Assembly: GCA_002425225.1 (NCBI GenBank)
Contig: DILV01000026.1
Coordinates: 242,695 to 306,694, forward strand
Length of the DNA stretch: 64,000 nucleotides
Source of the DNA: Thiothrix sp. UBA5583
Lineage (GTDB): Bacteria; Pseudomonadota; Gammaproteobacteria; Thiotrichales; Thiotrichaceae
Reading direction: 5' to 3'
Part shown: in pieces, positions 1 through 64,000 of the stretch
How positions within the stretch are numbered: the first letter of the stretch is position 1
Layout of the letters: each line of letters starts with the position of its first letter
The notes under the pieces: model-generated
Told to the model about the DNA's origin: nothing
Seen by the model: the letters and a program-made list of their open reading frames with translations, nothing else
Databases searched by the model: none
Made by a program: the position numbers and the translations under genes

Positions 1-1
1 A

Positions 2-607
2 CGCTATTTCGGGGTGGGGTATGCGCATTCGGTCTCTGCGCTGGTGTGGTTCCGGGTGCTGGATTTGCATACGGTGCTGAGTTTCGCCCTTTATCCTTTG
101 CTGGTCGTGACGCCATTGAAACGACTGGCAGTGCCGATCATGCTGGTATGGATGGTGTTGCCGGTGCTTGTGTATGTATTGCGCAACCGTATCGAAGTGG
201 CATTTGCAGGCAAGGACGGCAAACTCAGCGAACTGGCGCAAAAAGCCATGTATGGTCTGCCTGATGGCTGGGGGGCGTTCTGGCGCAGTTGGCTCATGAC
301 CTGGGCGAACTGGCTGGTGAAACTGGTAACGCTGGCGTGGTTGCTGGGGCAATTCCTGCCGGATGTGAGCTGGAACATGCTGCTGACCAGTGTGGTGGCA
401 GGCGAGTTGACCAGTGTGTTGCCAGTACATGCGCCAGGTGGTTTCGGTACGTATGAAGGCGGCATGGTGACTGCTCTGTTGCCAGTGGTCAATGCGCAGG
501 CGGCAACCATCGGTGCGGTGAATGTGCATTTGTTTATTCTTGGTTCCTCGCTGCTTGGCGGGTTGATTGGCTGGCTGATTCCATTAAAAGACAACAACAA
601 TGTTTAA
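2..607 (+). CDS. LPG-synthase-type integral membrane protein (C-terminal part)
   Basis: The gene is cut by the window edge; the frame is open from base 2 and continues upstream. The visible 201 residues hold several hydrophobic spans and the segment GELTSVLPVHAPGGFGTYEG. A conserved G-E-x5-P-x3-P-G-G-x-G-x2-E pattern of this kind is typical of the lysylphosphatidylglycerol synthase transmembrane family (UPF0104). Members are polytopic inner-membrane proteins involved in lipid or glycan handling. The stop overlaps the next start by 8 bases, so it is co-transcribed with the GT39 gene and the PAP2 gene, which suggests a shared role in lipid-linked envelope modification. The substrate cannot be read from the sequence. 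A GTG at 14 is in frame but need not be the start. Confidence 0.75.
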   Translation, partial: RYFGVGYAHSVSALVWFRVLDLHTVLSFALYPLLVVTPLKRLAVPIMLVWMVLPVLVYVLRNRIEVAFAGKDGKLSELAQKAMYGLPDGWGAFWRSWLMTWANWLVKLVTLAWLLGQFLPDVSWNMLLTSVVAGELTSVLPVHAPGGFGTYEGGMVTALLPVVNAQAATIGAVNVHLFILGSSLLGGLIGWLIPLKDNNNV

Positions 608-2024
608 AATGTTAAAAGGTGAGCTGGGGCTGCTCATTCTGTTGATTCTGCTGGTGACGCTTTATCGGGCGTGGATGGTGGCGAGCAGTGGCCTGAACCT
701 GTTTGTGGATGAGGCACAATACTGGTACTGGGCACAGCATCTGGACTGGGGCTATTACTCCAAGCCGCCTGTGATTGCCGCCATTATCGCCGCTACTACT
801 TCGGTTTGTGGTGACAGCGAATTTTGCGTGCGTTCCGGTAGCCTGCTGTTTTACCCGCTGAGTACGCTGGTATTGTTTCTGCTGGCACGGCGGCTGTTTG
901 GGGCTACCACGGCGCTGATGGCTGCTGTACTGTTTCTGACCCTGCCTGCGGTGAGTTTGTCTTCCACCCTGATTTCCACGGATGTTGCGCTGTTTTTCTG
1001 CTGGACACTGGCGTTGTATGCATTCGTGCGGGTGTTGGCAAGCAATGCCTGGGGCGACTGGCTGTTGCTGGGGCTGGCGATTGGGGTGGGAATGCTGAGC
1101 AAGTATACGATGGGAATCTTTTTCGTATCCGCGTTGTTGTATGCGTTGTTTGCTCAGCGGTTGGACTTGTTGCGCAATGTGCGGGCATGGGTGGCGGTGT
1201 TGCTGGCTGCGCTGATTTTTGCGCCAAACCTGTGGTGGAACTGGCAGCACGATTTCCCTACCTTCCAGCATACGGCAGAAATTGCCGAGATTGGTTCCGG
1301 TCTGCATTGGGATGGGCTGGCGGATTTTCTGGGGGGGCAGTTCGGGGTCTTTGGCTTGCTGTTGTTTCCGCTGTTTGTGTGGGCAGCCTTTGCCTGGCGT
1401 GGGCCACACAAGGTGTTGTTACTGAGTTTTGCCTTACCGTTTTTGCTGGTGATCAGCCTGCAAGCGCTGCTGGGGTATGCGAATGCCAACTGGGCAGCCC
1501 CTACCTATGTGGCGGCAACCCTGCTGGTGGTGGTTTGGTTGCAGGGGCGTGGGCGCTGGTTTGCGTTGGCATTACTGTTGAATGTGTTGCTGGGGTTGCT
1601 GGTTTATCACCCTGCGCCTTTGAACCAGTGGCTTGATACTGACCTGCACAAGCGTCTCAAGGGCTGGCAGCAGGTGGGGGAGCAGTTTCATGCCATCCAA
1701 CGCCAGTACCCTGATGCCATTCTGCTGGCAAGCGACCGCAATATCCTGAGCGAATTTGCTTACTACGTGCAGCCGGAAGGCTTGCGTGGCACAAGCTGGA
1801 ATCCGGGTCAGTTGTTGCGCCATCACTACGATCTGGTGACGCGGCTGGACGACAAAATCGGCAAGGATTTTCTGTTCGTTACACCGGGTGGCTTGCCTGC
1901 GGATATGGTCGTTCATTTTGCCAACACACAGTCTGTGGGCGGTTTGCACGCAACGATTCACGCCAAATACCGGCTGGATTATCAGGTGTACCTGCTGCGT
2001 GGTTTCAAGGGGGTGGGCAAATGA
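600..2024 (+). CDS. GT39/ArnT-like membrane glycosyltransferase
   Basis: A 474-residue polytopic protein. Near the N-terminus it has the pattern LFVDEAQYWYWAQHLDWGYY followed by KPP; the acidic residue in the first periplasmic loop and the Y-x-K-P-P are characteristic of the GT39/PMT_2/ArnT clan, which transfers sugars from polyprenyl-phosphate donors on the outer face of the inner membrane. About ten further hydrophobic stretches follow and a short soluble C-terminus closes the protein. The ATG at 600 overlaps the upstream stop; an in-frame ATG at 609 is an alternative. The stop overlaps the next ATG (ATGA), so the three genes form an operon. Acceptor unknown: lipid A, a polysaccharide or a protein are all possible. 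Confidence 0.8.
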   Translation: MFKMLKGELGLLILLILLVTLYRAWMVASSGLNLFVDEAQYWYWAQHLDWGYYSKPPVIAAIIAATTSVCGDSEFCVRSGSLLFYPLSTLVLFLLARRLFGATTALMAAVLFLTLPAVSLSSTLISTDVALFFCWTLALYAFVRVLASNAWGDWLLLGLAIGVGMLSKYTMGIFFVSALLYALFAQRLDLLRNVRAWVAVLLAALIFAPNLWWNWQHDFPTFQHTAEIAEIGSGLHWDGLADFLGGQFGVFGLLLFPLFVWAAFAWRGPHKVLLLSFALPFLLVISLQALLGYANANWAAPTYVAATLLVVVWLQGRGRWFALALLLNVLLGLLVYHPAPLNQWLDTDLHKRLKGWQQVGEQFHAIQRQYPDAILLASDRNILSEFAYYVQPEGLRGTSWNPGQLLRHHYDLVTRLDDKIGKDFLFVTPGGLPADMVVHFANTQSVGGLHATIHAKYRLDYQVYLLRGFKGVGK

Positions 2025-2731
2025 TGCAATGGTGGAAAATGTTTTGGAAACAGCACCCGCAAGCGTGGTTGTGGCTCAATTTGGTGGCAGCATCTACGGT
2101 GGTATTCTGGTTTTCCGGCTGGGATTTGACGGTGGCAGCGGGGTTTTACGAGCCGCAGGCAGGGTGGTTGCTGGATGATTTTCCGCTGTGGAAAGCGGTG
2201 TTTTACGATGGCGTGCCGTATGTGGCAGGTGTGGTACTGATTGCTAGCCTGTTGCTGATACTGGCTAGTACATTGTTGCGACGTTGGTATCGTGGGCGTT
2301 TGTATGCGGCTTATGTGCTGTTTGTGTTTTTGCTGGGGCCGGGTTTGCTGGTCAATGCCTTGTTCAAGGATCACTGGGGCAGGGCACGCCCGGTACAGGT
2401 GGAACAACTGGGGGGCACGGCGACTTATACTCCGCCGTTGTATTACGTGGCAAACGGGGAAGGGCGTTCGTTTCCTAGCGGGCACAGTTCGGTGGGGTTT
2501 GCTTTCATTGCTTTCTGGTTTTTGTTGCGGCGGCACAAGCCGGGTTGGGCAAAACTGGCATTGACAGCAACGCTGGTATTCGGTTGCCTGATTGGGCTGA
2601 CGCGCATGGCGGCAGGGGGGCATTTCCTGTCGGACGTGATGTGGTCGGGCTGGCTGGCGTTGTTTGCCGGGTGGGTGTTGTATTACCCGCTGATGCGGAT
2701 TGCCGAGCGGGAGCGGCGTTGGCAACGATAA
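2021..2731 (+). CDS. PAP2-family membrane phosphatase
   Basis: A 236-residue protein with about six hydrophobic segments and all three motifs of type-2 phosphatidic acid phosphatases: KDHWGRARP, FPSGHS and RMAAGGHFLSD (R-x5-H-x3-D), which supply the catalytic histidines and phosphate-binding residues. Family members remove phosphate from lipid A, undecaprenyl pyrophosphate or phosphatidylglycerol phosphate at the periplasmic face. It is translationally coupled to the GT39 gene, so a role in recycling or trimming a lipid phosphate linked to that transferase is a reasonable inference. Lipid A 1-phosphatase (LpxE-like) is one specific possibility that cannot be settled from the motifs alone. Confidence 0.85.
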   Translation: MMQWWKMFWKQHPQAWLWLNLVAASTVVFWFSGWDLTVAAGFYEPQAGWLLDDFPLWKAVFYDGVPYVAGVVLIASLLLILASTLLRRWYRGRLYAAYVLFVFLLGPGLLVNALFKDHWGRARPVQVEQLGGTATYTPPLYYVANGEGRSFPSGHSSVGFAFIAFWFLLRRHKPGWAKLALTATLVFGCLIGLTRMAAGGHFLSDVMWSGWLALFAGWVLYYPLMRIAERERRWQR

Positions 2732-2737
2732 CTAAAT

Positions 2738-2756
2738 GCATTATCATCAATAATGC
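2738..2756 (+). terminator. Short inverted repeat after the PAP2 gene
   Basis: GCATTAT and ATAATGC form a perfect 7-bp inverted repeat around CATCA, starting seven bases after the PAP2 stop and followed by an AT-rich stretch. It may end the first operon, but it is AT-rich and lacks a clean T run. The rest of 2757-2837 is AT-rich leader for the next gene. Confidence 0.35.
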
Positions 2757-2837
2757 TTATGATTTTATTCTTGTATATGTAAAATTAATGTACTAGTCTT
2801 CCTGACTACTGAGTAGTTTTCTTGCGAGGAAGCCATA

Positions 2838-5800
2838 ATGAAAAACCAGATTCAATCGGTTGGAAGGAGCGGGCTGTCTGCCTATCATAAATATAAGTGT
2901 TTTTTATATGTTCTGACCGGGCTTATGTTGTGGTTTTTCAGTCCCGCTTCGTGGGCAGCTAACAGTTGTAAGGTCAACTACACCGTTTCCACGCAGTGGA
3001 ATAATGGTTTTACCACCAACGTCAATATCACCAATACCGGAGACCCGTGGTCAAACTGGACAGTCAAGTGGGATATGCTGAGCGGGCAAAAAATCACAGG
3101 GCTGTGGAACGGGAGCTATACCCAAAACAGTGCAGCCGTTACCGTCAAAAATGCAAGCTGGAATGGTACTGTTGCTAAAGGTGCTTCCACCCAGTTCGGT
3201 TTCAATGCTTCCCATAGTGGAATTAACAATATTCCTACCAATATATCGGTCAATGGGGTGTTGTGTGAGGGTAATGCCTTGCCACCTCAGCCCCCTGTTG
3301 TTGCTTGCGAAGTGCTGTATGCTGTGCCTACTGTTTGGGCGGTGGGGTTTACGGCTGACGTGATGGTGAAAAATACGGGCGATGCGGTCGAAAATTGGAC
3401 AGTTGCGTGGAATATGCCAAATGGGCAAACCGTAACGGGTATGTGGAATGGGCAATACCAGCAGTCTGGGAGTGCTGTTTCGGTCAGGCCAGTTGACTGG
3501 AACAAGAATATCGCCAAGGGCGGGCTAATCCAGTTTGGGTTTAATGGTGCTCACCTTGGTTTGAACAATATCCCTGGTAATATTTCCCTGAACGGCGTTA
3601 AGTGTGCCGGGCAGGTGGACCCGCCACCGCCACCGCCACCATCTTGTAACGTCAAATACCAGATTCAAACCCAGTGGGATAATGGTTTCACTGGAACGGT
3701 TGACATCAAGAATACGGGTGCGCCTTGGAACGGTTGGCAGGCGACATGGACAATGCCGACTGGGCAGAAGGTTACGGGTGGCTGGAATGGGCAGTTCAGT
3801 CAGGCAGGTGACAAAGTGACAGTGGGGAACATGGAGTTCAATAAAGTCATTGGCCCCTACAACGACAGCATTTCGTTCGGTTTTAATGCTTCCCACACCG
3901 GGCTGAATCTTGCACCGATTGATGTGGCGGTAAATGGTAAACGGTGCAGTGGTCAGGCGGATAAATTGGTGTTGCCGCCCAAAGCCCCGGAGCAGTTGCA
4001 AGCAACGTTGGTGGGTAACAGTTATGCTGACCTGTCGTGGGTGGATACCAGTGCTGAGGAGGACAATATTGTCTTGGAGCGTCGGGTTGACGCAGGCAGT
4101 TGGGCGGTATTGGCAACATTGGCAGCGAATACCATTGCCTATCAAGATAAAACCCTGGCTGTTGCCAGCAGTTACGAATACCGTGTAAAAGCAGTCAATG
4201 TTTCCGGGGCGTCGGCTTATGCTTATAGTGCCACTGTCAAACGCCAGGATCGCAACGACATCCGCGCCGCCATGCTGGTCAACAACTGCGCTTCCTGCCA
4301 CGGTACGGATGGCTACAGTTCTGGCCCCGGCACACCTTCCATCGCTGGCCTGAACAAGGATTACTTGCTCCGTACCATGAAGGCTTACCGCACGGGTGAG
4401 CGTGCTTCCAGCGTGATGAGCCGCATTGCCAAGGGCTATACCGATACGCAAATCGAGCGCATGGCGGATTACCTTTCCAAACTGCCTTACAAGGCCAACC
4501 AGCAGACCACGGATGCAGCGTTGGTAGCGCGTGGTAAAGCCGTGCATGAAAGCAATTGCCAGTTCTGCCATGCGGGTACGGGCAACGATGCCGGTTTTAC
4601 CAAAACCCTACTGGACGGACAATGGTCAACCTACCTGCACGCCACGCTGGAAGATTACCATGCAGGTCGTAGCAGCAATGTACCTACCGAAATGGCTAAC
4701 CAGCTTAAAGACATCAAAACCCTGTTTGGTGATGATGTGTTACTGGCTCTGGCGCAATACTACGCGGCAGATGCGACTGCCAAGGCAGGAGGAGACACTG
4801 GTGGAGGCGGTTCGGGCGGTGGTGATTCAGGTGGCGGATCAACCGATACCGCTCCGGTTGCGCCTAGTAACACGACCGCCACTTTGGTGGATAACAGTAA
4901 GGTTAACCTGAGCTGGAAAGATAACAGCAGTAACGAAACAGGTTTCCGTGTCGAGCGGCGTGCGACTGGGGCAAATGACACCGCGTGGGTGACGTTGGCA
5001 GAGGTGGGTAGCAACACCCAAACCCATGTCGATAGCACGGTGGCGATGGGGCTTGGTTACGATTACCGCATCAGTGCTTTCAACGCCAAAGGCAGTGCCG
5101 TGAGTACGGTGGTGAGTGTTGCATTGCAAACGGTGCTGCAATACGGGCAAACCCAGTACCAGCGTCAGGGTTGTGCAAGCTGCCATGGCGCGGATGGCAA
5201 GGGCGGTTTCACCAAGGTTGACCTGACCAAATACACGGCGGCTGACCTGACACGCCTGACTGGGATCATTCACGATACCATGCCGCCGGGTAATCCGGGG
5301 TCTTGCAGTGGTGGGTGTGCTTCGGGAGTGGCCTCCTACATTATTGACGTATTGGTTCCGAATGCCGGAAATGGTGGCGGCGGCGGTGCGCAGGCTTGTA
5401 CCACTACACCACCTGCCGGAATCCGCAGCCTGCGCCTGCTAACCCGTCTGGAATACCAGAACACTGTCAATGACCTGTTCGGCCTGAGCCTGAATCTGGT
5501 AAACAGCCTGCCGGATGAAAACACGGTAGGCGGTTTCGACAACAACAGTGAACAGAATCAGGTGTCCAGCCTGCGGATGGATGCTTATCTGACCCAGGCA
5601 GAAAAGGTGGCTGCGCAAGCGGTGCAGGATAGCTGGGGCAAGATCATGCCGTGCAGCCAACAGGATCTGGCGTGTGGTCGCCAGTTTATCCAGAGTTTTG
5701 GTAAACGTGCATTCCGTCGCCCGTTGAGCACGGTAGAAGTGGACAAGTTTGCTACCAACTTCAGTGGCGTGGCGTTCCGCGATGCGGTGGAAAAAACCGT

Positions 5801-6914
5801 GATGATGATGCTGGTGTCACCCAACTTCCTGTACCGTTCCGAGCTGGGTGAATTGCAGGCGGATGGTACGTACAAGCTGACCCCGTATGAGGTTGCCAGC
5901 AGTTTGTCTTACCTGTTCTGGGGTTCGATGCCGGATGACACGTTATTCCAGGCTGCTGACCAGAATGCGCTGGATACTCCGGCACAGCGGATTGCTCAAG
6001 CATCACGTCTGCTGGCGGCATCACGTAGCCGTCAACAGGTCGGGAACTTCGTCGGGCAATGGTTGCTGAAAGGTAGCCCGTACACCTTGCCAGCCAAGGA
6101 TGCCAGCGTGTATCCGGCGTATACCAATGAGGTGAAAGCGGCACTGTCGCAGGAGTTGATCAATTTCTTCAACTACGTGACGTTTGATTCCACCCAGACT
6201 TTCCGTGAGCTGTATACGGCGGATTACGTGATTGCCAATAAAACGCTGGCGGATTTCTATCACCTTAGCGGGCCAAGCGGCAGTGCGTTTGAGAAAACGC
6301 CGGTCACTAACGGCACTCGCACTGGCTTGCTGACACTGGGTTCAGTGCTGGCACGTTATTCCAACAGCAACGAGTCGCATCCGTTCAAGCGTGGGCGCTT
6401 CTACTTCGAGCGGGTGTTGTGCCATGAATTGCCGGAGCCTGCCAACTTCGGGCTGGTGCAGCCGCCTGACCCTGACCCGAACATGACTACGCGACAACGC
6501 TTTGATTTCCATAGTAATGCGTTCCCAAGCTGCTATAGCTGCCACCAGTATCTGGATGGCCCCGGCTTTGGCTTTGAGAACTACGACGGTGCAGGCCAGT
6601 TCCGCAGCGCGGAAAATGGCAACCCGATCAGTGCCAGTGCCATCCTGCGCGGTATGGAAACCTACTCGCCAGACGAAGCATTGACGTTCAGCGACCTCAA
6701 CCACCTGAGCGCGTTGACGGCAGACAGCCCGACCGCAGCGCAATGTGTGGCACGGCAATACTACCGCTACACCACCGGGCGGCTGGAATCGGATGCCGAC
6801 AAGTGTGCACTGGACAGCTACCTGCAAAGCTACAAGGACAACGGCTACAACCTGCAAACCATGTTGATCAGCATTGTCAATGCACCCAACTTTACCGTGC
6901 GTCGGGCGCAATAA
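2838..6914 (+). CDS. Secreted CBM2 x3 - Fn3 - cytochrome c - DUF1587/1592/1588/1585 protein
   Basis: 1358 residues. A signal peptide (1-41, ending PASWA) is followed by three family-2 carbohydrate-binding modules (about 42-145, 157-257, 268-372) with the WNG and FGFN(A/G)xH signatures. Then come a fibronectin III domain (380-470), two cytochrome c haem sites (C484-H488 and C574-H578), a Gly/Ser linker near 652-672, a second Fn3, and a third haem site (C779-H783). The C-terminal half carries the planctomycete-type modules: RLEYQNTVNDLFG (DUF1587), DUF1592, DUF1588 with a further CYSCH at 1232-1236, and DUF1585. GAGGA seven bases upstream supports this start. CBM2 modules bind cellulose or chitin, so a redox protein tethered to a beta-1,4-glucan is inferred. 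The first gene of an operon with the DUF1552 and flavoprotein genes. The reaction is unknown. Confidence 0.88.
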   Translation: MKNQIQSVGRSGLSAYHKYKCFLYVLTGLMLWFFSPASWAANSCKVNYTVSTQWNNGFTTNVNITNTGDPWSNWTVKWDMLSGQKITGLWNGSYTQNSAAVTVKNASWNGTVAKGASTQFGFNASHSGINNIPTNISVNGVLCEGNALPPQPPVVACEVLYAVPTVWAVGFTADVMVKNTGDAVENWTVAWNMPNGQTVTGMWNGQYQQSGSAVSVRPVDWNKNIAKGGLIQFGFNGAHLGLNNIPGNISLNGVKCAGQVDPPPPPPPSCNVKYQIQTQWDNGFTGTVDIKNTGAPWNGWQATWTMPTGQKVTGGWNGQFSQAGDKVTVGNMEFNKVIGPYNDSISFGFNASHTGLNLAPIDVAVNGKRCSGQADKLVLPPKAPEQLQATLVGNSYADLSWVDTSAEEDNIVLERRVDAGSWAVLATLAANTIAYQDKTLAVASSYEYRVKAVNVSGASAYAYSATVKRQDRNDIRAAMLVNNCASCHGTDGYSSGPGTPSIAGLNKDYLLRTMKAYRTGERASSVMSRIAKGYTDTQIERMADYLSKLPYKANQQTTDAALVARGKAVHESNCQFCHAGTGNDAGFTKTLLDGQWSTYLHATLEDYHAGRSSNVPTEMANQLKDIKTLFGDDVLLALAQYYAADATAKAGGDTGGGGSGGGDSGGGSTDTAPVAPSNTTATLVDNSKVNLSWKDNSSNETGFRVERRATGANDTAWVTLAEVGSNTQTHVDSTVAMGLGYDYRISAFNAKGSAVSTVVSVALQTVLQYGQTQYQRQGCASCHGADGKGGFTKVDLTKYTAADLTRLTGIIHDTMPPGNPGSCSGGCASGVASYIIDVLVPNAGNGGGGGAQACTTTPPAGIRSLRLLTRLEYQNTVNDLFGLSLNLVNSLPDENTVGGFDNNSEQNQVSSLRMDAYLTQAEKVAAQAVQDSWGKIMPCSQQDLACGRQFIQSFGKRAFRRPLSTVEVDKFATNFSGVAFRDAVEKTVMMMLVSPNFLYRSELGELQADGTYKLTPYEVASSLSYLFWGSMPDDTLFQAADQNALDTPAQRIAQASRLLAASRSRQQVGNFVGQWLLKGSPYTLPAKDASVYPAYTNEVKAALSQELINFFNYVTFDSTQTFRELYTADYVIANKTLADFYHLSGPSGSAFEKTPVTNGTRTGLLTLGSVLARYSNSNESHPFKRGRFYFERVLCHELPEPANFGLVQPPDPDPNMTTRQRFDFHSNAFPSCYSCHQYLDGPGFGFENYDGAGQFRSAENGNPISASAILRGMETYSPDEALTFSDLNHLSALTADSPTAAQCVARQYYRYTTGRLESDADKCALDSYLQSYKDNGYNLQTMLISIVNAPNFTVRRAQ

Positions 6915-6926
6915 GGGGAACGTGAC

Positions 6927-8198
6927 ATGAACATCAATCAGGATCGCCGCAATTTCATGAAATGGGTCGCAGCCGCTGGTCTCGGTGCTGCCACCCTGCC
7001 GTTTGCCAGTATGGCGTATGCGGGTGAGCCGCCACGCCGCGCCATTTTCGTGTTCTACCCTGACGGGATGCGCCCGGAAAACTGGCACGCCATTGGTACG
7101 GGCAACAGCTTTACCCTGCCCGCCATGACCGCACCGTTGGAACGGGTACGCCAGCACTGTGTGTTCCTCAGTGGGGTCGACATGAAAGGCTCCGGCTCCA
7201 CCCACGAGGGCGGTACGCTGAAACTGCTGACCGGGGCGGCGGGGATGTCATCCGACAAAGCGGTGTCGCTGGATTACCATCTGGCTCAAGCCTTCAAAAG
7301 CCAGACCGTGCGCCCGCACCTGAATCTCACTATCGTGCCGACTTGGGGCGTGACCGCGATTACCTACGATTACAGCGGGGTGCAGGTATTGCCGGAACCC
7401 AACCCGCTGGCGGCGTTTGAATCGCTGTTCGGTACGAATGCGCAAAGCAATTTCATCGCCCAGCGCCGTTTGAGTGTGCTGGATGCCTCGCTGGCTGAAC
7501 TGAATGCCTTGCGCAGCAAGTTGGGCACGATCGAAAAAACCAAGCTGGATACCCATACCGAATCCATCCGCGAACTGGAGCAGCGCCTGAATGCCAATGC
7601 TGGGGCGTGTGCAGCGTGGAATTTCAACCCGACCGGCTTTACGGTTGACCCGAAGAAAAGCTACTGGCAGGGGGCGGAATACCGTGATCCTTACAAGATG
7701 GGTGTCATCGGCGATTTGCAGCGGGACGTTGCTGTCCATGCACTCGCTTGCGACCTGACCCGCGTCGTCACTCTGAAATGGTCGCAAGGGGTAAATGAAA
7801 ACTTGATCCCGGAATCAGGCAGTGGCATGACTTGCCACGGTGCATCCCATGCGGGCGGGGAAGATTTCATCAAGATCAAGGCATGGTATACCGAACATCT
7901 GGCGCGGCTGATTGCCCAGCTTGCCAGCGTGCCGGAAGGCAATGGTACCTTGCTGGACAACACCATGATCTTTGTTGGCAGCGATTTGGCACACGGTGGC
8001 TGGCACAACCACGGTGACATGCCTTTCATCCTGGCGGGTGGTCATGCCGCAGGCATTAGCGGTGGGCGTAGCCTCAAGTTCAGTGGTACGCCACACAACA
8101 AGATTCTGGTGTCCATCGCCCAGTTCATGGGGCTGAACATCAACAGTTTCGGCAATCAAGACAGCAACCCAGGGCCGCTGCCCGGTTTGATCGGTTAG
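6927..8198 (+). CDS. DUF1552 protein with Tat-type signal
   Basis: A 423-residue protein starting with a twin-arginine-like leader (DRRNFMKWVAAAG) and an AYA cleavage site, so export of a folded protein, perhaps with a bound cofactor, is likely. The body matches the DUF1552 pattern (an FVFYPDGMRPENWH opening, HEGG near 70, and a late HGGWHNHGDMPFIL segment), which sits in an alkaline-phosphatase-like fold family. DUF1552 genes typically lie next to DUF1592/DUF1588 genes, as here, where it begins 12 bases after the CBM2-cytochrome stop with AAGGGGAA as ribosome site. The molecular function of DUF1552 is not established; I infer a partner role in the same periplasmic or surface complex. Confidence 0.85.
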   Translation: MNINQDRRNFMKWVAAAGLGAATLPFASMAYAGEPPRRAIFVFYPDGMRPENWHAIGTGNSFTLPAMTAPLERVRQHCVFLSGVDMKGSGSTHEGGTLKLLTGAAGMSSDKAVSLDYHLAQAFKSQTVRPHLNLTIVPTWGVTAITYDYSGVQVLPEPNPLAAFESLFGTNAQSNFIAQRRLSVLDASLAELNALRSKLGTIEKTKLDTHTESIRELEQRLNANAGACAAWNFNPTGFTVDPKKSYWQGAEYRDPYKMGVIGDLQRDVAVHALACDLTRVVTLKWSQGVNENLIPESGSGMTCHGASHAGGEDFIKIKAWYTEHLARLIAQLASVPEGNGTLLDNTMIFVGSDLAHGGWHNHGDMPFILAGGHAAGISGGRSLKFSGTPHNKILVSIAQFMGLNINSFGNQDSNPGPLPGLIG

Positions 8199-8210
8199 GA
8201 GGGGCAGACC

Positions 8211-9518
8211 ATGATGGAAACGCATAATAGCCAGCGCAGAACATTCCTGAAAACGCTGTTGGCGGGTACGGCAGCCAGCGCCTTTGGTTTCCCGGCAATC
8301 GTCGGAGCTGCCGGACAGCGTGTGGTAGTGATTGGCGGGGGAACCGGCGGGGCAACCGTCGCCAAATACCTGCGCCGCCTCGACAACACGCTGGACGTGA
8401 CCCTGATCGAAAAGAACGCGATTTATACCACCTGCTACATGAGCAACGAGGTGCTGAGTGGGGATCGAACCCTTGAGTCGCTGCAATTCAATTACGATGG
8501 TCTGAAAGCCCACGGCGTGAAAATCGTCACCGATGAAGTCACCGGGATTGATTACGCCGGGCAACTGGTCATCACCAAAGGTGGCATCAGCTACCCGTAT
8601 GATCGCTGTGTGGTGTCACCGGGGATTGATTTCCGCTACGAGCAGATTGCCGGGTATAGTGACGCGGCGACTGCAACGGTTCCCCATGCGTGGAAAGCCG
8701 GGCCGCAAACGCTGGTGTTGCGTGACCAGTTACACGCCATGCCTAACGGGGGTACAGTGGTGATTGCCGCGCCGCCCAACCCGTACCGTTGCCCGCCCGC
8801 ACCGTATGAGCGTGCCAGCCAGATTGCTTACTACCTGAAACAGCACAAGCCGAATTCCAAGGTCATCATCCTTGACCCAAAACCCAGCTTTACCAAACAG
8901 GCACTGTTTGAACAGGCGTGGACGGAACTGTACGGCTACAAGAGCAGTAATGCCCTGATTGAATGGTGGTCATCTGATAAAGCCGCTGGTGTGGTGGAAG
9001 TGGATGTCGCTGCTAAAACCGCGATTACCCAGTTCGGCGACCGGGTACAAGGTGCTGTGCTGAACGTGATCCCACCGCAAAAGGCGGGCAAGCTGGCGTT
9101 TGATGCCGATCTGGTGGATAGCACCGGCTGGTGTCCGGTCAACAAGCTGACCTTTGAATCCACCCGCCATCCCAAGGTGCATGTGATCGGTGATGCGTGT
9201 ATGGCGGATTCCTTGCCCAAATCCGGTTTTGCTGCCAATTCCGAGGGCAAGGTGTGTGCGGCTGCCATCCATGCACTGCTGAATGGGCTGGAGGTGGAAA
9301 GCCCGTCATTCTCCAACGGTTGTTACAGTCTGGTCGGCAAGGATTACGCGATTTCGGTGGTTGGGGTGTATCGCCTGTCGGACGATGGCAAACTGGTGGA
9401 AAATATTCCAGGCAGTGGTGGCGTGTCTTCCGCCACGGCGACTGCCCAGGATCGTCTGTTTGATGCCAGCTATGCGTATAGCTGGTACAACAATTTTACG
9501 CAGGATGTGTTCCGCTAA
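8211..9518 (+). CDS. FccB/SoxF-like sulfide dehydrogenase flavoprotein, Tat-exported
   Basis: 435 residues. A twin-arginine leader (QRRTFLK) precedes a Rossmann FAD site (VVVIGGGTGGATVAKYL) and the FCSD layout. C194 in the RCPPAPYERAS segment and C368 in NGCYSLVG correspond, as I recall the Allochromatium FccB structure, to the redox disulfide beside the flavin; both are present. FCSD flavoproteins oxidise sulfide to sulfur and pass electrons to a cytochrome c subunit. No fccA gene lies next to it. The multi-haem CBM2 protein two genes upstream could be its electron acceptor, which is inference. AGGAGGGG precedes the start; ATG 8214 is an alternative. Oxidation of another substrate is possible. 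Confidence 0.88.
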   Translation: MMETHNSQRRTFLKTLLAGTAASAFGFPAIVGAAGQRVVVIGGGTGGATVAKYLRRLDNTLDVTLIEKNAIYTTCYMSNEVLSGDRTLESLQFNYDGLKAHGVKIVTDEVTGIDYAGQLVITKGGISYPYDRCVVSPGIDFRYEQIAGYSDAATATVPHAWKAGPQTLVLRDQLHAMPNGGTVVIAAPPNPYRCPPAPYERASQIAYYLKQHKPNSKVIILDPKPSFTKQALFEQAWTELYGYKSSNALIEWWSSDKAAGVVEVDVAAKTAITQFGDRVQGAVLNVIPPQKAGKLAFDADLVDSTGWCPVNKLTFESTRHPKVHVIGDACMADSLPKSGFAANSEGKVCAAAIHALLNGLEVESPSFSNGCYSLVGKDYAISVVGVYRLSDDGKLVENIPGSGGVSSATATAQDRLFDASYAYSWYNNFTQDVFR

Positions 9519-9527
9519 ACGCTTGGA

Positions 9528-9725
9528 TTATTCATTTCCCGGTGTCACGTCGATGCCGGTGATTTCGCCATCAGTATCAATGTGAATGAAAAGCTGCACA
9601 GGGTTGCAGCACACATGGCAGTCTTCGTAATAATCCTGACTGCCAGCGGTAATGTCGATTTCAGTGCTGAAATCAGAGTAGCAGTAAGGGCAGGTGATGT
9701 TGGTGTGGGTTAGAACCTGCGACAT
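9528..9725 (-). CDS. CPXCG-motif cysteine-rich small protein
   Basis: About 65 residues with CPYC near the N-terminus and CHVCC after about 20 residues, which together look like a small zinc ribbon. The family is widespread in Gammaproteobacteria and uncharacterised. The ATG at 9725 is chosen over an in-frame TTG at 9731 because GGAGG lies seven bases upstream. It starts just after the hemW stop and is probably the last gene of that operon. Confidence 0.8.
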   Translation of the reverse strand: MSQVLTHTNITCPYCYSDFSTEIDITAGSQDYYEDCHVCCNPVQLFIHIDTDGEITGIDVTPGNE

Positions 9726-9727
9726 GA

Positions 9728-10876
9728 TCAATCCTCCAGAAACAGTTGAATAACCGTATTCAGGAACTGCCAGCCGGTATCTGTCGGGCGGATAAGTTCG
9801 CCGCTGAAATCCAGCAGACCGCGCTGCACAGCCTGATCCAGCCCCGCCTTGAGATGCTGGAATGGCAGACCGGTACGTTCGGTAAACAGGCTGGGGCTAA
9901 AGCCTTCCCGCAGACGCAAGGCATTCAGCATGAATTCAAAACCCAGATCGGCAGGTGTAAGCGTTTGCTCTCCGCTGCGGGCTGAGCCTTGCATGGCTTG
10001 TTGCATGTACTCTGCGGGTTGCCGGTATTTGTGATAGCGGATAATGCGGGCTTGTGCAGGATGGGTTAGTTTGCCGTGTGCGCCAGCACCGATAGCCACG
10101 TAATCACCAAATTCCCAGTAGTTCCGGTTATGCCTGCACTCTAATCCCGGTCTGGCATAGGCGGAAACTTCGTATTGAGAATAGCATGAATTCTTGATGA
10201 ATTGTTGCCCGTTTAGCTGAATATCAGCCACCAAATCTTCATCCGGCAAAGGGGGCGGGGATTTGTAAAACAGGGTATTCGGTTCCAGCGTCAGTTGATA
10301 CCACGACAGGTGGGTGGGATATAAGGCCATCGCTTGCTGTAAATCCTGCATCGCCTCATCCAGCGTTTGTTGCGGCAGGCCAAACATCAGATCCAGGTTG
10401 AAATTGTCGAAACCGGCACTGCGGGCAATATCGGCGGCGCGTAAGGCTTCCTCACGGTTGTGTACCCGTCCGAGTGCCTGCAAATGCGGCGGGTTGAAAC
10501 TCTGGATGCCCATCGACAGGCGGTTGATGCCTGCCTCACGAAAGCCCCGGAACTTGTCCTGCTCGAACGTGCCGGGGTTGGCTTCCAGCGTGACTTCAAT
10601 GTTGGGGCGGAAGGGTAGCAGGGCGCGGATACCGCACAGCAGCTCGTCAATGCTTTCCGCACTGAACAGGCTGGGTGTGCCGCCGCCGATGAAAATGGAT
10701 TCCAGTTTGCGTCCCCAGATGTGCGGCAGTTCGTTGGCAAGGTCAGCCAACAGGGCTTGTATGTACTGCTTTTCCGGCAAGCCGCTGGGGGCATGGTGCG
10801 AGTTGAAGTCGCAGTAGGGGCATTTGCGGATGCACCAGGGGATGTGGATGTAGAGGGCAAGGGGGATGTGGGTCAT
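9728..10876 (-). CDS. hemW: Radical SAM haem chaperone HemW
   Basis: 382 residues. The radical SAM cysteines are C15, C19 and C22 (CIRKCPYC), and the GGGTPS and EANPGT segments that bind S-adenosylmethionine are intact. HemW was long misannotated as an oxygen-independent coproporphyrinogen oxidase; the C-x3-C-x2-C arrangement lacking the extra cysteine of HemN and the length of about 380 residues favour HemW, which delivers haem to respiratory enzymes. The C-terminal HemN-type domain is present. Its presence fits the cytochrome-rich gene set of this window. Confidence 0.9.
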   Translation of the reverse strand: MTHIPLALYIHIPWCIRKCPYCDFNSHHAPSGLPEKQYIQALLADLANELPHIWGRKLESIFIGGGTPSLFSAESIDELLCGIRALLPFRPNIEVTLEANPGTFEQDKFRGFREAGINRLSMGIQSFNPPHLQALGRVHNREEALRAADIARSAGFDNFNLDLMFGLPQQTLDEAMQDLQQAMALYPTHLSWYQLTLEPNTLFYKSPPPLPDEDLVADIQLNGQQFIKNSCYSQYEVSAYARPGLECRHNRNYWEFGDYVAIGAGAHGKLTHPAQARIIRYHKYRQPAEYMQQAMQGSARSGEQTLTPADLGFEFMLNALRLREGFSPSLFTERTGLPFQHLKAGLDQAVQRGLLDFSGELIRPTDTGWQFLNTVIQLFLED

Positions 10877-10943
10877 GTTGCTGCTTGTACTGAGCGGAAA
10901 ACCGCATTAATGTACCCCTATTAATAACAACAGGAAAGCCGCC

Positions 10944-11237
10944 ATGCACGTTACCCTAGTCCATGTCCACGTCAAACCTGAACACATCGACGCTTTCATC
11001 ACTGCCTGCAAAGCCAACCACGAAAATTCCACCCAGGAACCGGGCAACCGCCGTTTCGACATCCTCCAGTCCAGCGATGACCCATGCCGCTTTGTGCTGT
11101 ATGAAGCCTATGCTAGTGCGGAAGATGCCGCAGCCCACAAGCAGACCGCGCATTACGCCACATGGCGTGACACAGTAGCCGACATGATGGCGGAACCCCG
11201 GCAAGGTGTGGGCTACCACGGGCTGTTCCCGGCATAA
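10944..11237 (+). CDS. Antibiotic-biosynthesis-monooxygenase-fold protein, LsrG-like
   Basis: 97 residues. The start MHVTLVHVHVKPEHIDAF and the run NRRFDILQSSDDPCRFVLYE resemble E. coli LsrG closely, and HYATWRD covers the usual conserved histidine region. The fold is a dimeric ferredoxin-like barrel; LsrG isomerises phospho-AI-2, whereas other members are quinol monooxygenases. No lsr transport or kinase genes are nearby, so a role in AI-2 processing is doubtful and a general reactive-carbonyl or quinone role is as likely. It starts 67 bases from the divergent hemW start, and recQ follows after three bases. Confidence 0.75.
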   Translation: MHVTLVHVHVKPEHIDAFITACKANHENSTQEPGNRRFDILQSSDDPCRFVLYEAYASAEDAAAHKQTAHYATWRDTVADMMAEPRQGVGYHGLFPA

Positions 11238-11240
11238 CTG

Positions 11241-13070
<1,830 letters not shown>

Positions 13071-13101
13071 AGAAAAGCCCCCCTTTTGCAACAGGCAGGT
13101 T

Positions 13102-13881
13102 TTATAAATTCGCCAGATTCACGAAATCCGCCACCGTCAGCGTTTCTGCTCGGCGTTGCGGGTCAATCCCCACGCTTTCCATCTGTTCGGCTGTCACCAT
13201 ACCTTTCAGCGTATTGCGCAGGGTTTTGCGTCGTTGCGAAAATGCTTGCGCTACCAGATCGGCGAAATGCTCCGGGTCATTGGCGACATGCGGGGGTGTT
13301 GCCCACGGTTGCAGGTACACCACCGCTGAATCCACCTTGGGTGGTGGGCTAAAAGCACCGGGGCCGATTTTCAGCAGGTAATGGGTGTCACAGTAATATT
13401 GCACCATCACCGACAGGCGGCTGTAATCGCTGCTGTCAGGTTCGGCGGTGATGCGGTCGACCACTTCCTTTTGCAGCATGAACAGCATGTCACGAATGTG
13501 CTGGCGATGGCGCAGGAAATGGAAAATCAGCGGGGTGGATATGTTGTAAGGCAGGTTGCCAACGATGCGTAGCCTGTCACCTTCGCCACGCAAGCCGGGG
13601 ATGTCGAGCTTGAGCGCATCCTGGGCGTGGATGTGTAGCTTGCCTTGAGCTTGCGGTTGTTGTTGCCACCAGGCAATCACGTCGCGGTCGATTTCGACCA
13701 CATCCAGCCGTGGCAGGATTTCCAGCAAAGGAAAGGTAAGTGCGCCGGGGCCGGGGCCAATTTCCACCACCCGATCGGTGGTTTGTAGGTTGATGGCTCG
13801 CAACATCTTGTCGATGACATTGCGGTCATGCAGGAAATGTTGTCCGAAGCGTTTTTTTGCTTGGTGTTCGTAACGGGGCAT
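13102..13881 (-). CDS. rsmA: 16S rRNA dimethyladenosine transferase RsmA (KsgA)
   Basis: 259 residues starting with the typical KKRFGQHFLHD. The SAM site is EIGPGPGALT and the catalytic NLPYNIS motif is present, as is the C-terminal helical domain ending with the PQRRAETLTV segment. The enzyme dimethylates two adjacent adenines in helix 45 of 16S rRNA. It converges with recQ across a 31-base gap. Confidence 0.96.
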   Translation of the reverse strand: MPRYEHQAKKRFGQHFLHDRNVIDKMLRAINLQTTDRVVEIGPGPGALTFPLLEILPRLDVVEIDRDVIAWWQQQPQAQGKLHIHAQDALKLDIPGLRGEGDRLRIVGNLPYNISTPLIFHFLRHRQHIRDMLFMLQKEVVDRITAEPDSSDYSRLSVMVQYYCDTHYLLKIGPGAFSPPPKVDSAVVYLQPWATPPHVANDPEHFADLVAQAFSQRRKTLRNTLKGMVTAEQMESVGIDPQRRAETLTVADFVNLANL

Positions 13882-13901
13882 GGGTATCCAAGGTAGTAGT
13901 T

Positions 13902-13923
13902 CCCTCCCCTGATAAGGGGAGGG
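13902..13923. repeat. GC-rich palindrome between rsmA and an OmpA gene
   Basis: CCCTCCCCT and AGGGGAGGG are a perfect 9-bp inverted repeat around five bases, followed by a further partial copy (GGGAGGGGG) to 13935. This resembles dispersed REP-type or terminator-like palindromes. On the minus strand it lies downstream of the OmpA gene and upstream of rsmA, without a T run. Confidence 0.5.
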
Positions 13924-13944
13924 TTAGGGAGGGGGTTCTTTCTC

Positions 13945-16077
13945 TTACGGCAGTATTTTCAGCTCAACCCGGCGATTTTGGGCTTTGCCTTCGGGCGTGG
14001 TGTTGTCCGCCAGTGGAGCACTGGGGCCATAGCCTTTGGCACTGAGCAACTCGGCTTTCGCCCCTTTTTCTGCCAGATATTTCATCACGGCTTCAGCACG
14101 GGACTGGGAGAGCTTTTCATTGGCTGTTTTGTCGCCGCTGCTATCGGTGTGACCACCTACCTCGATTTTCAGGTCGGGGTATTTTTTCAGGGTGGCGGCG
14201 GCTTCATCCAGAATCGGCAGGGAAGCAGCCGTCAGTACGGCAGAGCCTGTCTCGAAATTGACACCCTTGAGGTTGATGTTTTCGGTTTTGGCGCAGCCGA
14301 CCTGGTTGACTTCAGTGGCAGCAGCCGTGTCAGGGCAAAGATCAGCGTCGTCGGCTACGCCATCCTTGTCGGCATCAGCGATGGCGTCACAGCCTTTGTC
14401 GTCGACTTTAGTGCCTTCCTTGGTGGTGGGGCATTTGTCAGCCTCATCTGGTACGCCGTCTTTGTCGGCATCGGGAGGAGGCAAGTCACAGCCTTTGTCG
14501 TCGACTTTGGCGCCTTCCTTGGTGGTAGGGCATTTGTCGGCATCGTCGGGCACGCCGTCTTTGTCAGCATCGGGAGGAGGCAAGTCACAGCCTTTGTCAT
14601 CGACTTTGGCGCCTTCCTTGGTGGTGGGGCATTTGTCAGTATCGTCGGGCACGCCGTCTTTGTCAGCATCGGGAGGAGGCAGGTCACAGCCTTTGTCGTC
14701 GACTTTAGTGCCTTCCTTAGTGGTAGGGCATTTGTCAGCCTCATCTGGTACGCCGTCCTTGTCACCATCGGGAGGAGGCAGGTCACAGCCTTTGCCATCG
14801 ACTTTGGCGCCTTCCTTGGTGGTAGGGCATTTGTCAGCCTCATCTGGTACGCCGTCTTTGTCACCATCGGGAGGAGGCAGGTCACAGCCGTTTTCGTCAA
14901 CCTTGACGCCAGCAGCCGTGACAGGGCAACGATCCTTATCGTCGGTTACGCCATCTTTGTCACCGTCTTTGGGCGGCTCACAACCTGTAGCGTCAACTTG
15001 CGCACCAGCCGGGGTTGTGGGGCATTTGTCGGCTTTGTCGGCAACACCATCCCCGTCGCTATCCTTGGTTTCGTTTTCCAGTGTGGCTGCCAGTTGCTGT
15101 TTTTCATCTGCCAGCCGTTGCTTTTCACTTTCAAGGGCTGCGAAGTTTTGACGTAACTGGGCGAATTGTTGGGAAACTTCTGCGATAGCCCCAACCTGAT
15201 TATTCATTTCGCTAACTTTGCCGCTTAGTTCGTCCTTTTCCGCCTTGCAGCTTTCAAGTTCAGCCTTTTTGACGCTTTCCGCCAGTTCACCTTGCAAGGC
15301 TGTCAGTTTGCCTTCGAGGTCGCCTTTGCCTTTGGTGGCTTCTTCCAGTTGGCGTTTAAGGTCGGCAATGGTTTTTTCCTGTGCGCTAAGGGCTTCCTGG
15401 GTTTTGCCCATCAGGTCAGTCTGTTGCTGGCGCAAGGTCGTCAGGGTCTGGTTGAGGGAATTAAGCTGCTGGGTACTTTGGGCGGTGCTGGTGTTGCTTT
15501 GCCCCCCCATCAGGTTGTATCCGTTGTTATAACCCATGTTCGACCAGCCAAAGCTGGGTAGGGTTGGCATGATCATCGGTGGCGGCGGCGGCGGTGTCAG
15601 CATCGGTCCCGGCATAAAGTAGCTACTGGGGTTGTAGTAACGCATCCCGTTGCCGTAAGCAGAATAAGGGAAAACATTGCCCCAACCAGAGGTCATTTGT
15701 GGCTGGGCGTAGCTGTAGGTATAAGCGTAAGGTGTTACAGCCGTGGTAGTGGCATGACTGCCGGTGGTAACAGCAGTTGTGGGTACGGTTTTGCTTACCG
15801 TGTCCGCTTGCGGGTAAACGTAAGTGCCAGATGTTGTGGCTGTGGCACTGGTTCCTGCGTTGGTGGTCGTTGTTGTTGCCGGGTAGCTGTAGCTCCACTG
15901 CTGGGTTGTGGTGGTCGTGCTATTGGTGGAGCCGTCTGTACTTTTGCTGGTTGTGGTTTCCGTTGCTGTTTTGGCTTCTGCTGGAATCTGGTTAGGGTCG
16001 GGAAACTGGGGTGTTTCCGCAAACGCAGGTGCTGCCATGGCTGAGACCACGGTCAGACTGGCGACAAGTTTGTTCAT
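13945..16077 (-). CDS. OmpA-family protein with thrombospondin type-3 repeats
   Basis: 710 residues. The signal peptide ends at PAFA (about residue 20); a Ser/Thr-rich region with Tyr/Pro follows, then a coiled coil of about 150 residues (LNQTLTTLRQQQTDL onward), then tandem calcium-binding type-3 repeats (DKDGVPDEADKCP), and an OmpA-C peptidoglycan-binding domain (NFETGSAVL ... GHTDSSG ... NRRVELKIL). The ATG at 16077 is preferred because AGAGGA lies upstream; the frame also opens at 16110. The protein probably links the outer membrane or a surface layer to peptidoglycan, with calcium rigidifying the repeat rod. The repeats are nearly identical at DNA level, so length may vary between strains. 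Confidence 0.88.
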   Translation of the reverse strand: MNKLVASLTVVSAMAAPAFAETPQFPDPNQIPAEAKTATETTTSKSTDGSTNSTTTTTQQWSYSYPATTTTTNAGTSATATTSGTYVYPQADTVSKTVPTTAVTTGSHATTTAVTPYAYTYSYAQPQMTSGWGNVFPYSAYGNGMRYYNPSSYFMPGPMLTPPPPPPMIMPTLPSFGWSNMGYNNGYNLMGGQSNTSTAQSTQQLNSLNQTLTTLRQQQTDLMGKTQEALSAQEKTIADLKRQLEEATKGKGDLEGKLTALQGELAESVKKAELESCKAEKDELSGKVSEMNNQVGAIAEVSQQFAQLRQNFAALESEKQRLADEKQQLAATLENETKDSDGDGVADKADKCPTTPAGAQVDATGCEPPKDGDKDGVTDDKDRCPVTAAGVKVDENGCDLPPPDGDKDGVPDEADKCPTTKEGAKVDGKGCDLPPPDGDKDGVPDEADKCPTTKEGTKVDDKGCDLPPPDADKDGVPDDTDKCPTTKEGAKVDDKGCDLPPPDADKDGVPDDADKCPTTKEGAKVDDKGCDLPPPDADKDGVPDEADKCPTTKEGTKVDDKGCDAIADADKDGVADDADLCPDTAAATEVNQVGCAKTENINLKGVNFETGSAVLTAASLPILDEAAATLKKYPDLKIEVGGHTDSSGDKTANEKLSQSRAEAVMKYLAEKGAKAELLSAKGYGPSAPLADNTTPEGKAQNRRVELKILP
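14392..14900 (-). repeat. 99-bp tandem repeats coding the type-3 repeats
   Basis: Five nearly identical 99-bp units (33 codons, each with CDLPPPD...DKDGVPD...DKCPTTKEG) start near 14392, 14491, 14590, 14689 and 14788; a diverged unit follows. Differences between units are mostly single bases, which implies recent duplication or gene conversion. Confidence 0.85.
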
Positions 16078-16133
16078 GGTTGGTTGTTCCTCTCTGAAAG
16101 TGCGATACATGAAAATTTCGTTGTGGGTCAGGC

Positions 16134-16544
16134 TTATTTGCCACCTAGCGACAGGTCACGACGTGCGGCAGAAATGGTGATGGTAAAGCCTGCAATGACA
16201 TCCAGGAAGGCCATCGCTGTCAGAATGAGGAAAACAGAATTGCCACCCCATTCATAAATTAGCCAGGCTGTCAGATAAAAAATCAGCACGAAAGTCGAAA
16301 ACAGATGGTCGAAAATGGTGACTTCCGAGGTGCGGGTGGATTTGAACAGCTCAATGTAAAGGGTTATTACGCCAAGCAAGACCATGAAGTCTCCCCAGGT
16401 GGGTTTCCAGGTAATGCCGGAGGGCAGCCCCATCCTGAAGACCACATCATTCAGGTGATCAGGAAAGAAACGGATTTTGACGGCCAACCAGTAAATGATG
16501 AGCACGACGCCAAACAGCGGGATGAGCTGGATGATTTTGAACAT
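16134..16544 (-). CDS. Four-helix membrane protein of unknown function
   Basis: 136 residues with four clear hydrophobic spans (about 5-22, 52-68, 80-100, 104-124) and short charged loops, ending RRDLSLGGK. I do not recognise the family. It lies 57 bases upstream of the OmpA/type-3-repeat gene on the same strand and could be co-transcribed with it. No signal peptide or catalytic motif is visible. Confidence 0.6.
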   Translation of the reverse strand: MFKIIQLIPLFGVVLIIYWLAVKIRFFPDHLNDVVFRMGLPSGITWKPTWGDFMVLLGVITLYIELFKSTRTSEVTIFDHLFSTFVLIFYLTAWLIYEWGGNSVFLILTAMAFLDVIAGFTITISAARRDLSLGGK

Positions 16545-16874
16545 GACTGTCAGGTTATCCTTTTCAGGCTAGTAAGCGTTTAACTGACCGGGACGGCAGA
16601 AAACCGTTTGTCTGTGTTCTGTTGGCTGCTGCTGTCACCGGGCTTAAAGTACGCATGAATTGCCAAGAGTATAAAGCAAAGGGTTGCGTTGCGTCAGGCA
16701 TAACGCTAGGGATTCTGCATGATTACAGCAGTTTGGCGTGGTAATGACGGTGATTTTTAGGCAGATTGCGCGTTCGTCGGGGGAATTTGTGGTGCGGATA
16801 AGACAGCCCCTAATATTTACCTCGAAAGTGTCACCCGATAGCAATAACAAGGCACATAACAGAGAGATATAATC
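16545..16874. other. Divergent intergenic region
   Basis: 330 bases between the membrane protein gene (minus) and the OmpA/Ig gene (plus). It is moderately AT-rich. The only clear signal is the sigma-70-like promoter at 16787-16816 and the AGAGAG ribosome site at about 16861. No RNA gene or long repeat is seen. Confidence 0.6.
16787..16816 (+). promoter_or_regulatory. Candidate sigma-70 promoter for the OmpA/Ig gene
   Basis: TTGTGG (-35) and TAATAT (-10) are separated by 18 bases and end 58 bases before the ATG at 16875. Each hexamer matches the consensus at four or five positions. Confidence 0.45.
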
Positions 16875-19718
16875 ATGAACAATAAAAAAATCCGGTTAAC
16901 CCGGTGGGCTATCCTTCCGATCCTTTGCTGTTCTGCTGCCGTACTGGCAGGGGATGGCGGCATTGATGCTCCCTACGGACAGCTTCCTCCCGCAGAACCC
17001 CAGGCAGCCATGACTGTTGAAGCTGAGCCACCAGCCCCTGCGGTTGTACATTCCTGCGATAGCGGTAATCCGGCGCGTGGCGAATGCCCGACGCTGGCAG
17101 CAGCAGACACAGTGGCAGCCGTACCTGATACCATGCAGCAGGCACGCCAGTTAGGGGCTGAAAGTGACGGTTTTGTGGATGATTCCACCCCGACTTCCGG
17201 TGTCAGCACGGGTTACGTAGGTGGTCAGACCCGACTTGGTATCGGTATCGACTCCGAACTCAAGGGCAAGGCTGACGTCAGCCATATCTTTTCCGAGAAT
17301 GAAAACAGCACGCTCATCGGGCAGGGTTACATGGGTGTAAACCCGAAAGCCGACGGTGACAAGGGGCAGGAAACCATCACTGGCGCCGGAGCCAAACTGA
17401 ACTACCACTGGACTTCCAACGGTGAAAACGGTCAGGTCAGCCACGTCAACAAGGTCTTTGGTGCTTACGACCAAAACGAACAAAAAGACAAGAAAATCAC
17501 CGCAGGTTACGGTCAGGAAAACGAAAACCTGTTCTGGTCTGGTCATCTGAGCAAGGGTATTTCCGACAAGCGTGATACCGGCGCGAAAGATGCCAACGGC
17601 AACACTATCTATGAAAAAGCCTATGACTGGGGTGTCGGCGGTCGTGTCGGTACTTACCTGTCTGAACAGCAAATGCGTGTGCAGGGCGGTCTGGATTACG
17701 AATGGGGTAAGGAACAGGCTGACAACGAGAAAAAAGCCAAGCAGATGACTTTGACTGGTGGTGTGGAAAAGTTTTTCCCGGATTCCCCGCATAGCGTCAA
17801 TGCCAATGTGGATGTTTACAAGAAATCCGGTGGCTATGTGGAAGGTGAACAGAAAGCCGAAGTCCGTGGTGGCGTTGGCTACCGCTATGACATTGCCAGC
17901 GAAGCCGGTGTGTGGCAGCCTAATCAGGTTTATCGCCGTGTCCGCACCGAAATTCCTGGTGAAACTGTCAAAACACCCGCCAAGGTTGAGCGCAAACTGG
18001 TCAAACACACGATGGAACTGGAAGCCGATACCTTTTTCAAGGTCGGCAGTGCCAAGCTGACGCCGGAAGCGCAGGAACGCTTGCAGGCAGTGGCTGGCAA
18101 AATCCGCGAGTGCGGGCATGAAGGCAATATTCGCATCAGCGGCAACACCTGTGATGTTGGCTCTACCGCGTATAACCAAAAACTGTCTGAGCGCCGTGCC
18201 AAAAGTGTAAGGGATTTCCTGGTCAAGGGCGGTTTCAATGCCAACGAACTGCTGGCACAAGGTCTGGGTGAAAGCAGCCCGAAATACCCGAATACCGATG
18301 CAGAACGGCACAAAAACCGTCGTGTTGACCTTGAATATCTCTGCTACCAGAACGAATACAAAGATCAGGTGGTAGAACAGGGCGGTAGCAGCAAGTCTGA
18401 CCCGAAAGTGGTTTGGAAACAGGAACTTGTGCCAACGCCGCCACTGTGGGTGCGTCAGGCACTGCATAACGTTGCTGACCACAAGCAACGGGTGGATACC
18501 TACAAGACCACGGCAGGCGGCGCACCGGATGCCAGTGCTTATACGCCGGTTGCTGTGAACGATACCAGAAGCACAACGGAAGGGGTTGCGCTTCCTATCA
18601 ATGTGCTGGAAAACGACAGTGATCCGAATGGTGATCCATTAACTGTTATTTCGTTTACCACACCGGGCAATGGTTCGGTGACGCAAGAAGGCAATATCCT
18701 GACCTATAAACCAAACAACGGTTTTACAGGGACGGATTCCTTCAGCTACACCATCAGGGATCCTGAAGGTAACACCAGCACGGCAACGGTCACGGTGACG
18801 GTAACAGGCGGCGGTGGTTGTACGGTCAACGCAGACAATGACACCTTCAACGTACCAAAAGGTGCTACGGCTACCCCGTTGAATGTACTGGATGGTGACG
18901 AAGCCTGCGGTGGCACAATCAAGGTTACGGCGATCAGCCAACCAGCCAACGGTATTGTCGCCATTATTGATGGTGGCAACTTTGTCAGCTATCAACCGAA
19001 TGCCGGTTTCGCAGGCAATGATACCTTTACCTACACCATCACCGGGCCAAACGGTACCAGTACGGCAACCGTCACCGTCACAGTGGCAGGTAGCGGCGGG
19101 GAACCTATAGCTGTAGGTGACGAGGCAACTTCCGATTTGGGAGCTTCCATCCTGATCGACGTGCTGGACAACGACACTGACCCGGATGGCGATACGCTGA
19201 GTATTGATTCCTTTACTCAGGGTGCGAACGGCGTGGTCACGGAAGAAAATGGTCAGTTGCGTTACACACCGAATGCTGGTTTCGTGGGGGTTGATACGTT
19301 CACCTATATCGTCAAGGATCCGGTGGGCAACACCTCAACCGCAACTGTCAGAGTGACAGTGACTGGTGCAGGCGGAAGCTGCCCAGCCAATCTGAACCCG
19401 GCTGACACGGTGACATTTACCTACAGCAATAGCCCTGACCCGGCTGGTATTGCTATCACTCCAAGCAAGTATCTGGGGGCAGGTGATACGGTTGAGAAGG
19501 TCTATATCTACGATGAAAATGCTAGCTCTGAAACCGTTCGCGTTGAAGATGCCAATAACGGTGGTATGACCGGCACGATCAAGCGTACTGGTAACAGCCT
19601 GACCTTCCACCCCAGTGCAGGTTACTGCCCGGATGGTGTGTTTAGCTTCTATATCAAAGTGGCTGGTTGCAACAAACTGGTGAAAGTCGACATCACGCTG
19701 GATCAGCAGTCCAAATAA
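16875..19718 (+). CDS. Beta-barrel / OmpA-domain protein with C-terminal Ig-like repeats
   Basis: 947 residues. Signal peptide to about residue 26, then a Pro-rich stretch, then about 240 residues (110-350) with alternating hydrophobic pattern and aromatic ends that look like an outer-membrane barrel. Next is a complete OmpA-C domain (FKVGSAKLTPEA ... NRRVDLEYLC, about 380-492). The C-terminal 400 residues hold three Big_9/cadherin-like Ig modules with the signatures NDSDPNGDPLTV, GNDTFTYTI and NDTDPDGDTLS, and a diverged last module. AGAGAG precedes the start. OmpA-C normally anchors a barrel to peptidoglycan, so Ig repeats after it are unusual. Adhesin or cell-envelope scaffold is the likely class; function is inferred only. 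Confidence 0.8.
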   Translation: MNNKKIRLTRWAILPILCCSAAVLAGDGGIDAPYGQLPPAEPQAAMTVEAEPPAPAVVHSCDSGNPARGECPTLAAADTVAAVPDTMQQARQLGAESDGFVDDSTPTSGVSTGYVGGQTRLGIGIDSELKGKADVSHIFSENENSTLIGQGYMGVNPKADGDKGQETITGAGAKLNYHWTSNGENGQVSHVNKVFGAYDQNEQKDKKITAGYGQENENLFWSGHLSKGISDKRDTGAKDANGNTIYEKAYDWGVGGRVGTYLSEQQMRVQGGLDYEWGKEQADNEKKAKQMTLTGGVEKFFPDSPHSVNANVDVYKKSGGYVEGEQKAEVRGGVGYRYDIASEAGVWQPNQVYRRVRTEIPGETVKTPAKVERKLVKHTMELEADTFFKVGSAKLTPEAQERLQAVAGKIRECGHEGNIRISGNTCDVGSTAYNQKLSERRAKSVRDFLVKGGFNANELLAQGLGESSPKYPNTDAERHKNRRVDLEYLCYQNEYKDQVVEQGGSSKSDPKVVWKQELVPTPPLWVRQALHNVADHKQRVDTYKTTAGGAPDASAYTPVAVNDTRSTTEGVALPINVLENDSDPNGDPLTVISFTTPGNGSVTQEGNILTYKPNNGFTGTDSFSYTIRDPEGNTSTATVTVTVTGGGGCTVNADNDTFNVPKGATATPLNVLDGDEACGGTIKVTAISQPANGIVAIIDGGNFVSYQPNAGFAGNDTFTYTITGPNGTSTATVTVTVAGSGGEPIAVGDEATSDLGASILIDVLDNDTDPDGDTLSIDSFTQGANGVVTEENGQLRYTPNAGFVGVDTFTYIVKDPVGNTSTATVRVTVTGAGGSCPANLNPADTVTFTYSNSPDPAGIAITPSKYLGAGDTVEKVYIYDENASSETVRVEDANNGGMTGTIKRTGNSLTFHPSAGYCPDGVFSFYIKVAGCNKLVKVDITLDQQSK

Positions 19719-19748
19719 GCAACTGACGCACGATACGTCAAAACAAGG

Positions 19749-19776
19749 CCGCCGGGGCAACCTGGCGGCTTTTTTT
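19749..19776 (+). terminator. Rho-independent terminator
   Basis: GCCGCC and GGCGGC pair around GGGGCAACCT, followed by six T, 30 bases after the OmpA/Ig stop. A clear intrinsic terminator for that gene; ubiB converges from the other side. Confidence 0.85.
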
Positions 19777-19780
19777 GTTG

Positions 19781-21352
19781 CTATGAGGCTAGCCCACCCC
19801 GGTAGAGCAAGGCAAACAGCACCAGTACGATACCCGCCACTAGCAAACCTTGGTTGATGCGCTGCCCACGGCGCATTTCCCTGCGCAGCTCTTCCAGTTG
19901 TTGCGATTCCCACTGCATCTTGAGCTTGTGCTGAGCAGTTTGTTGCATGATGTCGTGCAGCATGTTGGGCATGTAGGGCAGGTTTTCGAGGAATTTCGGC
20001 AGGTTGACTTTCGCTCCGTGGAACAGGGCGCGGACACCGACCTGCTCATCCATCCAGCGTTCAATGAAGGGTTTGGCGGTAGACCACAAATCCAGATCGG
20101 GGTAAAGCTGCCGCCCTAGTCCTTCAATATTCAGTAAGGTCTTTTGCAGCAGCACCAGTTGCGGTTGCACTTCCATATTGAAACGGCGGGCGGTCTGGAA
20201 CAGGCGTAGCAGGAAATGTCCAAAGGAAATGTCCTTGATCGGCAGGTTCAGGATCGGCTCGCACACCGAACGGATTGCAGATTCAAATTCATCCACACGG
20301 GTAGCAGGCGGAACCCAGCCGGATTCAACGTGCAATTCTGCGACCCGTTTGTAGTCGCGGTTGAAAAAGGCGTAGAAGTTTTCTGCCAGATAGCGTTTGT
20401 CGGCAGGGGCAAGCGTGCCAACGATGCCGAAATCCACCGCCATGTATTGCGGCTCATTGGGGTTTTTCGGGTCAACGAAAATATTACCGGGGTGCATGTC
20501 CGCATGGAAAAAATTGTGGCGGAACACTTGCGTGAAAAACACTTCGACACCCAATTCGCCCAAGCGTTTGAAGTTGACGCCGAGTGCCTGCAAGCGGGGA
20601 ATGTCACCGACCGGGATGCCGTAAATCCGCTCCATCACCATCACGTTGGGGTGGGTGTAATCCCAGTAGATTTCCGGCACGTACAGGGTTGGGTTGCCCT
20701 CGAAATTGCGGCGGATCTGACTGGCATTGGCGGCTTCGCGCACCAAATCCAGTTCGTCGAAAATGGTCTTTTCGTATTCGGCAACCACCTCCACCGGGCG
20801 CAGGCGGCGGGCTTCCTTCCAATAGCGTTGTACCAGACTTGCCATCAGATACATTAGCTCCACATCCTGTCGGATGGTTTTTTCGATACCGGGGCGCAGC
20901 ACTTTCACCACCACATCCTTGCCATTCCACAGTTGCGCGGCGTGAACTTGGGCGATGGAGGCAGAGGCCATCGGGTCGGTTTCAAAGTGCTTGAATACTT
21001 CCGTGACCGGTTTGCCATAGGCTTTTTCGATCATGTGCCGCGCTTGCTGGCTGGAAAAAGGCGGTACGCGGTCTTGCAGGCGGGTCAGTTCGTTGGCGAT
21101 GTCGTCTGGCAATAAGTCGCGGCGGGTCGACAGCATTTGCCCGAACTTGATGAAAATCGGCCCCAGATCTTCGAGGGCGCGGCGGATGCGTTCTCCGCGA
21201 GGACGGGTTTCTTGCTTGCCCCAGTTCCACGGTGACAGGTGATAGATGAAACTGAGCGGGCGCAGGAACGGGATGTGAAAGACGAGTTCGTCCAGCCCGT
21301 GGCGGATGAAGACACGGTTGATCGTCCACAGACGCAGGATATTTTTTACCAC
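19781..21352 (-). CDS. ubiB: UbiB protein kinase-like ATPase for ubiquinone synthesis
   Basis: 523 residues of the ABC1/ADCK family. The KxGQ element (IKFGQMLSTR), the Ala-rich loop (ASASIAQVH), the catalytic HADMHPGN and the VDFGIVG metal motif are all present, with two hydrophobic spans at the C-terminus. UbiB supports CoQ biosynthesis at the inner membrane. The start is a GTG at 21352 overlapping the DUF2058 stop by seven bases; no better ATG is seen, so translation is probably coupled. No ubiE or ubiJ lies next to it, unlike the usual cluster. Confidence 0.94.
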   Translation of the reverse strand: MVKNILRLWTINRVFIRHGLDELVFHIPFLRPLSFIYHLSPWNWGKQETRPRGERIRRALEDLGPIFIKFGQMLSTRRDLLPDDIANELTRLQDRVPPFSSQQARHMIEKAYGKPVTEVFKHFETDPMASASIAQVHAAQLWNGKDVVVKVLRPGIEKTIRQDVELMYLMASLVQRYWKEARRLRPVEVVAEYEKTIFDELDLVREAANASQIRRNFEGNPTLYVPEIYWDYTHPNVMVMERIYGIPVGDIPRLQALGVNFKRLGELGVEVFFTQVFRHNFFHADMHPGNIFVDPKNPNEPQYMAVDFGIVGTLAPADKRYLAENFYAFFNRDYKRVAELHVESGWVPPATRVDEFESAIRSVCEPILNLPIKDISFGHFLLRLFQTARRFNMEVQPQLVLLQKTLLNIEGLGRQLYPDLDLWSTAKPFIERWMDEQVGVRALFHGAKVNLPKFLENLPYMPNMLHDIMQQTAQHKLKMQWESQQLEELRREMRRGQRINQGLLVAGIVLVLFALLYRGGLAS

Positions 21353-21909
21353 ATCAAATCATCCGGGATTTGGTAATCGGCATAAGGATCGTCTTCTACC
21401 GTTGTCTGTTGGCTGCTGCCGGTATTTTGCACCAGGATGATGGCGGTATCCCGTTGGGCAATTTTTTCGGCAACCTGTTTGGGAACGAGTTCGTAGCCGT
21501 CACCGAATTTGACCAGCGCAATCACGCCATAAGCCAGTTGGTCTTGAAGTTTGGTGGTGAGGTAGATTTTTTTGACCTTGCTGCCATCGGCAAACTGGTA
21601 GGCGATGTCGCCCCGGTTGCGGTCAATGCGGTTCATCTCGATCAGTTGTTTGATCTGCGCCTGAATGGCTTTCTTTTCGGCTTGTTCGCGCTGCTGGCGG
21701 TTGAGTTCGCGTGAGCGATCGGCCTGTTCCTGACGGGCTTTTTCTGCCAGCAATTTGGCTTCATCCACGATCACTTCGCCGCTTTTTTTCGCCTGTTTCT
21801 GTGCCTTGGCCGTTTTTTGGTGGGCTTGCTTGCGCTGATCCTGTTCGGCTTTTTGCGCCTTGGACTGGTCGATCAGGCCAGCCTTGAGGAGTTGGTCTTT
21901 GAGTGACAT
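21346..21909 (-). CDS. DUF2058 protein (YaiL-like)
   Basis: 187 residues. The N-terminal half is a highly charged helix rich in Lys, Gln and Glu (residues 15-90), followed by a compact domain with NRGDIAYQFADGSKVKKIYL, the DUF2058 signature. E. coli YaiL belongs to this family; it is thought to act around nucleoid or ribosome processes but is not characterised. Its coupling to ubiB may be only transcriptional. Confidence 0.82.
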   Translation of the reverse strand: MSLKDQLLKAGLIDQSKAQKAEQDQRKQAHQKTAKAQKQAKKSGEVIVDEAKLLAEKARQEQADRSRELNRQQREQAEKKAIQAQIKQLIEMNRIDRNRGDIAYQFADGSKVKKIYLTTKLQDQLAYGVIALVKFGDGYELVPKQVAEKIAQRDTAIILVQNTGSSQQTTVEDDPYADYQIPDDLMW

Positions 21910-22026
21910 GGGAGAAGTCCGTCCGGTTGCTGTTACGCGGGGGAGTATATCACCACTTGTTTCATGCCCCCATAGCAGGCTTTAGCTCGGCTGCCTTCAA
22001 GTGAACAGATGCGCAACTGTGGGTGA

Positions 22027-22917
22027 CTACACGGCTGCCCACAGTGCAAATTGCTGCTCGCTCAGGTACAGCAACTCACACAGTGTCTGTAATCGTGCCA
22101 AATCCTTGGGTTTGCGTTGCAAGTCCAGCGGAATATCCGGTACTTCACAATGGATGCCGGTCAGTTGCCGTGCCAATCGCACGCTGGTCTGATGTTCATT
22201 GACCAGTTCCTGTAAGCGTTTCGCCCCACGGGTTTTCATCTGCCCGATTTCGGGAATGCGTGACAACAAAATTTCGGTTGTACTGAATTTTTGCAATAGC
22301 CGCGCTGCTGTTGCCATGCCGATACCGGGGATGCCGGGAATGTTGTCCGCTACATCGCCTGCCAATGCCAACTGGTCGGGAATCTGTTCAGGCCATACCC
22401 CGAATTCCTTTTTCACCCCGCCGGGCGGTAGCGGTTTGCGCTTGCCGTAATCCCACCAAATGTCGTGTTCGCCTACCAGTTGCGCCAGATCCTTGTCGCC
22501 GCTGATGATCATGCAAGTGTTACCGTTTGCCCGCTGCTGTTTTGCCCATGTGCCGATGATGTCGTCAGCTTCAAAGTGGTGGCTGGCGGCTTGCACAATG
22601 CCAAGGGCATCCAGAAAGTCGCGGCAAAGCTGAAACTGGTATTTCAGCTCCTCAGGGGCGGGGCTGCGGTTGGCTTTGTAGGCGGGGTAAATGTCTTTAC
22701 GTTGTGAAGTATGCAAACTGGTGTCAAAAGCAAAGCCAATCTGCTGCGGTTGCTCGGTTTGCAGCAAATTGTAAAGGAAGCGCAGGAAGCCGATGACGGC
22801 ATTGACCGGATGCTCTTCCCTATCCAGCGGTATCTGACCGCGCACAAACCAAGGGCGAAACACGTAAATACTGGCATCAATCAGCCAAACGGTGTGGACA
22901 GGCATGGACATTTTCAA
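22027..22917 (-). CDS. 5'-3' exonuclease / flap endonuclease (PolA-N-like)
   Basis: 296 residues, a stand-alone homologue of the PolA 5' nuclease domain. The early aspartate (LIDASIYVF), the acidic cluster EADDIIGTWA and SGDKDLAQLV, and the helix-three-turn-helix DNA-binding segment NIPGIPGIGMATA are all intact, so it should be active on flapped or nicked DNA with two metal ions. It is longer than E. coli ExoIX. It is monocistronic; 21910-22026 upstream of the DUF2058 gene carries no recognisable signal. Confidence 0.88.
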   Translation of the reverse strand: MKMSMPVHTVWLIDASIYVFRPWFVRGQIPLDREEHPVNAVIGFLRFLYNLLQTEQPQQIGFAFDTSLHTSQRKDIYPAYKANRSPAPEELKYQFQLCRDFLDALGIVQAASHHFEADDIIGTWAKQQRANGNTCMIISGDKDLAQLVGEHDIWWDYGKRKPLPPGGVKKEFGVWPEQIPDQLALAGDVADNIPGIPGIGMATAARLLQKFSTTEILLSRIPEIGQMKTRGAKRLQELVNEHQTSVRLARQLTGIHCEVPDIPLDLQRKPKDLARLQTLCELLYLSEQQFALWAAV

Positions 22918-23018
22918 GCGCCGATAAAATTATGAACTATAAACAGGGGAGTCTGAAAATGCACGGACAAGTATTTTGTGGAAAAATGGGCTGGAGCTTT
23001 TTGATGGAAGGAGTGGCT

Positions 23019-23609
23019 ATGCTGAATTTACGTGCGGCTGGAAATTGGCTATTGGCGGTATCCTGTGTATTCCTGCTGGTGGCTTGCGATGACAAGCAGA
23101 CTGCGACCTCAAAACCGGCAGGCAAGCCGCTGGAAATATTGTCAGTTGCAGGTATTGGCCCGATTAATGCGCAAACTCCGTTCAATCTGCATGAGCTAAC
23201 TACTGCGTTTCAGGGTTTTAATGTCGACCAGCGACTGAATTATTCCGAAGGTGAAAAATACCCCGTCATCAGGGTCAGCAAAGACTTGAAACCTCTGCTT
23301 ACCATCAACCCGGATGTCAAACACGAAAAAATTTATTCGGTCATGGTGCATGACAACCGTATCGGCAATGGCCTCGGGCATAGTATTGGTGTGAAATTCG
23401 TGGATATTTATGCCTACGGTCAAACCGAAGCATGTGCCGCTGGTGCAGAAGAGCTTTCTGGTAAAGTGCTGTGTTACGCCCCCCAGACCGGCAATATCCT
23501 GTATCTGTTCGGCGGAGCCTGGAATGGGCCTAGCGGTTCAGTCCCCCCCAAGGATGTGCTGGCAGACTGGCAACTGGAAGCGATTATCTGGAAACCGTTG
23601 GCGAAATGA
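23019..23609 (+). CDS. DUF1131-like lipoprotein
   Basis: 196 residues starting at ATG 23019, chosen because GGAAGGAG lies five bases upstream; the frame is open from 22932. The leader ends in a lipobox (LLVAC), giving a lipid-modified cysteine. The mature part contains GIGPINAQTPFNLHEL and a C-terminal GAWNGPSGSVPP segment, which resemble the DUF1131 family (E. coli YfeY, an RpoE-regulated outer-membrane lipoprotein). Family assignment is from memory of that pattern. Two cysteines in the mature region (near EACAAG and VLCYA) could form a disulfide. Single-gene unit between divergent and convergent neighbours. Confidence 0.65.
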   Translation: MLNLRAAGNWLLAVSCVFLLVACDDKQTATSKPAGKPLEILSVAGIGPINAQTPFNLHELTTAFQGFNVDQRLNYSEGEKYPVIRVSKDLKPLLTINPDVKHEKIYSVMVHDNRIGNGLGHSIGVKFVDIYAYGQTEACAAGAEELSGKVLCYAPQTGNILYLFGGAWNGPSGSVPPKDVLADWQLEAIIWKPLAK

Positions 23610-23624
23610 TTGCCTGACTGATTG

Positions 23625-23652
23625 CACCCTTCGCCCTTGCGGGAGAAGGGTG
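23625..23652. repeat. REP-like palindrome
   Basis: CACCCTTC and GAAGGGTG are a perfect 8-bp inverted repeat around 12 bases, between convergent genes. The form (CCCTTCxCCCTTGCGGGAGAAGGG) is that of a dispersed palindromic unit; it may also end transcription. Confidence 0.5.
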
Positions 23653-23663
23653 AGGATAAAATA

Positions 23664-23930
23664 TTAAACTGGCTTGAAGTTTTCGATCGTGCTGGCACCT
23701 TCACCAAAGAAAAACTTGTTCATTTCCTCTTCCAGAAATTTGCGGTGCTGCGGATTAATCGGGCTGAGGCGGTATTCGTTGATCAGCATGGTCTGCTGGC
23801 GTAGCCATTTGCCCCAGGCTTCCTTGGAAACATTTTCATAAATACGTACACCCAGTGTACCGGGGTAGGTTGGGCGTTCCAGCCCTTCTGCTTCGCGCCC
23901 CAGATGGACGCAGTTAACCATGCGAGTCAT
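23664..23930 (-). CDS. yggX: Fe(II)-trafficking / oxidative damage protection protein YggX
   Basis: 88 residues with the full YggX pattern: MVNCVHLG at the start including the conserved Cys, then PTYPGTLGVRIYENVSKEAW and KWLRQQTMLINEYRL. YggX protects iron-sulfur enzymes from oxidation. The gene follows mutY by nine bases, the standard gammaproteobacterial order, and MutY is itself an iron-sulfur protein. Confidence 0.95.
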   Translation of the reverse strand: MTRMVNCVHLGREAEGLERPTYPGTLGVRIYENVSKEAWGKWLRQQTMLINEYRLSPINPQHRKFLEEEMNKFFFGEGASTIENFKPV

Positions 23931-23939
23931 GTCATCTCC

Positions 23940-24992
23940 TCAAATTGCTTGCGGTGTCCGCTGGAAAAACTGGCGAATCGCGGCTGACAACCCACCAGTC
24001 AATACTGTGTCTGCTTTATACCAGAGCCAGCCGTCACCTTCCATTATCCACGCAGGGGACGTGTCGAAATCAACCAACAAGGGCTGCAAGTACAGGCGGT
24101 AATGGGAAAACGTGTGGGTCAGTACCGGCAAGCGGGTGGCAATGACCTGCGCCTGCCCGCGCTCAAGCAGCCAGTTAGCCATGCCATTTTCATCGGCAAA
24201 CTCGGGAAAGCTCCACAGTCCACCCCAGATACCGGTTGGGGGGCGTTTCTGGAGCAGAATTTCACCTGCCGTATTGCGCAATAGCAGGGCAATGGCAGTT
24301 TTTTCCGGCAAGTCCTTGCTGGGACGCTTGCCGGGATAGTCCTGTGGGTTGCCTTGGCGGAATGCGGCACAGCCCTGCTGTAACGGGCACAGCAAACAGG
24401 CTGGTTTGCTGCGGGTACAGAGGGTTGCTCCCATATCCATCATCGCTTGGGTGTAAGCGGCATTGCGGTTGCTGGGTAAATGCTGTTCAGCGTACTGCCA
24501 CAATTGTTGCAGGGTATGCGCTGTACCTGCCCAGCCTGCTACTGCATGGAAGCGTGCCAGTACGCGCTTGACGTTACCATCCAGGATGGCGTGCGCTTGC
24601 CCGTGGCTGAGGGAGAGGATGGCAGCCGCAGTGGAGCGCCCAATGCCGGGCAGGGTTTGCATACGCTCGATGTCGGTGGGGAATGTGCCTGCATACTGGT
24701 CGCACACGGTTTGTGCGGTTTTGTGCAGGTTGCGGGCGCGACTGTAATAGCCAAGACCTTCCCAGTGTTGCAAAACTTCGTCCAGCGGGGCGTTTGCCAG
24801 TGTCAGCACATCCGGGAAACGTTGCATGAAACGCTGGTAATAGGGAATGACGGTAGCAACTTGGGTCTGTTGCAGCATGATTTCCGACACCCATACACGG
24901 TAGGATGAAGGCTCGTGTTGCCAGGGCAAATCCTTGCGTCCATGCTGGTCATGCCATTTCAACACTTGGTCAGCGAAATTGTCTTCTACCAT
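23940..24992 (-). CDS. mutY: A/G-specific adenine glycosylase MutY
   Basis: 350 residues. The catalytic glutamate segment SEIMLQQTQVATVI, the helix-hairpin-helix LPGIGRSTAAA with ILDGNVKRVLARF, and the iron-sulfur cluster cysteines (C-x6-C-x2-C-x5-C, ending CLLCPLQQGC) are present. A NUDIX-like C-terminal domain that recognises 8-oxoG follows. It removes adenine paired with 8-oxoguanine. First gene of the yggX operon. Confidence 0.96.
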   Translation of the reverse strand: MVEDNFADQVLKWHDQHGRKDLPWQHEPSSYRVWVSEIMLQQTQVATVIPYYQRFMQRFPDVLTLANAPLDEVLQHWEGLGYYSRARNLHKTAQTVCDQYAGTFPTDIERMQTLPGIGRSTAAAILSLSHGQAHAILDGNVKRVLARFHAVAGWAGTAHTLQQLWQYAEQHLPSNRNAAYTQAMMDMGATLCTRSKPACLLCPLQQGCAAFRQGNPQDYPGKRPSKDLPEKTAIALLLRNTAGEILLQKRPPTGIWGGLWSFPEFADENGMANWLLERGQAQVIATRLPVLTHTFSHYRLYLQPLLVDFDTSPAWIMEGDGWLWYKADTVLTGGLSAAIRQFFQRTPQAI

Positions 24993-25046
24993 TGTTATCT
25001 TGCTGCAAACGCTTTACCATTGCGGGCTTGTAGCCTATCCCAGTAC

Positions 25047-25120
25047 GCGGGTGTAGTTCAATGGTAGAACGGTAGCTTCCCAAGCTGCATACGTGGGTTC
25101 GATTCCCATCACCCGCTCCA
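25047..25120 (+). tRNA. tRNA-Gly (anticodon CCC)
   Basis: 74 nt with encoded CCA. Acceptor GCGGGTG pairs with CACCCGC; the D arm is GTTCAATGGTAGAAC; the anticodon stem GTAGC/GCTGC holds the loop TTCCCAA, giving anticodon CCC; the T loop is TTCGATT. The 3' end is the likely integration target of the adjacent element. Confidence 0.96.
25102..25120 (+). other. Candidate attL in the tRNA-Gly 3' end
   Basis: ATTCCCATCACCCGCTCCA here matches ATTCACATCACCCTCCA at 38794-38810 except for one substitution and a two-base deletion. The integrase gene starts 230 bases downstream, the normal arrangement for tRNA-targeted tyrosine recombinases. Confidence 0.5.
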
Positions 25121-25231
25121 CGTCATAATTTCCAGCCTTATATATACCGCCACACTGTCACTAAGTGGCTGATAAATATCAGGCATTCACTCCACTATCG
25201 TCTACCGTGCAACACCCAAAGCGCACAGCTT

Positions 25232-25310
25232 ACCGGGTATGAAAGCGGGTAGAATTTTTGTTGCAGCCATTCCGGGCGGCTTTTTGCGGGTATGGAAAGC
25301 GGGTATAGTG
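25232..25310. repeat. Left-end arm-type repeats
   Basis: Two copies of GGGTAT-N6-7-CGGGTA occur at 25232-25255 and 25286-25310, just upstream of the integrase gene. The same motif occurs once at 38715-38740. Location at both ends suggests integrase or excisionase arm binding sites. The remaining part of 25121-25349 shows no gene. Confidence 0.55.
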
Positions 25311-25349
25311 ACCTGAATCCATTGATAGCAAAAGGAGTTCGATAGCGAA

Positions 25350-26585
25350 ATGGCAGGCAAAACCGTTATATTGCTGACCGACTTGGAAGCCAAAAACGCA
25401 GAGGTGAAAGCAGCCGTTTACCGCATCAAGGACATGCCGGGGCTGTATCTGGAAATCAACCCAAACGGCTCGAAAATCTGGCGGCTACGTTACCGCAACC
25501 CGCAGACCAAAAAAGAGACCATGTTCACCATTGGCAGCTTCCCGGATGTGAAGTGCGCAGAAGCCCGCCACGCAGCCGAAGAAGCCAAGGCACTGGTGAG
25601 GCAGGGCATAGACCCCAACACCAAAAAGCAACGCGACCGGCTGAGAGGCAGCGGCAAAACCTTTCAGGAAGTGGCGCTCGAATGGCACGAAAACCAGTTA
25701 GGCCGCTGGAAAAAAAGCAACGCTGCACAGGTGCTGCGCTCACTGGAGCAGGACGTTTTCCCCCACATTGGCAACCACTCCATTGATGATCTGGAAGCAC
25801 CCGACATCCTAGCGGTGCTGCGCAGGGTAGAAGGACGCGGAACCCTGCCACAAGCCGAAAAGGTGCGCCAGCGTGTCAATGCCGTGTTTCGGTTCGCCGT
25901 GATAGCCGGTTACATCAAGGGAAACCCGTTACCCGAAAACATGCGCGGCGTTCTCAAAGCGTACAAAAAACAGCATTTCAACGCACTGACCGTCCAAGAG
26001 TTGCCCGCCTTCCTGCACGATCTGGCTGCATACCGCTCGGAAGTGCTGCGCAGGGCGGTACAGTTCACCCTGTTGACCTTTGCCCGCACGGGTTCGGTAA
26101 GGCTGGCAGAATGGCAGGAGATCGACTGGGAAAGTGCCGTGTGGAACATTCCGGCAGAACACATGAAAATGGAACAGCCGCACATCATCCCGCTATCGCG
26201 GCAAGCACTGAAACTGCTGGAAGAACTGCGACCTTTCACCGGGGATTCCCGCCTGATTTTCTACACCTCCCGGCGTGACAAGCCCATTAGTGAAAACGCC
26301 ATGCTGCAAGTTATCCGGCGTATCGGCTGGAGTGATGACACCACCATTCACGGCTTCCGTGCCATCGCATCCAGCACCCTGAAAGACAACGGCTTCCGAC
26401 ATGAAGTTGTGGAAAAACAGCTTGCCCATACCGGGCGCGACAAGATAGCCAACGCCTATGACTACATGGCGCGGTATATGGACGAACGCAAAAACCTGAT
26501 GCAATGGTGGGCTGATTTTCTCGATGAGCAACAACATGGGCGCTGCAAAGTCATCATCGGCAACTTTGCGCAGAGCAGGGCATGA
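25350..26585 (+). CDS. int: P4-type tyrosine integrase
   Basis: 411 residues. The N-terminal DUF4102 arm-binding domain (LTDLEAKNAEVKAAVYRIKD ... GLYLEINPNGSKIWRLRY) is followed by the SAM-like core-binding domain and the catalytic domain, with the first Arg in the FARTGSVRLAEW segment, H-x-x-R as HGFR, then LAHTGRD and the nucleophile tyrosine in the YDYMARYMDER segment. P4-type integrases use tRNA 3' ends, in agreement with the adjacent tRNA-Gly. AGGAG lies upstream of ATG 25350. Likely catalyses integration of the element that ends near 38810. Confidence 0.95.
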   Translation: MAGKTVILLTDLEAKNAEVKAAVYRIKDMPGLYLEINPNGSKIWRLRYRNPQTKKETMFTIGSFPDVKCAEARHAAEEAKALVRQGIDPNTKKQRDRLRGSGKTFQEVALEWHENQLGRWKKSNAAQVLRSLEQDVFPHIGNHSIDDLEAPDILAVLRRVEGRGTLPQAEKVRQRVNAVFRFAVIAGYIKGNPLPENMRGVLKAYKKQHFNALTVQELPAFLHDLAAYRSEVLRRAVQFTLLTFARTGSVRLAEWQEIDWESAVWNIPAEHMKMEQPHIIPLSRQALKLLEELRPFTGDSRLIFYTSRRDKPISENAMLQVIRRIGWSDDTTIHGFRAIASSTLKDNGFRHEVVEKQLAHTGRDKIANAYDYMARYMDERKNLMQWWADFLDEQQHGRCKVIIGNFAQSRA

Positions 26586-26633
26586 ACCTGCTACACTGAC
26601 CAGATACAACACCGGGCAACCGGGAAACCTTGC

Positions 26634-27194
26634 ATGAATGAGCGAGTCCGACACATGAGCGACACACCCAAGAAAACCCTGACACTGACCCGCAAGCCAG
26701 CCAGCACCAGCACTGCACCCGCTGGCGGTCTCACCCAACGCGGCGGCAAGCGCATCATCAGGCGCGAAGACCTGCCCAACGTCCAGCGACCGGGGCAGGG
26801 CAAACCCAAACCACCCGCCAACAAGACCAAACCCAAGAAACCACCACGCAAGCCGCAGCCAAAAAAGCAGGTAACACCACCCTCTGAACTCAAAAAGCGC
26901 GAACTAAACGACCGTCTCAACGGCTTCAAGGTCTGGCGCGAATACCTGCCCCTTTCCATCGGTATCGACAAGGAACTGTTCAAGCTGGTGAATGACGAGC
27001 ATTTCCCCGGCGCATCAAAGAAGGTTGTCCAACGTCTGCTGAAAATGCACACCCTGCACGGTCTCTACCTGCAAGCCATCGCGCGGGGTGGCGACCGCTA
27101 CCACCTCAACGGCGAACCCGATGGAACCATAACCAACTACCAGCAGCAACTTGCCGCCGAAACCCTCACCAAACGCCAGCAGGTGAAGACTTGA
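26634..27194 (+). CDS. ProQ/FinO-domain RNA chaperone
   Basis: 186 residues (ATG 26655 is a possible later start). The N-terminal 85 residues are rich in Lys, Pro and Gln and contain KKTLTLTRKP, a short peptide also common in ProQ-like proteins. The ProQ/FinO domain covers about 85-175, with KVWREYLPLSIGIDKELF and FPGASKKVVQRLLKMHT. Such proteins bind 3' hairpins and tails of structured RNAs; FinO represses plasmid transfer through an antisense RNA. In this element it may act on the hairpin-rich RNA around 32613-32850 or on host RNAs; both are inference. Confidence 0.85.
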   Translation: MNERVRHMSDTPKKTLTLTRKPASTSTAPAGGLTQRGGKRIIRREDLPNVQRPGQGKPKPPANKTKPKKPPRKPQPKKQVTPPSELKKRELNDRLNGFKVWREYLPLSIGIDKELFKLVNDEHFPGASKKVVQRLLKMHTLHGLYLQAIARGGDRYHLNGEPDGTITNYQQQLAAETLTKRQQVKT

Positions 27195-27223
27195 AAGCCG
27201 TCTGTTATGGCATATAATGCCAT
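27191..27223 (+). promoter_or_regulatory. Promoter and palindromic operator of the toxin-antitoxin operon
   Basis: TTGAAA and a perfect TATAAT are 16 bases apart. The -10 box lies inside the perfect palindrome ATGGCAT-ATA-ATGCCAT (27207-27223). A repressor on this palindrome would block the promoter, as expected for autoregulated toxin-antitoxin loci. The predicted transcript start falls at about the toxin ATG. Confidence 0.65.
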
Positions 27224-27224
27224 G

Positions 27225-27506
27225 ATGAAAGCAGTTAAATTACTCGACAGCAAACACGCCTTTGATGATGGCGCTATTCAGCAACTGGTTATATGGGAAC
27301 TACCGGAACCAGTGCTAGGCAGTCAGCACCGTTACAAATACCGGCTTTACTACGGCAAGGGTGGGGAACGTATCGTCGGGTATGACAATGAACGCGGCAA
27401 AGGCGACCACAAGCATATTCGTGGTGAGCAGTACGCCTACACCTTCACCGGCATTGATGATCTGGTAAGGGATTTCTTACAGGACTTGAAAGAGGCGCGG
27501 CAATGA
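27225..27506 (+). CDS. tumE: TumE-family toxin (DUF6516)
   Basis: About 93 residues. The core RYKYRLYYGKGGERIVGYDN and the segment GKGDHKHIRG match the TumE/DUF6516 toxin family as I know it; the conserved D-N-E-R-G-K-G-D-H-K-H could form the active site of a nuclease-like fold. The ATG codons at 27222 and 27225 lie just after the -10 box, so the mRNA may be leaderless; the frame also opens at 27207 inside the promoter palindrome, which is unlikely to be used. The stop overlaps the antitoxin start. Confidence 0.8.
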   Translation: MKAVKLLDSKHAFDDGAIQQLVIWELPEPVLGSQHRYKYRLYYGKGGERIVGYDNERGKGDHKHIRGEQYAYTFTGIDDLVRDFLQDLKEARQ

Positions 27507-27868
27507 ACGACAAAACACTAATGGTCTACATCGGCAGTGCAGAAGATGCACTAAAAGATTTTCTGGAAGTATGGAAAAGCGGTAAACCTGCAAACCCCGT
27601 AAACCGTCTGAGCTTTGAAAGCATGGCCGGATTCATGCGGGCATTCACCCCCAAACGCTGGGAACTACTGGAAGTCCTGAAACGTAACAGTGGTCAAAGT
27701 ATCAACCAGCTCGCCCAACTGCTGGGGCGTGATTACAAAAACGTACACACCGACATTCAAACACTGGTGGAACTGGGCATCGTTGAAAAAGACAAGTCCG
27801 GGCTGGTTTCTGTGCCTTGGGATGAAATCGAAACCCATGTAAAGCTGGGTATCGGCATGGCGGCATAA
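27503..27868 (+). CDS. tumA: TumA-family HTH antitoxin
   Basis: 121 residues with a winged helix: SMAGFMRAFTPKRWELLEVL, then INQLAQLLGRDYKNVHTDIQ as the recognition region and VPWDEIETHVKL at the end. This is the TumA pattern that follows TumE. It starts with ATGA overlapping the toxin stop and probably binds the 27207-27223 palindrome with the toxin. Order is toxin first, antitoxin second, as in other TumE/TumA loci. Confidence 0.82.
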   Translation: MNDKTLMVYIGSAEDALKDFLEVWKSGKPANPVNRLSFESMAGFMRAFTPKRWELLEVLKRNSGQSINQLAQLLGRDYKNVHTDIQTLVELGIVEKDKSGLVSVPWDEIETHVKLGIGMAA

Positions 27869-28230
27869 TGGAGAAAAGCGTTTTTTTTGATCTGTTTGAA
27901 CCTGAAAAAGCCGCAAACATGCTGATCAGGGCAGAGTTGATGCACAAACTAACCAAGGTACTGCAAGCCCGTTTCAGCACACAGGGCGAAGCGGCGGAAC
28001 TGTTGGGCGTTAGTCAGGCACGCATCAGCGATTTGTACCGGGGTAAGATCGGGCAGTTCACTATTGATATGCTTATCAATCTGCTATCCCGTGTCGGGCA
28101 GCGCGTAGAAGTCACCACCCATACCACCAGAGCCGGGACAATCCCGGCTTTTTTGTTTCCACCCATAAAAAAATATTCACAAAAAACGGGTGCAATGATT
28201 TGCACGAAAATGCACGAATCATTGCACTAG
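27868..28230 (+). CDS. XRE-type HTH regulator (HigA-like)
   Basis: 120 residues. The HTH is FSTQGEAAELLGVSQARISD, followed by KIGQFTIDMLINLLSRVGQR, a form common in stand-alone antitoxin-type regulators. It begins on the last base of the tumA stop, making a three-gene unit. Unusually, a perfect intrinsic terminator (28131-28154) lies inside the frame, and the last 25 codons run through it and through an inverted repeat. The C-terminal tail from about residue 88 (AGTIPAFLF onward) therefore may be a non-functional read-through extension, and most transcripts may end without a stop codon. Confidence 0.75.
   Translation: MEKSVFFDLFEPEKAANMLIRAELMHKLTKVLQARFSTQGEAAELLGVSQARISDLYRGKIGQFTIDMLINLLSRVGQRVEVTTHTTRAGTIPAFLFPPIKKYSQKTGAMICTKMHESLH
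28131..28154 (+). terminator. Terminator inside the XRE gene
   Basis: AGCCGGGA and TCCCGGCT form a perfect 8-bp stem with a three-base loop followed by six T. It lies 76 bases before the stop codon of the XRE frame. It separates the toxin-antitoxin operon from the capsid genes. Confidence 0.85.
28190..28227. repeat. Inverted repeat with internal TGCACG direct repeat
   Basis: GTGCAATGATT (28190-28200) and AATCATTGCAC (28217-28227) are perfect 11-bp arms. Between them TGCACG-AAAA-TGCACG is a direct repeat. Another TGCA-rich run follows at 28275-28293. Layout suggests a protein-binding or replication/packaging site upstream of the capsid gene. Confidence 0.6.
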
Positions 28231-28307
28231 CAAAAACACTAAGCCAAAGCAGGGCGCGGCCTTGATGCAGTTTTCGTGCATTGCATTTGTGCAAGGTATT
28301 TTTAAGC

Positions 28308-28325
28308 GAGTCCCCCCGCCCCGAC
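28308..28325. other. cos-like GC-rich segment
   Basis: TCCCCCCGCCCCGAC matches 11 of 15 bases of the complement of the P2 cohesive end as I remember it (TTTCCCCGCCTCGCC). In P2, cos lies just before the portal gene at the start of the head operon; here it would lie just before the capsid gene. Weak evidence because the region is simply C-rich. Confidence 0.25.
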
Positions 28326-28469
28326 ACGGGAAGGCTTGCGGCAACGTGTAGGGCGAAAAGCCAAGAGAATAAAGCACTTGAAAAGATTTATAAGCATGAT
28401 TTAATGGAGGCGTGGTCATACACAAGGCGCGTCGTGAAGACGCTGTTATCCTAAAACTGGAACAAGCAT

Positions 28470-29516
28470 ATGCAAAGCAATACACGCATCTGCTTTAACC
28501 GTTACCTCGGCGAAGTGGCAACAGCCAACAAGCTGGACAAGGCAACGGGCGAAGCATTCAATTATTCCCCGGCTGCACAGCAATCATTTTATGAACTGGT
28601 TGGCGAAAATGCCGACTTTCTGAAACGTATCAATCAGATTTCTGTTACCGCTCAACTGGGGCAGAAGATCGGGTTGGGCGTAAGCCGACCGATTGCCAGC
28701 CGTACCAACACCGACGAAACCGAACGGCAGACCCGCTACGTGGGCGAACTGGAAGGCGACACCTACCACTGTCACCAGACAAACTACGACACTCATCAGA
28801 AATACAGCCTCATGGATTCATGGGCGCATCTGGAAGACTTCGGCACGATCTACGCCAGCCAGATTGCCAGACAGGTTGCGCGTGACCGTCTCATGATCGG
28901 CTGGCACGGTGAAACCGCAGCGGCTGAAACCGACTTCACCGTCAACCCGCTACTGCAAGATGTAAATGAAGGCTGGATTGCCAAGGTACGCAAGAAACAG
29001 CCTCACCGCTTCATGGGGTACGGCTCGGACGGCAATCCGACCGCAGACACCTACAAAGTAGGAGAGGGCGGCAAGTATGGTTCATTGGATGCGCTGGTGT
29101 TCGATATGACCAGCAGTCTGCTGGATGTATGGCATCAGGAAGCTGATGATCTGGTTGTTATGGTCGGGCGCGAAATTTGGGTGGCGCACGGGCTGGCACT
29201 GCTGGCAAACAGCACACTACCAACAGAGCGTAATGCACTGCAAACATGGTTTGCTTCCAAGACCGTGGCGGGCTTGCCTTGTATTATGCCGCCATACCTG
29301 CCAGCCCGTGCCGTGATCGTCACCAGTTACGACAATCTGAGCATTTATCATCAGGTCGGCACACTCCGGCGCACCATCATTGACAATCCGAAGCGCGACC
29401 GCGTGGAAGAGTACCTCTCTGAAAATGAAGCGTATGTGGTGGAAGATTTCGGCAAGTTCGCTGGTGTGCGTAATGGTGCAATCCTGCTACCAGACGGCGC
29501 GGGCGGCTGGGAATAA
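28470..29516 (+). CDS. N: P2-family phage major capsid protein (gpN-like)
   Basis: 348 residues, the normal gpN size (357 in P2). The opening TRICFNRYLGEVATANKL, the region GVSRPIASRTNTDETERQ, the HQTNYDTHQKYSLMDSWAHL and the C-terminal DRVEEYLSENEAYVVEDFGKFA are typical of the P2 major capsid family. The frame is complete and shows no decay. It follows the terminator and the repeat region and is the first of the N-M-O trio, whereas P2 itself has the order Q-P-O-N-M. Neighbours M and O are close behind, so it probably forms procapsids with the O scaffold. The ribosome site is weak (GGAAC). Confidence 0.93.
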   Translation: MQSNTRICFNRYLGEVATANKLDKATGEAFNYSPAAQQSFYELVGENADFLKRINQISVTAQLGQKIGLGVSRPIASRTNTDETERQTRYVGELEGDTYHCHQTNYDTHQKYSLMDSWAHLEDFGTIYASQIARQVARDRLMIGWHGETAAAETDFTVNPLLQDVNEGWIAKVRKKQPHRFMGYGSDGNPTADTYKVGEGGKYGSLDALVFDMTSSLLDVWHQEADDLVVMVGREIWVAHGLALLANSTLPTERNALQTWFASKTVAGLPCIMPPYLPARAVIVTSYDNLSIYHQVGTLRRTIIDNPKRDRVEEYLSENEAYVVEDFGKFAGVRNGAILLPDGAGGWE

Positions 29517-29520
29517 GGCC

Positions 29521-30390
29521 ATGCCATCACCGGCAGCGCAGCACCGGGTAAAGGTGGAATCAGGGGTGAATGCACGCCATGATTCTGCCTCTGTTGACCG
29601 CAGAGCAAGTAACCAGTACCGGGCGCACCTGCACAAGCTGAAAGCCGACCTGAAACGGCTGTCCAGCATCCGCAGCCAAACCCGCAGGCTGGACGTGAAG
29701 CGCGAAATACTAACCGAATACAGCAACTATCTGGACGGTGTGTTATCCGCACCAGTCGCCAACCACAGCAGACAGGATGCCGTGATGGTTTGGTGTGCTG
29801 TGTGGTCGGCAGATGTGGGCGATGTCAGTAGGGCGCTTCAATTGGCTGCTTATGCGATTCAACACAACATGCAAGCACCGGAAGGATTCAATCGTTCGCT
29901 GGTAGAAGCCATCACGGAAGAGGTCAGCCGCAACGTGCTGTCAGCCAATCCAGCCGACCACCTGCCAGACATGCAAGCCTTGTGGGCGCTCGTGGATGGG
30001 TTGGATATGTCCGATACCATCACAGCCAAACTGTGCAAGGCGTATGGGCTGGCACTTGTACCAACTGACCCGCAGCGGGCAGCGCAACTGCTGGAACAGG
30101 CGCAAGCCATGCAGCCAAATATCGGCGTAAAAGGACACCTGAAAAAACTGCAAGGAGGTAAACCCGTGGCAATCACCACCGCAACCGCCAAAAGCTACGA
30201 CCTGCCAACCAATAGGGCGGCAAAGCTGGCGGGGGTATCAGTCCCCACCTTCCTGAAACTGGCATCACTCAACCCGGCTGAATTGCCCTATGTCTGCTTT
30301 GAATCAGGCAAGCATAAGGCGTTCAGGTTCTGCCAGCGTGATGTTGAAACATTCATGCAAAAGCGCACACATGGCGGCGCGGCTGCATAA
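29521..30390 (+). CDS. M: P2-type terminase small subunit (gpM-like) fused to an HTH domain
   Basis: 289 residues from ATG 29521, four bases after the N stop. Residues 1-205 match gpM: the MPSPAAQHR start, an Arg/Lys-rich helix, DAVMVWCAVWSADVGDVSRA, and the TPR-like DPQRAAQLLEQAQAMQPN. P2 gpM ends with a basic tail; here residues about 215-285 are instead an HTH_17/MerR-like domain (NRAAKLAGVSVPTFLKLA ... FRFCQRDVETFMQ). gpM is the DNA-recognition and cutting partner of the gpP ATPase. The added domain could give new packaging-site specificity or regulate transcription. No gpP gene is present in the element. Confidence 0.85.
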   Translation: MPSPAAQHRVKVESGVNARHDSASVDRRASNQYRAHLHKLKADLKRLSSIRSQTRRLDVKREILTEYSNYLDGVLSAPVANHSRQDAVMVWCAVWSADVGDVSRALQLAAYAIQHNMQAPEGFNRSLVEAITEEVSRNVLSANPADHLPDMQALWALVDGLDMSDTITAKLCKAYGLALVPTDPQRAAQLLEQAQAMQPNIGVKGHLKKLQGGKPVAITTATAKSYDLPTNRAAKLAGVSVPTFLKLASLNPAELPYVCFESGKHKAFRFCQRDVETFMQKRTHGGAAA

Positions 30391-30407
30391 CCCAAAGGAC
30401 ACATGAC

Positions 30408-31124
30408 ATGAAACTGACAACCGACTTTATCCGTGCAGCCGTTGAAGGCATCACCGCAGACGGGCGCGAAATCACCGCCAGCCAAATAGAGCAGATGGCG
30501 GCAAGCTACAGCCAGGACACCTATAACGCCAGAATCTGGCCTGAACACATCCGTGGCATCATGCCGGACGGCCTGTTCAAGGCATTGGGCGACGTGGTGG
30601 CAGCCAAAGCCGAACGCATCAAGGAAGGGGAGCTAGCCGGAAAAATGGCGCTGTATGTGCAATTGGAGCCACACCCCGACCTGATTACCATGGTACGCAG
30701 CGGGCAGAAAGTGCACCTCTCCATCGAAATGCACCCGCAATTCCCCAACACCAACGGTGCGTACCTGATGGGGCTGGGGGTGACTGACTCACCGGCATCA
30801 CTCGGCACGGGCGTCATGAAATTCAGCACCAGCAGCCGGGGTGAGTCTGTTTTCACTGAGCCGCAGGAACTTGCTACAACAGTGGAACCATTCGACACCG
30901 CAGGCCAACCGGAACATTTCAGCAAGATGGTGAACTACTTCACCACTGAGATAAACCGATTACGTGCAGAACGTGACGAGATCAAGGCCGCTTATGCCAA
31001 GCTCAAGGCAGACACGGATGCAGAGATTGACGATCTGAAAGGCCAGATTCCAGCAGCGGGTTATAAGTTCCGCCCATTGACGACCGGAACGGAACTGGAA
31101 GGGGAATTGAAGGGCTGGCGCTAA
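30408..31124 (+). CDS. O: P2-type capsid scaffold/protease (gpO-like)
   Basis: 238 residues against 284 in P2. The serine protease residues of gpO are kept: D18 in TADGREI, H47 in WPEHIRG and S105 in KVHLSIEM, aligned from memory to P2 D19, H48 and S107. The YLMGLGVTDSPASLGTG segment is also conserved. The C-terminal scaffold part is shorter and includes a coiled coil (about 165-215). It cleaves itself and the capsid protein and shapes the procapsid. A shortened scaffold could alter capsid size, which in P4 satellites is done with Sid; that is inference. Confidence 0.88.
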   Translation: MKLTTDFIRAAVEGITADGREITASQIEQMAASYSQDTYNARIWPEHIRGIMPDGLFKALGDVVAAKAERIKEGELAGKMALYVQLEPHPDLITMVRSGQKVHLSIEMHPQFPNTNGAYLMGLGVTDSPASLGTGVMKFSTSSRGESVFTEPQELATTVEPFDTAGQPEHFSKMVNYFTTEINRLRAERDEIKAAYAKLKADTDAEIDDLKGQIPAAGYKFRPLTTGTELEGELKGWR

Positions 31125-31174
31125 GCCTCCCGTCACGATCAATACACCATCGTCGTGATGACGAAGGGGAATAT

Positions 31175-31381
31175 ATGAGCAGACTGGAACAATTCAGGCA
31201 GGAAGTGAAAACCGTCAAGGATGAGGCCAAGCTATCATGCCACCAATCGGCGCGGCTGGTGCGGCTGGTAAGAAATGTGGAAGAACGCATCAGGAAGCCG
31301 ACAGACCAACGGGGTGCAAACCTGCATTACAACCTTGTCGCATTATCGGAACTGCTACAGCAGACACACCCGACAACCTGA
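31175..31381 (+). CDS. Small hypothetical protein of the capsid block
   Basis: 68 residues, rich in Arg, Lys and Glu, probably helical (LEQFRQEVKTVKDEAK, then RLVRLVRNVEERIRK). It begins 50 bases after the O stop with GAAGGGGAATAT upstream as ribosome site and ends before the terminator at 31437. I do not recognise it. A head-completion or scaffold partner is possible but unsupported. Confidence 0.5.
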   Translation: MSRLEQFRQEVKTVKDEAKLSCHQSARLVRLVRNVEERIRKPTDQRGANLHYNLVALSELLQQTHPTT

Positions 31382-31436
31382 GCAACACTTGCCAAACCAG
31401 ACGGTTTGTCCGAAAGTCGGGTAAACCGCAGGCAAT

Positions 31437-31468
31437 AAAAAAGGGGAAGTTAGCGGCTTCCCCTTTTT
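31437..31468. terminator. Strong bidirectional terminator
   Basis: AAGGGGAAG and CTTCCCCTT form a perfect 9-bp stem around TTAGCGG, with A-runs before and T-runs after, so it can end transcription in both directions. It closes the capsid operon and isolates the cargo gene. Confidence 0.9.
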
Positions 31469-31513
31469 GCGTGTCCCTGCGGATGATCTGACTATCTGAC
31501 AGGAGCTTGAAGT

Positions 31514-32434
31514 ATGGAACCAAAAAGTGATGTTGGCAATCTTTGGGGAATGACCGACGATGAAGTGGAGTATTACGGGAAACTAAGCATCCAGCATCAG
31601 GAGTATTTGCCGTGGTTATTTGTCAATTATGCTGAAGAAGCAGAAAGTAATGTGGGTAATATAAAAAAATCAATCAGCATTCTAAGAAACAGAAAGGAGA
31701 ATGTTAAAGTATGGCAAGATTATTATAAGTGGAATATGGAGCACGAACGGGCAAAGCATTTTCTAGGTGCTTCAATGTCAATTTATCATTTGGCCATGCT
31801 GATTTTTCCGTTTTTGTCACAAAAGCAAGAATATAAGGTTTTTTGTGATGCAGTGGTTCTGATGATATGCAACCAATCCATGCAAGCTAGTTCATTTCCG
31901 TGGCAGGGTGAATATTATCAATTGATTGAGCCGTATATTGACAGCAAAATGCTAAACGCCTTAACTGATGAAAGGTCAAGTATTCAGCTATATTCTAATC
32001 TTGTTGATAGTGGATTGAAAAACTTGGCAAAAATAACACATGCTGAATTTATAAGGGCGACCGTAAAGAATTGGCACTTGTCAAAATGTGCTGATATATG
32101 GACAAGTTACCTTGAATATATGGCTGTCCATGGGGCGCTTCCATCAAGGCTGCATTTCGGTGTTGAGTATAGAGGTGAAAAATATGAGGAGAAGGGAAAG
32201 ATAAAATTAGCAAAGAACTTTAACGCTCAAAAAACGCAAATACTAAAAGAAATAGAAGATCAAAAATTAGATGTTATGAATATTAACTTAAAACAGTTTA
32301 AGGCTAAATTCTTGAGCGACTATAAAGATATGACTGATCGTATGTTTATGAAAGCATGGTGGGAACTAAGCGGTGAAGGAAGAGTAAGATCAGACAAAAC
32401 AACGATCAAGAGAAAACCAAAGAAAACAAGCTGA
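31514..32434 (+). CDS. AT-rich cargo protein of unknown function
   Basis: 306 residues, mostly helical and charged, without signal peptide or membrane spans. Base composition is clearly AT-rich compared with its neighbours (codons such as AAA, ATA and TAT dominate), which indicates a separate origin. Visible features are WTSYLEYMAVHGALPSRLHF near 195-215 and a basic C-terminus (KRKPKKTS). AGGAGC lies upstream of ATG 31514. It sits alone between a bidirectional terminator and a long inverted repeat, the arrangement of a phage moron. Cargo genes in such positions are often anti-phage or lysogenic conversion genes; nothing in the sequence identifies the activity. Confidence 0.7.
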   Translation: MEPKSDVGNLWGMTDDEVEYYGKLSIQHQEYLPWLFVNYAEEAESNVGNIKKSISILRNRKENVKVWQDYYKWNMEHERAKHFLGASMSIYHLAMLIFPFLSQKQEYKVFCDAVVLMICNQSMQASSFPWQGEYYQLIEPYIDSKMLNALTDERSSIQLYSNLVDSGLKNLAKITHAEFIRATVKNWHLSKCADIWTSYLEYMAVHGALPSRLHFGVEYRGEKYEEKGKIKLAKNFNAQKTQILKEIEDQKLDVMNINLKQFKAKFLSDYKDMTDRMFMKAWWELSGEGRVRSDKTTIKRKPKKTS

Positions 32435-32437
32435 CAT

Positions 32438-32483
32438 CACTTTCAATGTCTCACTTTTTTTGATGTGTGAGTCATTGAAAGTG
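32438..32483. repeat. 17-bp inverted repeat after the cargo gene
   Basis: CACTTTCAATGTCTCAC (32438-32454) and GTGAGTCATTGAAAGTG (32467-32483) pair at 16 of 17 positions around 12 bases that include a T run. It starts three bases after the cargo stop. It can work as a terminator or mark the end of the inserted cargo cassette. Confidence 0.8.
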
Positions 32484-32512
32484 AGACATGACACACCGGC
32501 AGAATGAAAAAA

Positions 32513-32532
32513 GGCCAGCAATGGGGCTGGCC
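32513..32532 (-). terminator. Minus-strand intrinsic terminator
   Basis: GGCCAGC and GCTGGCC pair around six bases. On the minus strand the stem is followed by TTTTTT, so it would stop leftward transcription; on the plus strand no T run follows. No minus-strand gene is seen to its right, so an antisense transcript may exist. Confidence 0.7.
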
Positions 32533-32552
32533 TGAAAAAGAGTTCAGCCGAC

Positions 32553-32960
32553 ATGATAACACAAACCAGAAACAAACCGTCAATATCATTCGATTTTTCC
32601 GAATTGCAAACCAGCGCACAAGCTGCGCAGAATATAGACGTTCGTGGAATCCACGAACAAACAGCAAAATTCTGGGACTACTATCCTCACTTGCGGCGGC
32701 AATACCGCCTCAACGACAACGGCGGTTTTTTTGTGCCTGTTGACGTACCATCTAGCGGTTATATGCCGGGGGTGCGTGGACTGAAATACGGTGCAAACCG
32801 AAACAAGCGCGTCGTTTCCGTAAGGACGATAGTAGCCCCCGGCAATTTTTGCCAACTACTAAAACCTTATGGAGTAACAGCGATGAACGCTATATCTCAC
32901 CCAATGGGCAACCCTGCCCGCCGTGCGTCTGCACACCTCACAGTCGGAGGTGTAGCATGA
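32553..32960 (+). CDS. Hypothetical leader ORF overlapping a structured region
   Basis: 135 codons ending in an ATGA overlap with the next gene, with GGAGG before that overlap. The start ATG 32553 has no convincing ribosome site. The frame passes through five hairpins including one followed by seven T. I do not recognise the product. Two readings are possible: a real small phage protein such as a P4-Ash-type leader gene, or an RNA region whose frame is only open by chance. Later in-frame ATGs (for example 32883) could start a shorter peptide coupled to the next gene. Confidence 0.4.
   Translation: MITQTRNKPSISFDFSELQTSAQAAQNIDVRGIHEQTAKFWDYYPHLRRQYRLNDNGGFFVPVDVPSSGYMPGVRGLKYGANRNKRVVSVRTIVAPGNFCQLLKPYGVTAMNAISHPMGNPARRASAHLTVGGVA
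32613..32850 (+). ncRNA. Candidate structured regulatory RNA / immunity-type leader
   Basis: Successive hairpins: GCGCA/TGCGC (32613-32627); a perfect 9-bp palindrome GTTCGTGGA-A-TCCACGAAC (32640-32658); GGCGG (32695) that can pair with CCGCC (32705), which can instead pair with GGCGG (32721) followed by seven T; and a closed domain 32765-32843. In that domain GCCGGGGG pairs with CCCCCGGC and encloses an arm GCG/CGC carrying a CGGT-GCAA-ACCG hairpin and an arm TCGT-TT-CC-GTAA-GG-ACGA. Both loops are GNRA tetraloops, and AATTTTT follows. The alternative pairing around 32705 is that of an attenuator. P4 phages control immunity with a processed leader RNA at a comparable position. Confidence 0.45.
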
Positions 32961-33226
32961 AAACAATCCAAGAAATTCATACCGCTACTGACAAGATCGG
33001 CAGACAAAGCACTGCTATTTTGTCGCTTGCCAAAACCCTGAATGCAGCAATGATCAGGCTTGCAGAGCAGCCAGATGATTATGAGTTCAATGTCGGCCTT
33101 TGCGACCTTAGCGAACTGGCTGAGCACCTGATAAATGTTTGCAGTCAGCATTCTAACGACGTTTCACAGGTCAATATCGACACATACCGCCTTGTCGCAA
33201 AGCAGAGCATAGGCGGTGTAGAATGA
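32957..33226 (+). CDS. Small hypothetical protein of the replication operon
   Basis: 89 residues from ATG 32957, which overlaps the upstream stop as ATGA and has GGAGG seven bases before it. It is helical (ATDKIGRQSTAILSLAKTLNAA) with a single Cys and resembles the next protein in size and layout (both have LSELAEHLI or LISAAERLA-type helices). Function unknown. Confidence 0.6.
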   Translation: MKTIQEIHTATDKIGRQSTAILSLAKTLNAAMIRLAEQPDDYEFNVGLCDLSELAEHLINVCSQHSNDVSQVNIDTYRLVAKQSIGGVE

Positions 33227-33501
33227 TCAGCTACAAATCCCCCATTACGCATATCAATCTGCACTCATTCGATGACCTTTCCCTGAAAGTCGCAGAGCTG
33301 GAAACACTCCTGTCTGTTGTCAACTTGGGCAACATAGACCAGACAGCAAGTTACCTGATCAGTGCAGCCGAACGCCTCGCCAACTGGCTGCAAGCCGACG
33401 TGGAAGCCCTGCACAAAGCCTACGGTGAACAGCACGGATGGTATCCAACAGACACCACCACGTCACAATCCAATGCAGACAAAGTGGAGGAATCAGCATG
33501 A
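33223..33501 (+). CDS. Small hypothetical protein of the replication operon
   Basis: 92 residues, ATGA-coupled to the previous gene. The helical segment VAELETLLSVVNLGNIDQTASYLISAAERLANWL suggests a small all-alpha protein and is weakly like the preceding product, perhaps an old duplication. The tail is Thr/Gln-rich. Unknown function. Confidence 0.6.
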   Translation: MISYKSPITHINLHSFDDLSLKVAELETLLSVVNLGNIDQTASYLISAAERLANWLQADVEALHKAYGEQHGWYPTDTTTSQSNADKVEESA

Positions 33502-33800
33502 GCCTGTTACCACCACGCAAGCGCAAAAGCCAGCAGCCGACCACCACCAGCGGCGGCAATGGCGGCAACCTGCCACCCTCAGTAATCATGCCAGTGATTG
33601 ATGACTGCATCATCCGTAACGTTGCCCCCGACTATGAGTTGACCAAGCTCACCGGCCTGAAGGTCTCAACCGTCTACAAACACGCAGCACTCGGCACATT
33701 CCCGCCCCAAGTCAAAATCACTGGGCGTGCATCTGGCTGGCGCTGGTCGCAGGTCAAGCAGTGGATTGACGGAAAACGCGACTGGAGGGCGGCGCAATGA
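33498..33800 (+). CDS. AlpA-like HTH regulator/excisionase
   Basis: 100 residues from ATG 33498 (ATGA overlap, GGAGG upstream). After a Ser/Thr/Gly-rich N-terminus the domain reads ELTKLTGLKVSTVYKHAALGTFP then GRASGWRWSQVKQWID, the classic AlpA/excisionase winged-helix pattern. In P4-like elements AlpA controls int expression and excision. It precedes the replication gene. Confidence 0.82.
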   Translation: MSLLPPRKRKSQQPTTTSGGNGGNLPPSVIMPVIDDCIIRNVAPDYELTKLTGLKVSTVYKHAALGTFPPQVKITGRASGWRWSQVKQWIDGKRDWRAAQ

Positions 33801-34030
33801 GTAACCCAACCCTGAATATGGATGTATCAGACATGAGCATCCCCGCTCACATGGTCGGGCTGGTTGGTGCTGACTGGCTGGCACGTCTGCCGCTGGTCAG
33901 TGCCGAAGTGAAAAGCCGCCTGACCACCACGCCATCAGCAGAGGCATGGGGACGGCGTGCCACCCTCTGGAATCGCTGGCTGACCCGCAACGTGCTGGAC
34001 GTGCCAGCAGGCCGGGAGGTGGCAGTATGA
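33797..34030 (+). CDS. Small hypothetical protein
   Basis: 77 residues, ATGA-coupled on both sides. Contains GADWLARLPLVSAEVKSRL and an Arg/Trp-rich segment (WGRRATLWNRWLTRN). No family recognised. Its position between alpA and the gpA-like gene points to replication or its control. Confidence 0.55.
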   Translation: MSNPTLNMDVSDMSIPAHMVGLVGADWLARLPLVSAEVKSRLTTTPSAEAWGRRATLWNRWLTRNVLDVPAGREVAV

Positions 34031-34266
34031 ACCACCTTGAACAACCTCAATATGCCGGGCTGCTGGAAATCATCACGGGTGAATGGGGCTATGCGCTGCA
34101 CAAGTCGGCAAACCCAGTCCGCGCATGGACAGAAATTCAGTACCGGATTGTCGGCATGGCTGACTGCGCCCTGCTTCTGAATCACGACGATGCAGCCTTT
34201 GATGAATTGCGGGCGCTGTCCAGTCTGGCGCTGGAACACCGCTTTAATAGTGAGGTGAAGCCATGA
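34027..34266 (+). CDS. Small hypothetical protein
   Basis: 79 residues, ATGA-coupled at both ends. Acidic, helical, with a repeated LL and LS pattern (CALLLNHDDAAFDELRALSSLAL). Not recognised. Starts at 34027, supported by the GGGAGG upstream. Confidence 0.55.
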   Translation: MNHLEQPQYAGLLEIITGEWGYALHKSANPVRAWTEIQYRIVGMADCALLLNHDDAAFDELRALSSLALEHRFNSEVKP

Positions 34267-35954
34267 TGCACGCCCCCACCCACCACCACCCGCATGATGC
34301 TGGCTGGATTGCCCAACAGTTCCAGCAATTGCCAGCCGTTCACCATGCCGTGATTGCCCGCGAATATGCCCAACGGTTCCGCACTGCTGGCGCTCATGAC
34401 GGCGAAAAGCGGCGCAATGCCAACCTGTACCTGCTGAACCTGACCGAACAGACAGGCGTTCGCGGCTTCACCCTCTCCGATGATGACATCAAGCGCAAAG
34501 CAGAACGCCTTGCCCTGCAATGCCGCAAGACTGCCCGCCTTGCCACCGCTCCCGCCCAAGCCCATGCCGCCCTACTGGCAATGTACGAAAGTCAGGGTTT
34601 TGACCCGGCAGCACTGGGCGCTTACGACAGCACCGGGCTGATAGCCCGCCTGTCTGATGCTGACTTCTGGCGGCGGCAACTGACCCGCCAGCAAGACCGG
34701 CAGCAAGAAGCCTTTGCCATCCGGCTGGGCATTGTCCGGCGTGGTCGTGGCCTGTATGTCTCTGATGCAGCCTTCCAGACCCTTCAGGCGCGGATTGCTT
34801 CCAGCCTCAAGGCGATGGCAGCACTGGAAGCCATCAACGAAGAAACCGGCGAAACCGTGGACATGCTGACCGTGCTGAAAGGCAGCGTGGCAAACCCGGA
34901 AGTCCGGCGCGTGGAACTCATGGTCAGGATGCGCGGCTTTGAAAATGCCGCCACCCAAGCCGGACACATCGGCACGTTCTACACCCTTACCTGTCCCTCA
35001 AAGTATCACCGCTTCACCGTGGACAAGGACACCGGCAAACCAGCCGACAACCCCAACTACGCAGGCAGCACCCCACGGCAGGCGCAAGCCTACCTCACCG
35101 CACTATGGGCGCGTATCCGCTCCAAGCTCAAACGCGATGGCCTGACCGCCTACGGCTTCCGCGTGGCAGAGCCACACCATGACGGCTGTCCCCATTGGCA
35201 CATGCTGCTGTTTGCGCCCCCAGCACAACAGGCAGGCGTTACCGCCATCATCCAGCACTATGCCCTGCTGGAAGACGGGAACGAACCCGGCGCAGCACAG
35301 TACCGTTTCAAGGCGGTAGCCATCGACAGCAGCAAGGGCAGTGCCACCGGCTACATTGCCAAATACGTTTCAAAGAACATCAACGGCTATGGCGTGGATG
35401 AAGACTTTGAAGGCGGCACTGATGCGGCTGACAGTGCGCAGCGAGTGCGGGCATGGGCAAGCCATTGGGGTATCCGCCAGTTCCAGCAGATTGGCGGCGC
35501 ACCCGTGGGCGTATGGCGCGAACTGCGCAGGCTGGACACCGCCCCTGATGGCCTGCTGGAACAAGCACGGCAAGCAGCGGATGCAGGCGACTGGGGCGCA
35601 TATCTGGCGCTGCAAGGCGGCGTGTGTGCGCTCAGAAAGGATATGCCCCTCAAGGTCTACACCGTGGAACGCATCAACACCGACACGGGCGAAGTCATCA
35701 GCAACAAATACGGGGAGATTGTCGGCAAGGTGGACGGCGTGGCACTGGCAGACATCCAGCAAGTGCAAACCCGCCTGCACGTCTGGCGCATCCAGCCCAA
35801 GGCAAAGCAGCCCGAACAGGAAACCCCAGTGCATTACGTGGCAGGGTTCGACCTGCTGCAAAGCGTGCTGTCTTCCTCTTCCAGCGGCGCAGCCGCGCCC
35901 CCTTGGAGTCCTGTCAATAACTGTACGGCAACAGCCGGGGAGGTGCTGCCATGA
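34263..35954 (+). CDS. A: P2 gpA-type replication endonuclease
   Basis: 563 residues. The HUH metal site is CPHWHMLLF (H311 and H313), and the two-tyrosine helix is YIAKYVSKN (Y364 and Y368), the arrangement of phage P2/phiX174 gpA rolling-circle initiators. The N-terminal 150 residues are helical and Arg-rich, and the RPAQQ-type region between 225 and 300 carries the TLTCPSKYHR segment usual in gpA. It nicks its own origin and leads replication. With it the element can replicate independently of the helper, unlike P4, which uses a primase-helicase. It is ATGA-coupled to both neighbours. The origin is usually inside this gene. Confidence 0.93.
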   Translation: MMHAPTHHHPHDAGWIAQQFQQLPAVHHAVIAREYAQRFRTAGAHDGEKRRNANLYLLNLTEQTGVRGFTLSDDDIKRKAERLALQCRKTARLATAPAQAHAALLAMYESQGFDPAALGAYDSTGLIARLSDADFWRRQLTRQQDRQQEAFAIRLGIVRRGRGLYVSDAAFQTLQARIASSLKAMAALEAINEETGETVDMLTVLKGSVANPEVRRVELMVRMRGFENAATQAGHIGTFYTLTCPSKYHRFTVDKDTGKPADNPNYAGSTPRQAQAYLTALWARIRSKLKRDGLTAYGFRVAEPHHDGCPHWHMLLFAPPAQQAGVTAIIQHYALLEDGNEPGAAQYRFKAVAIDSSKGSATGYIAKYVSKNINGYGVDEDFEGGTDAADSAQRVRAWASHWGIRQFQQIGGAPVGVWRELRRLDTAPDGLLEQARQAADAGDWGAYLALQGGVCALRKDMPLKVYTVERINTDTGEVISNKYGEIVGKVDGVALADIQQVQTRLHVWRIQPKAKQPEQETPVHYVAGFDLLQSVLSSSSSGAAAPPWSPVNNCTATAGEVLP

Positions 35955-36310
35955 ACCACCACCCTGATGAACTCTGGATGCTGCACCAGTACCGGCAGCA
36001 AACACAGCACCCCGCCCCAACCGCAGGCAACCGCCTTGCCGACCTGCTGGCAAGTATCGACTGGCACAAAGTATTCATCGTCACGGCGGCAATGGTCGCC
36101 CTGTCCTGCATCCTGTTTGCCAGTTACAAGCTGGTTGCCATCTGGAACCAGTACCGCGACTGGCTGCTGTTCCTGTCGTTCGTTGACCAGCACTACCCGC
36201 TGACCGTGTTCAGCGCACTGTTTGCCTTCAATTACCTGCAACACCGGGACAGCGAAAGCATGGGCATGTTCGCCCTGTTTTCAGCCGTCCTGAATGCCCT
36301 ATTGGTTTAA
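35951..36310 (+). CDS. Small membrane protein of the element
   Basis: 119 residues with a soluble N-terminus (about 40 residues) and two or three hydrophobic spans (VFIVTAAMVALSCILFASYK, then a span near 80-100). ATGA-coupled to the gpA-like gene. No family recognised. A helper for the large membrane protein that follows is plausible. Confidence 0.6.
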   Translation: MNHHPDELWMLHQYRQQTQHPAPTAGNRLADLLASIDWHKVFIVTAAMVALSCILFASYKLVAIWNQYRDWLLFLSFVDQHYPLTVFSALFAFNYLQHRDSESMGMFALFSAVLNALLV

Positions 36311-36321
36311 GGGGAAGAATC

Positions 36322-37929
36322 ATGGAAAACAACCAACTTGATGCAAAAAAACTGGAAATCCTGCAAGAGCAACTCAAGGTACACACCGAACAGGACAAAC
36401 GCGCCACGATGCTGCTGAAGCTGGCAATGGTGCTAACCGGGCTGCTGTACTTCATGTTTGAAAAGCACCTGTTCCTTGGGGACGCCATCACATGGGCAGC
36501 CTACTTTCAGGAATGGCATTCCGCACTCGACTTCCTGCTGATGTTCGTCATTGTCGTGATGAGTGCCGTCTTTCTGGCATGGGTCAAACATCATGCTTAC
36601 CTGCACTTCGGGCTGTATGGCTCCATCGGCCTGATCGTGTTCACCGTTATCGGCTTTGCCCTGTTTGCCGAGTTCTTCAGTTCATCCGCCAGTCAGGACA
36701 CCAAAAGCCGCGTACTGCTGGCAAACGATGCAGCCTATCAAGCCACCCTTGCCCCAATAGCCACGGTTCCAGCCGCACCGCTGTTAGGTGGCAGTAGTGA
36801 AGCCATCGCACGAGCGGAACAGAATCATGCCCGCTGCATGGCAAATCTGGGCAAGCCAGGGTATCCGCACTGCAACGGTGACAAAGCCAAACTCGACAGC
36901 CTCAAAGCCGAAGAAGCAGCCAACCGGCAAGCCGCCAAAGACATAGCCATTCAGTCCAACATCGCCACGGAGCAACTGAGGAACGAGCGGCAAGACAAGC
37001 TCAAAGCCGACAGTTACAACGCGGTGATTGTCTCAATGGCAAGATTCCTTGGTAGCCTGACCGGAACCAGCTACACCGACCACATCAAGGCGGCAACCGT
37101 CTTGACCATGCTCTTGGTTGCCGTGGCGTTTGAAATCCTGCACCACTTCCTGAGCCACGCCAAAGAACGCGCACAGAATGCCCGCTATGCCCTTGAACTG
37201 GAGCTGGCGAAATACAGCGGTCTTGCCCTACCCGAGAAACCCGACAGCGTACTGCCGCCCACTGACGGCGGCTTCAAGCAATCCGGTATCGGCTTCACCG
37301 CCCCTATCGGCAACACCGCCAAACTGGGCAACGCTGAGGCAGTCCCGCAGCACACCGGGCAGGCTGATACGGTAACAAGCGCCCCACTGTTCAAGTACCA
37401 GCAACCGCACCCGGCAGCAGCACCTGAGGTGAAAAAGCAGCCGTTCGGCTTCATCCCTACCCGTGCCAAATTGCAACCAGAACCGGCAGCAGATGACACC
37501 GGCAGCACCTACCGGCAAGCCATCCGGGACGGTTCCGCAGGCTGGCAGGATACCCCGCTTGATGCACCTCTGCACCCTCAAGCCAGAACCTCAAGCGAAC
37601 CTCAGGCCGGAGGGGGTAATAACCTCAGGCCGGAGGGTAGCAAGATCAACCCTCAGGAGAAGGTTATACAGGTTCCTGATGGGCTGTATGAGCAATGGGT
37701 GAAGGCCGTCTATGCTGGTGATTGCCTGCCATCCCTCAAGGGTTCGTGGTCATGGGTACAGAAGCGCATAGCAGGTACTCAGAAAGTGAAGGCATCAGCA
37801 ACAAACCGAGAAATCAGACTGGTAGCAGAAAGTTTTTTCCTCCGGGCGGTGAAGGACGGACACGCCAGCATTAACCCGAAATACACAGATCCTAAATGCG
37901 GTCTGTCTAAATACTTGTGGAGCAAATGA
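36322..37929 (+). CDS. Large membrane protein with coiled coil and C-terminal soluble domain
   Basis: 535 residues. A short helix (1-30) precedes three hydrophobic spans (about 38-52, 67-90, 95-122), a periplasmic-size loop with a coiled coil (180-240; EEAANRQAAKDIAIQSNIAT), a fourth span near 255-275, a long Pro/Thr/Ala linker, and a C-terminal domain of about 85 residues (YEQWVKAVYAGDCLPSLKGS ... CGLSKYLWSK) that may bind DNA or partner proteins. GGGGAAG precedes the start. Similar membrane proteins occur after rep genes in some filamentous phages and plasmids, but there is no Walker motif, so it is not a Zot/FtsK-type ATPase. Superinfection exclusion or replication at the membrane are possible. 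Confidence 0.6.
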   Translation: MENNQLDAKKLEILQEQLKVHTEQDKRATMLLKLAMVLTGLLYFMFEKHLFLGDAITWAAYFQEWHSALDFLLMFVIVVMSAVFLAWVKHHAYLHFGLYGSIGLIVFTVIGFALFAEFFSSSASQDTKSRVLLANDAAYQATLAPIATVPAAPLLGGSSEAIARAEQNHARCMANLGKPGYPHCNGDKAKLDSLKAEEAANRQAAKDIAIQSNIATEQLRNERQDKLKADSYNAVIVSMARFLGSLTGTSYTDHIKAATVLTMLLVAVAFEILHHFLSHAKERAQNARYALELELAKYSGLALPEKPDSVLPPTDGGFKQSGIGFTAPIGNTAKLGNAEAVPQHTGQADTVTSAPLFKYQQPHPAAAPEVKKQPFGFIPTRAKLQPEPAADDTGSTYRQAIRDGSAGWQDTPLDAPLHPQARTSSEPQAGGGNNLRPEGSKINPQEKVIQVPDGLYEQWVKAVYAGDCLPSLKGSWSWVQKRIAGTQKVKASATNREIRLVAESFFLRAVKDGHASINPKYTDPKCGLSKYLWSK

Positions 37930-38138
37930 ACATGGAGCAGCAAAAACAAAATCAGCGTATTGCCTATTGGGCAGATGGTTTTCACCTCTCCGAAGAATCA
38001 GCAAGGCTATGTGTCGATGTAGGGGCATTCTCTGCTGATTACCAAATAGCAGAATTCCCGGCTGATGCTGACCCGGCATTGATCGACAGTGAAATAGCTG
38101 CGCTACTGGTGCAACAGGCAGGGCAGGCCAGCACCTGA
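37926..38138 (+). CDS. Small acidic protein
   Basis: 70 residues, ATGA-coupled to the membrane protein. Sequence such as RIAYWADGFHLSEESARLCVDVG and EFPADADPALIDSEIAALL; no family recognised. Last coupled gene before the repeats and terminator at 38141-38200. Confidence 0.55.
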   Translation: MNMEQQKQNQRIAYWADGFHLSEESARLCVDVGAFSADYQIAEFPADADPALIDSEIAALLVQQAGQAST

Positions 38139-38140
38139 CC

Positions 38141-38173
38141 GCTATCAACCAGCTATCAACTAACCATCAACGA
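38141..38173. repeat. Three tandem 11-mers
   Basis: GCTATCAACCA, GCTATCAACTA and ACCATCAACGA lie head to tail directly before the terminator. The spacing of one helical turn is that of iterons or of a cooperative regulator site. Confidence 0.55.
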
Positions 38174-38200
38174 AGCCGGGACAAGTACCCGGCTTTTTTA
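38174..38200 (+). terminator. Rho-independent terminator
   Basis: AGCCGGG and CCCGGCT pair around seven bases, followed by six T. It ends the replication operon. The stem is nearly the same as that of the terminator at 28131. Confidence 0.88.
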
Positions 38201-38243
38201 TGCCAGAATACCACCGTCAAAATGACAACCCGATGGAGGAATC

Positions 38244-38531
38244 ATGTACCAAGACTGGAGACAATGGGCGCGGCTATGTTATGCACTGTTACTGCTGGCG
38301 CTGGTCTGGATGCTCATCAAGCCAGAGCAGTTAGAACAGTTTGCCAACTGGCAAGAAGCGCGGAACCTTCCCAAAGGCTTCCCCCTGTTGCAAGTCTCGC
38401 TCTTTGCCGTCTCAGCCGGTTTGATCTTCCCGAAGTCCAAACGGCTCGACAGCGACAACGCCAGCGATTCCTTGCAGTTCGCGGCTGGTCTGGCGCTTTC
38501 GGGGGTGGCGTGGCTTATCGCGCTACTGTAG
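38244..38531 (+). CDS. Small membrane protein at the element's right end
   Basis: 95 residues, with one hydrophobic span near 13-30 (LCYALLLLALVWMLIKP), a second around 50-62 (VSLFAVSAGLIFP) and a third at the C-terminus (GLALSGVAWLIALL). GGAGG precedes ATG 38244. Lies alone after the terminator. Holin-like size, but the sequence does not show a typical holin, and no endolysin is present. Confidence 0.55.
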   Translation: MYQDWRQWARLCYALLLLALVWMLIKPEQLEQFANWQEARNLPKGFPLLQVSLFAVSAGLIFPKSKRLDSDNASDSLQFAAGLALSGVAWLIALL

Positions 38532-38714
38532 CCATATTTCCCTGATGGGAACCATACGTGTGTATAGGGTAGGGGAATCTGGCTGCTTACAAGGATAGTT
38601 ATTGAGTTAGTGCGTGCTGGGGGCTATTCTTGTGCATGATTCTGAACAATAGAGAAATGAACATGCAAGCAATGACTAGATAACTTATTGAAAAACCGTC
38701 ACATAACAACAATG

Positions 38715-38740
38715 ACCGGGTATAAAAGCGGGTATGGAAT
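38715..38740. repeat. Right-end arm-type repeat
   Basis: GACCGGGTATAAAAGCGGGT and the following bases repeat the motif found at 25232 and 25286. Presence only near both ends supports a recombination role. Confidence 0.55.
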
Positions 38741-38793
38741 CAATTTAAGAAATAAAAAATACTTAAAAGTCAGTGTGTTATGGTTGCAGTTAA

Positions 38794-38810
38794 ATTCACA
38801 TCACCCTCCA
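38794..38810 (+). other. Candidate attR
   Basis: ATTCACATCACCCTCCA differs from the tRNA-Gly 3' end by one substitution and a two-base deletion, and GTT also matches three bases further upstream. It lies 54 bases outside the arm repeat. Divergence from a perfect repeat means the border is not certain. Confidence 0.45.
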
Positions 38811-38905
38811 GGCATGTGATTTTCAACGCTCCCTCCCACTAGCATCACCTCATGAAGATGCACGCACAAGTTTCCTGCATCACGCTTCATTTTGCTGCAT
38901 TGCAA

Positions 38906-38922
38906 TGCACTATAATGGTGCT
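38906..38922 (+). promoter_or_regulatory. NtrC binding site upstream of glnL
   Basis: TGCACTATAATGGTGCT matches 16 of 17 positions of the enterobacterial NtrC consensus (TGCACYA-N3-TGGTGCA). Its centre is about 107 bases before the predicted sigma-54 transcript start. A half site lies 30 bases further upstream. Confidence 0.8.
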
Positions 38923-38994
38923 TTGTGAGTGATCGCCGCTTTGTCGATGATTAAACTATTGCCTATATGATTGATTTACAAGAGATGGTTTGCA

Positions 38995-39010
38995 TGGCAC
39001 TAAATTTGCA
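38995..39010 (+). promoter_or_regulatory. Sigma-54 promoter of glnL-glnG
   Basis: TGGCACTAAATTTGCA fits the sigma-54 consensus perfectly: GG and GC are separated by ten bases. The start of transcription is expected at about 39021, one base before the glnL ATG, so the transcript would be almost leaderless. Confidence 0.85.
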
Positions 39011-39021
39011 TTACATCCGCC

Positions 39022-40074
39022 ATGAATGAAGCAAGTGCAATAAAAAATGATCTACTGGACATGCTGACCTGCGCTATTTTGGTGCTGGACGATGCGCTGC
39101 ACGTGGTTTACATGAACCAGTCAGGAGAAATGCTGTTTGGGCAAAGCAAACAACGGGTGATGGGCGAGTCCATCGGTCAACTGTTGCGCAGTGAAGATTT
39201 CATGGGGTATTTGCGGCTGGGTTTGAAAGACCATGAGCCGCAATCCATCCGCGAATGTGTGGTGGATGTGTTGTACGGTGAAACAATAACCATTGATTGC
39301 ATGGTGACGCCTATTTCCACTACAGGCTGGCCTCACCACCTGTTACTGGAAATACACCGCATTGACCGCAAGCTGCGCATTGTGCGCGAACAGCAGGTCA
39401 TCCACCAGCAACAGGCTGCACGTGAACTGGTACGGGGCATTGCTCACGAAATCAAGAACCCGCTAGGGGGCTTGCGCGGTGCTGCCCAGTTGCTGGAAAG
39501 TGAGCTGGATGAGCCGGAACTCAAGGAATACACCCAGATCATCATTTCCGAAGCCGACCGTCTGAAAAATCTGGTCAACGGCATGTTGGGACCAAGCCGC
39601 TTGCCTCATGCCGAGCGGGTCAACATTCATGAAGTGCTGGAACACGTGCGCCAACTGGTCAGCACCGATTTGCCGCCGGAAGTGCAGATTGTACGTGACT
39701 ATGATCCCAGTATCCCCGAATTCATGGGCGACCGCGACCAGATGGTGCAAGTGGTGTTGAACATTGTCAGCAATGCGGTGCAGGCACTCGCAGGGCAGGG
39801 CACAATCGAGCTGCATACCCGTATCCAGCGGCAATTTACCATCCAGCAAGTGCGTTACCGGCATGTTCTCAAGGTTGAAATATGTGATAACGGGCCGGGT
39901 GTACCCGAGCATTTGCGCGACAAGATTTTCCTGCCGATGGTCAGCGGTACGGCGGAAGGCAGCGGCTTGGGGCTAGCTATTGCCCAGTCGCTGGTACGCC
40001 GCCACAAAGGGCTGGTGCATTGTGAATCCTTGCCCGGTCGTACCTGCTTTTCCATCCTGATTCCACTGGAGTGA
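39022..40074 (+). CDS. glnL: Nitrogen regulation sensor kinase GlnL (NtrB)
   Basis: 350 residues, the usual NtrB size. A PAS-type sensor (1-120; CAILVLDDALHVVYMNQSGE) precedes the H box GIAHEIKNPLGGLRGAAQLL, an N box (LNIVSNAVQAL) and G boxes (DNGPGVP, GSGLGLAI). It phosphorylates NtrC when PII signals nitrogen limitation. ATG 39022 gives an N-terminus close in length to E. coli GlnL; ATG 39061 would cut into the PAS domain. The promoter indicates positive autoregulation by NtrC. Confidence 0.95.
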   Translation: MNEASAIKNDLLDMLTCAILVLDDALHVVYMNQSGEMLFGQSKQRVMGESIGQLLRSEDFMGYLRLGLKDHEPQSIRECVVDVLYGETITIDCMVTPISTTGWPHHLLLEIHRIDRKLRIVREQQVIHQQQAARELVRGIAHEIKNPLGGLRGAAQLLESELDEPELKEYTQIIISEADRLKNLVNGMLGPSRLPHAERVNIHEVLEHVRQLVSTDLPPEVQIVRDYDPSIPEFMGDRDQMVQVVLNIVSNAVQALAGQGTIELHTRIQRQFTIQQVRYRHVLKVEICDNGPGVPEHLRDKIFLPMVSGTAEGSGLGLAIAQSLVRRHKGLVHCESLPGRTCFSILIPLE

Positions 40075-40076
40075 AC

Positions 40077-41498
40077 ATGACCCACAGCGAAAACATCTGG
40101 GTTGCCGATGATGACCGTTCCATCCGTTGGGTACTGGAACGGGCTCTGCAAAAAGCCGACATTGGTGTACGCAGTTTCGAGACAGCCGATCAGGTCATCG
40201 CCGCCTTACGCAGTCAGCAGCCGGATGCACTCATGACCGACATCCGAATGCCGGGAACCGATGGCTTGTTGCTACTGGAACGGATGCAGCGCGAATACCC
40301 GGAAATTCCGGTCATCATCATGACGGCACACTCCGACCTGGAAAGTGCGGTATCGGCTTATCAGGGGGGAGCTTTCGAGTATTTGCCCAAACCATTCGAC
40401 GTGAACGAAGCAGTCGATCTGGTACGACGTGCCTGCAAGATGCGTCACGAACGTGAAGCCAACCGCAGCAAGGAAACCACCCCCGAGCTACTGGGAGGGC
40501 GCGACATTATCGGTCATGCCCCGGCGATGCAGGAAGTGTTCCGTGCCATCGGGCGACTGTCCAAATCCAGCATTACGGTGCTGATCACCGGTGAATCCGG
40601 CACGGGCAAGGAGTTGGTCGCCAAAGCCTTGCATACCCACAGCCCACGCGCCAACAAGCCGTTCATTGCCCTCAACACGGCAGCGATTCCGCGCGAGTTG
40701 CTGGAGTCGGAACTGTTCGGGCACGAAAAAGGTGCATTCACGGGGGCGTATGCCCAACGCAAGGGACGTTTTGAGCAAGCCGATGGTGGTACGCTGTTTC
40801 TGGATGAAATCGGCGACATGCCCGCCGAGTTGCAAACCCGTTTGCTACGGGTACTGGCGGAAGGCACATTCTATCGTGTTGGTGGGCATACACCGGTCAA
40901 AGTGGATGTACGTATCATCGCTGCTACCCACCAAAATCTGGAGGAATTGGTACACAAGGGCACATTCCGCGAAGACCTGTTCCACCGTCTCAACGTGATT
41001 CGTATCCACAACCCGCCGTTGCGCGAGCGGCGCGAAGACATCCCACTGTTGCTCAACCATTTCCTACGGCGGGCGGCGGAAGAGTTGCAGGTGGAAGTCA
41101 AAACCCTGTCACCGCTGGTCACTGAGCACCTGCAAAGTCTGTCATGGGCTGGCAACGTACGCCAATTGGAAAACACCTGCCGCTGGCTGACGGTGATGGC
41201 ATCCGGGCGCGAGATCGTGATGGATGATTTGCCAAACGAACTGGTGGACAGCGCTCACGACCACAAACAGGAAATGCCGGGAAGCTGGGAAAAAGCGCTG
41301 GCGCAGTTTGCCGATTTCCGCCTCAACAAGGGCGTGCATAACCTGCTGGATGAACTCAGCCCGGTGTTTGAACGTATCCTGCTTCAGGCGGCACTGAAAA
41401 AAACTGGTGGGCGCAAGATCGAAGCAGCGGAGCTGCTGGGCTGGGGGCGGAATACGCTGACCCGCAAGCTCAAGGAGCTGGGGGTGGAGGAGGGGTGA
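40077..41498 (+). CDS. glnG: Nitrogen regulator NtrC (GlnG)
   Basis: 473 residues. The receiver domain has the phospho-acceptor Asp in LMTDIRMPGTDGL; the AAA+ domain has GESGTGKE (Walker A), GAFTGA (sigma-54 contact) and LFLDEIGDMP (Walker B); the C-terminal Fis-type HTH is KIEAAELLGWGRNTLTRKL. It activates sigma-54 promoters. GGAG six bases upstream supports ATG 40077 rather than the GTG at 40071. Predicted targets in this window are the glnL and glnA promoters. Confidence 0.96.
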   Translation: MTHSENIWVADDDRSIRWVLERALQKADIGVRSFETADQVIAALRSQQPDALMTDIRMPGTDGLLLLERMQREYPEIPVIIMTAHSDLESAVSAYQGGAFEYLPKPFDVNEAVDLVRRACKMRHEREANRSKETTPELLGGRDIIGHAPAMQEVFRAIGRLSKSSITVLITGESGTGKELVAKALHTHSPRANKPFIALNTAAIPRELLESELFGHEKGAFTGAYAQRKGRFEQADGGTLFLDEIGDMPAELQTRLLRVLAEGTFYRVGGHTPVKVDVRIIAATHQNLEELVHKGTFREDLFHRLNVIRIHNPPLRERREDIPLLLNHFLRRAAEELQVEVKTLSPLVTEHLQSLSWAGNVRQLENTCRWLTVMASGREIVMDDLPNELVDSAHDHKQEMPGSWEKALAQFADFRLNKGVHNLLDELSPVFERILLQAALKKTGGRKIEAAELLGWGRNTLTRKLKELGVEEG

Positions 41499-41556
41499 GA
41501 ACTGGGTCATAGCCCAGTGTCCATGAGGTTTTGGTATCAAAAGTGGTATCAAAAGC

Positions 41557-43182
41557 CTATGGTGTCGGCGGCTGTTGATTCTTTAGCATCGCCTGATTAC
41601 TCGGGATGCTTTCCTCAAACCCGCAGAACTTGCCGGAACATGCTTGCATGTGTACCAGCTTATCGTTCAGGTAACGGCTTTCAAACCCGGCGTAACGCAG
41701 GGTCAGGGCATCCAGCATGGCTACGTCAATGGTTTCAAACTCCATGCCGTCCAGCACCTTGCGGGTGACAAAGCCTTTGGCGGAATCCCACACATTGAAA
41801 AAGGTGCGGAAACGATCCTGCTTGATGAAATCACTTTCCTCGAAATGCGCCGCCACGTCACCGGGGATATGGTCGCCGAATGCTACTACGATGGTACGCT
41901 CTGGCAGCTTTTTCAGTTGCAGCAGGAAGTCTTCATACGCCTTGACGGAAAGTTTCAGACGCTCGTTGTAATCCAACATGATGGAACACTGTTTGTCGGA
42001 CATGCCCGCCTTGCAAAAGCGCGGATCGGGTTTCATGTCTTTTTCATGCGGTGAATGCTGGCGCATGGTCGCAATGAAGGTGAACAGCGGCTGCTCGTTG
42101 AGCTTGACCTGACGGAGTGCTTCGTCGAAAAAAATTTCATCCGGCATTTTGTTCCACTTGCGTTTATCGCATTCCGGCAAAGCCTTGCAGTCGATAAAGT
42201 CCTGAATGCCTAGCTGCTCGTGGAAGCGCCGCCCGCCATAAAATCGCCCTGCAATCGGGTAGATGGTCTTGGTTTTGTAGCCCTGTTCCGCCAGTTGACG
42301 GGCAATACGCCCATCCAGTCGTCCTGGGGTAAACAAGTTGATGGATTTCCAGCCGTTGCCATACAGGGGTGGCGCTACCCCGTGCAGAAAGGCGATTTCC
42401 TGCACCCAGGTGGAGCCACCGGCAGTATGTACCTTGAGCGGATAAGCATCCTTGAAGAACGTACCTTGCGGCTTGAAGTTGGCAACCTGTTCGGGGCGGA
42501 AGGTGGATTCTTCCAGAATCACAATGATATTGGGCTTTTTTTCCGGCGTTTCAGTAAAGGCTTCTGCTTGCTGGTCAGCCTTGAAACAGCAATAGCTGCT
42601 GGGGTGGGGTTGGGTTGGCTCGGTCAGTTGGGTGCGCCAGATGCTTTGCACAAAAATGGGGAACGTGTGCTTGTGCTGGTTAGTCCATTGCAGGTCAATG
42701 TAGGAAGCGGGTGTATTCATGGCACCAAACAGGAACAGGACGCTGAGCAAGCCGATACCGATGGGGGCTCGTTGCCACTGACGGGCAGGTTCCAGCACGG
42801 CTGCCACTCCCAGTAGCAGGAGATAGATGATTGCGCCGACAGTAGGAGCCAGCCCCATCGCAAACAGGGTTTCGGCACTCAATGCCGCCACAATCAGGTC
42901 AGGGGCAACCAGTTGCGATCCCAGATACCCGTATTTGATGGAAGCCCCCAGCCACAAGCTGCTGATGACAGTAGAAGCCAGACCAGCAGCAAACCACGGG
43001 CGGCGCGACAGCAACAACATGCCGCTGAACAGAATGCCCCACACCATCAGGATATAGGCTTTGTGGTACACGATGCCCCATGTCCCCTCATCCCCTTGGT
43101 CTGCCCACAATACATAAAAAACTGCCAGTGTGACGGGCAGGGCAAGCAGACGCGGAACGTAGCGCAACCAACTGGATGACAT
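41557..43182 (-). CDS. LtaS-like sulfatase/phosphoglycerol transferase, membrane bound
   Basis: 541 residues with five hydrophobic spans in the first 165, then an extracytoplasmic sulfatase-fold domain. Metal and nucleophile elements are seen as IVILEEST (acidic ligand), GGSTWVQE (Thr nucleophile candidate), RFHEQLG and AFGDHIPGD. The family includes LtaS and the opgB-type phosphoglycerol transferases and is distinct from EptA. In a Gram-negative cell it probably decorates a periplasmic or outer-leaflet glycan or lipid. An extra CCFKADQ segment after the membrane part and several Cys near 360-390 suggest disulfides. Single gene. Confidence 0.82.
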   Translation of the reverse strand: MSSSWLRYVPRLLALPVTLAVFYVLWADQGDEGTWGIVYHKAYILMVWGILFSGMLLLSRRPWFAAGLASTVISSLWLGASIKYGYLGSQLVAPDLIVAALSAETLFAMGLAPTVGAIIYLLLLGVAAVLEPARQWQRAPIGIGLLSVLFLFGAMNTPASYIDLQWTNQHKHTFPIFVQSIWRTQLTEPTQPHPSSYCCFKADQQAEAFTETPEKKPNIIVILEESTFRPEQVANFKPQGTFFKDAYPLKVHTAGGSTWVQEIAFLHGVAPPLYGNGWKSINLFTPGRLDGRIARQLAEQGYKTKTIYPIAGRFYGGRRFHEQLGIQDFIDCKALPECDKRKWNKMPDEIFFDEALRQVKLNEQPLFTFIATMRQHSPHEKDMKPDPRFCKAGMSDKQCSIMLDYNERLKLSVKAYEDFLLQLKKLPERTIVVAFGDHIPGDVAAHFEESDFIKQDRFRTFFNVWDSAKGFVTRKVLDGMEFETIDVAMLDALTLRYAGFESRYLNDKLVHMQACSGKFCGFEESIPSNQAMLKNQQPPTP

Positions 43183-43265
43183 GGATTTCCCCCGATAAAG
43201 TGACGTTATCCAAAACGCCGGACTAGGATAATCGCTTTGTCATCTTTTTGTAATATTAGTTTCAT

Positions 43266-43294
43266 AAAAAGAAAACGCCCCACAATGGGGGCGT
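43266..43294 (-). terminator. glnA terminator
   Basis: On the minus strand ACGCCCC and GGGGCGT pair around CCATTGT or a similar loop, followed by TTTTCTTTTT, 31 bases after the glnA stop. Strong intrinsic terminator. Confidence 0.88.
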
Positions 43295-43325
43295 CTTCTG
43301 TAACGGCATCTCTGTCTAAAAAAGA

Positions 43326-44741
43326 TCAGAGTGAGTAGTACATATCGTACTCAACCGGGTGAGTGGTCATGCGGAAGCGGGTAACTTCCTGCATTTTCAG
43401 CTCGATATAAGCGTCGATCATGTCGTTGGAGAATACCCCACCGGCAGTCAGGAACTCACGGTCTTTGTCCAGTGCTTCCAGTGCCATATCCAGAGAGTGG
43501 CAAACTTTTGGAATCAGTTTGTCTTCTTCCGGTGGCAGGTCGTACAGGTCTTTGTCCATTGCTTCACCTGGGTGGATCTTGTTCTTGATACCATCCAGAC
43601 CTGCCATCATCAGAGCAGCGAATGCCAGATATGGGTTGGCAGACGGGTCAGGGAAGCGCACTTCGATGCGGCGACCTTTCGGGCTGGCAACGAATGGGAT
43701 ACGGATGGAAGCGGAACGGTTACGCGCAGAGTAAGCCAGCATGACCGGTGCTTCAAAGCCAGGAACCAGACGCTTGTAAGAGTTGGTGCCTGGGTTGGTG
43801 ATCGCATTCAGCGCCTTGGCGTGCTTGATGACACCGCCGATGTAGTACAGCGCGGTTTCAGACAGACCTGCATAGCCGTCACCTGCGAAGGTGTTCACGC
43901 CATCTTTCGCCAATGACATGTGGACGTGCATACCAGAACCGTTGTCACCCACGATAGGCTTGGGCATGAAGGTCACGGTTTTGCCGTATTGGTGAGCAAC
44001 GTTGTGGATGACGTATTTTTGGCGTTGTGTCCAGTCAGCACGCTCGGTCAGGGTAGAGAAGCGTGTACCGATTTCGTTCTGACCAGCAGTTGCCACTTCG
44101 TGGTGGTGAACTTCGACCGGAACGCCCACTTCTTCCAGAATGTTACACATGGTGGAACGGATGTCCTGGAAAGAGTCGACTGGTGGAACAGGGAAGTAAC
44201 CACCTTTAGTGCCTGGGCGATGACCCATGTTGCCATCAGGGTAAACTTTCTCAGAGTTCCAGCCCGCTTCCTGGGAGTCGATCTTGACGAAGCAGCCGCT
44301 CATGTCTGCACCCCAACGCACATCGTCGAAGATGAAGAATTCAGGTTCTGGCCCAAAGAACGCTACGTCAGCAATGCCAGTGGATTTCAGGTAAGCTTCT
44401 GCACGCATCGCAATGGAGCGTGGGTCACGGTCATAGCCTTCCATGGTGGCAGGGTCAACGATGCCGCAAGTGATGTTGACAGTCACGTCTTGGAAGAACG
44501 GGTCAACGAATGCAGTGCTTGGGTCTGGCATCAGGATCATGTCGGATTCGTTGATGCCTTTCCAGCCAGCGATGGATGAACCGTCAAACATCTTGCCTTC
44601 GGTGAAGGTATCTTCTTCCACAGTGTAGGCAGGCACGGTGACGTGCTGCTCTTTACCACGGGTGTCAGTGAAGCGGAAATCAACGTACTTGGCGTCGTTG
44701 TCTTTGATCATGTTGAGAACGTCTTGTGCAGACTTGGACAT
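43326..44741 (-). CDS. glnA: Glutamine synthetase type I
   Basis: 471 residues. GSSIAGW, the metal-binding region and the [10 protein letters not shown] segment are intact, as are the [15 protein letters not shown] substrate loop and the adenylylation site in [10 protein letters not shown], so activity is probably controlled by GlnE. AGGAGG lies upstream of the ATG. The sigma-54 promoter and NtrC sites upstream tie it to the glnL-glnG system. Confidence 0.97.
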
Positions 44742-44803
44742 TGCTGTCGCCTCCTGATGAATTGGGTCTATGAAAATCAGCTAAAAAACTAACGGGAACA
44801 TTA

Positions 44804-44819
44804 TGCAATAGTTATGCCA
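44804..44819 (-). promoter_or_regulatory. Sigma-54 promoter of glnA
   Basis: On the minus strand TGGCATAACTATTGCA has GG and GC ten bases apart and differs from the consensus only at one base of the -24 element. Transcription is expected to start near 44793, leaving a 5' leader of about 50 bases. Confidence 0.82.
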
Positions 44820-44870
44820 GATAATGATATGCCTGTTTTCAAGGCATTGTGTCGACAATCTGGCGTAGAT

Positions 44871-44919
44871 AGCACCAAAATTGTGCATCTCATTCTGCAT
44901 TTTGCACTATTTTGATGCG
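44871..44919 (-). promoter_or_regulatory. Paired NtrC sites upstream of glnA
   Basis: AGCACCAAAATTGTGCA (44871-44887) and TGCACTATTTTGATGCG (44903-44919) each match 15 of 17 consensus positions. Their centres lie 32 bases apart, three helical turns, at about -86 and -118, the same spacing as the E. coli glnAp2 enhancer pair. The distal site lies within the 3' end of the CDF gene. Confidence 0.8.
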
Positions 44920-46073
44920 ATCCGGGTCAAAAATACTACCCGCTCAATGCAGCCGACAGTCTTGCAGGCATGTTCAAAATCTGCAAGCGTTTCTTGTGTC
45001 GGAATGCCATTCAGAATCAAATCAATGCTTATTTTTCCATCTATGTAATGCAGGGTCAGGTCATTCACGTATGACCAGAAAGGGGCTGTCGATGGGATGG
45101 CTTGCAGTTTCTCACGCAGTTCGGCACGGGAAGGCAGGTTTTTGCACGGATGCGCCGTTTCATCGTCTTCTGGATCAATATGCACGACCACATCGCTGAT
45201 GCTGGGAAACTGTTTGCGCAGGCGGTACATCACGGTTTCACCGATGTGATGCCCTTCGGAGACACTGATGCGCCCATCCACTTGCAGATGCACGTCTGCC
45301 AGCACGCGCCCGCCCATACGCCGGGTACGTAGCAAATGGACATTTTCTACGCCGTTGATGGCGCAGATGAAATCGTGGATGTCCTGCACTTCCTGCGGTT
45401 CCAGCCCGGTATCGACCAGCTCGCTGGTGCTTTCCAGGATCAACTGGATAGCCATGTAGAAAATCATCGCAGCTACAATCATGGCAGCGGCAGCATCCAG
45501 CCAGGCAAAGCCCAGTTGCGCCCCAGCAATTGCCAGCAATACCAGTACTGAGGAAATGGCATCGGAACGGTGATGCCAGGCACTGGCTTTGAGCATGGGC
45601 GAATGGATGCGTTTGGCAACATGCACGGTGTAATGGTACAGCCCCTCCTTGCCGATGATAGCGAGCAAGGCGAATGCCATTGCCCACGCATCCGGTGTTA
45701 CCAAGGGTTCACCACCAAACAGCCGTTCCCATGCCTGCATCAGGATGACCACGGCAACGCCGCTCAGCAACAGCCCGAGGATCACGGTTGCCAGGGTTTC
45801 GATGCGCCCGTGTCCGTAAGGGTGGTTGGCATCGGCGGCTTTCCCGGCATGATGGGCAGCTACTAGTACCACAATGTCCCCCACTAGATCCGACAGGGTA
45901 TGCATGGCGTCGGCAATCAGGGCTTGCGAGGCGGTGATGATGCCGCCGATGACTTGCGCAATGACCAGAAAGATATTGACGCTCATCCCCACCAAGGCGA
46001 CCCGGCGGGTGACGCTTTGACGGCTCTCACCGGAATCTGGTGCGTCGTGCAGGTGATGTTGGTGTCCGCTCAT
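44907..46073 (-). CDS. CDF-family divalent cation efflux transporter
   Basis: 388 residues. His-rich N-terminus (GHQHHLHDAPDSG), six hydrophobic spans and the metal-site residues ADAMHTLSDLVGD in TM2 and HHRSDAISSVLV in TM5, as in FieF/ZitB. The cytoplasmic C-terminal domain (200-300) is followed by an extra 80 residues beyond the usual CDF end (TAPFWSYVNDLTLHYIDGKI), possibly a regulatory domain. It exports zinc or iron by proton antiport. Its ATG overlaps the tusA stop (ATGA), so it ends the LOG-DUF2782-thrB-tusA operon. Confidence 0.9.
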   Translation of the reverse strand: MSGHQHHLHDAPDSGESRQSVTRRVALVGMSVNIFLVIAQVIGGIITASQALIADAMHTLSDLVGDIVVLVAAHHAGKAADANHPYGHGRIETLATVILGLLLSGVAVVILMQAWERLFGGEPLVTPDAWAMAFALLAIIGKEGLYHYTVHVAKRIHSPMLKASAWHHRSDAISSVLVLLAIAGAQLGFAWLDAAAAMIVAAMIFYMAIQLILESTSELVDTGLEPQEVQDIHDFICAINGVENVHLLRTRRMGGRVLADVHLQVDGRISVSEGHHIGETVMYRLRKQFPSISDVVVHIDPEDDETAHPCKNLPSRAELREKLQAIPSTAPFWSYVNDLTLHYIDGKISIDLILNGIPTQETLADFEHACKTVGCIERVVFLTRIASK

Positions 46074-46303
46074 GGGACGCCGCCAGTTTGCAGGGTGATG
46101 ATGTGCTCGCGCCCTTCACTGTGGGTTTCCAGCACGCGATGCCCGTGGATGCGTGCCCAGGCGGGAATGTCATGCAACGCGCCGGGGTCTGTGCAGATAG
46201 CGGTGACAGTCACGCCAGCAGGCAGGTTTTCTAGCGCTTGTTGCACGCGGATGACAGGGAGTGGACACAGCAAGCGGCGGGCATCCACCGTAACGGTTTG
46301 CAT
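46070..46303 (-). CDS. TusA-family sulfurtransferase
   Basis: 77 residues. The motif DARRLLCPLPVIRVQQAL holds the persulfide-carrying Cys in the CPxP motif. Start ATG 46303 is chosen with GAGGA upstream; a TTG at 46321 lies inside thrB. TusA-like proteins pass sulfur to tRNA thiolation or, in sulfur oxidisers, to the dissimilatory sulfur pathway. Its position with thrB and a CDF gene instead of rhd-dsrE2 argues for a general role. Confidence 0.88.
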   Translation of the reverse strand: MQTVTVDARRLLCPLPVIRVQQALENLPAGVTVTAICTDPGALHDIPAWARIHGHRVLETHSEGREHIITLQTGGVP

Positions 46304-46307
46304 GATA

Positions 46308-47234
46308 TTAATCCTCAGCAATGCGCTGTAACAGTTTGTCGCGGAATTCTGTTGGGTCTTTTTGCAAAATCATGTCTCCCGCACGCGGGTTGAGCTGGGC
46401 ATCAAGGCGAGACAGCCAGAAACGCAGGGCAGCGGCTCGCAAGGTTGCTTGCCAGTAGTCGTGTTCAAGGGCTTGCCAGGGGCGCAACGCCTGATAGGCG
46501 TTTAGACATGCTTGCACGAGGGATTGATCCAGCTTGCCATCCGGCTGGCAACACCAGTCATTCACCACGATGGCGAGATCGTACAGCCAACTGTCGGTAC
46601 ATGCAAAATACAGGTCAATAATGCCACTGAGCTGCCCTTGGCGGAACATGGCATTATCACGGAACAGGTCAGCGTGGATTACGCCCGCAGGCAGTTGCGT
46701 AAATGGGATGGTTTGTTGGATAGCAAGTTCGCTGCGCAGCAAGGCTGTTTCCGGGAATCCACCTTGAGCGAGCAGCCTTGCACCCGTTTGCAATCGCCAT
46801 TCATGCCCGCGATCCGGTGCGCGGTAGTGCGGAAAATCACGCCCGCTGCGATGCATTCGCGCCAGCATTGCGCCTAGTTGCGCACATTGCTCCGCATCAG
46901 GCTGTACAGGATGCGCACCAGGCAGGCGGGCAACCAGTGCAGCAGGTTTACCGTTGAGGGTGCTAAGCATCCGTCCGTTATGCAAGTGTTGTGGGCAGGC
47001 GACCGGAATTCCGGCATCTGTCCAGTGTTGCATCAGGGCAAGGAAATAATCCAGCTCAGTCGGGGAATGGTGCTCAAACAGGGTGAGAACATATTCCCCA
47101 CCCGTGGTGGTAACGAAGTAATTGGTGTTTTCCACACCCGCCTGAATGCCGGTGAAATCCAGCAGTTCCCCGGCAGGGTACTGGTGCAGGAAGTTGGCAA
47201 GCTCGCTGACACTGACAGGGGTATAGACTGACAT
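46308..47234 (-). CDS. thrB: Homoserine kinase, ThrB type II
   Basis: 308 residues of the choline-kinase-like fold. The sequence SVYTPVSVSELANFL, GVENTNYFVTTTGGEYVLTL (nucleotide binding), and HADLFRDNAMF with IIDLYFACTDSWLYDLA (catalytic loop) is that of the ThrB used by Pseudomonas and relatives, unrelated to the GHMP kinase of E. coli. It phosphorylates homoserine for threonine synthesis. DUF2782 directly before it is the usual gammaproteobacterial neighbour. Confidence 0.9.
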   Translation of the reverse strand: MSVYTPVSVSELANFLHQYPAGELLDFTGIQAGVENTNYFVTTTGGEYVLTLFEHHSPTELDYFLALMQHWTDAGIPVACPQHLHNGRMLSTLNGKPAALVARLPGAHPVQPDAEQCAQLGAMLARMHRSGRDFPHYRAPDRGHEWRLQTGARLLAQGGFPETALLRSELAIQQTIPFTQLPAGVIHADLFRDNAMFRQGQLSGIIDLYFACTDSWLYDLAIVVNDWCCQPDGKLDQSLVQACLNAYQALRPWQALEHDYWQATLRAAALRFWLSRLDAQLNPRAGDMILQKDPTEFRDKLLQRIAED

Positions 47235-47237
47235 CGT

Positions 47238-47582
47238 TTACCAGGTGAACAGTTTCCAGCTCGGGATCAGCATATCATCTTCGCGGTGGGCATTACGGAT
47301 CTTGCCTTCGGAACCTTCTGAACTGATCAGGTGATAGCCGTCTGTGCTACCTGCCGGGACATAGCGGATTTCACTGCGCATGGCTTGCACACGCTCTTCT
47401 TCGACCGTGCCGTAATTGTCTTCGACACGAATGCTTTCCACTTTCAGCTTGCCTGCGGTGTCAGCTTCTACCGCCACTTCTTCCGGGGCTGCGGCGGCAG
47501 GTGCAGTATCGTCTGCCAGCAGGATTGAGGATGCCATGCCGGATAACAGCAACACCAGCCCCAGTAATGTAGGTTTTGTCAT
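47238..47582 (-). CDS. DUF2782 secreted protein
   Basis: 114 residues with a signal peptide (about 1-23, LLADD). The conserved part is IRVEDNYGTVEEERVQAMRSEIRYVPAGST and the tail MLIPSWKLFTW, typical of DUF2782. Periplasmic, of unknown function, and commonly next to thrB. Starts two bases after the LOG stop. Confidence 0.82.
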   Translation of the reverse strand: MTKPTLLGLVLLLSGMASSILLADDTAPAAAAPEEVAVEADTAGKLKVESIRVEDNYGTVEEERVQAMRSEIRYVPAGSTDGYHLISSEGSEGKIRNAHREDDMLIPSWKLFTW

Positions 47583-47584
47583 TT

Positions 47585-48310
47585 TTATAACTCCATGAAT
47601 TTCGCGCGTTCTTCACTGGTTGGCCCCGATACGGCGCGTTCGTAATATTGGAAAATGTGAGCAACGATGGCATCAGGATCGTCCAGCAAGACAAACAGAT
47701 CCATATCGTCAGCGGCAATTGTACCCTGTTTTACCAGCGTGTTCCTGAACCATTCCACCAGCCCAGCCCAAAAAGGCGTATGCACCAGCACAATCGGAAT
47801 TTTCCGGGTTTTGCCGGTTTGTACCAAGGTGAGAATTTCTGCCAGCTCATCCAGTGTGCCAAAACCGCCCGGCATTACTACGTAAGCCGAGGCGTGTTTC
47901 ACAAACATCACCTTGCGTGAGAAAAAATGGCGGAAATACAGGGAAATATCCTGATACGGGTTGGAATGTTGTTCGTGGGGAAGCTGGATGTTCAGGCCAA
48001 TGCTGGGTGATTTGCCTTGTTGTGCGCCTTTGTTGGCAGCTTCCATCAAGCCAGGGCCGCCACCACTGACCACGGCAAAACCGGCATTGGAAAGTTTGTG
48101 GGCAATCGTTTCTGTCAGGTGATACATCGGGTCATCCGGCAAGGTGCGGGCTGAACCGAAAATGCTGACCGAAGGGCGCAAATGGGCAAGGCGCTCGAAA
48201 CCGTCGACGAATTCACCCATGATCTGGAAAATTTTCCAGCTTTCACGTGCCAGCTCCTTGTCGCTGATGGGTTGCAAGACGGGGTGGTGGGCGCGGGTTT
48301 TGTCATCCAT
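47585..48310 (-). CDS. LOG-family nucleotide phosphoribohydrolase
   Basis: 241 residues. The family motifs SGGGPGLMEAANKGA and MPGGFGTLDELAEIL are intact. The family, known as Lonely Guy in plants, cleaves nucleoside 5'-monophosphates to the base and ribose 5-phosphate; bacterial copies often act on AMP or other nucleotides. The first gene of the operon leading to thrB and tusA. Confidence 0.9.
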   Translation of the reverse strand: MDDKTRAHHPVLQPISDKELARESWKIFQIMGEFVDGFERLAHLRPSVSIFGSARTLPDDPMYHLTETIAHKLSNAGFAVVSGGGPGLMEAANKGAQQGKSPSIGLNIQLPHEQHSNPYQDISLYFRHFFSRKVMFVKHASAYVVMPGGFGTLDELAEILTLVQTGKTRKIPIVLVHTPFWAGLVEWFRNTLVKQGTIAADDMDLFVLLDDPDAIVAHIFQYYERAVSGPTSEERAKFMEL

Positions 48311-48349
48311 AGGTGGTATCCTGTGTTTATTATTATGGCAGGTTGGAAA

Positions 48350-48589
48350 TCAGGCGCTGGCTTCGGCGGGTGTTTTGGTACGCAAGGTGATGGCGTGCAA
48401 CTGCCCGGAAGTAATGGCGGCATTCAGCGCTGCATACACCAGTTGGTGGCGTTTGACTGTCATCAAGCCTTCAAAGGCACTGCTGATGATGTCGGCTTCG
48501 TATTTGTAACCGTCACCGGATACACGTATTTGTGCATCCGGCAGGCTGGTACGGATGATTTGCTCAACTGCTTCATTACTGATGCTCAT
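48350..48589 (-). CDS. ibaG: BolA-family protein, IbaG-like
   Basis: About 79 residues from ATG 48589. ISNEAVEQIIRTSLPDAQIRVSGDGYKYEADIISSAFEGLMTVKRHQLVYAAL is spread over the BolA fold, with the IbaG-type conserved C/H position represented by the loop around GDGY and the HQLVYAAL helix. With monothiol glutaredoxin such proteins carry iron-sulfur clusters. The frame opens at 48601, but MSISNEAV is the usual start. Confidence 0.85.
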   Translation of the reverse strand: MSISNEAVEQIIRTSLPDAQIRVSGDGYKYEADIISSAFEGLMTVKRHQLVYAALNAAITSGQLHAITLRTKTPAEASA

Positions 48590-48620
48590 GTTGTACTCCA
48601 TTTACCTGATAAATGGCGCA

Positions 48621-48666
48621 ATTATACTACGTAGTCGCCGACAGCGTTTATTTCTGTGCGTATAAT
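48621..48666. promoter_or_regulatory. Divergent promoters between ibaG and the CNBD gene
   Basis: TATAAT is found on both strands: ATTATA at 48621-48626 (minus strand, for ibaG) and TATAAT at 48661-48666 (plus strand) preceded by CCGACA 16 bases upstream. Confidence 0.5.
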
Positions 48667-48697
48667 AAGGCATTCAACCGGCTTTTGGGGGTAAATC

Positions 48698-49180
48698 ATG
48701 AGCGACGTGATACAGATAAAGGATACGTGTCAGGAGTTTTGCGCAGCCTTGACGGATGATGAAGTCAGCAAATTTGTGCGTTATACCCGTATCCGTGAAC
48801 TGGCTGCTGAAGAAATCGTGGCAGATATTGGTGAACTCAGCGACCGTTTTTATCTGGTGATTGGTGGGGCAGTCAAACTGTTGCAGGTGGATGGTGAGCG
48901 GGAATTTGAAGTCGGTCATTTGGAACCGGGTAGTCTGGTTGGGGAAATGTCTTTCTTTGACCGCCATCCGCGCACGGTACGCATCCGCGCCCGCCATAAC
49001 GGAGTGCGTCTGCTGGAAATCAACCGGCAAATGTATAACCGCATCCGTATTGAAGAGCCTTATATTGCGACCAATCTGCTGGAATTCGTGATCCGCAGCC
49101 TGGATTCGCTGGTGCGCTATCTGAGTGATGAAAATGCCAAGCTGCACAAGCGTTTGGGCGGGGAAGACGACGCTACCTGA
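48698..49180 (+). CDS. Stand-alone cyclic-nucleotide-binding domain protein
   Basis: 160 residues: a single CNBD (about 20-125) with LSDRFYLVIGGAVKLLQVDGE, PGSLVGEMSFFDRHPRTVRIRA in the phosphate-binding cassette, then a C-terminal helix (IEEPYIATNLLEFVIRSLDSLVRYLSDEN). There is no DNA-binding HTH, so it is not a Crp-type regulator. It could be a sensor or a partner of another protein. The phosphate-binding Arg-Thr pair is partly kept (HPRTVRIRA). Confidence 0.8.
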   Translation: MSDVIQIKDTCQEFCAALTDDEVSKFVRYTRIRELAAEEIVADIGELSDRFYLVIGGAVKLLQVDGEREFEVGHLEPGSLVGEMSFFDRHPRTVRIRARHNGVRLLEINRQMYNRIRIEEPYIATNLLEFVIRSLDSLVRYLSDENAKLHKRLGGEDDAT

Positions 49181-49201
49181 CGGGGGGCGCAACACACAAA
49201 G

Positions 49202-49227
49202 AAAAGACCAGTCGATGCTGGCCTTTT
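49202..49227. terminator. Bidirectional terminator
   Basis: AAAAGACCAG and CTGGCCTTTT pair around TCGATG between convergent genes (CNBD and rhodanese). T-rich sequence follows on both strands. Confidence 0.75.
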
Positions 49228-49251
49228 CCCTTTTATCCTGTGGCAACAGGC

Positions 49252-50097
49252 TTATTTTTTGTCGCCTTCGGCTGGTTTGGCATCCGCAGCAGGCTTTGCA
49301 TCAGCGGCTGGTTTGGCATCCGCAGCAGGCTTTGCGTCAGCGGCTGGTTTGGCCTCTGCCGCAGGTGCAGCACCGCCTGCCGGTTTGGCGGTAGTCAGGC
49401 CAAGAATAGCCCAATCCTGCATACCACCGCGATACCACTTGATCTTGTCAGCAGGGTAGCCGAATTTCAGCAGTTGCTTGATGTTGGTAGGGGATTGACC
49501 GCACCACATGCCGTTACAGAACATGACCAGTGTTTTTGCACCGGAATAGTCAAACACCTTGCTGACTGCATCGCCACCAGCAGCAACGGCTTCGTCAACA
49601 GCCATGGAATCCTTGCCTGCGGCCAGTTTCACGCCGAATTTGTCCTGCATGATCGCGATGATGCCATCCGTGGTTGCACCTTTGTCAGGTGCCAGACCCT
49701 CCCATGGGATGTTGACAGAACCTGGAATGGTGCCTTTCTCAACCCAGTCAGGAGTACGGGAATCCACAACCAACACGTTTTTGTCGCCGCCACTGACTTT
49801 TTCCAGATAGCCCAACATGCCCAGTTCTGCGATGGTTTCGACCCCATCGGCAATCTTGTCAGGCTGGATGCAGAAAGGTGGGCAAGGGCGTGATGTTTTG
49901 GCGAAATCGGCAACAACGGTAGCGCTGTTGTCCTGATTACGCTTGATTTCGACGGTTTCACTGCCGTGTTTAACGCTAACGCTCATTTTGTCGGCAGTGA
50001 TGCCAACTGGCTTGGCTTCGCCTTCAGCCAACGCTGCGCCAGACAAGCTCAGGCCAGCAGCCAGTGCGGCAATACCCATCATTTGAGTAAATTTCAT
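49252..50097 (-). CDS. Periplasmic rhodanese-domain protein with Lys-Pro-Ala repeat tail
   Basis: 281 residues. Signal peptide (1-24, ALA). A pre-domain with CPPFCI follows, then the rhodanese domain, whose active cysteine is in MFCNGMWCGQSP (two further Cys nearby). The C-terminus from about residue 228 is a run of KPAADA-type repeats ending EGDKK. Rhodaneses move sulfane sulfur; in a sulfur oxidiser a periplasmic member may work on thiosulfate or polysulfide. The repeats are similar in composition to those of the next gene upstream. GGAGGA precedes the ATG. Confidence 0.88.
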   Translation of the reverse strand: MKFTQMMGIAALAAGLSLSGAALAEGEAKPVGITADKMSVSVKHGSETVEIKRNQDNSATVVADFAKTSRPCPPFCIQPDKIADGVETIAELGMLGYLEKVSGGDKNVLVVDSRTPDWVEKGTIPGSVNIPWEGLAPDKGATTDGIIAIMQDKFGVKLAAGKDSMAVDEAVAAGGDAVSKVFDYSGAKTLVMFCNGMWCGQSPTNIKQLLKFGYPADKIKWYRGGMQDWAILGLTTAKPAGGAAPAAEAKPAADAKPAADAKPAADAKPAADAKPAEGDKK

Positions 50098-50192
50098 GTA
50101 TATCCTCCAGTTTTCAGGTTTCGGCTATGATTAGGCTGGTTCCAGACTCTCTCCTCCCGAAATGCCAGCCAAAAGGGTGTAAGATTCCTGCT

Positions 50193-50573
50193 TTATTTGC
50201 AATCCGGTTCGTCATCACCTTTCTTTTCGCCAGTTTCAGCCTTTTTCTCACCGCCTTCGGCAGGTTTGGCGTCAGTGGCAGGAGCGGCAGCTTGTGTGCC
50301 ATCTGCCGGTTTAGCGTCAGTGGCAGGGGCGGCAGCTTGTGTGCCATCTGCCGGTTTGGCATCAGTGGCAGGTGCAGCAGCTTGTGTTCCATCCGCAGGT
50401 TTGGCATCAGTGGCAGGCGTAGCAGCTTGTGTTCCATTCGTGCCGCTCACCTGTGTCTGGTCAGCAGGTTTGGTGTCGGTTGTGGTGTTTTGGGCAGCTT
50501 TGTCTTCCGCAACAGCAGTGATGCTGATGGCAGATAATGCAGCCAGTAAAATAATGAAGGGAAGTTTTTTCAT
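50193..50573 (-). CDS. Repeat-rich small periplasmic protein
   Basis: 126 residues. Signal peptide to about residue 22 (AVAED), then four 15-residue repeats of the form DAKPADGTQAAAPAT and an acidic-basic tail ending DEPDCK with one Cys. No globular domain. It looks like the tail of the adjacent rhodanese made into a separate protein; the two share the DAKPAD motif. A metal-binding or wall-spanning role is conceivable, without evidence. Confidence 0.7.
   Translation of the reverse strand: MKKLPFIILLAALSAISITAVAEDKAAQNTTTDTKPADQTQVSGTNGTQAATPATDAKPADGTQAAAPATDAKPADGTQAAAPATDAKPADGTQAAAPATDAKPAEGGEKKAETGEKKGDDEPDCK
50263..50437 (-). repeat. 45-bp tandem repeats
   Basis: Four copies of a 45-bp unit (starting near 50263, 50308, 50353, 50398) coding the Ala/Pro/Lys repeat. 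Confidence 0.85.
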
Positions 50574-50740
50574 GGTCTTGATCCTGCTTGCATAAAAAGC
50601 ACTATTTCTAATGCGCCCATAGGTTTATCAGAAATCCTTAGTGGCGACAAGTGTTAATGTTCGCAGTTTGAGAGACAGTAATGACGGTAGAAAGTTCCTG
50701 TTAAACAATGATTTAGTATTTAATTAAATGCTTATGTCTT

Positions 50741-51178
50741 TTAGGTCTGTAGCCAGAATGTAACAGGCCCGTCATTTACCAGTAATACCTGCATGTCAGC
50801 AGAGAAAATACCCTTCTGGATGTGAGTTAATTGCTGCAATGCACTATGACAAAAGGTGTCAAATAATATTTTCCCTTTATCCGGCGACGCGGCTGGTGTA
50901 AAACTCGGGCGCATCCCTTTGCGTGTATCCGCAGGTAATGTGAATTGGGGAACAACCAACAATTCTCCCTGGATGTCGAGCAGTGACAGGTTCATGCGCC
51001 CGTTTTCATCCGGGAAAATGCGGTAGTTCAGCACCCGGTGTAGCAACTTGTCGGCATGAGCCGGGGTGTCTTCTTTTTCCACCCCCAGCAGCAGCAGAAT
51101 GCCTTTCCCGATCTGCCCGACCGTGACACCTTCCACATCCACTTGGGCATGGGTAACACGCTGGATCAGGCCAATCAT
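50741..51178 (-). CDS. dtd: D-aminoacyl-tRNA deacylase
   Basis: 145 residues starting at ATG 51178 within the end of pip. MIGLIQRVTHAQVDVEG, the PQFTLPADTRKGMRPSF segment (SQxxL-type catalytic region) and NDGPVTFWLQ at the C-terminus (Gly-cisPro motif) are complete. It removes D-amino acids and glycine from mischarged tRNA. Co-transcribed with pip through a 4-base overlap. Confidence 0.93.
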   Translation of the reverse strand: MIGLIQRVTHAQVDVEGVTVGQIGKGILLLLGVEKEDTPAHADKLLHRVLNYRIFPDENGRMNLSLLDIQGELLVVPQFTLPADTRKGMRPSFTPAASPDKGKILFDTFCHSALQQLTHIQKGIFSADMQVLLVNDGPVTFWLQT

Positions 51179-52131
51179 TCCAGATGCTCCAGCAGTTTTT
51201 CGGTGGCTTCCACCAGCGCTTGCTGGATCAAGGGTTCGCTGGCAGCATGACCACAACCGGGGACAAGTTTGAAATCGGCGTTAGGCCATGCCTGATGCAG
51301 GGCGAAAGCCTGTTCTGGCGGGCAGATCATGTCGTAACGCCCATGAATGATACTGCCCGGCAAATGTGCAATACGGTGGGCGTCACGCAATAATTGATCG
51401 GGTTCCAGAAAGCCCTGATGGATGAAGTAATGTGCTTCGATACGTGCAACGCTCATGGCGGTGTAAGGGTCAGAAAAATGTGCCAGCACGCTGTCTTTGG
51501 TTTGCAGGTTGGCAGTGCGGCCTTCCCATATTGCCCAGGTTTTGGCAACCTGCATCCGCGCAATCTCGTTTTCCCCGGTCAGGCGTTTGTAATAGGCATC
51601 GACCAGATTGCCGCGTTCAGCTTCAGGAATGGGGGCAAGGTAATCCTGCCAGTAGTCGGGGTAAATACGCTCTACCCCGTGCCCCTGTTCGTAGAACCAG
51701 TCAATGTCCCGCTGGCGGCACAGGAAAATGCCACGCAGGATCATGCCACTGACCCGTGCCGGATACTGCTGGGCATAAGCCAGTGCCAGTGTCGAACCCC
51801 ACGAGCCACCGAATACCGCCCAGCGTTCAATGCCCAATTCTTCGCGGATCAGCTCCATGTCGGCTACCAGATCCCATGTGGTATTGCGTTCCAGTGAAGC
51901 ATGGGGACGCGAACGCCCGCAACCACGCTGATCAAACAGGATAATGCGGTAACGGGTTGGGTCGAAAAACTGGCGATGCCACGGTTCGCAGCCCGAGCCA
52001 GGCCCGCCATGCAGGAACACAATCGGCACACCGTAAGGATTGCCGCATTCCTCAACATAGAGTTCGTGCAACTCATCTGCCCGCAAGTAGAAGTGCCGGT
52101 TTTCATGAATGGGCGGGTAAAGTGGGCTCAA
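51175..52131 (-). CDS. pip: Proline iminopeptidase
   Basis: About 318 residues. HGGPGSG oxyanion loop, the nucleophile in GGSWGSTLALAYA, and Asp/His late in the sequence (GRYDMICP, GCGHAASEP) define the alpha/beta hydrolase family S33. It releases N-terminal proline. TTG at 52131 is chosen as the start because AGGAG lies seven bases upstream and the protein then begins SPLYPPI, as in homologues; the frame is open to 52233, which would overlap the regulator gene. Confidence 0.9.
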   Translation of the reverse strand: MSPLYPPIHENRHFYLRADELHELYVEECGNPYGVPIVFLHGGPGSGCEPWHRQFFDPTRYRIILFDQRGCGRSRPHASLERNTTWDLVADMELIREELGIERWAVFGGSWGSTLALAYAQQYPARVSGMILRGIFLCRQRDIDWFYEQGHGVERIYPDYWQDYLAPIPEAERGNLVDAYYKRLTGENEIARMQVAKTWAIWEGRTANLQTKDSVLAHFSDPYTAMSVARIEAHYFIHQGFLEPDQLLRDAHRIAHLPGSIIHGRYDMICPPEQAFALHQAWPNADFKLVPGCGHAASEPLIQQALVEATEKLLEHLE

Positions 52132-52168
52132 TGTTTGGCTCCTGTGTTTTTCAGTTATGGGTAGTATT

Positions 52169-52810
52169 TTACCACCGCGTCGGCAGTTTCCGCTCAATAT
52201 AAATCTGTTTGTTTTCCACCCTGATGTATCCACCCTTGCGCAAATCTCCTAGGATGCGGCTGACCATTTCCCGTGAAGAGCCAACCATTTCGGCAATTTC
52301 CTGATGGGTCAGGCGCGGGGTTATCTGGTTTTTTTCCCGTTCTTCTGCTTCACGAAGCAATACCCGTGCCACTCGTCCGTACACATCCAGCGTGGACAAG
52401 GAGCGAATGGTGTCATCCAGCGCCCGCAAACGGCTGGCGAGGATACGCAACATTGGCAGCAAGGTATCCGGGTGTGTTTCCACAAAGTGGTGGAAAGCAT
52501 CCTGGGTCAGGCGTAGCAGGCGGGTTTTGGCGACCGTCATCACCGAGGCGGAACGTGGCTCATTATCCAGCAGGCTGAGCTCACCGAAAAAGTCCCCTTT
52601 GTTGAGGAAAGACAGGATAGTTTGTCGCCCCTCTTCATCCGTTACGTACACTTTCAGGCGCCCCTCCAGCACGATGTACAGCGAATTGCTGTATTCGCCT
52701 TGGTTGATGATGACGCTGTTGCGTTCATGGCGTATTTCCAGGGTGAGTTTGAGTAAATGTTCAAACTGTTCTGCAGGCAGGTTTTGAAATAGTGGAATGT
52801 CGGCAAACAC
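52169..52810 (-). CDS. Crp/Fnr-family transcription regulator
   Basis: About 213 residues from GTG 52810, preferred because of the GAGGGGGGA upstream; ATG 52834 is an alternative. The sensor (IPLFQNLPAEQFEHLLKL, KGDFFGELSLLDNEPRSASV) keeps a cyclic-nucleotide-type cassette with GELSLLDNEPRSA, close to Crp-like proteins that lack the Fnr cysteines. The HTH is LTHQEIAEMVGSSREMVSRILGDL. The dyad at 52834-52851 upstream may be its own operator. Effector unknown. Confidence 0.88.
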   Translation of the reverse strand: MFADIPLFQNLPAEQFEHLLKLTLEIRHERNSVIINQGEYSNSLYIVLEGRLKVYVTDEEGRQTILSFLNKGDFFGELSLLDNEPRSASVMTVAKTRLLRLTQDAFHHFVETHPDTLLPMLRILASRLRALDDTIRSLSTLDVYGRVARVLLREAEEREKNQITPRLTHQEIAEMVGSSREMVSRILGDLRKGGYIRVENKQIYIERKLPTRW

Positions 52811-52833
52811 GGTGTTCCCCCCTCGGCGAATCA

Positions 52834-52851
52834 TGTGCCAAGTATGGCACA
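52834..52851. promoter_or_regulatory. Inverted repeat upstream of the Crp/Fnr gene
   Basis: TGTGCCA-AGTA-TGGCACA is a perfect 7-bp dyad, 24 bases before the GTG start. It resembles a Crp site (TGTGA-N6-TCACA) with altered inner bases. Autoregulation is a plausible inference. Confidence 0.5.
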
Positions 52852-52984
52852 GATACCATTCGGCGGTGATGTTGATACGTTCAAACCGCATAAGAAAAGG
52901 GAATTGCCAAAGAGGGGCAAAGCTGGACTATGCTTAGAAGATGGGTTTTGCATGGTAAATTTGAAATCTACACGGAGTTGATTT

Positions 52985-53320
52985 ATGCCAGCGACAACAA
53001 CAGGACGTGAGCAGGCAGGTGTTGTTCTTTCCAAACGTGGCAAGGTGACTGCCAAAGGGGCGGGACAGGAGCCGCGAATTCTCAAGCGTGGTGATGCGGT
53101 CTACGGGGATGACGTGGTGCACACCGTGCGGGGGGCGAATGTGCAATTGAAAATGCGTGACCGTAACATCGTGATGTTGCGGGGTGGCAGTACTTTCCGG
53201 GTCAGTATCTACCATCCGCGAGCCTCCAGTGAAGATGGCCTGCGTTATGAATACGTGGGCGGCATCCTGCGCGAAAGCCAGCGTGATGCCGTCAGTGCCG
53301 GGTTGGGAATCGGAGGCTAA
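52985..53320 (+). CDS. FecR-like domain protein
   Basis: 111 residues. ILKRGDAVYGDDVVHTVRGANVQLKMRDRNIVML with a Gly-Gly-Ser turn follows the FecR/LysM-like beta fold found in periplasmic regulators. No signal peptide or membrane segment is seen, so it is shorter than the usual anti-sigma FecR and may be cytoplasmic or truncated. Its stop overlaps the convergent znuA stop by four bases. Confidence 0.6.
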   Translation: MPATTTGREQAGVVLSKRGKVTAKGAGQEPRILKRGDAVYGDDVVHTVRGANVQLKMRDRNIVMLRGGSTFRVSIYHPRASSEDGLRYEYVGGILRESQRDAVSAGLGIGG

Positions 53321-54261
53321 CGCAAGCAGTCAGCAAAGCTGTTAGCCGCGTTTTGCAATAAAACCGTGTAGGTTTTGTCGTCCAGTGGTAGCCCCACCCC
53401 TAGCGGGTCGACTTGCCCAAGGTGAATGCTGCTGTTTTCCACCAGCGTCTTGATCAGGGCAGGCGAGAACTGTGGTTCTTCAAACAGGCATACCGCTTGC
53501 TTGTCGGCAATGATTTGGCGGATGTGGCTGACATGGCGAGCACCCGGTGAACGTGCCACATCTAGCGTGACGGCTCCGGCAAAGTTTAGGTCGTAATGCG
53601 TGTCGAAATGCTGCCATGCATCGTGGAAACTGAGGTAAGGTCGCCCACGCAAAGGTTCCAGTTGTTGGCGGATTTGCGTGTCAGTAGTCTGGATACGTTG
53701 CACCAGTTGTGCAGCGTTGTTTGCGTAGTCTTCCCGGTGGGCGGGGTCGGCTTGCGCCAGTACGCGGGCAATTTCATGAGTCATGGCAATGGCATTCTGC
53801 GGATTTAGCCACAGGTGTAAGTCTTTGCTGCTATTCGTGGGGGGAGTTTCATCATGTTGGTGGGTATCTGCGCGGTTTGCAGCGTGATAATGCGGCAGGC
53901 GGTTAGGTAAGTGTTGCAAGCCGGGTGTATCTGCTAGCGTAACGATGTGCGTGTGGCTGCCCAGACCTGTCAATGGTTTGTCGAGAAAGGTTTCTAGCCC
54001 GCTATCAATGCGAAAAATGACACGGGCGTTTTCCAGTGTGCGCATATCGGAAGGCTTGAGCGCATAATGGTGAGGTGATGTCCCATCTGGCAGCAACTGC
54101 TGTAACTCCAGCGCTTGATTGGCATCACCAGCCACCGCATACACCAGTGCTTGGACTGGCTTGATGGTACTGACAATCAACAGCCTGGATTCAGTTTCCT
54201 GCTGGCAGGACTGTAAAAGCGGTACGCACAGCAGCAGGAAAATCGTTAGAATACGCAGCAT
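53317..54261 (-). CDS. znuA: Zinc ABC transporter substrate-binding lipoprotein ZnuA
   Basis: 314 residues. Leader with a lipobox LLQSC. Metal ligands include HHYALKPSD, a His/Asp-rich loop (HYHAANRADTHQHDE), DLHLWLNPQNA, and late HLGQVDPLG. It belongs to the cluster A-I family and delivers zinc to ZnuBC. It is transcribed divergently from znuC with only 26 bases between the start codons, so both promoters must overlap or lie inside the genes; no obvious Zur box is visible. Confidence 0.9.
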   Translation of the reverse strand: MLRILTIFLLLCVPLLQSCQQETESRLLIVSTIKPVQALVYAVAGDANQALELQQLLPDGTSPHHYALKPSDMRTLENARVIFRIDSGLETFLDKPLTGLGSHTHIVTLADTPGLQHLPNRLPHYHAANRADTHQHDETPPTNSSKDLHLWLNPQNAIAMTHEIARVLAQADPAHREDYANNAAQLVQRIQTTDTQIRQQLEPLRGRPYLSFHDAWQHFDTHYDLNFAGAVTLDVARSPGARHVSHIRQIIADKQAVCLFEEPQFSPALIKTLVENSSIHLGQVDPLGVGLPLDDKTYTVLLQNAANSFADCLR

Positions 54262-54287
54262 TTTTTACTCTCAAACATTGACAGGTC

Positions 54288-55052
54288 ATGCCCAACACCT
54301 TTTTGGCAAAACTGGAACATATCAGCCTGGGCTTTGGGCAGCGTGTGATTTTGCACGATGTTGGCTTCGAAGTGTACCCGCAAAGCATTCTCACCCTGAT
54401 TGGCCCTAACGGTGCAGGCAAGTCGACCTTGCTCAAGGTATTGCTGGGTTTGCAGCAGGCAGACACGGGCAAGATCTGGCGTATGCCTGGTTTGCGGGTA
54501 GGTTACATGCCGCAAAAATTTCACCTTGACCGGCTGTTGCCCCTGACCGTAGAGCGTTTCATCGGTTTGCGTCTGCCTCGGCATGACCGGGAAGCTGTCA
54601 GGCAGAGTGCAGAAGAAACAGGGGTTATCGGCTTGCTGGGGCAGCCTGTGCAATCCTTGTCTGGCGGGGAGTGGCAGCGGGTGCTGCTGGCGCGTGCCTT
54701 GCTGGGCAAGCCGCATTTGCTAGTGCTAGATGAGCCGGGGCAAGGGGTAGATGTCACCGGGCTGAGCGACTTGTACCAGTTGATCAACCGCCTGAAACAG
54801 CAACATGGCTATGGGGTGCTGATGGTGTCGCATGACCTGCATCTGGTAATGGCTGCGACTGACCAGGTACTGTGCCTGAATGGGCATATCTGCTGTTCCG
54901 GGCAGCCGGAAGCGGTATCGCGCCACCCGGAATATTTGCGCCTGTTTGGTGACTGGCGTACCGCTGGGCTGGGAGTTTACACCCACCACCATGACCACCA
55001 ACATGATATGCACGGTTGCGTCATTCCCCACAAGGATAATTCGCATGGATGA
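54288..55052 (+). CDS. znuC: Zinc ABC transporter ATPase ZnuC
   Basis: 254 residues. Walker A GPNGAGKSTLL, signature QSLSGGEWQRVLLARAL, Walker B LLVLDEP with HDLHLVMA. The C-terminus carries a His-rich segment (YTHHHDHQHDM), frequent in ZnuC. znuB starts inside its stop region. Confidence 0.93.
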   Translation: MPNTFLAKLEHISLGFGQRVILHDVGFEVYPQSILTLIGPNGAGKSTLLKVLLGLQQADTGKIWRMPGLRVGYMPQKFHLDRLLPLTVERFIGLRLPRHDREAVRQSAEETGVIGLLGQPVQSLSGGEWQRVLLARALLGKPHLLVLDEPGQGVDVTGLSDLYQLINRLKQQHGYGVLMVSHDLHLVMAATDQVLCLNGHICCSGQPEAVSRHPEYLRLFGDWRTAGLGVYTHHHDHQHDMHGCVIPHKDNSHG

Positions 55053-55833
55053 TTTTGTCTGGCGTGCTTTGCTGGCAGGTGCGGCTGTGGTGCTGATGAG
55101 TGGTGTGCTGGGGGTATTTCTGCTGTGGCGGCGTATGGCTTATTTCGGCGACACCCTATCGCATTCGGCTTTGCTGGGGGTGGCAATCGGTCTGATGAGC
55201 GGTACGAGCCTGAATGTATGGATCATGTTGGTGTGTGTGCTGGTGGCGTTGCTGATGCTGTATGTACAGCATAATCCCGTACTGGGCAGCGATACCTTAC
55301 TGGGGATTATCGGGCACAGTGCGCTGGCAGTGGGTACGGTGGCACTCACATTCCTTCCAGAAGTCAGGGTTGATCTGATGGCTTACCTGTTTGGTGATAT
55401 TCTCGCGGTCAGCATGACGGATATTGTGTTGACCTGGGTGTTGGCAGGCGTGGTAGTTGGTGTCATGGCATGGATTTGGCGACCGCTGCTATCCCTGTCA
55501 GTCCATGCGGAGCTGGCACAGGTGGAAGGGGTAAATACCTGGCGCATCAGTGCTGTTTACATGCTGCTGGTGGCATTGATGGTGGCGGTGGCAATGAAAG
55601 TGATTGGCGTGTTGTTGCTGACCTCCCTGTTGATTATCCCGGCAGCAACTGCACGGCGCTTTGCTTCCACCCCGGAAATGATGGCGCTACTGGCAATTCT
55701 GGCGGGGGTGTTGGCGCTGCTGGGCGGCATGTTGCTTTCCCTGCAACTGGATACCCCGACAGGCCCTAGTATTGTGGTGGTTGCCAGTGCCCTGTTCATT
55801 CTGGTGCAACTGGTGCGACCATCCGGCACTTGA
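55045..55833 (+). CDS. znuB: Zinc ABC transporter permease ZnuB
   Basis: 262 residues with about eight hydrophobic spans, including RRMAYFGDTLSHSALLGVA, LLGIIGHSALAVG, and the metal-transporter segment AELAQVEGVNTWR. Permease of the ABC-3 family. ATG 55045 overlaps the znuC stop by eight bases. Confidence 0.92.
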   Translation: MDDFVWRALLAGAAVVLMSGVLGVFLLWRRMAYFGDTLSHSALLGVAIGLMSGTSLNVWIMLVCVLVALLMLYVQHNPVLGSDTLLGIIGHSALAVGTVALTFLPEVRVDLMAYLFGDILAVSMTDIVLTWVLAGVVVGVMAWIWRPLLSLSVHAELAQVEGVNTWRISAVYMLLVALMVAVAMKVIGVLLLTSLLIIPAATARRFASTPEMMALLAILAGVLALLGGMLLSLQLDTPTGPSIVVVASALFILVQLVRPSGT

Positions 55834-55857
55834 ATGGTGCGTAACAGCAAAAAATCC

Positions 55858-55874
55858 ATTGTGCGATGCACAAT
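55858..55874. promoter_or_regulatory. 17-bp palindrome upstream of coaD
   Basis: ATTGTGC-GAT-GCACAAT is a perfect 7-bp inverted repeat, 25 bases after znuB and 72 bases before coaD. It may be an operator; the loop is too short for a good terminator. Confidence 0.35.
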
Positions 55875-55927
55875 AACATGCTACAAGATCATGACACAGG
55901 GTTAGCCCTAATGTTTCTTGCCACTAA

Positions 55928-56461
<534 letters not shown>

Positions 56462-56523
56462 GGTCATCCCGATTATCATAATTTTGATACAGGTTAATGT
56501 TATCTTGCTGGGCTGGCTGCTAA

Positions 56524-56811
<288 letters not shown>

Positions 56812-56837
56812 TTTTCCTGCCGGTTTTGCCTGCACTG

Positions 56838-56857
56838 ACGCCCGCTGTTGCGGGCGT
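56838..56857 (+). terminator. Terminator between convergent genes
   Basis: ACGCCCGC and GCGGGCGT pair around TGTT and a T-rich tail follows. It ends the coaD-ferredoxin operon 26 bases after the stop. Confidence 0.7.
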
Positions 56858-56865
56858 TGCCGTTT

Positions 56866-58053
56866 TCAGAGGATGCGCAAAAAACTGAGCAACTGGTGCT
56901 TCTCGGTGACATCCAGCTCAATGGCTGGCAACTCATTGTCACGTCGCTGCCCGGTTTGACGGGATGCTTCCACATAATAATCCACCACTTCTTCCAGCGT
57001 TGCCATGCGCCCGTCATGAAAATAGGGGGCGGTTTGCGCCACATTGCGCAAGCCGGGAACCTTGAAAGCCCCTGCAAGCGCATGACGGCTGCGTGACAGG
57101 AATTTCAGTTCGCCACAATCGTCGGCGCTTGCATCACTGTATTCACCCAGACAGTTGAAACGGTCGGTCAGGATGGCATCCAGCACGGCGGCTCGTCCGC
57201 TGTCTTGCCCGAGGCTGCCAGTACCGATGTTCTGGAAAGTCTGGTTGCTGAGCAAAGGGCCGGAATGGCACAGGATGCATTGCGCCTTGCCGATAAACAG
57301 GCGTGCCCCGGCAGCAGCTTCCGGGGAAAGTGCTGTTTGCGGCAGGTTGTCAAGGGCATTGGCAGGTGGCGGTAGGCTGCTGACATAGGCGGCAATGGCC
57401 TTGCCCAGATGAGCGAAAGTACGGTCAACCTGCTGGCGTTGCTGGCTATCCATCTGTTTCCATGCCTGTAACTGCGTCAGCGTACCGTTGGGGCTGGCAT
57501 CTTCTGGCAGGTGTTGCCACCACTCACTGTCAGTCGGGGTGGCAAACAGTTGGGTAAATTGCTGGCGGTAGTGTGGGTCTTGCAGCAACAGGCGGATAAT
57601 GCGGGTACGGGTCAGGCCGTGTTCTGCCGGGTTTTCCAGGGGGGCAAGGGCTTGTGACCACAGACTGTCCTTGCGCCCATCCCAGAAAAACCAGTCGTTG
57701 TAGGCAACACCTGGCAGGGCAGGGGTATTGCGTGTGCCGCGTGCCAGTGCTTCCGCCACGGTTTTGCCATCGCTGAAAGCCTTGTCTGGCTGGTGACAGG
57801 TAGCACAGGCAACCTTGCCATTGCGGCTGAGACGTTGGTCAAAGAATAGTTGCCTGCCGAGATCAGCCGCTGCCGGATGGTGCTGGACGGCGTTGGAAGC
57901 ATCCTGTAGCGCAGGCAGGTTTTGCAGGCGCAGGGTTTGCAGGATGGCAAGTTCCTGTTCATTCCACGTGCTGCTGTCTTTTTCCGTCTGCCATGCCCAG
58001 CCTGCCAGCAAGGTACTGGCGAGCATGACAGCCGCCAGCCAGCCTGTTTTCAT
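56866..58053 (-). CDS. Dihaem cytochrome c peroxidase / MauG-family protein
   Basis: 395 residues. Signal-anchor (about 1-20). Haem sites C83-C86-H87 (CATCH) and C259-C262-H263 (CILCH). FDQRLSRNG near 70-80 and the later FHDGRMATLEEVVDYY are the usual MauG/CcpA segments. MauG makes the tryptophan tryptophylquinone cofactor; CcpA reduces peroxide. Last gene of the amine-oxidase operon, overlapping the FixH-like gene by one base. A role in cofactor maturation or in removing the peroxide formed by the oxidase is inferred. Confidence 0.9.
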   Translation of the reverse strand: MKTGWLAAVMLASTLLAGWAWQTEKDSSTWNEQELAILQTLRLQNLPALQDASNAVQHHPAAADLGRQLFFDQRLSRNGKVACATCHQPDKAFSDGKTVAEALARGTRNTPALPGVAYNDWFFWDGRKDSLWSQALAPLENPAEHGLTRTRIIRLLLQDPHYRQQFTQLFATPTDSEWWQHLPEDASPNGTLTQLQAWKQMDSQQRQQVDRTFAHLGKAIAAYVSSLPPPANALDNLPQTALSPEAAAGARLFIGKAQCILCHSGPLLSNQTFQNIGTGSLGQDSGRAAVLDAILTDRFNCLGEYSDASADDCGELKFLSRSRHALAGAFKVPGLRNVAQTAPYFHDGRMATLEEVVDYYVEASRQTGQRRDNELPAIELDVTEKHQLLSFLRIL

Positions 58054-58451
58054 CACAGCGAAAACCGGAAGACAACCTTTTCTGGTTGTGTACCGTTATC
58101 CAGCAGGAATCCCAGTACCCATTCACCCGGCATACTGAATTTCAGGCCATCAATGCGGTATGTGCCGTGTGTGTCGGTGGGAATGGCTTGCGGTGCGGTT
58201 GGCAGGCCGTGCCCGTGGGCTGGCATTCCGCCATCAACCGCCACCAGCAGGTTGGCAGGTACGGCTTGTGAACTTTGCAGGATCAGCTTGCATTCCTGAA
58301 ATGCACCCGGTATCGGTGCAGAGGCACACGACAGGGTAGCCTGATACGTGCCTTTGTCGCTGGGTTGTTGCAGATGCCAGGCATGATTGGGGTCTGCGCC
58401 ACAGCCTGCCAGCAGCAGGCCAAGGGTCAGGGTGAGCAATGTTTTTGGCAT
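58053..58451 (-). CDS. FixH/YtkA-like lipoprotein
   Basis: 132 residues with a lipobox (LLAGC). The mature part is an all-beta domain with DGGMPAHGHGLPTAP and MPGEWVLGFLL, similar to FixH/YtkA-type domains, where the Met and His residues suggest copper binding. It overlaps the MauG-like start. Copper delivery to the amine oxidase is a plausible inference. Confidence 0.72.
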   Translation of the reverse strand: MPKTLLTLTLGLLLAGCGADPNHAWHLQQPSDKGTYQATLSCASAPIPGAFQECKLILQSSQAVPANLLVAVDGGMPAHGHGLPTAPQAIPTDTHGTYRIDGLKFSMPGEWVLGFLLDNGTQPEKVVFRFSL

Positions 58452-58474
58452 GGTTGTTTGCTCCTGTCAGGTTT

Positions 58475-60790
58475 TCAGAAACGGTACTCGAAATAGGCCG
58501 GGTTTGCCGTAACATTCGGATAAGCGTCCTCCGCATCCCCTCCCAACGCACGGTTGTTACCATGGAACACGACCCGCAAGCGGGCAGGGTTGCCCAGCCA
58601 ACTGCGCGGCAGGCTGAATTCGGCAGTTTGCCCGTTAATGGCGTAAGTGCTTGTACCTTGCTGTGTCCAGCTCCAGCTTGTGCCATCGCCGCTGTAACGC
58701 CACAGGGTGCTGCCTTCCAGCAGGTATTCCGCTCCGACTGTACCACGCTGGTAGCCGCTGGCGGGGTTGCTGTCTGTATCCAGATAGACCTGATAGCCCC
58801 AGAAACCACTGGTGTTGACGTTGTTGCGGGTACGGTAGGCCAGCCACAGATTGCTACTATTGTGCGCCATCCAGCCTTCCAGCCAGTCCAGCGGGTTACT
58901 GGTTCCGCTGACATCGGCAGGGTCTGTACCGAATGAAGTCAGGCTGCTCCAGTCGGCAAGATTACCGTCTGTTGTTAGACTGCTGACCGGATTGCTGATA
59001 CCGCTAGTACTACTGCCACTGGCTGTATACATCTTGTAAGTGAAGTAACGGGTAGTAGCGCTATTGCTGAAAGCTCCATCCGGGTAGATGTCCTTGGCAT
59101 CGCCACCAAACGCGATGTTGTTGCCCCAGAAAAACAGGCGCAATTCGGTACTGTTGCCCAGCCAGCTACGCGGGAAACTGAATTCCGCCACGTTGCCGCT
59201 GACCTGATGGGTCAGGCTGCCTTGGTGTGTCCAGTTCCAGCTTGTACCGTCGCCGCTATAGCGCCACAGGTTGCTGCCTTCCAACAGGTAGTCGGCTCCC
59301 AGTGCGCCGGTACGGTAGCCGGTGGTGCTGCTGGCATCCGTATCCAGATAAGCCTGATAGCCCCAGAAGCCGCTGGTATCAATCGTGCCCTTGGTCTTGT
59401 AGGCCAGATAGACGCGGGAGGTGTCATTGGCCATCCAGCCTTCCAGCCAGTTGAGTTTGTTGCTGGTTCCACTGACATCATCCGGGTCAGCACCAAACGA
59501 ACTCAAGCTACTCCAGTCGGTGAGGCTGCCGTTGACACTGATGCCGCTGCCATTGTTGGAAACCGTGCCGCCAGCAGGAGGTGGTGGCGGTGGTGGGGTG
59601 GTTGCGCCGGTTTCATTGCTGTCACTGAGTGGATTCCGGTTGTGCCAGTCACGCGGGGTGATGCGGAAATGTGTCCAGTGCGTATCCATGCGCGGGGCGT
59701 CTTCGGCACGCGGCATGTGGTAGAAGGTGACGGAAGGCCACACCACCAGGTCTTGCCCGACCAGGCTTTCACCATTCACAAAGGTGCTCAGGTCAGCAGC
59801 GCAGCCATTGGTGGTCGGGTTGTGCGAGGCAAACAGCTCGCAATTTTTTTGCCGGGTGACGTAAAAGTCGTAATGGGTGAAAGGCTCACTGCTGGGGCCT
59901 TCGTCCTTTTGCCCGGATTCGTTCAACTGGATGTCATAGGAGGTGGGCAGGTTCTTGCTGTTACGCAAGCTGGTATCCAGTACCCGCCAGAACCGTAATT
60001 TGGCAGGATCCACATTGCGGGCGGCTTCCGTGCTGAGGCGGGTATGGGTGCGGGAAGTCTTGCCAGCAGTTTGGGTATGGTCGATTTCCTCCACCGCATC
60101 ATCGTTGCTGGTTGCACCCAGATCGAAATCCAGTTTCCAGAAAAAGTTGTGCAGGTGGGCAATGCCAACCTTGTTGCTTTCCAGCAACCAGCCATGTTGG
60201 GCGATACTAGCAGTGCCGAAGCGTTGCAAGGCTCCAGTTGCGCCCACACCCGGTTCGATAGCGCCATCATCCAGAAAACGCCATTCGGGAATGTAGTTGT
60301 ATGCGCCAATGGCTGACACGCTGAACAGGCTGAGGGCGTCACCCTGCAAGCGGTCAGCGTCGACGCTGAAGGCATCATCGCGGCTTGTCACCTGTTTGCA
60401 GATGATGTTTTTGCCGAGGTAGGCGAGCCGTTCACCACCGGGGCATTCCTCGGCAGCCAGATCCTTGATGTAACCGCCACCCAGCCCATAGTCGGAAACA
60501 TCATGGTAGCGTGCGCCGTTGTCATCGTAAGGTACGTGGATTTGCGCCATGGCTGCCTCGTGCAACACCATCTGGCGCGTGCCGTTGCGCGGGGTGTAAT
60601 GAATGTGGTGCAACACCACGCCTTCCCGGTTGCGATGTTCCCAGCACATGTCCCAGCGTGCCTGATTGGGCAGGGTGGTTTCGATGTAATACGTATCCGC
60701 ACAGAATTCAGCCGCCTGGGCGGGGATGCTGCCCAGCCCGGCAAGTGTCAGCAAGGCAGCCAGTGGATAACGGAAATGGTGCAGTTTCAT
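58475..60790 (-). CDS. Copper amine oxidase catalytic domain with two CBM9-like modules
   Basis: 771 residues. Signal peptide 1-26. The catalytic beta-sandwich (27-390) keeps the needed residues by comparison with E. coli TynA from memory: the base D100 in YHDVSDYGLGG, the TPQ-precursor Y164 in IGAYNYIPEW, the copper ligands H212 and H214 in AHLHNFFWKLDFDL, and H358 in YHMPRAED. The usual Asn before the TPQ tyrosine is Ala (A163) and the following Asp is Asn (N165). After a Pro run (399-405), two similar modules of about 170 residues (420-590, 600-771) with LTDWSSLSSFG and SWLGN...LRLFFWGNN resemble CBM9/DOMON-like sugar-binding domains. There is no D1-D3 N-domain in this protein. Confidence 0.82.
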   Translation of the reverse strand: MKLHHFRYPLAALLTLAGLGSIPAQAAEFCADTYYIETTLPNQARWDMCWEHRNREGVVLHHIHYTPRNGTRQMVLHEAAMAQIHVPYDDNGARYHDVSDYGLGGGYIKDLAAEECPGGERLAYLGKNIICKQVTSRDDAFSVDADRLQGDALSLFSVSAIGAYNYIPEWRFLDDGAIEPGVGATGALQRFGTASIAQHGWLLESNKVGIAHLHNFFWKLDFDLGATSNDDAVEEIDHTQTAGKTSRTHTRLSTEAARNVDPAKLRFWRVLDTSLRNSKNLPTSYDIQLNESGQKDEGPSSEPFTHYDFYVTRQKNCELFASHNPTTNGCAADLSTFVNGESLVGQDLVVWPSVTFYHMPRAEDAPRMDTHWTHFRITPRDWHNRNPLSDSNETGATTPPPPPPPAGGTVSNNGSGISVNGSLTDWSSLSSFGADPDDVSGTSNKLNWLEGWMANDTSRVYLAYKTKGTIDTSGFWGYQAYLDTDASSTTGYRTGALGADYLLEGSNLWRYSGDGTSWNWTHQGSLTHQVSGNVAEFSFPRSWLGNSTELRLFFWGNNIAFGGDAKDIYPDGAFSNSATTRYFTYKMYTASGSSTSGISNPVSSLTTDGNLADWSSLTSFGTDPADVSGTSNPLDWLEGWMAHNSSNLWLAYRTRNNVNTSGFWGYQVYLDTDSNPASGYQRGTVGAEYLLEGSTLWRYSGDGTSWSWTQQGTSTYAINGQTAEFSLPRSWLGNPARLRVVFHGNNRALGGDAEDAYPNVTANPAYFEYRF

Positions 60791-60808
60791 GTGGGTTTCC
60801 TCCCTGCC

Positions 60809-61969
60809 TCAAAACGGGTTTTGCGAATGCCAGTCACGCGGCAGAAGCTGGAAGCTGCTCCAGACCGTGCCGATGCGGTTGCTGTCTTCGCTGCGGGGCA
60901 GGTGGTGGTAACTCTGCTTGTACCAGACCACCACGTCTTGCTGGTTGAGGCTTTCGCCGTTCACAAACTGGCTGACATTGCCGGTGCAGCCGCTGGTCGG
61001 GTTGTTGGCAGCGTATTTTTCGCAGGCGTTGTAGCGGGTGAAGAAGACGTCTTGTGCCAGCCATGCTTCGTTGGCGCTGTTGGCGCGGCTCTGGTCGTAA
61101 CGGGTAGGCACTAGTTCGTAGGACAGGTTGCCAACCGCTCCGTTGTTGAGGATGCCATCACGCACCCGCCAGAAGCGCTTGGTTTCCGGGTCGAAGGTGC
61201 GCCCGGTTTCCGTACCGACTGTGGTGATGGCTTTGGTTTTGCGCAGGCGGTCGCTGCTGGGTGTGCTGGTGATTTCTTCCACCATGTCGTTGGCATGGGT
61301 GGTGTCAAGGTCAAAATCCAGCCGCCACAAGGCATGGTCGGTGAAACCGGTGGCAATGTTGCCGCTTGCCATAGCAGGCCAACCGTACTGGCTGTTGCTG
61401 GCATTGACGATGGGCAACTCGCCGCTAAGACCCAGGGAGGGTTCAATGGTACCGTTTTCGTAAAAGCGCCAGCGTAGCGTGTAATTGCGTGCGCCGATTT
61501 GTGACTGGCTGGCAAGTTCCCACAACTGCCCTTGTCGTTGGCTGGTGTACTTGTAGTGGTAGCCGTGGTCGCGGGTAGTGGCACACAGCACGTTGCGCCC
61601 GCCACTGGCGTGGAGTGTTCCACCGGGGCAAGCACTGGCAGGCAGGGTTTGCAGGTTGGTTCCACCCAACCCGGCTTCCGTGGTCAGGAACAACGGGGTG
61701 ACGGAACCATCATCCAGCGCCGTTTCCAGTTGGGAAAGGCTGGCTTCCCCCAGTACCCGGCGCTGGGCATGGGCAGGTGCTTTGTAGCTGATTTGGGAAA
61801 GCACTACACCTTCGGCCTGACGGGTAGTCCAGCACAGGTTCCAGCTTGCCCCGGAAGCGAAGGTTTTGCTGAGGGTTTGCCCGCTACAGGTGCTGGTGGG
61901 GGCGGCGTTGACGGGCGCTTGCCACCAGGCCAGCAGGCAGAGTGTCAGCAGGGTATGACGGTATCGCAT
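60809..61969 (-). CDS. Degenerate copper amine oxidase catalytic-domain paralogue
   Basis: 386 residues with signal peptide (about 1-22). Over its whole length it aligns with the 58475-60790 catalytic domain, including RFYENGTIEPSLGLSGELPI and PRDWHSQNPF. The functional residues are lost: the TPQ position is R161 in GARNYTLRW, the HxH pair is F209/D211 in FTDHALWRLDFDL, and the base is E98 in TTEAGLGG; only the third His, H356, remains. It is intact as a frame and closely coupled to its neighbours, so it is probably kept as a partner of the active protein instead of an enzyme. Confidence 0.8.
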   Translation of the reverse strand: MRYRHTLLTLCLLAWWQAPVNAAPTSTCSGQTLSKTFASGASWNLCWTTRQAEGVVLSQISYKAPAHAQRRVLGEASLSQLETALDDGSVTPLFLTTEAGLGGTNLQTLPASACPGGTLHASGGRNVLCATTRDHGYHYKYTSQRQGQLWELASQSQIGARNYTLRWRFYENGTIEPSLGLSGELPIVNASNSQYGWPAMASGNIATGFTDHALWRLDFDLDTTHANDMVEEITSTPSSDRLRKTKAITTVGTETGRTFDPETKRFWRVRDGILNNGAVGNLSYELVPTRYDQSRANSANEAWLAQDVFFTRYNACEKYAANNPTSGCTGNVSQFVNGESLNQQDVVVWYKQSYHHLPRSEDSNRIGTVWSSFQLLPRDWHSQNPF

Positions 61970-61981
61970 GAGTGTTTCCCC

Positions 61982-62650
61982 CTAAAAACCGATGTTCTGG
62001 GTGATCACACCCGCAGACAGGTTGACGATCGGGCTGATTTCAAACACCACCGAGTCAGCGGTGTACAGCAATACCTGGGCGCAGCGGTGCAAACCGCATT
62101 GCCGGGATGCGGCATTAAGCTGTTCCGGCAGGCTGGAGGCATGGAACACAAATGCCTTGACCTGAAGCTGCTGGTAGAGATCGGTGAGCGGTTGCCCGGT
62201 GATGCGGCGGAATTCGCGTTCCAGCAGGCTGCGTTGCTCGTCATCGGCAAAAATCAGGGCGGCAGCACGACGCAGCTCGTTGTCAGTCAGGGGCAATTGC
62301 AGGTTTTGCTGACGCTGGGTGGCAAGCACCTGATTGGTATCCAGATTGATGAGCGTGAGGATGGTTTCGTTGCTGCTGTAATCGTAGGTGTAAACGTCAG
62401 CCAGTCGTGCTGTTTGCCCCTTTTTGTTGGGGTGGCGCTCGACCAGTAGCAGCTCGGGAGCAGGCGTGGTGTTGACAGACAGAGAACGTTGGGTGTTGGC
62501 AGGGGAGGCAGCCGTTGCCATGCTGGTGGCGCGGCTGAGTTCCGCCGGGTTGAGGGGATCCATTGTGCCTGCCTGGGCAGACTGCAAGGCGGCAACCAGC
62601 AGGACAGATGCCAGTGGTAGCCAAGGTTTGAGGCAAAACAGTTTGTTCAT
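61982..62650 (-). CDS. Stand-alone copper-amine-oxidase N-domain-like protein
   Basis: 222 residues with signal peptide (1-27). MDPLNPAELSRATS, then LLLVERHPNKKG, ARLADVYTYDYSSNETILTLINLD, and LTDNELRRAAALIFADDEQRS follow the order of the D2-D3 region of amine oxidases (HPLDPLT...YDY...L-x-D). The catalytic domain is missing. As first gene of the operon it may supply, in trans, the N-domains that the two catalytic-domain proteins lack. No other family fits better, but the similarity is from pattern only. Confidence 0.65.
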   Translation of the reverse strand: MNKLFCLKPWLPLASVLLVAALQSAQAGTMDPLNPAELSRATSMATAASPANTQRSLSVNTTPAPELLLVERHPNKKGQTARLADVYTYDYSSNETILTLINLDTNQVLATQRQQNLQLPLTDNELRRAAALIFADDEQRSLLEREFRRITGQPLTDLYQQLQVKAFVFHASSLPEQLNAASRQCGLHRCAQVLLYTADSVVFEISPIVNLSAGVITQNIGF

Positions 62651-62773
62651 GACGAAAACCGTACAATCGTTATTTGGTTATTGGTACGGCGTTCAGTCTA
62701 GGGGGGGAGTAGGTGAGCCACCATCGCAGGCTTGCCCACCCGTTTGATTTTTATGATGGACGGTAAAATAAAT

Positions 62774-63244
62774 TTATTTGTTGTTGCCGGTTTCCGTTTT
62801 GGCAACATTGAACACCATCAGGACATTGCGCTTGGCATCCATCAGGTGCAACTGGTTGAGGATAATGCCGTACTGGTTGGCTTTGCCCAGTTCCTCGAAA
62901 TAACGCTGTTCCAGTTGACCGCCTTCACCCATGCAGGCCATTTTGGTTGCACCGATCGGGCCTACACCAAACACGCCATCCCCACTGGCAGTGTAGCTGG
63001 CAAAGTAACGGTTGCAGCCGGAATAGCCCGCTACCCGGTCACTGTCAAAATTGATGGAGATGGGTGGGGCAAGCGTGAGCGTATCCTTGCCCAGTTTGTG
63101 CAGTTCCCACTGGGTTCCTGCCACGCTCATGGCGGGTTTGGGGTTGGCTTGGGTATCCAGATTGCTACACGCAGACACAATTGCCAGACCCAGCAAAACG
63201 ATCAGGATTTGACCTGTCACGGATGACAGGAGTTTTTTTAGCAT
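62774..63244 (-). CDS. META-domain lipoprotein (HslJ-like)
   Basis: 156 residues with a lipobox (IVSAC). TQWELHKLGKDTLTLAPPISINFDSDRVAGYSGCNRYFASY and MACMGEGGQLEQRYFEEL are the META/HslJ pattern. HslJ is linked to heat shock and novobiocin resistance in E. coli. ATG 63244 or 63250 can start it. Same strand as the oxidase operon, but separated by 123 bases with only imperfect palindromes. Confidence 0.82.
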   Translation of the reverse strand: MLKKLLSSVTGQILIVLLGLAIVSACSNLDTQANPKPAMSVAGTQWELHKLGKDTLTLAPPISINFDSDRVAGYSGCNRYFASYTASGDGVFGVGPIGATKMACMGEGGQLEQRYFEELGKANQYGIILNQLHLMDAKRNVLMVFNVAKTETGNNK

Positions 63245-63396
63245 GGACATACACCGCTCCTCGTGGTTTTCTTGTTATGGTTATGGAGTTGCAAATAGCC
63301 GAAAAGTTGCAATTTAACCAGCAATCATGCGCCGCTTGCCTGTTTGACGCAAAACAGGCTGACAAACTGCATGGTAAACGAATTCAGGAGGTCGTC

Positions 63397-63570
63397 GTGA
63401 GCAAGAATCCACAGGAAGCCCTGGGGCAACTACTGGCAAATACCCAAACCCTGCAACTGGCGACACTGCTCGCCCCGCTACTGGATGCGCTGGAACAGTG
63501 TTGCGGCAATGTGGTCAAGCTGTTGCGCGGGCTGGGCGAGTTGCAGCATATCGGGGCGGGGCAAGCCTGA
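63397..63570 (+). CDS. Small helical protein upstream of a ydcF-like gene
   Basis: 57 residues from GTG 63397, with a strong AGGAGG five bases upstream. Two amphipathic segments (QTLQLATLLAPLLDALEQCC, VVKLLRGLGELQHI). The stop overlaps the next ATG by one base (TGATG). Not recognised. Confidence 0.55.
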   Translation: MSKNPQEALGQLLANTQTLQLATLLAPLLDALEQCCGNVVKLLRGLGELQHIGAGQA

Positions 63571-64000
63571 TGTTCCTGTTCAAAAAGCTGTTTTCCTCTT
63601 CCATCATGCCGTTGTCGCTGAGCTTTTTGTTGTTGCTGGGCGGTCTGCTGCTGTTATGGCTGTCGCGCAGGCAGAAAACCGGCAAGGTGCTGGCGACGCT
63701 GGGTTTCCTGCTGTTGCTGGCACAGGGCTATGGCTGGGGCTTTGAGTCTGCCTTGCGTTCACTGGAACGGGAATATCCGCCGGTCGTTGGCTTGCCTGCG
63801 GATGTACGTTGGGTGGTGGTGCTGGGCGGTGGTACGTCGTCGGATATGGCTTTGCCGTTGCATTCGCGTTTGAGTGAGGCTTCGCTGGCGCGGCTGGTGG
63901 AAGGTGTGCGCCTGTATCGGCAGCAAGCGGGGGCGAAACTGCTGGTGTCGGGTGGGCGCGTGTTTGGTTCTGGGGCTGATGCGGATGCAATGCAGGCGTT
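63570..64000 (+). CDS. YdcF/ElyC-like DUF218 membrane protein (partial)
   Basis: The first 143 residues are seen, with the end outside the window. Two hydrophobic spans at the N-terminus (residues 12-32 and 40-58) are followed by the DUF218 start DVRWVVVLGGGTSSD and GAKLLVSGGRVFG. ElyC family members act in envelope biogenesis. ATG 63570 is coupled to the preceding small gene. Confidence 0.82.
   Translation, partial: MFLFKKLFSSSIMPLSLSFLLLLGGLLLLWLSRRQKTGKVLATLGFLLLLAQGYGWGFESALRSLEREYPPVVGLPADVRWVVVLGGGTSSDMALPLHSRLSEASLARLVEGVRLYRQQAGAKLLVSGGRVFGSGADADAMQA

Follow-up and report, generated by a model that had tools for sequence, protein, structure and literature searches.

The window, a stretch of 64,000 nucleotides analysed as a whole, comes from a Thiothrix-type sulfur bacterium and contains an element of 13,692 bp that runs from a tRNA gene to a weak att copy. 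The tRNA-Gly(CCC) gene lies at 25047-25120 and holds in its 3' end the attL core ATTCCCATCACCC (25102..25114; +), to which the attR core ATTCACATCACCC (38794..38806; +) is identical at 12 of 13 positions. The length of the element follows from this att pair (25102 and 38794), and the preliminary description, which had placed 13.7 kb between a tRNA-Gly and a degenerate att copy, was correct in this. G014, the nearest relative, has a right att copy that agrees with the tRNA variant of its own host (T for A), and a circular relative (L038) starts inside the same tRNA 3' end. The gene order xni-mutY-tRNA-Gly-ntrB, found in G007 and G014, flanks the insertion site; the G007 genes 3' of the tRNA are missing in the window, where the right-flank match to G007 begins just before ntrB. 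Two GGGTAT-type repeats (25232..25306; +) have 9-mers in common with 38715-38739, similar repeats are found in G014, and these are probably integrase arm sites. When the element was scanned with Rfam, the tRNA was the sole convincing match.

Three P2-type head genes were observed. N (28470..29516; +) encodes a major capsid protein of 348 aa (PF05125, E 1e-107; PHROGs major head protein), M (29521..30390; +) a small terminase of 289 aa (PF05944, 6.8e-29; PHROGs terminase small subunit) and O (30408..31124; +) a scaffold-protease of 238 aa (PF05929, 2.4e-59; PHROGs head scaffolding protein). All three are complete open frames, as had been claimed, and their order is N-M-O as against O-N-M in P2-like phages. 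The residues D18, H47 and S105 reported for O are present and are equivalent to D19, H48 and S107 of gpO in the P2 record, which we take to be the catalytic triad. When the window was compared with G014, dN/dS was 0.07 for N, 0.175 for M and 0.146 for O, values which indicate that the three genes are under purifying selection.

The tyrosine integrase is of the P4 type (25350..26585; +; PF00589/PF22022/PF13356) and shares 39 % identity with P4 Int over 409 aa (E 1e-99), while an AlpA/Vis-type regulator or excisionase (33438..33800; +; PF05930, 8.4e-11) is 40 % identical to P4 Vis. By these proteins the chassis is P4-like and not simply "P2-derived", the earlier term. The gpA-type replication initiator that had been noted was found at 34263..35954 (+; PF05840, E 3.4e-82).

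The remaining genes include a ProQ/FinO-like protein (26634..27194; +; PF04352, E 1.2e-12) present in most relatives, a TumE-like toxin with an HTH partner (27207..27868; +; PF20126 and PF25212), which are probably a toxin-antitoxin pair, and an HTH_37 protein (27868..28230; +; PF13744). An accessory protein of 306 aa (31514..32434; +) is encoded in low-GC DNA; Pfam and PHROGs scans gave no match for it, and G014 has a 70 % identical protein. A conserved DNA block (32640..32865; +) within ORF 32553-32960, before the replication operon, might at a guess be a leader or immunity region. ORFs 35951-36310 and 36322-37929 (35951..37929; +) both have relatives in a P2-like prophage of the genome G076, the structure model of the second being poor (mean pLDDT 55.7), and two small ORFs, 37917-38138 and 38244-38531 (37917..38531; +), have relatives in other elements.

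Missing genes and the related elements

When 20 ORFs of the element were scanned with Pfam and PHROGs (the 106-aa ORF 33946-34266 was left out), no family of portal, large terminase, completion or tail proteins was matched at E 0.1. PF06056, tried as a marker of large terminase, gave weak short matches only and was uninformative. No match was obtained by tblastn at 1e-3 against the element with Q, P, L and tail queries of phage KS14, with Q, P, L, FI, D and J of the G076 prophage or with Q and P of P2. The profile scans and tblastn bear out the absence of portal, large terminase and tail genes stated in the preliminary description. Judged by its gene content, the element has the general features of a satellite: it is integrated, carries an integrase and a replication gene, and is missing essential virion genes.

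A search of genomes for the same head block without Q or P, as had been proposed, yielded 20 elements with this split, with integrases beside several different tRNA genes; all traceable hosts are Thiotrichaceae. The 20 consist of the window, nine genome regions, three genome contigs (L041, L042 and L046) and seven IMG/VR contigs of unknown host, and five of them (L039, L122, L234, L237 and L121) are partial contigs. N and M are present in all 20 and O in 16, two have a ClpP-type protease instead of O, and no protease was found on two partial contigs. Broken copies in G081 and G005 and a weak match in G024 are outside this count. L038, an IMG/VR relative, closes as a 14,790-bp circle with an exact 63-bp end repeat beginning at att, although tandem copies may also give rise to such a repeat. 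L040 was considered as a second circle and rejected, as its two integrases represent a second decayed copy.

By tblastn, including Q and P of the same-family prophage, Q, P, L and tail genes were matched in 0 of the 20 elements, several of which are on partial contigs; the profile scan of 20 ORFs was made for the window in addition. In L041 two BLAST matches (Rz and G) were tiny and on the minus strand and were read as chance. When 18 satellite capsids were compared with 43 phage capsids (KS14 and 42 sampled at fixed steps from P2-type loci), a single branch (100/100) parted the two sets. Of 213 non-satellite N loci, 149 have an upstream stretch of 4.5 kb or more, and Q and P are both present at 147 of these; the other 64, with shorter upstream stretches, were not counted, and the 213 include some double records or overlapping ranges of one contig. 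The exceptions are L118, where H, O, N, M and L are present and neither Q nor P lies within reach, and L079 (P without Q). The 16 satellite loci in this comparison represent 14 elements (L235 is L040 and L236 is L046).

These results bear on the possibility that the element is the remnant of a decaying P2 prophage. The missing Q, P, L and tail genes would agree with decay, and so would the broken copies: in G010, O is split, the end of M is altered and no integrase match was found in the stretch, and one G081 copy, an additional N, has a stop at the contig end. However, one gene set recurs in 20 elements without a match to the missing genes, and degraded Q, P and tail genes in relatives were the very observation that had been set in advance as refuting a satellite. 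The low dN/dS values, the separate position of the capsids, the P4-type integrase with Vis, the circular relative and the control loci that carry both Q and P also speak against a remnant, and we consider this explanation refuted, its probability being minimal.

Candidate packaging site and probable P2-like helper

A block at 28190..28323 (+), upstream of N and overlapped by the 3' end of the HTH_37 gene, contains TGCAC iterons (strict block 28201-28226) and a C-rich box TCCCCCCGCCCCG (28311-28323; +). The G076 prophage, which is P2-like, comes from the same family (Thiotrichaceae) and carries tail genes besides Q, P, O, N, M and L, has such iterons at the position of cos in P2. They lie past the 3' end of Q, in the same orientation, the next gene rightward being Q, read leftward; in P2, cosL is 168 bp from Q. 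The local alignment of the window and prophage blocks scored 50, whereas the maximum of 1000 shuffles was 27. The strict iteron pattern was found on two IMG/VR contigs only, one satellite and one P2-like prophage, and a looser pattern at 9 of 332 loci, all of which are copies of four satellites or of the G076-type prophage. An initial BLAST search with the prophage stretch (E 0.05) matched G014, G017 and L038 and not the window, the TGCAC cluster is missing or elsewhere in many satellites, and no copy of the 19-base cos end of P2 was found in the window when as many as 5 substitutions were allowed.

On the basis of position and similarity, the block is regarded as a candidate cos site. It is possible, if unlikely, that the shared iterons are regulatory and belong to a late promoter or to replication, which would be compatible with every other reading discussed here and with their location upstream of the head operon in satellites. 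The prophage copy, beyond Q and in the orientation described above, where P2 has cos, argues against this.

Residues 230-288 of M (about 30208-30384) form a winged HTH in the structure model, which is absent from gpM of KS14 and of the G076 prophage. The C-terminus of the model has the order helix-helix-strand-strand-helix, mostly with a pLDDT of 90 or more. When the model was compared with the PDB (Foldseek), nothing was found at E 0.001 and the list was topped by helical-repeat proteins, which are uninformative. Many satellite M proteins have an extra winged-helix domain or are followed by a separate helix-turn-helix gene; the latter was seen as an HTH-like gene 3' of M in 7 of 10 elements with the order O-N-M, and the profile search gave no HTH gene after M in G008, L046 and L234. 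Among satellite M proteins, HTH_17 exceeded the Pfam cut-off in that of L041 alone. Together, the shared cos-like block and the extra DNA-binding domain of M are consistent with packaging steered by the element's own gpM.

When 25 genomes were searched with Q and P of KS14, no relative was found, and a resident helper is therefore not known there; 16 of these genomes belong to the genus of the window. As a control from outside these searches, the same proteins matched the G076 prophage (46 % and 40 %). Sheath-family matches in G005, G007 and G013, three genomes of the genus of the window, were examined as P2-like helpers and rejected, since BLAST with the KS14 proteins found no more than a single weak tail match in each stretch (FI 22 % and W 29 %).

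Comparison with known satellites and proposed mode of life

P4-like satellites resemble the element in their P4-type integrase, Vis/AlpA, tRNA integration, P2-like type of helper and a cos-like site in common with it, and the P4 genome (11.6 kb) is near in size to the 13,692 bp observed here. Unlike them, the element itself encodes a capsid protein, a scaffold-protease and a small terminase, gave no match to Sid, Psu, delta or epsilon, and has gpA-type replication, not alpha. BLASTP at 1e-3 gave no match to Sid or Psu in any of the 17 elements compared (of 20), and among these 17 alpha-like matches were obtained in G009 and G011 only. Peduoviridae (KS14 and the G076 prophage) have homologous N, M and O, but carry Q, P, L and tails, and the satellite capsids fall outside the 43 sampled from them.

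Capsid-forming PICIs (cf-PICIs) likewise encode a capsid, a head protease and a small terminase. Their genes also include those for the portal, head-tail connectors, the large terminase and HNH, and they borrow tails only (PMC10690885), whereas the element has P2-type head genes and neither portal nor large terminase. Two satellites known from Streptomyces phages, MulchRoom and MiniFlayer, are similar in their capsid and packaging genes but encode large terminase and portal too (PMC10690885). SaPIs that have a TerS and proteobacterial PICIs that have Rpp choose satellite DNA through a small terminase of their own or a protein that redirects that of the helper (PMC10690885). The HTH that is part of M, or encoded after it, may be compared with this choice of DNA, but the capsid protein of those systems comes from the helper.

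SaPIbov5 (with Ccm) and other PICIs (PmCI172 and EcCICFT073) carry a capsid homologue. Ccm redirects capsid size and neither replaces the helper capsid protein nor forms a shell without it (PMC5052747, PMC6893505); the element has capsid, scaffold-protease and small terminase together. By this precedent, N and O could enter helper procapsids and shrink or spoil them, and the homology between satellite capsids and those of P2-like phages would allow it. However, Ccm is a distant relative of the helper capsid protein, with 19.2 % identity in the modelled fold (PMC5052747), whereas the N protein of the window aligns over the full length of the phage capsid. In addition, N adjoins its own scaffold-protease or a ClpP-type substitute, as assembly of a whole shell would need. 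Interference of this kind is therefore rather unlikely.

We favour the interpretation, with a probability of roughly 0.7, that the element is a satellite of P2-like phages which would supply its own shell and choice of DNA and use the portal, motor and tail of the helper. The element would be excised by the P4-type integrase with Vis/AlpA and replicated by its own gpA initiator. N and O would then assemble a procapsid, probably a small one, able to accept a helper portal, and M with its winged helix would bring the helper large terminase to the cos-like site upstream of N. The P2-like helper would contribute the portal (Q), the motor (P), the completion proteins and the tail. The formation of procapsids and particles, the size of the shell, the borrowing of the portal, packaging and transfer are what we infer from the genes described. 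An anti-phage decoy, in which the head genes and cos-like site titrate helper portal and terminase and the element is never packaged, would have an identical list of parts, and shared iterons would compete for terminase. Nevertheless, the integrase, Vis, replication genes, several tRNA sites and circle-closing relative point to a mobile element, and a protease would be superfluous in a decoy, which makes this alternative very improbable.

In the open-licence literature searched, which did not include the original cf-PICI paper, no description of such an element was found. In the sources read, satellites either use one or two proteins to rework the helper capsid (P4, SaPIs and PLE) or supply all head and packaging genes (cf-PICIs and MulchRoom/MiniFlayer). 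The present group would stand between both modes, the satellite providing the shell and the choice of DNA, and the helper the portal and motor. There is about an even chance that split-capsid satellites are a third class, with an all-satellite shell and scaffold-protease, the portal, motor and tail of the helper, and a winged helix on or after M that sets the packaging site. P2-like phages are the candidate type of helper and have a putative packaging-site sequence in common with the satellites, and the finding suggests that loci with a P2 capsid but neither portal nor terminase ought not to be written off as debris of prophages. The interfaces between shell and portal and between TerS and TerL become testable as natural points of exchange. 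If the interpretation is true, the phage head would have a modular boundary, with shell and portal-motor coming from two genomes.

The element in the window and its relatives

The genome holding the window is 3.55 Mb in size and its kin are Thiotrichaceae. The satellite element is bounded by the att core in tRNA-Gly (window 25102) and a 12/13 copy at 38794, which gives 13,692 bp. Its genes encode, in order, a P4-type integrase, a ProQ/FinO-like protein, a TumE-like toxin with its partner and an HTH protein, followed by an iteron block; then N (capsid), M (small terminase), O (scaffold-protease) and a 306-aa protein without assigned function; and finally, after a conserved leader-like block, AlpA, gpA and two more proteins without assigned function. 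As stated in the preliminary description, the N, M and O homologues are intact open frames and the protease triad (D18, H47 and S105) is complete in O. Portal, large terminase, completion and tail families had no matches among the 20 scanned element ORFs.

In most satellites the ProQ/FinO-like RNA-binding protein (window 26634-27194) is encoded next after the integrase; the G015 stretch has two copies of it, and none was detected in G011. The toxin-antitoxin families vary (TumE-type, MazEF, BrnTA and HI1420-type; window 27207-27868 and ORFs of six related elements). The DNA block ahead of the AlpA/gpA operon (window 32640-32865) is conserved across both satellite gene orders and may be an immunity or leader region like that of P4. 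Outside the element, window 16875-19718 encodes a 947-aa OmpA-like protein with repeated cadherin/Ig-like segments, as judged by eye.

PF05125 was matched in 11 of 40 genomes; within the order, the satellite capsid profile matched 15 of 63. Both counts include the window's own genome. By context, the 15 consist of 12 genomes with such satellites, G076 with a P2-like prophage, G005 with a broken remnant and G024 with a weak partial match. The G005 stretch (G005:C1:1700000-1739999; L199 and L200) holds a broken capsid fragment and a 310-aa O relative, near which BLAST found no satellite genes or other genes of the P2-like reference phage KS14.

When genomes, IMG/VR contigs and named genome contigs were combined, 20 elements were obtained. 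N and M are present in all of them and O in 16, being split in G010. The N-M-O order without Q (portal) or P (large terminase), noted earlier in the window, recurs in the nearest relative G014 and in G010, G017, L038 and L042. A second order, O-N-M, was observed in G008, G009, G011, G012, G015, L040, L046, L122, L234 and L237. In G019 and L041 a ClpP-type protease directly follows M (PF00574, 1.8e-28 at L041 10944-11906; 3.2e-34 for one of 79 ORFs, assigned by homology to G019) and occupies the position of the P2-type scaffold-protease. Neither O nor a ClpP-type protease was seen in the partial contigs L121 and L039.

The integrase adjoins tRNA-Gly in the window, G014 and G017, tRNA-Ser in L046 and tRNA-Pro in G009. 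Synteny places the G014 element, which contains about 8 kb of transposon sequence, at the same tRNA-Gly site. The two ends of the 14,853-bp L038 contig from IMG/VR carry an exact direct repeat of 63 bp, which begins inside the tRNA-Gly 3' end. Closed through this repeat, the contig measures 14,790 bp and its att site is rebuilt. Tandem elements occur in G017 and L040, and tandem copies could also be the source of this repeat.

Selection against decay

The preliminary description named a decaying P2 prophage as the alternative, recognizable by degraded copies of Q, P and tail genes in related elements. When such copies were searched for by tblastn, together with the completion gene L, there were no matches at 1e-3 in the 20 elements (queries: KS14 Q, P, L and tail proteins; G076 prophage Q, P, L, FI, D and J; P2 Q and P). 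The controls were 149 non-satellite loci whose sequence reached 4.5 kb or more upstream of N; both Q and P were present in 147 of these, and at least one of the two in 148. Comparison of the window with G014 gave dN/dS values of 0.07 (N), 0.175 (M) and 0.146 (O), with dS of 0.8-1.2. In the maximum-likelihood tree of 61 capsids, one branch (support 100/100) separates 18 satellite from 43 phage sequences. The low dN/dS and this split make prophage debris very unlikely. Depending on the root, the satellites may form a single clade or the phages may arise inside the satellite group. Individual copies do decay, as in G010 and a further G081 copy. That a ClpP-type protease replaces O in G019 and L041 suggests that a head protease is selected for.

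Small terminase, candidate packaging site and helper type

The C-terminal domain of satellite M (window, G014, G017, G019, L038 and L041; disrupted in G010) is absent from KS14 and G076 gpM. AlphaFold predicted helix-helix-strand-strand-helix for the window domain, mostly with pLDDT of at least 90. HTH_17 matched it at 1.6e-7 in L041; in L038, G017 and the window the match fell short of the Pfam cut-off. When 20 ORFs near M in the O-N-M elements were searched with a profile of the fused domain, a separate 65-82-aa protein was found after M in seven of the ten; HTH_17 matched two of five scanned, both under the Pfam cut-off. That the domain is fused to M in one group and encoded by a neighbouring gene in the other suggests that M and the HTH domain act jointly.

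G076 was the only one of the order's 63 genomes in which an intact non-satellite capsid gene was found. The gene belongs to a P2-like prophage (IMG/VR contig 2585428147_000002) that has Q, P, O, N, M, L, W, J, I, FI, FII, T, U, X and D. In 25 genomes, 16 of which belong to the window's genus, nothing matched KS14 Q or P, so a resident helper was not found there.

When the DNA of this prophage was compared with 17 satellites, G014, G017 and L038 matched a non-coding stretch 96-227 bp past the Q end; the P2 record places cosL at 1-19 and the end of Q at 187. The window fell below the threshold in this first BLAST. On alignment, it has the matching layout upstream of N (window 28190-28323), TGCAC/GTGCA iterons and a CCCCCCGCCCCG-type box, with a score of 50 against the prophage and a maximum of 27 across 1000 dinucleotide shuffles. 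The layout is also present in G014 (box present, iterons weaker), G017, L038 and G010 (about 1.5 kb from N). A looser iteron pattern matched nine of 332 loci (4.5 Mb), all copies of four satellites (window, G010, G017 and L038) or the G076 prophage, and the strict pattern two IMG/VR contigs, one satellite and one prophage. G012, L046 and L122 have TGCAC clusters upstream of O; the remaining satellites examined have none at that position, and some of them seem by eye to carry other repeats. The iteron/box block is a candidate cos.

The G076 prophage (L336 629-2583) also has relatives of satellite ORF 35951 (35 % amino acid identity) and ORF 36322 (47 %), and window 35951-37929 shares about 72-73 % DNA identity with it in two stretches. 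Satellite and helper type therefore have more in common than the cos-like site.

Proposed mechanism and place among known systems

Satellite N and O would build a procapsid incorporating the helper portal, M with its winged helix would recruit the helper large terminase to the cos-like block, and helper tails would finish the particle. The P2 shell is T=7, and the genomes of P2 and P4 are 33,593 bp and 11,624 bp, respectively. The P4 shell is given as T=4 in PMC6893505. P2 size multiplied by (4/7)^1.5 is about 14.5 kb, so a T=4 shell would be about the right size for the 13.7-kb and 14.8-kb elements. In PMC6893505 gpO is presumed to act in portal incorporation and cleavage, in which case satellite O would still need to recognise the helper portal.

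Capsid-forming PICIs (cf-PICIs) encode portal and large terminase as well, according to PMC10690885, whereas the window element has neither. PMC8628076 describes P4-like elements through a set of core genes that includes psu, sid, delta, epsilon and alpha, which are absent from the window element. Ccm of SaPIbov5 differs in being a capsid homologue unable to replace the helper capsid (PMC5052747 and PMC6893505). The element would function like an intermediate between P4 and cf-PICIs but belongs to neither by the features tested.
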